From: a virus
Length of the DNA: 32,271 bases
Direction: 5' to 3' (one strand)
Virus record (IMG/VR): IMGVR_UViG_3300021961_000364
Span: 1-32,271 of that record
The stretch's first letter is position 1. Each line of letters begins with the position of its first letter. Below, one piece after another: positions 1-32,271 of this stretch. The notes under the pieces are model-generated. The model was not told the origin of the DNA. It ran no database searches and was given only the letters and a program-made list of their open reading frames with translations. Made by a program: the position numbers and the translations under genes.

Positions 1-1
1 G

Positions 2-466
2 TTTTATACAAACAGAATTGGGCTGTTCAGTTCGACTACCCAAACCGCTTTGGCAGACACCGCAACGGTAATGACTTTTGATACGGTTGCGTTTTCGCAG
101 AACATTAGCCTTGTAGACGGTTCAAAAGTCACGTTTGCAAATGGCGGCACGTTCATGCTGAATGTTGTCTTGCAAATGGAAAATAGTTCGGTTCAGATTT
201 ATCCAGCAGATTTTTGGGTTCGGCTGAACGGTTCTAATTACCCGTTATCGAATACGAGGGAAGACATTCCTTCCTCTCATGGCGGGTCTCCGGGGCATAC
301 CGTTGTTACGATCGACATCCCCGGGATTGCAAGTCCGGGTGACTATCTTGAGTTGGTGTGGTCTACGCCGAGTACAGATGTGTCCATCGAATACCTCGGG
401 CCGCAAGTTTCTCCGACCCGACCGGCAACGCCATCAATCATCCTGACCGTCTTCCAGATTGGTTAA
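2..466 (+). CDS. Tail fibre, C-terminal jelly-roll-like domain (5' partial)
   Basis: The frame is open from base 2 with no stop, so this is the end of a gene that begins to the left of the window. A TTG at 50 could be read as a start, but it falls inside what looks like a continuous domain (LFSSTTQTALADTATVMTFD precedes the beta-strands), so I prefer a truncated gene. The visible ~154 residues are rich in beta-strand and turn residues, with a TFDTVAFSQNISLVDGSKVT stretch and a terminal IILTVFQIG. This pattern is typical of the TNF/C1q-like trimeric heads that close many phage tail fibres. The inferred role is receptor binding or trimerisation. The next gene starts 2 bases after the stop, which suggests coupled translation. 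Confidence 0.7.
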   Translation, partial: FYTNRIGLFSSTTQTALADTATVMTFDTVAFSQNISLVDGSKVTFANGGTFMLNVVLQMENSSVQIYPADFWVRLNGSNYPLSNTREDIPSSHGGSPGHTVVTIDIPGIASPGDYLELVWSTPSTDVSIEYLGPQVSPTRPATPSIILTVFQIG

Positions 467-468
467 TC

Positions 469-1017
469 ATGCCAGCCAAGAGCAAAGCCCAGTTCCGGTT
501 GATGAAGGCGGCGGAGAACAACCCAAAGTTCGCCAAGAAGGTCGGGATTAGCCCCTCTGTGGCTGCTGAGTACACGCAGTCAAACGTGGGCAAGAAGGCC
601 TATAAAACGCTGCCAGAGGAAAAGGCTGCTGGTGGCGGGTTGTACGCCAACATTCACGCCAAGCGTGAGCGCATTGCAGAGGGTTCTGGCGAGAAGATGC
701 GTAAGCCGGGGTCTGAGGGTGCGCCAACCGCAAAAGCCTTCAAGGAGGCCGCTAAAACGGCCAAGATGGCCTCTGGAGGCCCGTCCCTGAGCGTGGGTCG
801 TGGCGAGAAGATGCCTGTAGATCGTGGTGCTGGATTGACGGCTAAGGGCCGGGAAAAGTACAACCGCGAGACGGGATCAAATTTGAAAGCTCCGCAGCCT
901 GAAGGTGGCCCCCGGAGAGACTCTTTTTGCGCGAGAATGGAGCCTGTTGCGCGAAAGAGCGAAAGGGGTAGCCGCGCACGGGCGTCAATGAAACGCTGGA
1001 ATTGCCCCGGATGGTAA
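469..1017 (+). CDS. Small basic phage protein (DUF3008-like N-terminus, DUF6321-like C-terminus)
   Basis: 182 residues starting MPAKSKAQFRLMKAA, lysine/arginine rich. An upstream in-frame start at 358 would add 37 residues that lie entirely over the fibre gene, so I choose ATG 469, just after the fibre stop. The N-terminus resembles the MPAKSKAQ family of small phage proteins. The C-terminus carries GLTAKGREKYNRETGSNLKA and the cysteine motif SFCARM...ASMKRWNC, which I associate with DUF6321, a family common in environmental phages. A GEKM motif occurs twice in the middle (GSGEKM, GRGEKM). The function is unknown; the charge and the location among tail genes allow a DNA-binding or minor virion role, but nothing in the sequence proves it. 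Confidence 0.75.
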   Translation: MPAKSKAQFRLMKAAENNPKFAKKVGISPSVAAEYTQSNVGKKAYKTLPEEKAAGGGLYANIHAKRERIAEGSGEKMRKPGSEGAPTAKAFKEAAKTAKMASGGPSLSVGRGEKMPVDRGAGLTAKGREKYNRETGSNLKAPQPEGGPRRDSFCARMEPVARKSERGSRARASMKRWNCPGW

Positions 1018-1026
1018 AGGAGCGTC

Positions 1027-2106
1027 ATGGCTTATTCGGATACTTACGGACAGGTCTATAACGTACAGACGCTGATCGATCACGGTGCTCGTCGGTGCGG
1101 AAAGCTTGCCGAAGAGTTAACTTCTGAGCAGATTCTGAGCGCAAGGGAGTCCCTTGGGTTCGTTCTCACCAATTTAATCAATATTGGCATCCAGTATTGG
1201 GCGATCAAGAAGGAAGTCATTGGCCTAAACGCCAATAAGTACATCTATACGCTGCCAAACGGGGCGAATGATGTGCTCAATGCGCTGTACCGGACGATGA
1301 CTCGTCCTACGCCTAACTCATCTGGCTGGTATGCATCGTCTTCTGGTGTTGTAAACAATGCTTTTGACAACGATGTAGACACTTACACCCAGCAAACCAG
1401 CGCAAACGGCAATATTTCCATCAATTTTGGCGATAACAACTACGTTTATGCCGGATCGATCGGTGTTTTGCCTTATGTTGCCGGTGGTGGAAGCGCAACT
1501 TGGTCATTAACGCTTGAGTTTTCGACCGACGGGGCGACTTGGAACACCCTAAACGACCTTGGATCGGTCGTTGTTACCGATAATCAGTGGATTTGGACCG
1601 ATATTGACCCCGGTCAGAGCGTCCAATACTACCGAGTGCGGGCTTACGGCGGCACAACGCTGGCTTTGCGTGAGTTTTATGTGGGAAACAACTCCCGCGA
1701 GATCACGATGGCGCGTTTGAACCGTGACGACTACACGAACCTGCCAAATAAGAACTTTACGGGCAACCAGCCGTACCAGTTTTGGTTTAACAGGACGGTT
1801 CCGAACCCAGAAATCTATCTTTGGCCTGTTCCAAGCGATCCGTTCGTCCAAATGACGATCTGGTACAGCAAACAGATCATGGATGTGGGCGATTTGACTG
1901 ATGAACTGCAGATCCCGCAGCGCTGGTATCTAGCGGTAGTCAATATGCTGGCGCACCAGATGGCGATGGAGCTTCCCGGGGTGGATGTCAGCCGGATCAC
2001 CTATCTGGAGGCTCAGGCAGAGAAATCCCTGAATCTTGCCGAGCAGGAAGAGCGCGACAAGTCTCCGATCTACTTTGCGCCGAATATTTCGGTTTATACG
2101 GCCTGA
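1027..2106 (+). CDS. Head-tail adaptor-like protein with inserted lectin-like domain
   Basis: 359 residues; ATG 1027 is preceded by AAAGGAG. Residues 1-92 (mostly helical, ending in a short beta-hairpin, KYIYTLPNGANDVL) and about 222-359 (REITMARLNRDDYTNLPNK, FWFNR, IYLWPVPSD, a helical end) resemble the P22 gp4-type head-tail adaptor/connector proteins of short-tailed phages. Between them, residues ~95-221 form a separate beta-rich module with NAFDNDVDT, FSTDGATWNTL and YYRVRAYG, features of F5/8 type C (galactose-binding-like) domains. The module appears to be inserted into an adaptor loop and would project from the virion neck. The neighbouring zinc-ribbon gene starts 2 bases after the stop. 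The adaptor assignment is by resemblance; the insert assignment is fairly clear from its motifs. Confidence 0.65.
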   Translation: MAYSDTYGQVYNVQTLIDHGARRCGKLAEELTSEQILSARESLGFVLTNLINIGIQYWAIKKEVIGLNANKYIYTLPNGANDVLNALYRTMTRPTPNSSGWYASSSGVVNNAFDNDVDTYTQQTSANGNISINFGDNNYVYAGSIGVLPYVAGGGSATWSLTLEFSTDGATWNTLNDLGSVVVTDNQWIWTDIDPGQSVQYYRVRAYGGTTLALREFYVGNNSREITMARLNRDDYTNLPNKNFTGNQPYQFWFNRTVPNPEIYLWPVPSDPFVQMTIWYSKQIMDVGDLTDELQIPQRWYLAVVNMLAHQMAMELPGVDVSRITYLEAQAEKSLNLAEQEERDKSPIYFAPNISVYTA

Positions 2107-2108
2107 TT

Positions 2109-2450
2109 ATGCCGATCTTTCTCGACACGCTTGGGATGAGTGATCTTGCCATCGCAGTATGCGATCGGTGCAAGATGAAGCGTCCGCATGCGGTGATGAG
2201 GTCAGATCCCAACTTTCCGGGCCTGCAAGTTTGTGATCAGGGATGCGCGGATGAGAAAGATCCGTATCGCCTTCCTGCGCGGAAAACTGAGCGAATCACG
2301 ATTAGATTTCCTCGTCCGGATGTCAGCGTTGCCGTGGATCCAAATGATCTTGTAACCGGGCCGCAAGGAGACTTTGTTATTTCTACAGAGGGGAATACAG
2401 AGACGCCGGAAAATAACGGAAACCTTGACGGAATTGCGGTGACACCATAA
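2109..2450 (+). CDS. Small zinc-ribbon-like phage protein
   Basis: 113 residues. Cys18-x2-Cys21 and Cys42-x3-Cys46 flank an SDPNFPGLQ stretch and could bind one zinc. A DPYRLPARKTE-ITIRFPRPD segment follows, then an acidic, disordered tail. The same architecture (zinc ribbon, DPYRLP, RFPRPDV) is familiar from conserved hypothetical proteins beside adaptor and fibre genes in environmental phages; no function is established that I know of. The start has no clear Shine-Dalgarno sequence and sits 2 bases after the adaptor stop, so it is probably translationally coupled. Its stop overlaps the next start as TAATG. Confidence 0.8.
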   Translation: MPIFLDTLGMSDLAIAVCDRCKMKRPHAVMRSDPNFPGLQVCDQGCADEKDPYRLPARKTERITIRFPRPDVSVAVDPNDLVTGPQGDFVISTEGNTETPENNGNLDGIAVTP

Positions 2451-4570
2451 TGGCTAATCAGACTATTTCCCAGCTTCCGAGCGCAGGCCCGATTGTTGGA
2501 GATGAGCTTGTTCCAATCGTTCAAAACGGCGGAACCTACAAAACAACGGCATCGGCGCTTGCTGGATCTCCGGTACAAACGCAGACCTTCCTGACGCTTA
2601 ATCAGGAGCCGACGCTTAACAACAGCCGTTATCTGTCAACTGACGCGAACCTTACGCTTTCAGATGGCGGTGCTCAGTCGTTTTTGAGGATTGGCCTGAC
2701 AGGGGCCGCAGCAAGCTTAAATTCGTCTGGAACCGGCTTTCAGGTCAAGACAAATTCAATAACGGTCCAATCAAGAACGATCACCACTAGCAGTAGCGGG
2801 ATCACAATCTCAAACGGCAACGGGATTTCTGGTAACCCGTCTATCTCGCTGACCGGGCAAGTTTTAAGCCTCGCAAACGCCTCTGGAGCGGGCTTGGTGG
2901 CGTTGCCGAACAATGGGACGGTTACCCCTCGATTGATCGACGGAACCGCCTCAGAGATCGATGTATTGAACGGTAGCGGCGCTGCAGGCAACCCGACGAT
3001 TGGACTGGCTGACAACCCTGTAGTTCCCGGCTCAGGGGGGATGGTTATCCCTGCTGGAACGACTGCACAAGAGCCTTTAGGGACACCCGGACAGCTTCGG
3101 TATAACACCACAACCGAGACCTTTGACGGATATGCCGCCGGGTCTTGGAGGCAGTTCGCCCTTACTGGCGGCGTGACGGCATTTAGTGCCGGTACGACTG
3201 GATTTACGCCAAATACGCCGACAAGCGGTTCTGTGACTCTTGGTGGGGTTCTGAACTCAGGGCACGGCGGTACGGGCGTTAACAACGGCGCGTATACGAT
3301 CACGTTAGGCGGGAATATTTCCACCGCCGGGGCGTTTTCAACATCTGGCGCGTTTGCGTTGACGTTGACGGCTACTGGATCAACCAATGTAACTCTGCCG
3401 ACAACGGGCACATTGGCGACCCTGGCGGGAGCAGAAACACTTACAAATAAGACGATTTCTGGCTCCAGCAATACGCTTTCCAATATTGGAAACGCAAGTC
3501 TGACCAACTCGTCGGTAACTTATAACGGGGTGACGGTTGCCTTGGGGGCATCCGGAACGATCACCGCCAGCACGACCAATGCTCTGACCGTCGGAACTGG
3601 TCTACAGCTAAATTCCGGCACAACCTTTGATGGTTCGGCGGCTAGGACGATCAGTATTGATTCGACTGTTGCTACGCTGACCGGGACGCAGACGCTCACC
3701 AATAAAACGATCAGCGGGTCCGATAACACCCTGAGCAATATTGGCAACGCGAGTCTGACCAATAGTTCGTTTACGATCGGTAGCACCTCGATCTCGCTTG
3801 GCGGCACATCCCTGACTTTGGCTGGGCTGACTTCTGTCACCCTGACGCAAAACCCAACATCAAATTATGAAGCGGCAACCAAAGAGTATGTTGACAACCT
3901 TGTCGCCGCTGGAACGACCTATCACGATCCGGTCTATGTAGAGTCGCCGGATTCTGCTGGCAACCTGAATGCCACCTACAACAACGGCACTGCCGGGGTG
4001 GGGGCAACGCTGACCAATGCAGGGACACAAGTCGCTTTGACTATTGACGGCGTCCTGATGACTGTCGGCAAGCGGGTGTTGATTTATAACCAGACCAACG
4101 GCTTTGAGAACGGCGTTTATACCGTAACGGTGGTCGGTGACGGATCAACAAACTGGGTGCTGACCCGTGCAACCGATGCGGATTCGTATGGCCCCGGACC
4201 AGACGCCTTAGACCAAGGATCCACGTTCTTTGTTCAGGCTGGCAATCAAGGTGCGGGGGAACTGTATACCTGCACGACGGTAGGCACGATTACTTTCGGC
4301 ACGACAGCGATCACGTTTTCCCAGATTGGTGCGACGCAAATTTACTCTGCTGGCACTGGTCTAACGCTGACGGGAACGCAGTTCAGCCTAACGACTCCGG
4401 TTGCCGCAAACCTTGGTGGAACCGGGCAAACATCGTATATCGCTGGGGACATAATTTATGCCTCAGGAACCTCAACTCTTAGTAAACTAGCGATTGGAAC
4501 CCAAGGATATGTCCTGAAAGCCGGGGCGTCTGGCCCTGAGTGGGGCGTTATCTCTGGCGGGACTTTCTAA
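2450..4570 (+). CDS. Tail fibre protein with LTNKTI repeats
   Basis: 706 residues, rich in Gly, Ser, Thr and Asn and almost free of charge, as expected for a beta-helical or beta-prism fibre shaft. The N-terminus MANQTISQLPSAGPIVGDEL is the form often seen in phage virion-attachment or fibre proteins. Two copies of a 26-residue motif (TLTNKTISGS-NTLSNIGNAS) lie in the shaft. Residues ~472-630 (NYEAATKEYVDNLV ... VLIYNQTNGFENGVYTV ... WVLTRATDAD) form a known fibre module with a coiled KEYVD entry. The protein ends ISGGTF, nearly matching the end of the fibre gene at 13903. The inferred role is host recognition. Confidence 0.85.
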   Translation: MANQTISQLPSAGPIVGDELVPIVQNGGTYKTTASALAGSPVQTQTFLTLNQEPTLNNSRYLSTDANLTLSDGGAQSFLRIGLTGAAASLNSSGTGFQVKTNSITVQSRTITTSSSGITISNGNGISGNPSISLTGQVLSLANASGAGLVALPNNGTVTPRLIDGTASEIDVLNGSGAAGNPTIGLADNPVVPGSGGMVIPAGTTAQEPLGTPGQLRYNTTTETFDGYAAGSWRQFALTGGVTAFSAGTTGFTPNTPTSGSVTLGGVLNSGHGGTGVNNGAYTITLGGNISTAGAFSTSGAFALTLTATGSTNVTLPTTGTLATLAGAETLTNKTISGSSNTLSNIGNASLTNSSVTYNGVTVALGASGTITASTTNALTVGTGLQLNSGTTFDGSAARTISIDSTVATLTGTQTLTNKTISGSDNTLSNIGNASLTNSSFTIGSTSISLGGTSLTLAGLTSVTLTQNPTSNYEAATKEYVDNLVAAGTTYHDPVYVESPDSAGNLNATYNNGTAGVGATLTNAGTQVALTIDGVLMTVGKRVLIYNQTNGFENGVYTVTVVGDGSTNWVLTRATDADSYGPGPDALDQGSTFFVQAGNQGAGELYTCTTVGTITFGTTAITFSQIGATQIYSAGTGLTLTGTQFSLTTPVAANLGGTGQTSYIAGDIIYASGTSTLSKLAIGTQGYVLKAGASGPEWGVISGGTF
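3437..3769 (+). repeat. Two copies of a 26-residue fibre motif
   Basis: 3437-3514 and 3692-3769 encode TLTNKTISGS[S/D]NTLSNIGNASLTNSS. The proteins differ at one position while many codons differ silently (for example CTTACAAATAAG against CTCACCAATAAA). The duplication is therefore old and kept for protein structure, or the copies arrived separately. Confidence 0.85.
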
Positions 4571-4581
4571 AGGAATTTGAC

Positions 4582-6897
4582 ATGGCCGCGACGAATTTCA
4601 CCCCGATTATTCTGTACCACAGCACGACACCAAGTGCTACGCCGACGGCTGGGAACCTGAATAGCGGTGAATTGGCGATCAATATCACGGACGGCAAGCT
4701 GTTTTACAAGGACAACGGCGGGGTTGTTCAGACACTTGCGTCTAGTAGTACAGCAACGATCGGCGGTTCCAATACGCAGGTTCAATACAATTCCGGCGGA
4801 TCTTTGGCTGGATCAGCAAACCTGACGTTTGATGGAACAACCCTATCGCTTGCCGGGATCAATAACACCGGCAATACGACGCTTGGGGATGCTTCAGCAG
4901 ATTCGTTAGTAATCAATGCAACGATCGGCAGCAACCTGATCTTTACAGATAACACTTACGACATTGGTGCGTCTGGAGCCACGCGCCCGCGCAATCTGTA
5001 CTTGTCTAATAACCTGGTGGTTGGAGGGGCGCAGACCTTAACTGGCGCGTTAACTGTAGACAGCACCACCGACTCCACAAGCACAACAACCGGCTCGATC
5101 CAGACGGACGGCGGCGTCGGGATTGCGAAGAGCCTTTATGTGGGTGGCCCCTCTGTTATCAGCGTCAACTCCAGCAGCGACGCCCTGAGGATCACTCAAA
5201 TTGGGACTGGCAATGCGCTGGTGGTTGAGGATTCAGCGAATCCTGATGCTACGCCTTTTGTTGTTGATGCTGGTGGGAATGTAATAATTGGAACATCAAA
5301 TCCATCATCAACAGCTTATTCTCTTTATGTTGAATCAGCATCCGGTGTTTTAACAAGTACCGGAAGCAATACCGCTGCAACCTCACCAACAATAGGAACT
5401 AGCCGCCGTAGAACAGGACTTGCTTCTGTTGTTAGCGGGGATAGTCTTGGAAAATTTAGCGGTTTTGGTTGGGATGCAACCTCTTTTGTTGAAGCAACCC
5501 GTATCGAATCAGCAGTAGACGGCACCCCCGGCACGAACGATATGCCGGGAAGGCTTGTATTCAGCACAACCGCTGATGGTGCAAGCAGTCCGACTGAGCG
5601 GATGCGGATTGATAGTGCTGGTCAGGTGGGGATTGGTGGCGCAGCTTCTAGCGGACAGACGATTAGAATTGCCAAAAACATGACCGGAAGTACAACTTCC
5701 AGTGCGGTGTTTAACCTAGGGCAAATACAATCCGACGTAACATCTAGTGGACACTATTTTAGAACGCAAGCAGCTACTTCAGCGGCAGCGTTTACAACAA
5801 ATGTTTCACATTACACAGCAGTCCAAGGCACGTTCGGTGCTGGTTCAACAGTTACGAACCAATATGGATTCAATGTCGAATCTTCTCTAACCGGCGCAAC
5901 CAACAACTACGGCTTCTTCAGCAACATCGCCAGTGGCACCGGACGCTGGAACTTCTACGCGGCTGGGACGGCTGATAACTACTTTGCTGGGAAGGTTGGA
6001 ATTGGGACAACTCCGTTAGTTAATTATCTCTTGACCTTCGGAGGAAGTCTTACAGGTTCGACGAACATGGCCTCGACTAGCACGATAGTAACTATTGCTA
6101 GTGATGTGACAAACAGTTATCGTGGGTATTATTCTTCTGTTAGTACTGCTGCTGCATCATTTACGCTGTTTAATTTGGCGCACTTTAGAGCAGACCAAGG
6201 AACGATTGGTGCGGGTTCAACAGTAACAAATCAGTATGGCGTTTATGTTGCTCCAACCCTCATCGGTGCAACAAATAACTACGGCTTTTACAGCGATATC
6301 GCCTCTGGCACCGGACGCTGGAACTTCTACGCGGGTGGGAGTGCTGATAACTACTTTGCTGGGAATGTGGGGATTGGAACTGCTTCCCCGACATCAAAAC
6401 TTCAAGTAGCAAACAGCACTGCTGTTGATACATATATCCGGACATCAAACTCTGTTGCTACAAGCGGTTTTGACTTCGGACTTTCAAGCGGTGGTGATGG
6501 GTACGTATACAACAGAAATAACACCAACCTGATTTTCGGCACAAACTCTGCCGAGCGGCTGCGTATCGCCAGCGATGGCAACGTCACCTTCAAAAACGCA
6601 ATCACCGAGACTGTCGCAACCCTCGCCACAAGCGGGACGATTGCCCTGAATCCTGCCAGCGGGACGATCCAGACCTGTGCGGCTGCGGGGACGATCACGT
6701 TCACCGACAGCCTCTCCTCGGGGCAAAGCATCTCCTTGCGCCTGACCAGCGGTTCGAGCTTCACAATCAATTGGCCGACAATAACGTGGGTCACAAGCGC
6801 AGGTAACGTCGCGCCGACCCTGACCGCGAACGATACGTTGGTGTTCTGGAAGATCAGCACCACGCTGTATGGCGCTTATGTGGGGTCAGGAGCATGA
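4582..6897 (+). CDS. Tail fibre protein with VGIGT repeats
   Basis: 771 residues. ATG 4582 has AAAGGA at 4569-4574; an upstream in-frame start at 4540 would lie within the preceding gene and lacks a ribosome site, so it is rejected. The N-terminal FTPIILYHSTTPSATPTAGN and ELAINITDGKLFYKD segment is a common fibre entry module. The body repeats ERMRIDSAGQVGIGG / AERLRIASDGNV and GKVGIGTT / GNVGIGTASP motifs typical of phage fibre shafts. Two ~118-base segments are duplicated. The end (TFTDSLSSGQSISLRL, NWPTITWVTSAGN) is a compact beta domain; no S74 chaperone peptidase was seen. Base composition is uneven: 5281-5340 is about 32% G+C while 4621-4680 is about 58%, suggesting mosaic assembly. Confidence 0.85.
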   Translation: MAATNFTPIILYHSTTPSATPTAGNLNSGELAINITDGKLFYKDNGGVVQTLASSSTATIGGSNTQVQYNSGGSLAGSANLTFDGTTLSLAGINNTGNTTLGDASADSLVINATIGSNLIFTDNTYDIGASGATRPRNLYLSNNLVVGGAQTLTGALTVDSTTDSTSTTTGSIQTDGGVGIAKSLYVGGPSVISVNSSSDALRITQIGTGNALVVEDSANPDATPFVVDAGGNVIIGTSNPSSTAYSLYVESASGVLTSTGSNTAATSPTIGTSRRRTGLASVVSGDSLGKFSGFGWDATSFVEATRIESAVDGTPGTNDMPGRLVFSTTADGASSPTERMRIDSAGQVGIGGAASSGQTIRIAKNMTGSTTSSAVFNLGQIQSDVTSSGHYFRTQAATSAAAFTTNVSHYTAVQGTFGAGSTVTNQYGFNVESSLTGATNNYGFFSNIASGTGRWNFYAAGTADNYFAGKVGIGTTPLVNYLLTFGGSLTGSTNMASTSTIVTIASDVTNSYRGYYSSVSTAAASFTLFNLAHFRADQGTIGAGSTVTNQYGVYVAPTLIGATNNYGFYSDIASGTGRWNFYAGGSADNYFAGNVGIGTASPTSKLQVANSTAVDTYIRTSNSVATSGFDFGLSSGGDGYVYNRNNTNLIFGTNSAERLRIASDGNVTFKNAITETVATLATSGTIALNPASGTIQTCAAAGTITFTDSLSSGQSISLRLTSGSSFTINWPTITWVTSAGNVAPTLTANDTLVFWKISTTLYGAYVGSGA
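5893..6382 (+). repeat. Duplicated fibre shaft segment (two copies)
   Basis: 5893-6010 and 6265-6382 are close copies encoding GATNNYGF[F/Y]S[N/D]IASGTGRWNFYA and then NYFAG-VGIGT. The 19 bases ACCGGACGCTGGAACTTCT and more are identical. A weaker preceding segment (GAGSTVTNQYG) is also shared, so the repeat unit is about 370 bases long with a conserved end. Confidence 0.85.
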
Positions 6898-7325
6898 GTA
6901 ATCGCCACGGTTTGTTTCACCATCCGTTATGGAAAATCCATCGCAGAATGATGGATCGTTGCTATGACATTAAAGACAAAGCCTATCCAAGATATGGAGG
7001 AAGAGGTATTTTTGTAGATGAGTCTTGGCACTCAATTGAGCAATTTATTCTTGATATGGGTGACAAACCAGAACAGATGTCTCTGGAAAGAATAGACAAC
7101 AATGGTCCTTACTCAAAAGACAATTGTTGCTGGGCAACAGCCAAAGACCAAGCTAGAAATAGAAGAAGCAATCGAATCATTGAATTTAATGGGGTTGCAC
7201 GCACTCTTGTTGAATGGAGTGAAATTACTGGAATTAATAGAACAACTATTGTTAATAGAATTGAACGATACGGTTACAGCATAGAAAGGGCACTCACGCC
7301 GGGATGGAGAGCTAAGTCATGCTAA
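6894..7325 (+). CDS. HNH endonuclease, free-standing homing type
   Basis: 143 residues. RYGGRGI (33-39), SLERIDNNGPYS and DNCCWATAKDQARNRRSN (63-93) are the hallmark of a large phage/intron HNH family (usual form: DRIDN..Y.PENCRWAT..EQ.RN). Residues ~97-140 (FNGVARTLVEWSEITGINRTTIVNRIE) form the helix-turn-helix that follows the nuclease in this family. It probably nicks or cuts a specific site in related genomes and spreads by homing. It overlaps the upstream fibre by 4 bases (ATGA) and the downstream fibre by 7. It is poorer in G+C than the fibre start (7021-7080 about 38%), consistent with lateral arrival. Whether it is active cannot be judged from sequence. Confidence 0.85.
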   Translation: MSNRHGLFHHPLWKIHRRMMDRCYDIKDKAYPRYGGRGIFVDESWHSIEQFILDMGDKPEQMSLERIDNNGPYSKDNCCWATAKDQARNRRSNRIIEFNGVARTLVEWSEITGINRTTIVNRIERYGYSIERALTPGWRAKSC

Positions 7326-9289
7326 GTAAAGCACTTCAAGCCGCCGCTGGCAATGCTGGCGCTGCTGGTTCTGCGCTGTACGTCGATGACGTATTCAGCA
7401 CCTACCTTTACACAGGCAACGGTAGCACCCAGACCATCACCAACAACATTGATCTTGCTGGTGAAGGTGGGATGGTTTGGCTAAAAGCGAGAACTTCTGG
7501 CGGTTCTAGTTTTACTAATCACGCGATTATTGATACTGTCCGTGGAAAAAATGCATACGGCTATTACTCTATTTACCCAAACCTAAGTGACGCGCAGTTT
7601 TCTCCAACTGGTTCTTCTGATGCCGTTGCAACTGCTGTCAGTTCATCTGGTTTTACAGTTGGCGGCAATGTAAATGTCAATTACAACACGCAAACAGATG
7701 TTTCGTGGACCTTCCGCAAGGCTGAGAAATTTTTTGATATTCAGACGTATACCGGGAATGGTGCTAATAGAACAATTGCTCACAACCTTGGGTCGGTGCC
7801 GGGGTTTATTGTAGTTAAAAGAACAAGCAGCGCAGAAGAATGGTTTGTGTATCACAGAAGTGAAGGAGCAACAAAGTACGCCACGCTTAACGATGTCGGT
7901 GCTTTTGGTAGTAACTCAACAATTTGGAACAATACTGCACCCACCAGCAGCGTGTTTTCTATTGGCACAAACAATGCGGTTAATCTTTCCGGAGCCACCT
8001 ACGTCGCCTACCTCTTCGCCCACGATGCCGGTGGATTTGGTGCTGACGGTTCGGAGAATGTTATTTCGTGTGGGTCATTTACGACGGATGGCAGTGGCAA
8101 TGCTACGGTGAATCTGGGGTATGAGCCGCAGTGGCTTGTTATAAAAAACATAAGCACTGCGGAAGATTGGTATGTCAACGACATCATGCGTGGGTTGCCA
8201 ATCCCTGCTGCAAATAAATATTTAATACCAAACACATCTGCGGCAGAAGGTTCTGGTGCGGCTATAGCCCCAACATCAACAGGATTCTCCACTACAGGAC
8301 TTAGCTCAAGCAAGACCTACATCTACGTCGCCATTCGCCGCCCGATGAAGCCGCCGACAGTGGGGACGGAGGTGTTTAGTCCGTACAACACAACCAGTAT
8401 ATCGTTGGCAGACGCTGGTTCAATGGGGAACGGTGTAGGTGCAACAGCCATGTATAACATGGGGTTTGTAACGGATGCAATCTTTCAAAAAAACAAGTCC
8501 TCTGCAACAGATTGGTACGAAGGAAGTCGCCTCCAAGGAAATAAATATTTAATTCCTAACTTAACTTCAGCAGAAGCATCAAGTGTCGGTTTGTTTTGGG
8601 ATAGCAATAAAGCTGCCTTGAGTTATAGCGGAACGTATGGAACTTATGGGTTCAAACGCGCCAGCGGCTTTATGGATGTGGTCTGTTATACCGGCACAGG
8701 GGTTGCAAGAACAGTCAATCACAATCTGACTGTTGCGCCGGAGATGATGATTGTTAAGCGTAGAGATGCAGCTACAAGTGTTGGATGGGTTGTTTACAAT
8801 TCGTATTTAACATCTGCAAACACAAGTTATTTGGCGTTAAATCTTACAGATGCGCGTACTGGTGGTAATTCAACTTTATGGAATGCTACAGCACCAACTG
8901 ATAGTGTTTTTAGTTTAGGGACGGCAGTTAACACAAACGCCTCCGGTGGCACCTACGTCGCCTACCTCTTTGCCACCTACCCCGGCGTTTCCAAAGTCGG
9001 CTCATACACCGGCACAGGCACAACCAAACAGGTTAACTGCGGATTCACCAGCGGGGCAAGGTTTGTCCTAATCAAACGCACCGACAGCACAGGTGACTGG
9101 TACGTTTGGGATTCTGCGCGTGGCATCGTGGCTGGCAATGATCCCTATTTGCTTTTGAACAGCACCGCTGCGGAAGTTACCGGCACCGATTACGTCGACA
9201 CATATTCCGCTGGATTTGAAATCAGCAGCACCGCTCCTGCGGCGATTAACGCCAATGGTGGCTCCTTCATCTTTTTTGCCGTGGCGTAG
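7319..9289 (+). CDS. Tail fibre with repeated YVAYLFAHD-type domains (DUF7483-like)
   Basis: 656 residues. About five to six related beta-rich units follow one another, each with a TYTGNG--RTI-HNLG strand pair, a VKRT / VIKN strand, -WFVYH / DWYV and an end like YVAYLFA. Examples are YTGNGANRTIAHNLGSVPGF with ATYVAYLFAHDAGGFG, YTGTGVARTVNHNL with GTYVAYLFATYPG, and a last unit with SYTGTGTTKQVNCGF and SFIFFAVA. I recognise this as the DUF7483-like domain of phage fibres from aquatic metagenomes. The inferred role is distal fibre or receptor-binding protein. It is flanked on both sides by HNH genes. The start overlaps the upstream HNH gene. Confidence 0.8.
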   Translation: MLSKALQAAAGNAGAAGSALYVDDVFSTYLYTGNGSTQTITNNIDLAGEGGMVWLKARTSGGSSFTNHAIIDTVRGKNAYGYYSIYPNLSDAQFSPTGSSDAVATAVSSSGFTVGGNVNVNYNTQTDVSWTFRKAEKFFDIQTYTGNGANRTIAHNLGSVPGFIVVKRTSSAEEWFVYHRSEGATKYATLNDVGAFGSNSTIWNNTAPTSSVFSIGTNNAVNLSGATYVAYLFAHDAGGFGADGSENVISCGSFTTDGSGNATVNLGYEPQWLVIKNISTAEDWYVNDIMRGLPIPAANKYLIPNTSAAEGSGAAIAPTSTGFSTTGLSSSKTYIYVAIRRPMKPPTVGTEVFSPYNTTSISLADAGSMGNGVGATAMYNMGFVTDAIFQKNKSSATDWYEGSRLQGNKYLIPNLTSAEASSVGLFWDSNKAALSYSGTYGTYGFKRASGFMDVVCYTGTGVARTVNHNLTVAPEMMIVKRRDAATSVGWVVYNSYLTSANTSYLALNLTDARTGGNSTLWNATAPTDSVFSLGTAVNTNASGGTYVAYLFATYPGVSKVGSYTGTGTTKQVNCGFTSGARFVLIKRTDSTGDWYVWDSARGIVAGNDPYLLLNSTAAEVTGTDYVDTYSAGFEISSTAPAAINANGGSFIFFAVA

Positions 9290-9329
9290 AGTATGGTATA
9301 TTTGGCAATAACTTAATAAAGAGGTTGCC

Positions 9330-9989
9330 ATGCAGACTTGTAAGACGTGTCAAGTTGAAAAGCCACTTTTTGATTTTGAATTTAGAAAGGAAAATGGAAA
9401 GTATCGACGAGTTTGCCGTGAATGCCAAAGGCCAGCGCGAAACGCTGCTGCGGTCAAGCGTCGATCAACATTGATGGGCAGATACAAAATGCAAGAACGC
9501 AACGCCTTAGCCCGTGGAATACCATTTCTGCTGTCGTTTGAGCAGTGGCTGACTATTTGGACGGAATCTGGGAAACTGGGTCAGCGCGGACGCGGTGCTG
9601 ATAAGTTTTGCATGTGCAGGAATGGCGATGTTGGCCCATATGAAGTCGGCAATGTGTTTATTGGTACTGGTCGTGAAAACGTCAGGGCTGGAAATCTTGG
9701 AAAAGAAATGACGCAAGAAGTTCGTGACAAGATTTCTCAGGCCAACAAGGGTAAGCCGCATGAATGGTCTCGCGGCACCAAAAATCCAATGCACAGGCCA
9801 GAGGTAAAGGCAAAAATGAGAGCAGCAATTGGTGGTATCAATCACTACAAGCAGCGCGGCGTAAATACGCCACAAGGATATTTTGTAACGTCTAAAGCGG
9901 CTTCAGAGGCGCTTGGCATACCAAAACCAACAGTTGAATGGAGAGCCAGAAATAACAAGTTTGGCTTTTCTTTACCCGCAATTGCTTGA
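9330..9989 (+). CDS. HNH-type homing endonuclease with NUMOD3 motifs
   Basis: 219 residues. There is an N-terminal zinc knuckle (Cys4, Cys7, Cys29, Cys32). A nuclease-like core includes FCMCRNGDVGPYEVGNVFIG (residues 93-112), resembling the RNGD.GPY..GN family of phage HNH proteins. A NUMOD3-type DNA-binding region follows (about 129-166: EVRDKISQANKGK, RPEVKAKMRAA), then a helix-turn-helix (about 183-205: YFVTSKAASEALGIPKPTV). The start is ATG 9330 with GAGG at 9321-9324. Its stop lies inside the ribosome site region of the next gene, so it fits tightly between two tail genes, as homing genes do. The inferred role is a selfish element. The precise subfamily is uncertain. Confidence 0.75.
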   Translation: MQTCKTCQVEKPLFDFEFRKENGKYRRVCRECQRPARNAAAVKRRSTLMGRYKMQERNALARGIPFLLSFEQWLTIWTESGKLGQRGRGADKFCMCRNGDVGPYEVGNVFIGTGRENVRAGNLGKEMTQEVRDKISQANKGKPHEWSRGTKNPMHRPEVKAKMRAAIGGINHYKQRGVNTPQGYFVTSKAASEALGIPKPTVEWRARNNKFGFSLPAIA

Positions 9990-9997
9990 GGTCAAAC

Positions 9998-10498
9998 ATG
10001 GAAATCAGAATCCGACAATCCGGCGCGGTGATGTTTGAGAGCGAGTTTCGCCGCCTACATCCAAACACTTCCCTGCCAGCGCAGTTAAGCGAAGCAGTCC
10101 TCAATGACTTGGGTGCGGATGTTGTCCTTGAAGGACCGCAAGCCAGCGGGGGCGATCACTACCAGTTCAGCCAGCGCAGCGGCGTCGAGCAGATCAACGG
10201 GCGGTGGTACACGAAGTACGTTTTGGGACCGACCTTTACTGACCGCCCTGCCGATGGCGATCAACCGGCAATGACTGCTGCGGAGCAGGAAGCTGCGTAC
10301 AAGGCTCAGAAAGACTCAGAGCAAGCTGCATCTATCCGCGCAGACCGCAACCGCAGGCTGGCTGAGTGCGACTGGACGCAGGTTGCCGATGCCCCGTCCG
10401 CAAGCCAATACGCATGGGCTGAATATCGCCAAAAGCTGCGTGACCTGCCAGCACAAGCAGGATTCCCTTGGACTGTTGTTTGGCCCGATAAACCGTAA
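9998..10498 (+). CDS. Tail fibre assembly chaperone-like protein
   Basis: 166 residues. ATG 9998 has GAGG at 9988-9991; an in-frame TTG at 9986 is less likely. The C-terminal half contains RADRNRRLAECDWTQVADAP, a tyrosine/tryptophan helix (YAWAEYRQKLRDLPAQAGFP) and the end WTVVWPDKP. This is the signature of the phage tail assembly chaperone family (Phage_tail_APC, PF16778). The N-terminal half has a beta-rich domain (GRWYTKYVLGPTFTD) also seen in these proteins. It probably helps one of the upstream fibres to fold or attach. It is separated from those fibres by the HNH gene at 9330. Confidence 0.8.
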   Translation: MEIRIRQSGAVMFESEFRRLHPNTSLPAQLSEAVLNDLGADVVLEGPQASGGDHYQFSQRSGVEQINGRWYTKYVLGPTFTDRPADGDQPAMTAAEQEAAYKAQKDSEQAASIRADRNRRLAECDWTQVADAPSASQYAWAEYRQKLRDLPAQAGFPWTVVWPDKP

Positions 10499-10508
10499 GG
10501 AGTAAATT

Positions 10509-10814
10509 ATGACCACACCGACTTGGACTATCACTCAAATGGAACGCAACGCCAGCGATGGCGGCGTCATTGTCGCTGCTTGGAGTTGCAACGCGACGGA
10601 ATCCACTTACTCGGGAAACCTCAACGGTTCGACTGCGTTTACCTATGACGCCAGCGCACCGGGGTTTACGCCCTACGATCAGTTGACTGAGGCGCAGGTT
10701 CTGCAATGGGTCCTTGACTCGATCGGAACAGATGGAGTGCAGTCTGTTACCGATGATGTCTTGGGCCAGATCGCCAATCAGCAGCAGCAAGTTGAAGCTG
10801 GCGTTCCCTGGTAA
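10509..10814 (+). CDS. Small conserved tail-region protein (DUF7936-like)
   Basis: 101 residues; ATG 10509 preceded by AAGGAG at 10497-10502. The sequence reads as a beta-hairpin domain (TWTITQMERNASDGGVIVAAW, then SAFTYDASAPGF) followed by helices (LTEAQVLQWVLDSIGTDGV) and ends VEAGVPW. Homologous-looking proteins sit next to fibre chaperones in many environmental phages. I associate them with DUF7936, from memory. No catalytic residues are apparent, and the function is unknown. The stop is followed at once by a possible RNA pseudoknot. Confidence 0.75.
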   Translation: MTTPTWTITQMERNASDGGVIVAAWSCNATESTYSGNLNGSTAFTYDASAPGFTPYDQLTEAQVLQWVLDSIGTDGVQSVTDDVLGQIANQQQQVEAGVPW

Positions 10815-10844
10815 ATCGGGAAGCCACCACCCGATCCTGGTGGC
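10815..10844 (+). promoter_or_regulatory. Possible H-type RNA pseudoknot between two tail-region genes
   Basis: GCCACCA (10823-10829) pairs with TGGTGGC (10838-10844) as a 7-bp hairpin. The loop bases CCCGAT (10830-10835) are the exact complement of ATCGGG (10815-10820) just before the hairpin. The order (A, B, A', B') is that of an H-type pseudoknot, although the 2-base loop across the 6-bp stem is tight. No T-run follows, so it is not a standard terminator. The next gene's AAGGAG is 5 bases downstream. Confidence 0.45.
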
Positions 10845-10863
10845 ACATTGAAGGAGAAACGGA

Positions 10864-11085
10864 ATGGCAAACCAACAGCCCCAGACCGTAACTGTAGATG
10901 ATGTCGAGTACAGCGTGGATGACCTTAGTGATAAGGCCAAAATGCTGATTGATCATGTCGCTGATCTTGATCGCAAGATGGGAAGTATGCGATTCCAAAT
11001 GGATCAGATTCAGGTCGGACGCGACGCCTTTTTTGGGATGCTCAAGCAAGAGTTAGCGCCCAAGGAAGTCGCTGAACAACATTGA
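10864..11085 (+). CDS. DUF6447-like small protein
   Basis: 73 residues; ATG 10864 with AAGGAG at 10850-10855. The N-terminal strand-turn (TVTVDDVEYSVDDLSDKAK) followed by one long amphipathic, coiled-coil helix (LIDHVADLDRKMGSMRFQMDQI) fits the DUF6447 family found in phages and cyanobacteria. The function is unknown. The hairpin or pseudoknot just upstream could affect its translation. Confidence 0.75.
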   Translation: MANQQPQTVTVDDVEYSVDDLSDKAKMLIDHVADLDRKMGSMRFQMDQIQVGRDAFFGMLKQELAPKEVAEQH

Positions 11086-11099
11086 TTATGGTGTGAAGA

Positions 11100-11390
11100 A
11101 TGCCCCCGCCGAACTGCACAAACGATGACTTGGAAGTCAAGATCGACGAGATTCTCAAGACTCTTCACGGCATGACCGGTGCGTTCGCCAAAAACGAGGA
11201 TGGGTCAATCGACTTTGAGGGGCATCGTCGGTATCACGAGTCGATGATCCGGGCCGCAAATGCGCAGGAGCGGTTTTGGGTTGAGTTAAAGCTGGAGATC
11301 GCCAAGAAGGGTGTCTGGGGTCTGCTGGTAGTTATTTGCGGATTGGTGATCGTCGGGCTGTCTGCCAAGCTTGGGATTGGTGCTAGATAA
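11100..11390 (+). CDS. Small single-TM membrane protein
   Basis: 96 residues. The N-terminal ~65 residues are polar and charged and carry a helical region. Residues ~72-92 (GVWGLLVVICGLVIVGLSAKLG) form one transmembrane segment near the C-terminus, so the bulk should be cytoplasmic. The ribosome site is weak (GAAG). The stop overlaps the next start (TAATG). It is the first of three membrane-anchored proteins directly before the holin, so a lysis-related role is possible but unproven. Confidence 0.75.
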   Translation: MPPPNCTNDDLEVKIDEILKTLHGMTGAFAKNEDGSIDFEGHRRYHESMIRAANAQERFWVELKLEIAKKGVWGLLVVICGLVIVGLSAKLGIGAR

Positions 11391-11842
11391 TGTTAGCGGA
11401 ACTCATGGCGGCAAACGCCGCGTTCGCAGCCATTAAGACCGCGCTGAAAAACTCTGGCGAGTTGATGAACGCTGGCAAGGCGGTGTTCGAGTATTTCGAC
11501 GCTAAGGCTGCGATTCAAAGGAAAGCGAATAAGAAATCTAGCAAAGCCAATCGCAGCGAACTCGAAGAGTTTATGGCGCTTGAGCAATTACGCCAGCAGG
11601 AAGAGCGTCTGCGCGAGGAAATGATCTACGCCGGTCGCCCCGGAATGTGGGATGACTGGCTGGCTTTCCAAGCCAAAGCAGCAAGGGAGCGCGAAGCACG
11701 GAAACGCGCAGAGATTCAGGCGCGGATTGAGCGGATTAAATTCATCCAGACATTTGCTCAGTACACCCTGATTTCGCTAATTATTACGGCAATCGCAGCG
11801 ATTATTACTTGGATTAGCGTGAGGCTGCTAGGCAGGGTCTGA
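11390..11842 (+). CDS. Coiled-coil protein with C-terminal TM segment
   Basis: 150 residues. Residues ~1-40 form an alanine-rich helix (MLAELMAANAAFAAIKTALK). Residues ~55-118 are a highly charged coiled coil containing the conserved-looking LEEFMALEQLRQQEERLRE and YAGRPGMWDDWLAFQ. Residues ~121-146 (FAQYTLISLIITAIAAIITW) form a transmembrane segment. I recognise this as a protein family common in environmental phages, always near lysis or tail genes, without known function. Neighbouring starts and stops overlap by 1 or 3 bases (TAATG, TGATG), indicating coupled translation. Confidence 0.8.
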   Translation: MLAELMAANAAFAAIKTALKNSGELMNAGKAVFEYFDAKAAIQRKANKKSSKANRSELEEFMALEQLRQQEERLREEMIYAGRPGMWDDWLAFQAKAAREREARKRAEIQARIERIKFIQTFAQYTLISLIITAIAAIITWISVRLLGRV

Positions 11843-12303
11843 TGGATGTCACCAAGACGATTGGAGCGGTCAGCGCGACGATTGCCATGCTGGGTGGTGG
11901 GTACGGGCTGGCTGACAAAGTTGGTTGGCTCAAGAAAGACATTCTGATGTGGGCACCAGAGCATTTCCGAATCTCTGACTCAACTGCGGCAGGGGAATTT
12001 AAGGTGGTGGTTGCCCGTCAAAAGCTGCGTGATGATTGCGAGGTGACGGGATTTAAGCTGGAGGTGCGCGATTCGGATTTCGTGGTGCATCCTGCCAAAC
12101 CAAGTATTGCAACATTCAGCGGCCCAGCCTCACCGACTGTCGATAAATTCGGCTACAAGTTCAGGATTGACGAGGAGCATCAGCACAAGGTTGCGCCGGG
12201 ACCAGCAACTCTTTTGGCGCACATTAAGTACAAATGTCCGGAAGGTGAGGTTATGGTTAATTACCCGAGCCACGCAAACCTGACGTTCAATATCGAGGAG
12301 TAG
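11842..12303 (+). CDS. Membrane-anchored protein with beta-rich outer domain
   Basis: 153 residues. Residues ~4-30 (TKTIGAVSATIAMLGGGYGL) are a hydrophobic N-terminal anchor. The rest is a beta-rich domain with two cysteines (Cys66, Cys132) that could form a disulphide in the periplasm. The C-terminal strands end LTFNIEE. The coding end GAGGAG provides the ribosome site of the holin gene. No family is recognised. By topology it could be a periplasmic partner in lysis or an exclusion-type membrane protein; this is inference from location only. Confidence 0.75.
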   Translation: MDVTKTIGAVSATIAMLGGGYGLADKVGWLKKDILMWAPEHFRISDSTAAGEFKVVVARQKLRDDCEVTGFKLEVRDSDFVVHPAKPSIATFSGPASPTVDKFGYKFRIDEEHQHKVAPGPATLLAHIKYKCPEGEVMVNYPSHANLTFNIEE

Positions 12304-12306
12304 GCC

Positions 12307-12801
12307 ATGCTAGACCTTCTTGGCGGGGGTATTTTTGGATCATTGCTAGGCGGCGTTTTCAGGATCGTGCCTGAAGTCCTGAAGTTCATGGACAAGAAAA
12401 ATGAGCGCCAGCACGAGCTATCCATGTTTGATAAGCAGTGCGACCTTGAGAAAGTGCGTGGGCAAATCCGCATGGACGAGATCGGCGCTCAACGGGACAT
12501 GGCTGTCGATACCGGGGTTTTGTCGGCCTTTAAGGCGGCGATTGACCAGCAAACCCAAATGACCAAGGCCGCTGGCGGCTGGGCTGCTTCTCTAAGCGCG
12601 TCGGTGCGCCCATTGATGACGTATTACCTGCTGCTCCTATATGGCGCTGCCAAGACCGCTGCGATCCTGATTGCGTGGCAGTCGGGCCAGCCGATGCTGG
12701 AGGTGCTGAAAGAGGCGTGGGCCGTGGATGACATGGCGCTGCTCTCGGGCGTGGTGAATTTCTGGATTCTCGACAGGACTCTGGCACGGCGTGGGTTGTG
12801 A
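12307..12801 (+). CDS. Holin, three-TM type (GTA_holin_3TM-like)
   Basis: 164 residues; ATG 12307 after GAGGAG. A hydrophobic N-terminal helix (residues ~3-27), a charged helix with KKNERQHELSMFDKQ, the motif SVRPLMTYYLLLLYGAAKTA (~99-118) and a final hydrophobic helix with VVNFWILDRTLARR match the 3TM holin family first named from gene transfer agents (PF11351). It would form lesions in the inner membrane that release the endolysin. The endolysin gene follows directly, overlapping as TGATG. Family membership rests on motif recall. Confidence 0.8.
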   Translation: MLDLLGGGIFGSLLGGVFRIVPEVLKFMDKKNERQHELSMFDKQCDLEKVRGQIRMDEIGAQRDMAVDTGVLSAFKAAIDQQTQMTKAAGGWAASLSASVRPLMTYYLLLLYGAAKTAAILIAWQSGQPMLEVLKEAWAVDDMALLSGVVNFWILDRTLARRGL

Positions 12802-13244
12802 TGGACTTGCAGATCGCAGCCGAGCTATGCAAGCAGTTTGAGGGGTTCCGGGCAAAGCCGTATCTGTGCCCAGCCGGAATCCCGACGATTGGCTACGGCT
12901 CGACGTACTACGCAGACGGCAGGAAAGTGACGCTGCAAGACGCGCCAATTGATGAGCCGGATGCCGAGAATCTGCTGCTTCACGAGTTGGAAAAAACGTA
13001 TCTGCCGGGGGTTTTGCGCCAATGTCCGGGGCTGGCGGCAGATGAAAGAAAGCTTAACGCCATAGTTGATTTTGCGTACAATTTGGGTGTAGGGAGGCTC
13101 CAAACCAGCACCTTAAAGCGCAAAATAAACGCACAGGACTGGGAAGGATCTCGGGAGCAGTTAATGCTTTGGGTGCGGGGTGGCGGGAAAGTTTTACCGG
13201 GGCTTGTAGCCCGCAGGAAGGCTGAATCCCGGCTTCTTGAATGA
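12801..13244 (+). CDS. Endolysin, GH24 lysozyme
   Basis: 147 residues from ATG 12801 (a GTG one codon earlier is possible). The catalytic pattern Glu-x8-Cys-x5-Thr of GH24 lysozymes is intact: Glu14 (KQFEGFR), Cys23, Thr29 (PTIGYGST). The C-half has FAYNLGVGRLQTSTLKR and a WVRGGGKVLPGLVARRKAE segment typical of the family. It cleaves the MurNAc-GlcNAc bond of peptidoglycan. No signal peptide or SAR anchor is visible, so export should depend on the holin immediately upstream. The length is usual for phage lysozymes. Confidence 0.93.
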   Translation: MDLQIAAELCKQFEGFRAKPYLCPAGIPTIGYGSTYYADGRKVTLQDAPIDEPDAENLLLHELEKTYLPGVLRQCPGLAADERKLNAIVDFAYNLGVGRLQTSTLKRKINAQDWEGSREQLMLWVRGGGKVLPGLVARRKAESRLLE

Positions 13245-13257
13245 CAAGGACTGAAAG

Positions 13258-13893
13258 ATGACCGCTGCCGCTGTCATGACCTACGATAGCTTGGTCGAGA
13301 ATATCCAGAGTTATTTGGAGCGCACAGACCAAGCCACGATCGACAAGATCCCGCTGTTTATTATGCTGGCCGAGCAGGTTATTGCGTCCCAGATCAAGTT
13401 TCTGGGGAATATGACCGTTCAGGCCAGCACAATGGTGCAGGGCACAAATATCATCGATAAGCCCGCACGGTGGCATAAAACGGTGTCCATGAACATCACC
13501 GTTGCCGGAAAGCGCTATCCGGTACTGCTGCGTAAGTATGAATACCTACGGGAATACTGGCCGGATCCGGCTCAGGAAAGCGTCCCCAAGTTTTACTGCG
13601 ACTACGACTACACCCACTGGCTGGTAGCTCCCACCCCGGATGCTGCGTACAACTTTGAGGTGCTGTATTACGAGCGCCTGCAGCCGCTGGATTCTTCTAA
13701 CCAGACAAACTGGATGACGGTTTACGCGCCGCAAGCCCTTCTGTACGGGTCTTTGTTGCAGGCCATGCCGTTCCTGAAGAATGATGAGCGCATGCAGATG
13801 TGGCAGGCTCAGTACAACGCGATCATGCAAACGCTGGTTGCCGAAGACAAGCTGCGCGTGGCTGATCGTCAGGCCATTGCGGTTGATAGTTAA
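13258..13893 (+). CDS. Head-tail adaptor-like structural protein
   Basis: 211 residues; ATG 13258 with AAGGA at 13246-13250. A helical N-terminus (YDSLVENIQSYLERTDQATI, IPLFIMLAEQVIASQIKFLG) leads to a central beta domain (PARWHKTVSMNITVAGKRY, YPVLLRKYEYLREYWPD, FYCDYDYTHWLVAPTPD) and a helical C-terminus (YAPQALLYGSLLQAMPFLK). This plan is that of the phage adaptor/connector proteins below the portal, similar to the SU10-type adaptor. It stands apart from the other adaptor-like gene at 1027, so the virion may have two ring proteins of related fold. The assignment is by architecture. Confidence 0.55.
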   Translation: MTAAAVMTYDSLVENIQSYLERTDQATIDKIPLFIMLAEQVIASQIKFLGNMTVQASTMVQGTNIIDKPARWHKTVSMNITVAGKRYPVLLRKYEYLREYWPDPAQESVPKFYCDYDYTHWLVAPTPDAAYNFEVLYYERLQPLDSSNQTNWMTVYAPQALLYGSLLQAMPFLKNDERMQMWQAQYNAIMQTLVAEDKLRVADRQAIAVDS

Positions 13894-13902
13894 GGATAGG
13901 CC

Positions 13903-15141
13903 ATGAGTTACAACTCGCCGTTTACCGGGAACGTCGTTCAGCCGACGGACGTTTCTTTCCGATCGATCACCCTGACGGCCAATACGCAGCTACAGTGGCC
14001 GATCAACGGAAATGCAACGGATGATGCGGCTGCGAGGATCATGCAGGTTTCGGCCTCCACGACGGGTCTGTCCCTGTTGATGCCTCCAGCGAACCAGACC
14101 TCTGTAGGTAATGATGCGCTGATCCGAAATGTCGGCAGCAATACCTTTACGGTCAAGGATTACGGTGGCTCAAACACCATCATCACCGTTGCGGCGGGTC
14201 AGTCTAGGTACATCTACGTTACTGATAACAGCACAGAATCTGGTGTCTGGGGGAACATTTCCTTCGGAACCGGGACTTCTTCGGCGGATGCGGCAACGCT
14301 GGCTGGATACGGATTGCTGGCTTCTGGGGCCACCCTGAATCAAAGCCACCCGTCTGCGTCCCTGATTGCCGCGTATACGTTTCAGACTTCCGATCGTGCT
14401 CAGACGTATGTCTGGACGGGTGGCGTAACGACAGCCACGCTTCCATTGGCGAACGTCACCGGGAATAACTGGTTTGTTCTGTTTAAGAACAATGGAACAG
14501 GAACGGTTACGCTAAATACGACGAGCAGCCAGACGATCGACGGAAGCTTGGCAAAGAGTTTTGCGCCCGATGAATCGGCTTTTATTCTTTCAACCGGATC
14601 GGAATACATCACGGTCGGGTATGGAAGAAGTACGGATTTTGAGTTTAGCGTCTTTACGAAAAGCGTAACAACTGGTGCGTACACATTATCGGCAAGTGAA
14701 GCATCAAACGTCATTCAGTTTTACACCGGAACATTAAGCGGAAACGTCACGGTCACTTATCCTCCGGTGGTTAATTTGTATGTCGTATCTAACCAGACTT
14801 CTGCTGGCGGATACACATTAACCTTGACAACTGGCATCGGGGGGTCGGCAACCGCGACCGTTCCTCCGTCAGGGCAGGCAACAATTATCTGTGACGGCGT
14901 GAATTTTTATAACGCCAACACGGTTCAGGTTGGCGCAACTGCGGTAAGCCTAATTGATGGAAATGCAGGATCTCCATCATTGAACTTCTCTTCAGAGACA
15001 AATACAGGTGTTTACAGGCCCGGTGCATCAAGGTTTGGGATTTCGGTTTTGGGAACTCAAGTTGTCGATGTGAACGCTTCAGGAATTGATGTTACTGGGA
15101 GCGGAAACTTTACTACCGGGATTTCTGGCGGGACATACTGA
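13903..15141 (+). CDS. Tail fibre-like structural protein
   Basis: 412 residues; ATG 13903 after AAGGA. Low in charge and rich in Thr, Gly, Ser and Asn. Two repeated beta modules are visible: LQWPINGN...IMQVSAST...ALIRNVGSNTFTVKDYGG and YVWTGGVTTATLPLANVTGN...FKNNGTGTVTLNTTSSQTID. Both read like 'blank out, noise, vector' beta-sandwich units of fibres. Residues ~350-400 carry SLNFSSETNTGVYRPGASRF and a final VTGSGNFTTGISGGTY. The stop overlaps the nozzle-like gene (TGATG). It is probably a fibre attached to the adaptor or nozzle encoded on either side. Confidence 0.75.
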   Translation: MSYNSPFTGNVVQPTDVSFRSITLTANTQLQWPINGNATDDAAARIMQVSASTTGLSLLMPPANQTSVGNDALIRNVGSNTFTVKDYGGSNTIITVAAGQSRYIYVTDNSTESGVWGNISFGTGTSSADAATLAGYGLLASGATLNQSHPSASLIAAYTFQTSDRAQTYVWTGGVTTATLPLANVTGNNWFVLFKNNGTGTVTLNTTSSQTIDGSLAKSFAPDESAFILSTGSEYITVGYGRSTDFEFSVFTKSVTTGAYTLSASEASNVIQFYTGTLSGNVTVTYPPVVNLYVVSNQTSAGGYTLTLTTGIGGSATATVPPSGQATIICDGVNFYNANTVQVGATAVSLIDGNAGSPSLNFSSETNTGVYRPGASRFGISVLGTQVVDVNASGIDVTGSGNFTTGISGGTY

Positions 15142-17417
15142 TGACCAAGAAGGTATTCTCCCTTGATACGAAAGCCGGGATCCAGCGGGACGGAACGGTT
15201 TTTGATAAGGACTTCTATACGGATGGTCGCTGGGCTAGGTTCCAGCGTGGAAGGCCTCGCAAGATCGGCGGATATCGGCAGATTACAGACTCCCTTGCTG
15301 GCCCCTCTAGGGGCATTTTCGTTGTTCCCAAGAGCAACTTCAACAACATCTACAGCGGCTATTCGGATGGTTTGCAAGTTATCCCGGTCAACAACAACGG
15401 TGTTGGATCTGGGATTACTGACTTCACATTCTGCGGGGTTCTGCTAACGACCACTGGATTAGTTGGTGGCTCCGGGTATGTAGACGCGGTCTATACGGGT
15501 GTTCCCCTCTCGTATGTAGGGATGGGGATGGGCGCTGGCGCTACCGCGACGATTACGGTGAGCGGTGGTGCGGTAACTGCGCTGACGGTTACTGGTGGCG
15601 GTTACGGGTACACGCAGTTTGAGCAGTTAACTGCGAACAACTCGTATCTGGGTGGCAGCGGATCTGGGTTTTCTGTCTTGGTAGACACGACAGATTCGTG
15701 CTTTACGCCCTCGGATAACAACCTGTGGCAGTTTGATACGTTTACCGATTCCTCCGGGACCGGGAACAGTTATCTGCTGTCTCATCCGGCTCAGAGCCTG
15801 AATGACATTGACAATGAAGTGAACACGCCGGTCATGGCGTCCATCATTGGATCTAGTCATGCAAACCCGATCGGGGTGTTTACAGAGACAGGCTCGATCA
15901 CCACCGGATCACCGAATCTCACGCTGGCTGTTGCCAACTTCAACATTGGCGTCAATCAGCTAGTAACGGGTCCGGGAATCCCTGCAGGAACCCGGGTGCT
16001 GTCCGTTAACCTGACGGATGTCGTTCTTACCCAGAATGCGACCGATACGATTGCTTCCGCCCTGCTGACGTTTGACAACGAGGTGGAAGTATCCGGGGGA
16101 GTAGTAACCCTTCACCCGTATGTGTTCGTCTATGGGAATAACGGGTTAATCCGCAACTGCGCGTCAGGCAACTTTGATGACTGGGTGTCTGCAGACGCGA
16201 ATACGGTCAACGTAGCGACCGGAAAGATCGTCCAAGGCCTCCCTGTTCGGGGTGGCTCAAACTCGCCTTCTGGGCTGTTTTGGAGCCTTGACAGCCTGAT
16301 TCGGGTCTCGTTTGCGCCGACATCTCTGGGTGTCGCAGGAACGGGTAACTTTGCTGCGCCGATCTTCTGGCGGTACGACATCATCTCGTCCCAGTCCTCG
16401 ATCCTGTCTGCTCAGTCTGTTATTGAATATGACGGTATCTATTACTGGTGCGGAACCGATAGATTCCTTTTATACAACGGTGTTGTCAAAGAGATCCCCA
16501 ATCCGATGAACCAGAACTGGTTTTTCGACAACCTGAACTACTCGCAGCGCCAGAAGGTGTATGCGACCAAGGTTCCCCGGTTTGGTGAGATCTGGTGGTT
16601 CTACCCGAGGGGTAACTCGGAAGAATGCAACGACGCGGTGATCTACAACGTGCGGGAAGGCGTCTGGTACGACGTTGGAACGGCGCTAGGTGCTCGTAGG
16701 ACTGCAGGGTACTTCTCTCAGGTGTTTCGCTTCCCTGTGAATGCTGGGTGGGAGCCTAACTACATTGGCGGGGTGAATATGGTCACCATCACCGATGCAG
16801 GAACGGGCTATACCGACGGGACGTACTACTACGAAAACTTGACTGGCGGAACGGGATCTGGGGCCAAGGCCAACATTACGGTCGTGGGAGGGGTGGTGAT
16901 CTCCATCCAGATTACGGATCGAGGGTCTGGGTATACGGTCGGGGATACCTTGTCTGCGAGTCTTCCTGCGGGGGCAGACTTTGAGTTGACCGTAGACTCG
17001 ACCATGAAGTTTGTCTCGCTATGGCAGCACGAGGTTGGAACAGACGAGGTGCGATTCACGCAGAGTAACGCGATTGAGTCGTACATCGAGACCAACGACC
17101 TTGGCTGGGTTGCTGGCGGGCCGTCTCAGCAGTCTCCGATCGGTGAGAACCGGTGGCTGCATATCGAGCGGGTAGAGCCAGACTTCATCCAAAGTGAGCA
17201 GATGGAGTTGTATGTGGTTGGACGCCCGTATGCTCAGGAACAAGACAAGACAACCGGGCCGTATACGTTTGAACCCGGGACATCCAAGATTGATCTAAGG
17301 GAGCAGCGCAGGGAGTTGCGCCTGAGGTTTGTCTCTAACATCTCTGGTGGCAACTTCCAGATGGGCAGGGTGATCCTGAACGCAGACCTTGGGGATGTTC
17401 GTGGCTATTCAGGTTAA
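15141..17417 (+). CDS. Tail nozzle-like structural protein with inserted beta modules
   Basis: 758 residues. The N-terminal VFDKDFYTDGRWARFQRGRP, RKIGGYR motif and the C-terminal half (VIYNVREGVWYD, FVSLWQHEVGTDEV, RWLHIERVEPDFI, LRLRFVSNISGGNFQMGR) belong to a widespread short-tailed-phage protein comparable to nozzle/tail-tube proteins such as P22 gp10. It would form the tail tube below the adaptor. Inserted modules can be seen: residues ~110-178 and ~553-617 (GYTDGTYYYENLTGGTGSGA, RGSGYTVGDTLSA) and ~237-310 (TGSITTGSPNLTLAVANFNI, GPGIPAGTRVLSV). These are repeats common in decorated aquatic phage virion proteins. The nozzle assignment is an inference from family resemblance. Confidence 0.65.
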   Translation: MTKKVFSLDTKAGIQRDGTVFDKDFYTDGRWARFQRGRPRKIGGYRQITDSLAGPSRGIFVVPKSNFNNIYSGYSDGLQVIPVNNNGVGSGITDFTFCGVLLTTTGLVGGSGYVDAVYTGVPLSYVGMGMGAGATATITVSGGAVTALTVTGGGYGYTQFEQLTANNSYLGGSGSGFSVLVDTTDSCFTPSDNNLWQFDTFTDSSGTGNSYLLSHPAQSLNDIDNEVNTPVMASIIGSSHANPIGVFTETGSITTGSPNLTLAVANFNIGVNQLVTGPGIPAGTRVLSVNLTDVVLTQNATDTIASALLTFDNEVEVSGGVVTLHPYVFVYGNNGLIRNCASGNFDDWVSADANTVNVATGKIVQGLPVRGGSNSPSGLFWSLDSLIRVSFAPTSLGVAGTGNFAAPIFWRYDIISSQSSILSAQSVIEYDGIYYWCGTDRFLLYNGVVKEIPNPMNQNWFFDNLNYSQRQKVYATKVPRFGEIWWFYPRGNSEECNDAVIYNVREGVWYDVGTALGARRTAGYFSQVFRFPVNAGWEPNYIGGVNMVTITDAGTGYTDGTYYYENLTGGTGSGAKANITVVGGVVISIQITDRGSGYTVGDTLSASLPAGADFELTVDSTMKFVSLWQHEVGTDEVRFTQSNAIESYIETNDLGWVAGGPSQQSPIGENRWLHIERVEPDFIQSEQMELYVVGRPYAQEQDKTTGPYTFEPGTSKIDLREQRRELRLRFVSNISGGNFQMGRVILNADLGDVRGYSG

Positions 17418-17664
17418 TACCGACCCGCCGCTGGTTTATGACCCGAGGTACATGGACTTCGGGCACTGGGCTGCATTGATGTGTGAGCAGTACGCCGCGC
17501 AGAATGTTGCAATTCCCCTTGACCCGGATGACTGGCAATCATGGGCCTCAGGTCTGTTGGCGATTGATGTGTTTATCAATCAAGGGATCGCAAGCCCGTA
17601 TGCGTTTACCGACTGGCAAGAGTGGGCTGAATCGATGGTTAACGTGATGAATGGTGGCCGGTAA
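17395..17664 (+). CDS. Small conserved structural-region protein
   Basis: 89 residues from ATG 17395; a TTG two codons earlier is an alternative. It overlaps the end of the nozzle-like gene by 23 bases. The sequence has conserved-looking aromatic blocks: PLVYDPRYMDFGHWAALMCE, then DDWQSWASGLLAIDVFINQG, then FTDWQEWAESMVN. The repeated D-W-x-x-W-A pattern is typical of a small protein that sits at this place, after the nozzle gene, in related phages. The role is unknown, perhaps a minor virion or assembly factor. Its stop overlaps the next start (TAATG). Confidence 0.75.
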   Translation: MFVAIQVNTDPPLVYDPRYMDFGHWAALMCEQYAAQNVAIPLDPDDWQSWASGLLAIDVFINQGIASPYAFTDWQEWAESMVNVMNGGR

Positions 17665-20600
17665 TGGCAAAGAAGACGCGGAAAGTCCAAGGCCAAAAGG
17701 TTCGTCGATTTGCTGACGGCGGTGCCATTATTGGATGGGACGATAACGGCCCTATCTACGATTATTCGCAGGTTTCTAGCGTCAATAGCGGGCTTACCCC
17801 CGGAGATATTGGCTATGTAGCGTCCGCTCCAGTCTATCTTGGCGGCGACCCTACAGAACCAAGTAACTTTTACACGCCACCCCCGGCTGCAGCGCCAGCC
17901 CCTGTTGCACAGGTTGCTCCCCTGCCTACCAACATTACAACGCAAGAAGATGCCGTTGCCGCGTATACCGGGCTTCTTGGGTCGGGGTATTCTGACGCGG
18001 AGATCAGGGCAGCGGCAGATCAGATTTACGGCAAGCAGTCGGATGCAGATTGGGCATATCTGCAGTCTGTATCTCAGCCTACATCCGATGTAACTTATTC
18101 AAATCAAAATGTTGGACAAGCGCCCTCTTCTGTAACGCCAAACTACGAAGACATTGTTACTCAAGCCTATGAAGGCATTGGAAGGTCCGGAGAGGGTTCT
18201 GGTGTAAATCAGATAGACACATCTGGAAAAGAATATTGGATTGGTGAGCTTGCCTCCGGAAACATTTCTCCGGAAGACTTCAGCCAAACATTCAATCAAG
18301 CTGTTGAAAATTATATAGCTCAATACCCGAGTGATGCTTACTCTCAGGCGGTTGTTGATTATCGCAACGCCTTAGCTTCCGACTCTTCTGCAGATACATC
18401 TACCGTTAGTGCGTCTGGCGCAACTGCCGCAAATATTAATGCGTTAGAGCAAAACGCAAACCAGAATCTTGTTGTTTCTGCTCTAGGCGATTCAACGACA
18501 TGGGGCTACAACTCTGGCGCTCAAGTTAGCGTCAACATGGTTGATGCCGCCAGAGATCAGTTGTCCAAAGATCTGGGCTACGATGTTGAGTTTAATAACT
18601 ACGGAGTTAACTCAACGACTTTAGGTGATGCCATCAATGGCGGTACCTTTACAAACGCCTTAAACGACAACAGCAGCATCCTGTTGCTCAACTATGGCTT
18701 GAATGAGGCTTACCGTGGCGAAGACCCAAATGAATTCCAAAGGAATTTAGAGTACGCCGTACAAACCGCTCTTAGTAGCGGCAAAGATGTGATCTTGCAA
18801 ACGCCGAACTACACTGAAGCAATCAACAATGTTGATAGGTATGCTCAGATTGTTCGTGATATTGCAGAAAAGTTCAATATCACTTTAGACGACAAGTATT
18901 CGTATACAAGCCCTTTATACGACACTTATAACGCAAGCGATTTGGTTCACCCAACAGAAGACATCTATAAGATGCTTGGGACCAACCTTGCGGGCGTTAT
19001 TGAAAGACAAGTTGGCGCAGGTGGCGAAAGAAATGCTGAACAAGATGTTTACGAGACTCTTGTTTTAGGAGATCAAGACGCTACTTCCGATGATGTCGCG
19101 TATGACTATCGCGGCAAAGAATACGACAAGGACACCCTCCTCACCTTAGCCTCGCAAATCGCTCCAAACATTGGAAGCCTGCAGGGCGGCGTCTATGGGG
19201 AGCAGAACGCTTCTGTTGGGTTTGACTACGACGAAGCCAAACGCATTCTTGGGCAGGATCCAACCGCTCAAGAACAAGTCATCCTTGATATGGCTCGTAA
19301 CCTCATCGATCAGGGGGTTACGGATCTTAGCCAGTTAGAAGTTAAAGACATTACGGGTGACTACCGCACCCAACAAGTCTATGACGAGTTTGGTCAGCCT
19401 ACCGGTCAGTGGCAGGTAAATGTTCCGGACCCCAACAACCCGGAATACACCACGACAAGAATCCTGACGCCAGAAGAAATTGCGCAAATCACTTCGGAGC
19501 GCGTTCAAGATCTTGATTACGACGAGGTCAGATACACGGCAAACGACATCCTGTCTGGCAGGGGTCTTTATTCTGGCGACGATCTCCTGACGCAAGTAGA
19601 TGACCTTACGGCACCTCTGACGCTTGGTGTTGGCGCAACGTATACCGGACCGGGAAGTACGCAGTACCGGCTGATTGCCAACCCGACAACGGGTGCGCTG
19701 CAGTTCAACACGATTGCCGAGTCATCCAGCGACATGGGTGCCATTCAAGGGATTTTGACGGTCGCATCGTTCATCCCCGGGGTGAATGTGTTTGCGATGG
19801 GCGCTAATGCCGCCATTGCCGCAAGCCGAGGGGATGTCTTAGGAGCTTTGGCATCTGTTGCAGGCATAGGTGAATTTACGAATGTTGCTACGGCACTGCG
19901 CGTTGCCAGCGCGGTGGAACAAGGTAATGTGGGTGCGCTTGCCACCGCCATCATGAGCAACACTGATATTTCTGGGCAAGTCGGCTCAGTAATGTTGACC
20001 GACACGGTTTCTCTCTCAGACGCTGTCAATGCTGGCAGGGTCGTCATGGCCCTGAATGATGGCAATTACGCTGCCGCTGCCAATGCCGCCGGAAGCCTTG
20101 TTGATAGTCCAGACCTCAGGACTGCCGCTGCCGCCGCCCAAGTGGTTGCTGCTGCTGCATCAGGAAACCTTAATGCGATCGCCAGCGCGACGAAGATTCT
20201 TGCAGGCACAGCCAACGCAACACAAAATCTAAGCGATCCGAAGATTACGCAAGAAGTTGTTAGAAACGCCCAAGGTGATGTAGATCCGTATTCGGAAGAC
20301 TTTGGGTTCTCGGTTTATCAGTCAGCCAAGAATGCAGGGGCGACCGAAGAAGAGGCGCTTAATGCCTCTAACGTCATCACCGGGGCGAACAACCTAAGTT
20401 TGACATCGACATTTGAGGTTGATGGCAAGACGCTAGGTGACGACTTCTCCAATGCCCCAGTCGTAGATGGCGCTGAAGGAACGGCTGACGCGACCGCTTC
20501 TGCACAAACTTTTGGGGAGGCGTTTAGAGCCGCCAGACAAGAGCTTGGTCCGGGCAAGACCTTTACATGGAACGGTCAGCAATACAGTACCAACACGCGG

Positions 20601-23600
20601 GAAGAAGACCCGGCACTGGCTGCTGCATCGGACAAGGTTACCGGCGCTGCCGCGACTGGAGCACTGTCTGGTGGCATTGATATGCCCAGTGCGGATACAT
20701 CTGTCGATGCGGCAGTAAAGGAGATTGAAGGAGAGCCTCCAGCATCGGGTCCAGCCGCCGAGCTAGAGTACATCACAAGAACGAAGCAGAACATTATTGG
20801 AAAACTAACAGATCCATTAATGAATCCTGCGGAGTTGTCGGCAGCGGATATGTCGAAGCGCATTGAAGAATTTGCCAGTGCGACTCCGGAGAAACGAGAG
20901 GAATTGCTAAAGGGGCCATACGGGTCCACTTACAACGTCATTGACAACGCTCTTTACGCAGCATCATTGGTTCAAAAAGACTCCCCTGCGTATGAACCTA
21001 CGACCGGCGATACGATTACCAACCAACCAACCGTTGGGGATCTAATCAAGGAGCAATTTAGAAAATCTGGAGAAGCGTCCCTTAAATATTTGCAGGAAAA
21101 TCCAAAAGATCCTATGGTCGATACCATAGGGACTGCACTTGAAGGCAGCGGCAACCTTGTAAAAAATATATTTGGCGGCGGCGCTTTGATGCTGGATAAC
21201 AGGCCGCTGTCAGAAGCTTTTGTTGAACAAGGATCCGCTCTTGAGGAGCTTGGAAAGTCTATCGGGACGGGGCCAGAAAACACAAAAAATTATGAAGATA
21301 CTGTAGAGCTTATCAAGAAAGCCAAAGGGTCTGAAAAGCTCGAAGTTCTTGTACAAAGGGTTTTGGAAGGGAAAAGTGGATTAAGCCGCCAAGGAGAGGT
21401 AGAGCTTCGTCAAGAGCTTCCAGCCTTCTTCCTTGGAGGGTCTTCTATACGAGCGGCATTTCTTGCTTCAGGGATAATTGACTCAGCGGATACCGCTGGA
21501 AATGCGGCATTGGAAGAGTTTGATAATTCTATTAAGCAAAACATTCCTTATGAAGAATCTTTACGAAGATCAAGAATAGCCGGAGGGGTGGCAGGAGGAA
21601 CAGAGCTTGGTATTCAGTTAACTATTGGCAAGATAGCAGAAGCGGTTACAGACAAGCTTGGAAGTCTTCCGGCTAAAGCAATATCAAGGATTTTTGGGGA
21701 AGCTACTACAGAGCCTCTCCAAGAGGGAAGCGCTTCTGCTGCTGTTGACTACGCTGTTGGTCGTCCAGTGGACGTTAACAAAGCGCTTACGCAAATGGTA
21801 GTTGCTCTTGGAACTACTGGGAATGTATCAACAACAACGGCTGGCTTGTCCAGCACGTTAGATATCGCGCAAAAACAAGAGAGCGCAGTTACAAACATCA
21901 ATCAGACAGTTGCCGAGGCGGCTGGATCGACCGATGTCAATGCACTGGCAACAGCCATTGATGATGCTGTCAACATGGGCATGGAGGCAGGCCTAGACCA
22001 GAAGGCTGTCATCACGACCGCGTTGGGAACCGCAATAGTTAACGGTGCGGACATCAACAATGCGGTGGATTACGTTGTTGGCTCCTCTATCGCCCAAGAT
22101 CCTCTGACGGTTCGCACAGTTGCCTCTGATGTGATTTCGGCGGTCAATGCGGTCAACGGTGATGTTGATGCGGCCACGACTGCGTTGCAAACATCCTTAG
22201 AAAAGTCTGGGATCGAGCCGTCCACTGCAGCGGATATCGTTGCTGAAGCCAAAGCAACCGCAGACACAACATCGTTCTTCCCGGGAGAGACTGTCGGGGC
22301 AGATCAGGCGGTTGAGGGCACTACAACCATCAATCCCGAGACGGGTGAAAAGACGACCATCAGTGATACTGGAGGCGTTCAGACAACGAATGTCTCGGGT
22401 GGTGGCATAGATACAAAGACCGTCATTGACTCCAACACGGGGATCAGCACAAGAACCATTTCTGATGCTAATGCTGGAACGACAACGCAAGTTGTTAATG
22501 ACTCGAACGCTGGAACATCTACTCAGACGGTCACCGACAACAACACCGGTCAGGTTACAAAAACCGTTATCGATTCCAATACCGGAGTCACGACGGTCAC
22601 AGAAACCAATCCTACAAACAATCAGACTGTTACGACAGTTATTGACGCTAACTCTGGTATCACGACAGAGTCGTCTACTGATCCGACCACCGGAGCGAAG
22701 ACAGAGACCGTTACTGATCAGAATGCCGGAACTACGACGCAACTAGCTACTGATCCAACAACTGGCTCAACAGTTCAAACGACGATTGATTCCAATACAG
22801 GGATCAACAACCAAAGCTCTGTTACTGGAAACGTGACATCAGACACGACCACTAACACGAACAACAACACATCAACGAACGTCACCACAAACCCTGATAT
22901 CAACACGCAAGTCACGACGACAACGAACGCCAACACGAACGTCACGACTCAGGTCACGGTAGACAGCAACAACAATACTCAAACAACCCTTACGACCAAC
23001 AACAACGGTCAGGTGGTTACCGAATCGACGGTTAATAACAACAACAACACCGAGACGACGGTTCAAACGGATCCGACGACCAACACATCGACAACCGTTG
23101 TGGTTGACTTGAATACCAACACGGTTGTGGATTCGTGGACGGATACGAATGTTGAACCCAAGACGGTTGACCCTGTTACCCCGGTCACTGAGCCGACAAC
23201 AGAAACAAAGACCGAAACAAAGACAGAGACAAAGACAACCACCCCATCAAAGCTGCAGCTTCCGAAGACCGCAGCGCAGCCCTCTGGAATCCTTGGCGGT
23301 GTGGCTGGTAGTGCTGGAGAGATTGGACGACTTGCCCCACAGATGCTGAAGTCGTGGGTAACCGGTGAGAAGTACATTGACCCGCTGTCGCGGGTTCGTG
23401 AATCGCAAAAAGAAATGGAAAGAGATGCCATCATGCAGCAAATCGACCCACGTTTAGCCTCGATTCTTCAGAATCGGATGGGCGAACAAAAGCAGGATCT
23501 GTCCGGCCTAGGAACGATTGCTGGAGCGCTTTCTGGTTTGTTTAGCGGATCAGAAAAGCCGTCCAACGATTCGTACTATTCCTACGGGACAGAAGACTCG

Positions 23601-24011
23601 ATTGACGATATTCTGGCTTCGGCGGGCAGAAACTACGCCGAAGGCGGGTATGTCGAGCCGCTGATGGCCGAGGGTGGTATGACCCTCCCCCTACTGGCAA
23701 AACGCGGTGGATTGCCTAAAATGACGGGTGGCCGGGAAGATTTCCGCGATGGCAAGCATGTTGCCGGGGAAGGTGACGGGCAGTCCGACGATATTCCTGC
23801 CATGCTGGCGGATGGAGAGTTTGTATTCCCGGCGGATGTGGTTTCTGCCCTTGGGAACGGCTCTAGCAAGGCTGGGACGGATAAGCTGTACAAGATGATG
23901 CACGAAATCCGCGCCCGGGCGCGATCGACCGGAAACAAAGATTTACCCCCACCCGCTTTCAAATCTCCGCTGGACTACTTAAAATCTAAGCGGGTAAGGA
24001 GCAAAAAATGA
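17664..24011 (+). CDS. Giant virion (ejection-type) protein with SGNH esterase domain
   Basis: 2115 residues. In order: a basic start with RRFADGG; a Pro/Ala linker (~72-92); an SGNH-hydrolase domain (~270-455); a long mixed region; a hydrophobic, Ala/Gly-rich segment (~691-860) and another (~1247-1385) that could be membrane-active; Thr/Asn-rich 12-residue repeats (~1553-1860); and a conserved phage C-terminus (~1990-2115: GEGDGQSDDIPAMLADGEFV, DKLYKMMHEIRAR). SGNH blocks: Gly275-Asp276-Ser277, Gly314 with Asn316, Gly345 with Asn347, and Asp426-x2-His429. Such domains remove acyl groups from sugars. With its three followers it resembles the ejected internal proteins of podoviruses; a peptidoglycan or capsule O-acetylesterase acting during entry is the inference. 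No lysozyme or transglycosylase domain was seen. Confidence 0.85.
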   Translation: MAKKTRKVQGQKVRRFADGGAIIGWDDNGPIYDYSQVSSVNSGLTPGDIGYVASAPVYLGGDPTEPSNFYTPPPAAAPAPVAQVAPLPTNITTQEDAVAAYTGLLGSGYSDAEIRAAADQIYGKQSDADWAYLQSVSQPTSDVTYSNQNVGQAPSSVTPNYEDIVTQAYEGIGRSGEGSGVNQIDTSGKEYWIGELASGNISPEDFSQTFNQAVENYIAQYPSDAYSQAVVDYRNALASDSSADTSTVSASGATAANINALEQNANQNLVVSALGDSTTWGYNSGAQVSVNMVDAARDQLSKDLGYDVEFNNYGVNSTTLGDAINGGTFTNALNDNSSILLLNYGLNEAYRGEDPNEFQRNLEYAVQTALSSGKDVILQTPNYTEAINNVDRYAQIVRDIAEKFNITLDDKYSYTSPLYDTYNASDLVHPTEDIYKMLGTNLAGVIERQVGAGGERNAEQDVYETLVLGDQDATSDDVAYDYRGKEYDKDTLLTLASQIAPNIGSLQGGVYGEQNASVGFDYDEAKRILGQDPTAQEQVILDMARNLIDQGVTDLSQLEVKDITGDYRTQQVYDEFGQPTGQWQVNVPDPNNPEYTTTRILTPEEIAQITSERVQDLDYDEVRYTANDILSGRGLYSGDDLLTQVDDLTAPLTLGVGATYTGPGSTQYRLIANPTTGALQFNTIAESSSDMGAIQGILTVASFIPGVNVFAMGANAAIAASRGDVLGALASVAGIGEFTNVATALRVASAVEQGNVGALATAIMSNTDISGQVGSVMLTDTVSLSDAVNAGRVVMALNDGNYAAAANAAGSLVDSPDLRTAAAAAQVVAAAASGNLNAIASATKILAGTANATQNLSDPKITQEVVRNAQGDVDPYSEDFGFSVYQSAKNAGATEEEALNASNVITGANNLSLTSTFEVDGKTLGDDFSNAPVVDGAEGTADATASAQTFGEAFRAARQELGPGKTFTWNGQQYSTNTREEDPALAAASDKVTGAAATGALSGGIDMPSADTSVDAAVKEIEGEPPASGPAAELEYITRTKQNIIGKLTDPLMNPAELSAADMSKRIEEFASATPEKREELLKGPYGSTYNVIDNALYAASLVQKDSPAYEPTTGDTITNQPTVGDLIKEQFRKSGEASLKYLQENPKDPMVDTIGTALEGSGNLVKNIFGGGALMLDNRPLSEAFVEQGSALEELGKSIGTGPENTKNYEDTVELIKKAKGSEKLEVLVQRVLEGKSGLSRQGEVELRQELPAFFLGGSSIRAAFLASGIIDSADTAGNAALEEFDNSIKQNIPYEESLRRSRIAGGVAGGTELGIQLTIGKIAEAVTDKLGSLPAKAISRIFGEATTEPLQEGSASAAVDYAVGRPVDVNKALTQMVVALGTTGNVSTTTAGLSSTLDIAQKQESAVTNINQTVAEAAGSTDVNALATAIDDAVNMGMEAGLDQKAVITTALGTAIVNGADINNAVDYVVGSSIAQDPLTVRTVASDVISAVNAVNGDVDAATTALQTSLEKSGIEPSTAADIVAEAKATADTTSFFPGETVGADQAVEGTTTINPETGEKTTISDTGGVQTTNVSGGGIDTKTVIDSNTGISTRTISDANAGTTTQVVNDSNAGTSTQTVTDNNTGQVTKTVIDSNTGVTTVTETNPTNNQTVTTVIDANSGITTESSTDPTTGAKTETVTDQNAGTTTQLATDPTTGSTVQTTIDSNTGINNQSSVTGNVTSDTTTNTNNNTSTNVTTNPDINTQVTTTTNANTNVTTQVTVDSNNNTQTTLTTNNNGQVVTESTVNNNNNTETTVQTDPTTNTSTTVVVDLNTNTVVDSWTDTNVEPKTVDPVTPVTEPTTETKTETKTETKTTTPSKLQLPKTAAQPSGILGGVAGSAGEIGRLAPQMLKSWVTGEKYIDPLSRVRESQKEMERDAIMQQIDPRLASILQNRMGEQKQDLSGLGTIAGALSGLFSGSEKPSNDSYYSYGTEDSIDDILASAGRNYAEGGYVEPLMAEGGMTLPLLAKRGGLPKMTGGREDFRDGKHVAGEGDGQSDDIPAMLADGEFVFPADVVSALGNGSSKAGTDKLYKMMHEIRARARSTGNKDLPPPAFKSPLDYLKSKRVRSKK
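22413..23156 (+). repeat. 12-residue (36-base) repeat array within the giant protein
   Basis: Eleven consecutive 12-residue units occupy 22413-22808, with the consensus T-x-T-V-x-D-x-N-[TA]-G-x-[TS] (for example TKTVIDSNTGIS, TRTISDANAGTT, TQTVTDNNTGQV). After a 20-residue interruption, eight looser Asn-rich units of the same length follow at 22869-23156 (for example TQTTLTTNNNGQ, TETTVQTDPTTN). Strand-then-turn periodicity suggests a beta-roll or beta-solenoid stalk. It is coding, not a CRISPR. Confidence 0.88.
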
Positions 24012-24946
24012 GCTTATTTGAAGGAAGCGCCCCGCCGGACATTACAAAAACAACAACCACGGCGGTTACATCCCCGCAATACCTGACGGATTATCTGACC
24101 AAGCTTGCGACAGAAGGCGAGGGGATGCTTGGGAAAACAGGGGCAGAACTTATTGCTCCTGAAAGCTCGTTGTTGACTTCGGCCTATACGGGTGCGCCAA
24201 CAACACTAGAGCGATATCAAAGCCCACTGGATGCGGCGCTGACGGCTGGTCAGGCTGGGGCGGCGGGAATCTCGGCGGATGACATTTCGGCGTTCTATAA
24301 CCCGTATCAGCAAGACGTTATAGATGCGATGGCGAGGCAAAGCGCTCAAAACGTCCAGAGGAACATCTTACCGGCCCTTAGAGGCGCTTTTTCCGGGTCT
24401 GGAGCCTTTGGTAGCCAGCGGTACGCCGGAGCGACTGGGCAGGCGATTGGCGACATCAATGCTGCGCTGCAAAACGAGCAGGCCAAACTGATGTCGCAGG
24501 GGTATACCTCGGCACTAGATGCCGCCCTGAAGCAAAAAGGCTTGCAGACGCAGGCGGCTCAAGCGTTGTCCGGAATTGGAACTGCCGAGCAGCAAGCAGC
24601 AGCAAGCGCCCTGAAAACTCAGGCAGATCTTGGTCAGCTAGAGCAGGCTTATGATCAGTCGCTTATTGAAGCGCCTCTGACTCGTGCTCAGAACGTCGCG
24701 CAGATCCTACGGGGTTACACCTACCCAACGACAGCGACTGAGACGTATGTTGGCCCGGGTCAGATTTATCAGCCGTCTCCGTTGTCTCAGATTGCTGGCC
24801 TTGGATCGTTGGTTGGGGCTTTCAATCAAGGAAGTGGCAATAACTTGATTAAAGACTTTATGAGTCAGGTTCCCGGCTATCTTTCTGGCTGGAATTCCAC
24901 GCCTGATATAAGCGGAACCCCGTCTGGTGATTACACATATACCTGA
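24008..24946 (+). CDS. Internal virion / ejection-type protein
   Basis: 312 residues; ATG 24008 with AAGGAGC just upstream, overlapping the giant gene's stop (ATGA). Mostly alanine- and glutamine-rich helix: DISAFYNPYQQDVIDAMARQ, then NILPALRGAFSGSGAFGSQR, a long coiled-coil region, and a glycine/serine-rich tail (PLSQIAGLGSLVGAFNQGSG). The FYNPY-[QT]-x-DVIDAM and SGAFGSQR blocks recur in proteins of this place in many environmental podoviruses. The composition is like T7 gp14 or P22 gp7, which are ejected into the cell envelope. The ejection role is inferred. Confidence 0.7.
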   Translation: MSLFEGSAPPDITKTTTTAVTSPQYLTDYLTKLATEGEGMLGKTGAELIAPESSLLTSAYTGAPTTLERYQSPLDAALTAGQAGAAGISADDISAFYNPYQQDVIDAMARQSAQNVQRNILPALRGAFSGSGAFGSQRYAGATGQAIGDINAALQNEQAKLMSQGYTSALDAALKQKGLQTQAAQALSGIGTAEQQAAASALKTQADLGQLEQAYDQSLIEAPLTRAQNVAQILRGYTYPTTATETYVGPGQIYQPSPLSQIAGLGSLVGAFNQGSGNNLIKDFMSQVPGYLSGWNSTPDISGTPSGDYTYT

Positions 24947-24979
24947 TGCTGTTCAACAAGCATAAAATTTGAGGCAAGC

Positions 24980-26731
24980 ATGGCAATTAAAGGCTCCTTA
25001 CCGGCTCTGTATGCCCAAGACGACCAGCAGCAGAAGCTTCTTGATGAAATCACGAGCGCGTTTTCAAGCTTGAAAGGCGCTCTTGATAGTCGTCAGCAAC
25101 TGTTCGACCCAACGCTTCTGGCTGCGGCTCAGGGCTTTCTTGCGCCTACAAAATCCGGTGGATTCGGTGAGTCTCTAGGTAATGTTGCCGCCGCTGTTGG
25201 CCCGGTCCAAGAGCAGGAAAGAAGGCGCGGCATGGAAGAGGCCAAGATGCGCCTAGAGCTTGCCCAGAGTGAGCTTGGGATGCGTCAGCAGGCCACTGGA
25301 ATGCAGGCTGCGCGAAATTTATTGAAGCGTATGGGAGGGCCACAAGGCGCTCCCACTGCCCCCACTGCCCCCACTGCCCCGGGCGATCCCGGCGCGGCTT
25401 CTGTAGGGGCCGCTCAACCATCAGGAACGCAACCGTCAGGCTTACGCAACATCACTGCAGAAGACATCGCGGCTCTTGGCATGCTTCCCGGGCAAAGAGA
25501 GCTTGCAAAACAGCTTCTGGATGTCATGAAATATGATCGTGACAGGATCAAGGTTGAGGGAGGCCTGATCGTAGATACTTCCGGCCCAGAGCCAAGGGTT
25601 GTGGCGGACTTGCGCAAACCCGGTGAGCAAAAACCATATGAAATTATGGTTGATGGAAAGAAAAAAGTCGTACCAATGTCTGATATTGAGTACGAACGAT
25701 ACTTAAAAGAAAGAGATGCCGGAAGAGGCGACGAATATGCCAAAAAAACTTTTGGCGCTCTTATTCTTGAGCCGTGGCAGAAAGTTCCTGCCGGTGGCGC
25801 TCTTCAAGAAATTAGTATATATCACCCGAAACTGCGTGAAAGCATTACGTTTCGCGGGAGTCCTCGTGATGCAGCGCAAGCGGAGATATTGCGAGATAGC
25901 GCAACAAGGTCTGGAGACTACTCTGAACTAGACAAGTTCTTGATGGACAAAGGGCAGATTTCTTTCCGGCAACCTCCTGCAGCGCAGGGCGCTCCGATTG
26001 CGGAAGCCGGTCAAAGAAAGGCTCCTCCGACTGCTCCTGAAGCCGCTCAAGAAGCCTCTGATGTTGCTCACTTGCCGTTTGCGGAGCAAATGAAAGTTAT
26101 TGTTGGGAGGCTGGAAAAATCAGAAGTTCCAGCGCAGGAAGAGGTTAATCGCATTTCAGATGCCGGAGCGCCAGCAAAAGTCACAAGCTCAAATTATAGG
26201 CTGCAGAGAATTATTGATCTTGCAAACAAAGACCCGGAGGCATTTGGTTTGGTCCAAAGGCTTGAAAAAGGTCGGTTGGCTGGACTTATGAAAGCAGCGC
26301 AACAAGGTCTTACGATCGGGCCTTTTAGGCTTTCTGTTCCGGTAGAAGAGTATTTAAGAGGGGCGGAATTAACGCCTGATCAAAGAACAAATCTTAGGTT
26401 GATGGCTCAACTTTTAGATGAAGAATTCTTTGCCCGCGCTACTGCCTATAAGAGCGTCCTTGGTCCGCAGATGTCTAATGCGGATGCGGTTTTGATGAAA
26501 TCTCCGATGGCAAGCCCGGAAGATCAAGCCAAAGCAATTAAATACTGGGCAATGAATGGAATAGCATCTAACTTGCAGTACAAAGAGTTGAATGATTCTT
26601 ACGGACAATGGCTAGATAGAACAAAAGGCAGGGTGTCCCCAAGGAAGTTTTGGAGCGAAGACGCTCAAAAAGTCATCCAAAAGCATCAAAAATATCTTGC
26701 TGAATTGCAAGAGAAGCTTGGCCCGGAGTGA
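24980..26731 (+). CDS. Internal virion-type protein, helical, proline-rich linker
   Basis: 583 residues; ATG 24980 with GAGG at 24971. The N-terminal ~110 residues are helical (DDQQQKLLDEITSAFSSLKG, FDPTLLAAAQGFLAPTKSGG, then a charged coiled coil). A PTAPTAPTAPG linker follows. A central region contains a beta-rich part (YEIMVDGKKKVVPMSDIEYE, WQKVPAGGALQEISIYHPK). The C-terminal ~180 residues are helical (PVEEYLRGAELTPDQRTNLR, KYWAMNGIASNLQYKELNDS). No enzyme motif is recognised. Its place between two ejection-type proteins and its domain style suggest it is packaged in the virion. It ends with GGAG, which serves the next gene. Confidence 0.7.
   Translation: MAIKGSLPALYAQDDQQQKLLDEITSAFSSLKGALDSRQQLFDPTLLAAAQGFLAPTKSGGFGESLGNVAAAVGPVQEQERRRGMEEAKMRLELAQSELGMRQQATGMQAARNLLKRMGGPQGAPTAPTAPTAPGDPGAASVGAAQPSGTQPSGLRNITAEDIAALGMLPGQRELAKQLLDVMKYDRDRIKVEGGLIVDTSGPEPRVVADLRKPGEQKPYEIMVDGKKKVVPMSDIEYERYLKERDAGRGDEYAKKTFGALILEPWQKVPAGGALQEISIYHPKLRESITFRGSPRDAAQAEILRDSATRSGDYSELDKFLMDKGQISFRQPPAAQGAPIAEAGQRKAPPTAPEAAQEASDVAHLPFAEQMKVIVGRLEKSEVPAQEEVNRISDAGAPAKVTSSNYRLQRIIDLANKDPEAFGLVQRLEKGRLAGLMKAAQQGLTIGPFRLSVPVEEYLRGAELTPDQRTNLRLMAQLLDEEFFARATAYKSVLGPQMSNADAVLMKSPMASPEDQAKAIKYWAMNGIASNLQYKELNDSYGQWLDRTKGRVSPRKFWSEDAQKVIQKHQKYLAELQEKLGPE
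25352..25378 (+). repeat. Perfect 9-base tandem repeat, three copies
   Basis: CCCACTGCC is repeated three times without a mismatch and encodes (PTA)3 in a linker. The exact DNA identity suggests recent slippage, so copy number may vary between isolates. Confidence 0.9.
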
Positions 26732-26733
26732 TC

Positions 26734-27915
26734 ATGACCGAACAGCAACAATGGGAAAAGTTCGAGGCTGATGTCAACCGCGCAGACATTACGCCAGCCG
26801 AAAAAAAAGCAATTCTTGAAGACGCAAGAACCGTAGGATTTAAGCAATCTGGGAATAAAGTTCCGAGATGGAAAGAATCGTCTCTTGCAGATTTGCACCC
26901 CGTCTTTGCAAGAGAGCTACAGCAAAGAGAGCAAGAAAGGGACAAAAAGCAAGAAGTCCCGCCACAAAAAGATAAATCTTCTCCTGCAGCACAAGCGGCT
27001 TCTCGTGGTGAAACAAGGCTTCAAGATATATCGTTAGCAGACGCCGAAAAAGCTCTTGCAGCGGGGGCGGGATGGAAGGCGGCAGGAAGTCTTGAGAAGC
27101 GGTTTCCGAGAACTCCCGATCAAGTTCCGCCTCAAGCTCCTCCGCAAATGCCTGCTCAAGCTCCTGCTGTTCAGGCTCCTGCTCAAGCTCCTGCTCAGGC
27201 AACCGCTCCTGCTGCACAGACTCCTCGTCCGTCTTCTTTGCCGATCACTGGCGGTCCTGCAGGCCCAATATCGGCAAGCCCTATGGTTCAACAGGGTGGG
27301 ACGGGGACATTCAATTATGGAAAGGCATTCGGCCTGACAGACGTTGAAGCAGCCAGAGCTTTGGATATGAGCAAGCGTCCCGGTGGCGCTCAGGATCTGA
27401 TTGCTCAACGCACCGCAGGGCTAGGTCGTGTCGCGGAGATGGGTGGTGGGTATGTAGAGAACCCGCTATATGGCGGCGTAATGACTCCTGATACAGAAAC
27501 CAAGCGTAGCCCCCGCGTTTCGTTCACTCAAACCCCATCAGGGATGTCCCAGCTTCCTCCGGCGCAACCTGTTCCCACAACCGCTCCGGCACCAACAAGT
27601 ATTCCAGCACCAAGTCAGCCCGGTGCATTGTCGCGTATGGTAGAGCCTATTAAACGTGGCGTGATGGGTGTATTAGGATCTGCACCTGTTTCTGGTGTTT
27701 TAGGTGGATTGGGAACAATGGAGTCATACAAAGAGTATGAGGCTCGTCAAAAGGCTAACGATCCAATAGGGCAGGCTTTAGCAGGGCTAGGCGTTGCTGG
27801 AGGACTTGCTGCACTGGCCCCCCATCCTGTTCCAAAATATTTGGGCATGGGCGCATCTGCCATATCTCCTTTGGGTCTTTATCTGTTGGACAAGTATCGT
27901 GCCTCTGCGCGGTAA
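26734..27915 (+). CDS. Internal virion-type protein with hydrophobic glycine-rich end
   Basis: 393 residues from ATG 26734, which has GGAG at 26725-26728; a GTG two codons earlier is less likely. The N-terminal ~110 residues are charged and helical (WEKFEADVNRADITPAEKKA). Residues ~130-170 form a Gln-Ala-Pro repeat linker (QAPAQAPAQAT). The C-terminal ~100 residues are hydrophobic and rich in Gly and Ala (GVLGGLGTMESYKEYEARQK, ALAGLGVAGGLAALAPHPVP, GASAISPLGLYLLDKYR), suggesting two membrane-active helices, as expected of a protein that enters the cell envelope. It is the last gene of the rightward operon, 68 bases before the terminator hairpin. No known family is recognised. Confidence 0.7.
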   Translation: MTEQQQWEKFEADVNRADITPAEKKAILEDARTVGFKQSGNKVPRWKESSLADLHPVFARELQQREQERDKKQEVPPQKDKSSPAAQAASRGETRLQDISLADAEKALAAGAGWKAAGSLEKRFPRTPDQVPPQAPPQMPAQAPAVQAPAQAPAQATAPAAQTPRPSSLPITGGPAGPISASPMVQQGGTGTFNYGKAFGLTDVEAARALDMSKRPGGAQDLIAQRTAGLGRVAEMGGGYVENPLYGGVMTPDTETKRSPRVSFTQTPSGMSQLPPAQPVPTTAPAPTSIPAPSQPGALSRMVEPIKRGVMGVLGSAPVSGVLGGLGTMESYKEYEARQKANDPIGQALAGLGVAGGLAALAPHPVPKYLGMGASAISPLGLYLLDKYRASAR

Positions 27916-27983
27916 CCCTATCCGATTGACCCTGCACATGCCGTAGCTGCGCCGTAAAGAATCCTTTCGTTGCTCTCCTAGTT

Positions 27984-28008
27984 GCCCCTCTTCGGAGGGG
28001 CTTTTTTT
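27984..28008 (+). terminator. Intrinsic terminator of the late operon
   Basis: GCCCCTC (27984-27990) and GAGGGGC (27995-28001) form a perfect 7-bp GC-rich stem closed by the very stable TTCG tetraloop, followed by seven T (28002-28008). It ends rightward transcription. The opposite strand has no T-run after the hairpin, so it should not stop leftward transcription. The leftward operon's last stop codon overlaps the T-run. Confidence 0.95.
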
Positions 28009-28231
28009 ATGCATGACCGCCTGTATGGGTGATCAACAAGTAGGCGCGTTGATGTACCTCCTCGACTTCTTCCATCGCACTTTCGTAGCCACGGTCAAAG
28101 ACGAGGGAGTAGATCTTGCTGATGCAGGCGTCTGGTGTTCGAGACCCTTGGTCATAGGACTCGGCAAGATCGACGATCTTTTCCCAGTCACCAGTCAGTT
28201 CGCCCCGCTTGTTGATCGATAGAATGGTCAT
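28007..28231 (-). CDS. Small phage protein of unknown function
   Basis: 74 residues, last gene of the leftward operon. It begins MTILSINKRGELTGDWEKIV and contains VFDRGYESAMEEVEEVHQRA, an acidic amphipathic helix. No family is recognised. Its start overlaps the preceding stop (ATGA), supporting real, coupled expression. Its stop codon lies at the T-run of the converging terminator. Confidence 0.7.
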   Translation of the reverse strand: MTILSINKRGELTGDWEKIVDLAESYDQGSRTPDACISKIYSLVFDRGYESAMEEVEEVHQRAYLLITHTGGHA

Positions 28232-28419
28232 CTTTGCGCCTTGATCCAGCGTTTTAACAGGATGGCCTGTTCGACGAGGTCGTCCACTACTGGAGGCACT
28301 TTATCGTATTTTTTGCGCAGGCAGGAGTTGTGGATCTCCCGCAGGGCTTTTTCCATGTTGATGACGATCGGAGCGTAGTCGAAGAACTCTTCCGGCTCCT
28401 TGTTCATCCATTTGAACAT
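28228..28419 (-). CDS. Small phage protein of unknown function
   Basis: 63 residues, mostly helical and charged (FFDYAPIVINMEKALREIHN, VVDDLVEQAILLKRWIKAQ). The start has a strong ribosome site (GAGGAGAG, 5 bases from the ATG), and its stop overlaps the next gene (ATGA). No family is recognised. Confidence 0.7.
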   Translation of the reverse strand: MFKWMNKEPEEFFDYAPIVINMEKALREIHNSCLRKKYDKVPPVVDDLVEQAILLKRWIKAQR

Positions 28420-28429
28420 CTTGCTCTCC

Positions 28430-28657
28430 TCAGGGGATGCGGCGTTTTTCTTCTAAGGCCTGCGCAACGTAGGTGTTCAGGCTGCGGACAAACTCGACAC
28501 ACTCATCCAGTTCTGCCATCCGGATCTTAGTGTGCGCCGCCTCGATAAACCCGTAGGCAAGCTTGATCAGATCGTCCTCAAGGAAGGCGTAGTTCTCCTC
28601 AAGGTAGATCGTTCTGAAGGCTTCCTTGATCTCGTCCGGGGTAATCAGTTGGTTCAT
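28430..28657 (-). CDS. Small helical phage protein
   Basis: 75 residues from ATG 28657 (MNQLITPDEIKEAFRTIYLE). A start further upstream in the same frame (28735) would lie inside the exonuclease gene and is rejected; the chosen ATG overlaps the exonuclease stop (ATGA). The sequence is an all-helical, acidic protein (DECVEFVRSLNTYVAQALEE). The function is unknown. Its position right after the exonuclease suggests a shared role in DNA metabolism, without direct evidence. Confidence 0.72.
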   Translation of the reverse strand: MNQLITPDEIKEAFRTIYLEENYAFLEDDLIKLAYGFIEAAHTKIRMAELDECVEFVRSLNTYVAQALEEKRRIP

Positions 28658-29418
28658 AGTCGGCTCTTTGCGTACCAGTAAGACAGCAGGGCGCTGAACA
28701 TCGTCTCTGCGCGTTCTAGTTCCTCTTCTGTCCACTCGTGGATCTTGACCAGACCGGGTTCTGTGACCGAGACAAAGACGTTGGCGCAGCGGGCCTTGGG
28801 AAGGTTCAGACCGGCCCTGTAGGCGGCAAGCTGCATGCAGTGCTCGTCGTAGCCCACGACCTTATCGATCGTGTCCTTGGTAAATGGCTTGGTTTTGAAG
28901 TCGATCACAACGCCATCGCCGTCTCGGCTATGCAGGTCAACCTTTCCACCGAATCCTTCGGGGTGGGCAAAAGACTTCTCGACAGACCAGTTCAGTTCGC
29001 CAAAGATCTTGTGGACCGACCCCTCGACGCCAGCCTGATACTCGGCGTAGTTGTTTGTCAGGATGCCGGTCTCGAAGAACCCTTCCAGCCCTGCGTGGAT
29101 CTCGGAGCCAAGCTCTGCGGCTTTTCTGGCGTGTTCCTTGGAGTCGATCATGACCCGCTGCAGGAAGGACTCTTCTGGCTCATCGTCTGGCCGGGGAAGG
29201 GTCAGAGCAGCCAGCATCATCTGCTGCATCTTCCAAGCCTCTAAACCGGGGTTTGCGGCGCATTTTATGATGGTGGTGACAGAAGGTACTAGCCCAAGCT
29301 TTCGTGCGTCTCTGAGCGTTGTAGGGCGTTGGGAGCCATCCTTGGCCTCGACGGTGTACTGAGGAGCACCGTCTGAGGTGTACCAGTGCATGGACTCTGA
29401 TGGTCTGGTTACGATCAT
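28654..29418 (-). CDS. PD-(D/E)XK exonuclease (RecB/Cas4-like)
   Basis: 254 residues. Motifs of the RecB-like PD-(D/E)XK nucleases are present in order: VPSVTTII (44-51), GSEIHAGLE with His108, Glu147, GGKVDL with Asp161, VVIDFKTK with Asp173 and Lys175, and QLAAY with Gln196 and Tyr200. Asp161, Asp173 and Lys175 should form the metal-binding catalytic centre. There is no four-cysteine cluster as in Cas4. Phage enzymes of this type degrade DNA ends for recombination, replication or host DNA breakdown. No recombinase partner is in the window, but the SSB-like gene lies upstream in the same operon. Both ends overlap neighbours by ATGA. Confidence 0.88.
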   Translation of the reverse strand: MIVTRPSESMHWYTSDGAPQYTVEAKDGSQRPTTLRDARKLGLVPSVTTIIKCAANPGLEAWKMQQMMLAALTLPRPDDEPEESFLQRVMIDSKEHARKAAELGSEIHAGLEGFFETGILTNNYAEYQAGVEGSVHKIFGELNWSVEKSFAHPEGFGGKVDLHSRDGDGVVIDFKTKPFTKDTIDKVVGYDEHCMQLAAYRAGLNLPKARCANVFVSVTEPGLVKIHEWTEEELERAETMFSALLSYWYAKSRL

Positions 29419-29747
29419 TGTGACTCTACCTTTTTAAGAACTCGTTGACGGCGACCAGAGCTTCCCATGCGACGCTCTCCGGTGTCGTAGATGAACCCCT
29501 TGCGGATAAGGGGCGCATATCGTGGGCTGATGGTCTGGACACCATGATTGGGGAAGTGCCTCATGATGTCGTCGCCTGTGCATCCTTCCGGATACTTGCA
29601 GATCACCTCGTAGACCATCTGCTCTAGCCGTGCGGTATCAACCTTTTCTGCGGCTTCCTTGCTGGTATCAGGATCTGAGCGCCTGACAAGCTCTTTTGCT
29701 GCCGTCCAAAACAAGGGGAATAAGTTTCCTGTGGAATTGTCTTTCAT
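29415..29747 (-). CDS. Winged-helix-like phage protein
   Basis: 110 residues; ATG 29747 has AAGGAAG about 5 bases upstream. After RRSDPDTSKEAAEKVDTARL come a helical region and a likely winged helix (MVYEVICKYPEGCTGDDIMR, TISPRYAPLIRKGFIYDTGE), then a basic end (RRMGSSGRRQRVLKK). Proteins with DPDTS-EAA and SPR-APL-RKG-I blocks are frequent in phage early operons, where a DNA-binding role is assumed. Its first 80 bases overlap the end of the upstream gene in another frame; its last 4 overlap the exonuclease start. Confidence 0.78.
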   Translation of the reverse strand: MKDNSTGNLFPLFWTAAKELVRRSDPDTSKEAAEKVDTARLEQMVYEVICKYPEGCTGDDIMRHFPNHGVQTISPRYAPLIRKGFIYDTGERRMGSSGRRQRVLKKVESQ

Positions 29748-29925
29748 GGTTCTTCCTTAAAAGTTCTCGCTCTAATTGCTGCGGCATCATTCGACGTAGA
29801 CGGTTAGGTAAACCACTCATTGTGTCCTCGCTGCGCTTGAGGCTCAGCGCCATGTCGAGTAGCCGGTCGTACACATCGGGGTTATCGGCATGGAACTTTT
29901 CAAACGCACGTTCGATCAAATCCAT
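29668..29925 (-). CDS. Small phage protein (FEKFHADNPDVY type)
   Basis: 85 residues. The N-terminus AFEKFHADNPDVYDRLLDMA matches a motif at the start of a common phage protein family (usually FE-FH-ENP-VY...). The rest is basic (LPNRLRRMMPQQLERELLRK) and differs from the longer relatives I know, so this may be a shortened member. AAGG is 6 bases before the ATG. Its last 80 bases overlap the next gene in a different frame, which is unusual even in this compact operon. The function is unknown. Confidence 0.65.
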   Translation of the reverse strand: MDLIERAFEKFHADNPDVYDRLLDMALSLKRSEDTMSGLPNRLRRMMPQQLERELLRKNHERQFHRKLIPLVLDGSKRACQALRS

Positions 29926-30152
29926 GCATCACCTTCGGTAACTTCTTTTAGCTTTTGTAGGTAGTGCTTTGCCTTGTCCGCATCGTCGGTACTGCCGTCC
30001 TTCTTGCCTTGACGCATGCTGTACTTAATGACGTTTCCTTTGAGGAATCCAACGAACTCCTCGTGTGTTAGCACGGCCTCCATCACAGCCCATGGCTGCA
30101 CGGGCATGTCCTTGTAGTGACTGCCCCCTACTTGTCGCTCGTCTGCGCTCAT
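29916..30152 (-). CDS. DUF3310 protein
   Basis: 78 residues. VGGSHYKDMPVQPW (8-21), GNVIKYSMR (39-47) and a KAKHYLQKL helix (60-68) are the defining blocks of DUF3310, a small protein in many phages that is sometimes annotated as a nucleotide kinase-like protein. The biochemical role is not settled. The start has a strong ribosome site (GGAGG). It overlaps the next gene by 10 bases. Confidence 0.9.
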   Translation of the reverse strand: MSADERQVGGSHYKDMPVQPWAVMEAVLTHEEFVGFLKGNVIKYSMRQGKKDGSTDDADKAKHYLQKLKEVTEGDAWI

Positions 30153-30182
30153 ATCAATGCCTCCGGTTGGTTTAACTTCTTC

Positions 30183-30413
30183 TCATGTTTCAGCGGGAAC
30201 TTGTAAGGATTCCTTGATAGTTGGCTCCGCAAGTGCGGCGCGGAGGGCGGTGATGGTTTTCAATGCACCCAACATTCGCGGTTCTGGCTGTGCTTCGATC
30301 CACTCCAGTGCTTGCTCAGCAGCCTGCCGAAATGCTTGGTTTTCGCGCATCAATTCAACGTGATCCTGCAGCAGGTTGTCTGCAATACGATCAACGATGT
30401 CTGGTTCTTTCAT
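30183..30413 (-). CDS. Small helical phage protein
   Basis: 76 residues, a predicted helical bundle or coiled coil (DNLLQDHVELMRENQAFRQA, ALEWIEAQPEPRMLGALKTI). No family is recognised. The start overlaps the preceding gene (ATGA) within the AAGGAGCAGGAGAAAAACAC ribosome-site sequence that recurs in this operon. Confidence 0.7.
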   Translation of the reverse strand: MKEPDIVDRIADNLLQDHVELMRENQAFRQAAEQALEWIEAQPEPRMLGALKTITALRAALAEPTIKESLQVPAET

Positions 30414-30433
30414 GTGTTTTTCTCCTGCTCCTT
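30410..30433 (-). promoter_or_regulatory. Overlapping end/RBS/start sequence, copy 4
   Basis: AAGGAGCAGGAGAAAAACAC followed by ATGA encodes KEQEKNT and stop, and initiates the gene ending at 30183. It is a looser copy with two GGAG cores. Confidence 0.75.
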
Positions 30434-30613
30434 GATAGCTATGGCCTCATTCAGCGCGAACAGCAAAGTTTGCGTAAGGGTTGGTTGAAAGCCCCACACC
30501 TTCGTGAGAGGGTCTTGCAGCCGGAGCAGAAACTCTTTCACTTCCGGGCCGAAGGACGTTCGACCTTTGCCCCAGTTCACTACCTGCGCTGGCTTGATGG
30601 TTTGCTTGGTCAT
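30410..30613 (-). CDS. Small phage protein of unknown function
   Basis: 67 residues (MTKQTIKPAQVVNWGKGRTS, TLTQTLLFALNEAIAIKEQE) ending EKNT. The basic N-terminus and helical end may indicate DNA binding, but no family is recognised. It overlaps both neighbours as ATGA, and its 3' end doubles as the ribosome site for the next gene. Confidence 0.7.
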   Translation of the reverse strand: MTKQTIKPAQVVNWGKGRTSFGPEVKEFLLRLQDPLTKVWGFQPTLTQTLLFALNEAIAIKEQEKNT

Positions 30614-30777
30614 TGCGTCCTCGCTGTCCAGTCTTCGCAGACAAAATCCTTCCTCTTCCCAGCCCCATCAAGCTCACACTTGATGATGATGATGTCCCAG
30701 TGCCTAGCCGGAGGGCCACCGTAGGCGCAGTTAGCGCACGATGCGCCACCCTTTTCCGTATCCGAGGTGCTCGACAA
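30610..30777 (-). CDS. Short four-cysteine protein (TTG start)
   Basis: 55 residues; reads SSTSDTEKGGASCANCAYGG after the start, then RHWDIIIIKCELDG, KDFVCEDWTARTQ. Cys14, Cys17, Cys34 and Cys47 could bind zinc. There is no ATG in the frame; a TTG at 30777 with GGAG 7 bases upstream is the best start. It overlaps the winged-helix gene by 47 bases, and its stop overlaps the next ATG (TGA in ATGA). The frame fills what would otherwise be the largest hole in the operon. The function is unknown. Confidence 0.62.
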   Translation of the reverse strand: MSSTSDTEKGGASCANCAYGGPPARHWDIIIIKCELDGAGKRKDFVCEDWTARTQ

Positions 30778-30916
30778 GATTTTGCTCCTGTAGGTCGATG
30801 AGTGCGTTGTAGACAGTGCTATTGGAAACGGAAAAGTAACTTGCTAGGTCTGGTACTGATCGAGGGGTTTTAAGCGCCGACAGGCGGCGATACAGTCTCT
30901 TCTGGATGTCTGTCAT
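30731..30916 (-). CDS. Small winged-helix DNA-binding protein
   Basis: 61 residues from ATG 30916 (MTDIQKRLYRRLSALKTPRS); an in-frame TTG at 30943 would give 70. The helix-turn-helix VPDLASYFSVSNSTVYNALI is followed by a wing (LVEHLGYGKGWRIV), so nearly the whole protein is one winged helix of the MarR/ArsR or primase-accessory style. It may regulate the early operon, an inference from fold only. It overlaps the upstream gene's end and the downstream four-cysteine gene. Confidence 0.72.
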   Translation of the reverse strand: MTDIQKRLYRRLSALKTPRSVPDLASYFSVSNSTVYNALIDLQEQNLVEHLGYGKGWRIVR

Positions 30917-31208
30917 ATCGTCCAAGTTGGGTAAGGATTTCAAAAGCGAAGCTCGTTTCGCGCTGTTTTTTGTGTCGGTTGACGTTTGTGTTGTGCCACT
31001 TGCTAACCGAGAGCATGGCTGCTTTCAGAGTCGGGAACTCCCGAGAGACCTCCCTCCTCTGTCGATAGCCAGTCGTAGACACCACAAAGGTTTTGCAGCC
31101 ATCTGTGCTGGTGATCTGGGCACCCCCGGGGTACGGGTAATGCGTGACCACCCAGTGATGGATGCCATCTTCTTCGGTGTGAGCAATCTTTACGTCTGAC
31201 CACTGCAT
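30870..31208 (-). CDS. Phage protein of unknown function
   Basis: 112 residues from ATG 31208, which has AGGAGG 5 bases upstream. The frame is open further upstream, to 31433, but that part covers the secreted peptide gene, so it is not chosen. The protein has two blocks: a beta-rich part (DGIHHWVVTHYPYPGGAQIT, TDGCKTFVVSTTGYRQRREV) and a basic helical end (KAAMLSVSKWHNTNVNRHKK). No family is recognised. It overlaps the winged-helix gene by 47 bases. Confidence 0.68.
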   Translation of the reverse strand: MQWSDVKIAHTEEDGIHHWVVTHYPYPGGAQITSTDGCKTFVVSTTGYRQRREVSREFPTLKAAMLSVSKWHNTNVNRHKKQRETSFAFEILTQLGRYDRHPEETVSPPVGA

Positions 31209-31216
31209 ACCGCCTC

Positions 31217-31366
31217 CTAGAAGCAGTTGGTTGTGCAGTTGCCCCCGTAACAGCACGTTGTACACATCACCACCCGGCCATTCAGGAAATAGGTATGTGT
31301 TGTGCATTGCGCATAAGCAACGGTTGCAACAGCAGCTAGTCCAAGTCCGATCAGAAACTTTTTCAT
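31217..31366 (-). CDS. Secreted cysteine-rich small peptide
   Basis: 49 residues. MKKFLIGLGLAAVATVAYA is a textbook signal peptide with an AYA cleavage site. The predicted mature part is 30 residues with six cysteines (21, 35, 38, 39, 44, 48), an even number that suits disulphides in the periplasm. The residue before Cys21 is Gln, so it is not a lipobox. ATG 31366 follows GGAGAAG and overlaps the preceding stop (ATGA); the TAG stop forms part of the next gene's TAGGAGG ribosome site. I recall similar peptides (QCTT, CTTCCYG-NC) in other phages but no assigned function. Confidence 0.8.
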   Translation of the reverse strand: MKKFLIGLGLAAVATVAYAQCTTHTYFLNGRVVMCTTCCYGGNCTTNCF

Positions 31367-31383
31367 GTGTTCTTCTCCAAGTT
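31363..31383 (-). promoter_or_regulatory. Overlapping end/RBS/start sequence, copy 3
   Basis: TTGGAGAAGAACACATGA encodes LEKNT and stop, and initiates the secreted peptide gene. Confidence 0.85.
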
Positions 31384-31614
31384 GTTTCGCAATGCAACGG
31401 GTAGGTAGTATTCTCGATCGGCGTTTCGGTCAATTGGAGTGACGACTTTTCCGTCTGCGTGAGAGTGCATTAACAACTTCTCAATCAAAGACAATGCAGT
31501 CGTTAGCTGATACCTCAAATGGCAGACTTCTTCGTGGAGTGTAGTAATCTTCCCTTCTGTATTGCGCTCGTTCCAATACTTTTCACGCATTGCCACGTTT
31601 AGTTTTTCGTTCAT
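31363..31614 (-). CDS. Small phage protein, coiled-coil
   Basis: 83 residues (MNEKLNVAMREKYWNERNTE, ITTLHEEVCHLRYQLTTALS) with a central coiled coil, ending NNLEKNT. The function is unknown. Both ends lie in the recurring ribosome-site sequence (31611-31631 and 31363-31383). Confidence 0.7.
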   Translation of the reverse strand: MNEKLNVAMREKYWNERNTEGKITTLHEEVCHLRYQLTTALSLIEKLLMHSHADGKVVTPIDRNADREYYLPVALRNNLEKNT

Positions 31615-31631
31615 GTGTTCTTCTCCTTGAG
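31611..31631 (-). promoter_or_regulatory. Overlapping end/RBS/start sequence, copy 2
   Basis: The sequence is AAGGAGAAGAACACATGA preceded by CTC; it encodes LKEKNT and stop, and gives the ribosome site and ATG for the next gene. Confidence 0.85.
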
Positions 31632-31838
31632 TTTTCCCTCAACAGCGCAAGCAAAAAGCCCCCAAGCACGAATGCCACTATCTTTTTCTTGGTAAGGCCT
31701 GCCAATTTCCTCAATCTCCATTAGCGTCAGACCCACCCATTCGCGGCGCGGCTGTTCGCTCCACGCTTCTTTCTGCGCGGCGTCCCATGTCTGCTCAATG
31801 TAGGACAGCCACTCTTGTCTCGTCATTGGTTTGTTCAT
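31611..31838 (-). CDS. Small phage protein of unknown function
   Basis: 75 residues: MTRQEWLSYIEQTWDAAQKE, WVGLTLMEIEEIGRPYQEKD, then FACAVEGKLKEKNT. The pattern WVGLT--EI--I and a terminal A-E-KLKEKN is common in hypothetical proteins of phage early operons. The function is unknown. Start and stop overlap neighbours as ATGA. Confidence 0.75.
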   Translation of the reverse strand: MNKPMTRQEWLSYIEQTWDAAQKEAWSEQPRREWVGLTLMEIEEIGRPYQEKDSGIRAWGLFACAVEGKLKEKNT

Positions 31839-31855
31839 GCGCTCTTCTCCTTGAG
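31835..31855 (-). promoter_or_regulatory. Overlapping end/RBS/start sequence, copy 1
   Basis: Read on the minus strand: CTCAAGGAGAAGAGCGCATGA. It encodes LKEKSA and stop of the upstream protein and supplies AAGGAG plus ATG for the downstream gene. Confidence 0.8.
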
Positions 31856-32065
31856 TCTTGCTAACACGGCTTGACCCTTATCGGTCAAGCATTTAACTGC
31901 CACAAGGTTCCCAGCCTGATAAACAGTTTTTCCGTTACCGAGATAGCCGCGCCGGATTAGTGACCAGTAGGTGTTCCAAGCGCCGGGTTTGTTGTTGTAC
32001 AACTTAAACCCCCAACCCTTTTCAAACATCTTGAGCATGAAGATTTGATGTGGCGACAGGCTCAT
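31835..32065 (-). CDS. Small winged-helix-like protein
   Basis: 76 residues: SPHQIFMLKMFEKGWGFKLY, TYWSLIRRGYLGNGKTVYQA, AVKCLTDKGQAVLARLKEKS. The helix-helix-strand order and the LTDKGQAVL ending resemble winged-helix DNA-binding proteins. The function is unknown. Its 3' end supplies the ribosome site for the next gene. Confidence 0.72.
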   Translation of the reverse strand: MSLSPHQIFMLKMFEKGWGFKLYNNKPGAWNTYWSLIRRGYLGNGKTVYQAGNLVAVKCLTDKGQAVLARLKEKSA

Positions 32066-32077
32066 GTATATCCCCTA

Positions 32078-32271
32078 CTAGAAAGGTATATCGTCATCCA
32101 TGTCACCAACCCCACCATTTCTGGAAGGCTTGGATGGCTTGGCAGGTTCATCGTCGTAGTCAGGACGCCCAAGGGCGCGGTACTCTGGGGAGAGTTCGAT
32201 CTTGGCCTTTAGACCCTTGCCAAAGGTCTCGTAAAGCTCCCAGTCAGGTTCGGCAAGGCGGAACAACTGAA
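32078..32271 (-). CDS. Probable single-stranded DNA-binding protein, C-terminal part (partial)
   Basis: The frame is open to the right edge of the window; a TTG at 32266 could be mistaken for a start. The visible ~63 residues end in a flexible, Pro/Ser/Lys-rich linker and MDDDIPF, the acidic tail by which bacterial-type SSBs recruit partner proteins. The preceding part (PDWELYETFGKGLKAKIELS) could be the end of the DNA-binding domain. The tail is convincing; the OB fold itself is outside the window. Confidence 0.65.
   Translation of the reverse strand, partial: QLFRLAEPDWELYETFGKGLKAKIELSPEYRALGRPDYDDEPAKPSKPSRNGGVGDMDDDIPF

Follow-up and report, generated by a model that had tools for sequence, protein, structure and literature searches.

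The window analysed here, a stretch of viral DNA of 32,271 nucleotides from the IMG/VR collection, carries behind its tail nozzle gene a very long uninterrupted reading frame, g22, in which a domain of the SGNH/GDSL esterase superfamily lies near the N-terminus (Table 1). Its first base doubles as the final base of the stop codon of g21. The order nozzle-g21-g22-g23-g24-g25, with g22 as the first large gene, is kept in about 20 IMG/VR contigs that are syntenic with the window over the genes at 13258-27915.

Table 1. Positions of g22, its modules and the neighbouring genes in the window
Feature	Position	Strand	Basis or remark
Endolysin-like gene, separate from the block	12798-13244
g20, tail nozzle (P22 gp10 type)	15141..17417	+	Profile match to podovirus nozzle chains 8zkm/8zkk, E ~1e-8
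g21, conserved small protein encoded between g20 and g22	17389..17664	+	Relatives; GB2A gp066, E=5e-14
g22, giant putative virion protein with SGNH domain, probable tape-measure/ejection class	17664..24011	+	Intact ORF, 2115 aa
DUF4214-like helical module, g22 residues ~160-236, adjoining the SGNH domain on its N-terminal side	18141..18371	+	Shared with SGNH-bearing relatives
SGNH/GDSL esterase domain, g22 residues 273-436	18480..18971	+	Pfam, invariant residues, fold models
Conserved C-terminal module of g22 (...GDGQSDDIPAMLADGEFVFPADVV...)	23706..24008	+	Resembles the C-terminal region of tape-measure proteins
g23, ejection-type protein	24008..24946	+	phrog_4287 "DNA ejection protein", E=2e-7; GB2A gp064, E=1e-24
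g24, third protein of the block	24980..26731	+	Conserved position, partial similarity in relatives
g25, final protein of the block, corresponding to SLT-bearing proteins of relatives	26728..27915	+	C-terminus matches a 446-aa protein of contig L005

The gp062-gp068 block of the cultivated Caulobacter phage GB2A (RW, RLK, KcrB) is homologous to that of the window and has the same order, running from gp067, the nozzle (E=3e-139 against g20), through gp066, gp065 (annotated as a tape measure), gp064 and gp063 to gp062, whose C-terminus carries a transglycosylase (SLT) domain. No Pfam match was obtained for g24. Members of the g22 family share a genomic slot and a conserved C-terminus, and range from about 950 to 2115 residues. 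The last 90 residues are the best conserved part of g22, and the N-terminal part varies strongly between relatives. In tblastn comparisons the C-terminal module resembles annotated tape-measure proteins of siphophages (E from 1e-6 to 1e-2), in whose C-terminal part it also sits. Outside this module g22 shows no similarity to ejection or tape-measure proteins and has no PHROG match; the SGNH domain and the tape-measure-like module aside, no named family was matched. Because of the gene order, the tape-measure-like C-terminus and the synteny with GB2A, g22 most likely is a virion protein of the tape-measure/ejection class. The original prediction had placed the SGNH domain at the head of an ejection-type block and outside any fibre, and the gene context bears out both points: g22 stands behind the nozzle gene and not among receptor-binding spikes or fibres, the fibre-type genes being separate from it and upstream of the block.

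Two minor features of the window were noted. Residues ~1550-1830 of g22 (window ~22300-23200) are made of degenerate Thr/Asn-rich repeats (NTGxxTxTV...), too diverged for Tandem Repeats Finder. Genes of the HNH/endonuclease VII type are inserted between the tail-fibre genes, at 6894-7325 and 9330-9989.

Sequence and fold of the SGNH domain

The SGNH region of g22 matches Pfam family Lipase_GDSL_2 (PF13472) with E=4.1e-14 and 53.9 bits, against a curated cut-off of 32.9, and Lipase_GDSL (PF00657) with E=3e-10. The match is far beyond chance, and the SGNH domain announced for this giant protein is real. The catalytic Ser, Gly and Asn and the Asp-x-x-His motif are all found, in four blocks. Across 25 aligned SGNH sequences drawn from three gene contexts, no variation is seen at Ser277, Gly314, Asn347, Asp426 and His429; Gly275-Asp276-Ser277 and Gly345 are likewise invariant. 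One residue assigned earlier to the catalytic blocks, Asn316, falls outside the signature, its position being occupied by N or D, whereas Asn312 is invariant instead.

A single-sequence AlphaFold2 model of the domain (pTM 0.64) gave GDSL/SGNH esterases as its top Foldseek matches. When the model was built from the 25 aligned sequences, block pLDDT values of the SGNH part lay between 75 and 97 and Foldseek returned 4rsh (TM 0.83) and 1yzf (TM 0.78, both by target length), with Axe2 acetyl xylan esterase and TesA (thioesterase/lysophospholipase L1) also among the best PDB matches. Acetyl xylan esterases match the model as well as TesA does. The structure prediction suggested at the outset as a check has thus yielded an SGNH fold, and from this fold and the conservation pattern Ser277, His429 and Asp426 would be expected to meet in space. 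Among viral structures, the best match is the tail spike of phage PP99, annotated as a putative deacetylase. A profile match to structure entry 4k3u, which we take to be the peptidoglycan O-acetylesterase Ape1, is weak (E=4.9e-4), outranked by generic GDSL enzymes as well as by acetyl xylan esterases.

The helical character of the DUF4214-like module comes from the structure model. Its match to DUF4214 is weak in g22 (E=0.011) and strong in contig L059 (E=1e-12), and the module often accompanies the SGNH subfamily in relatives. A hydrophobic segment lies at g22 residues 693-712; in some relatives, too, one is found behind the SGNH domain.

Distribution of the domain and of wall-cutting enzymes

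The nearest relatives of the window, contigs L005 and L030, contain the same block, with a nozzle 76% identical, but lack the SGNH domain, at whose position they have a Gly/Thr-rich linker. PF13472 matched none of 26 related records. A search with the domain as a single protein found no relatives; searches based on alignments did. About 30 contigs were shown by profile searches to carry a dedicated SGNH subfamily (GDSTT, NYG[LM]NEA, LQTPN, D-x-x-HP); another scan, based on a broader alignment, brought just two new contigs. The window, L059, L037 and a second lineage (L080-L087) all have the domain in the large gene, or genes, that come first behind the nozzle; with the window included and near-identical contigs counted once, this amounts to about nine independent contigs. 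Other members of the subfamily are found beside tail-fibre genes (L060-L070) or directly behind the portal gene, between it and the capsid genes (L072). The domain is an accessory of the block. Within relative lineages it is under purifying selection, with dN/dS values of 0.03-0.32. Counting acquisitions from a tree of the domain was abandoned in view of long branches, open forks and mixed contexts. Relatives of the domain in bacterial genomes are all distant, at about 25% identity.

In L080, a single protein of 703 residues joins the SGNH domain to a tape-measure-like C-terminus, and the giant encoded by the preceding gene has a second SGNH domain, which is divergent and shows the blocks GDS and GxND. 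These adjacent genes (L080:4381-8799 and L080:8792-10900) hold SGNH domains of different subfamilies, the first with an apparently altered Asp-His spacing (D-x4-H). A tape-measure-like C-terminal module is also present in gp79 of Pelagibacter phage HTVC103P (L097:3942-5237), whose gene lies between portal and capsid, the slot of the SGNH gene in L072. A 110-kb contig encodes a predicted lipoprotein of 203 residues (L104:9917-10525) that is cell-like, is distantly related to the domain and has GES replacing GDS. An apparent resemblance of the C-terminus of the L063-type SGNH protein to g23 was ruled out by profile-profile comparison (probability 0.6%), and Collagen/EGF Pfam matches in g22 relatives are regarded as low-complexity artefacts.

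The arrangement had been put forward as new. It is not unique to this contig, since it recurs in several lineages, and no description of an SGNH domain in a podovirus ejection block or protein was found in the literature, which is weak evidence of novelty as subscription papers and preprints lay outside the search. SGNH domains are common in phage fibres, and Tal, a tail-associated lysin, has one as well (PMC7048315, PMC5380687). Neither the enzyme domain nor the type of ejection block is new in the present case, but no account of the two together was found.

No SLT domain is present anywhere in the window and no Pfam lysozyme in g22-g25, in line with the original statement that no lysozyme is visible; the endolysin-like gene stands apart. 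SLT was detected in 11 of the 15 SGNH-less records tested (L005 among them) and in none of the 16 SGNH-bearing ones (window included), a comparison confounded by the many records that are fragments and by their origin in different lineages. Four of the SGNH-less records (L007, L019, L020, L028) have neither domain, and the idea of SGNH and SLT as strict alternatives is, with these confounders, suggestive and is not claimed here. In the 446-residue protein of L005, an N-terminal SLT domain (PF01464) is followed by a C-terminus homologous to g25; g25 keeps this C-terminus without the SLT domain, which is also missing in L028 and L020.

Possible roles of g22 at genome entry

The reading we favour, and to which we give about an even chance as a whole, is that g22 is an inner-virion protein of the tape-measure/ejection class whose active SGNH esterase is delivered at entry and deacetylates a glycan of the envelope. 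The phage would have a P22-like short tail, and the domain would be an active O-acetyl-ester hydrolase. As the entry proteins are ejected through the nozzle, the domain would be carried into the envelope, where it would strip O-acetyl groups from the glycan beside the entry channel. Peptidoglycan would be the first choice for this glycan because the block of relatives includes a lytic transglycosylase and O-acetylation of MurNAc blocks such enzymes, which act only where the C-6 hydroxyl of MurNAc is free (PMC1199599). Clearing this modification could be the task of an esterase in the ejection block. The SGNH fold with its invariant catalytic residues, the match of g23 to a DNA ejection family, the tape-measure-like C-terminus of g22, the synteny with GB2A, the roughly nine recurrences behind the nozzle, the fused 703-residue protein of L080 and the purifying selection all count in favour of this reading. 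Against it count the other contexts of the subfamily, beside tail-fibre genes and behind the portal, and the nature of its closest relatives in isolated phages, which are tail spikes, fibres and antireceptors. Further points against it are that the window phage has no SLT for the esterase to assist, that four SGNH-less records have neither domain, and that 4k3u ranks low among the matches.

In other podoviruses, ejection proteins carry peptidoglycan-cutting domains that are exchanged from protein to protein (PMC8954989, PMC11440229). The transglycosylase of T7 gp16 and the lysozyme-like and endolysin-like domains of PhiM1 are, like the esterase domain of g22, attached to large proteins encoded in the ejection block (PMC8954989, PMC11440229). 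The enzyme domains reported from such proteins cut peptidoglycan, in contrast with the esterase domain of g22, in a phage devoid of SLT. A second parallel is Tal of staphylococcal phages (gp59 of 80alpha, gp44 of phi11), which has a C-terminal SGNH domain (PMC7048315, PMC5380687). Like Tal, g22 would be a wall-penetration protein and not a plain fibre; unlike g22, Tal is the hub of a siphovirus baseplate, acts on Gram-positive hosts and has its SGNH domain at the C-terminus, beside a peptidase. Ape1 and Ape2 share the catalytic scheme of the g22 domain, with a weak profile match to the Ape1 structure (4k3u, E=5e-4), but they are cellular periplasmic enzymes, and no specific sequence link to it was seen beyond this match.

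Sequence cannot tell O-acetylated peptidoglycan from a surface glycan as the substrate, and a surface-glycan deacetylase is a live alternative. It is possible, if less probable than delivery at entry, that g22 is exposed on the virion (at the tail tip, at the neck or in fibre-like form) and at adsorption removes acetyl groups from a surface glycan, be it capsule, O-antigen or another, in the manner of G7C gp63.1. The SGNH deacetylases among tail proteins (G7C gp63.1, the PP99 tail spike, Streptococcus thermophilus antireceptors) are of the same superfamily as g22 and have the same catalytic blocks, the likeness of gp63.1 being taken from its description (PMC13123978) and not from an alignment with g22. 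Proteins of Pectobacterium phage PP99 and of S. thermophilus phages are 26-30% identical to the g22 domain and, with fibres, make up its best relatives in cultured phages; a PP99 spike is also its best viral structure match. SGNH receptor-binding proteins are common, two having been shown to be active esterases (PMC13123978), the subfamily adjoins tail-fibre genes in L060-L070, and the N-terminal part of g22 is as variable as in host-range proteins. All these deacetylases, however, are receptor-binding spikes or fibres, whereas the g22 domain lies near the N-terminus of an ejection-block giant that occupies the slot after the nozzle, ends in a tape-measure-like module and coexists with separate fibre genes upstream.

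It seems rather improbable that the domain is a lipase or lysophospholipase acting on host membrane lipids and helping the entry proteins to cross the outer or inner membrane. TesA is among the best structural matches, and the hydrophobic segment of g22 and its counterparts behind the SGNH domain of relatives would suit such a role, but acetyl xylan esterases match the structure equally well, and spikes and antireceptors predominate among the phage proteins related in sequence, one of which is annotated as a deacetylase. Least probable of these alternatives is that the domain has no catalytic function and serves as a structural or sugar-binding module of a protein that is variable and rich in linkers: the domain is dispensable for the block, because closely related g22 proteins lack it, but its catalytic residues are invariant in all 25 sequences over three gene contexts and it is under purifying selection.

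If delivery of the esterase at entry is correct, removal of acetyl groups would itself form part of genome entry and give phages a means of countering O-acetylated walls. A stronger version, which we consider unlikely, is that in a group of short-tailed phages an O-acetyl-peptidoglycan esterase, injected with the ejection apparatus, stands in for the usual transglycosylase, and that these phages enter by de-acetylating the wall, host autolysins then acting, without a cutting enzyme of their own. The GB2A block differs from that of the window in that gp065 has 580 residues, with no SGNH blocks seen in its sequence, and in that GB2A has an SLT domain where the window phage has none; being homologous and available in culture, the block of GB2A and its relatives offers a system in which these ideas are testable.
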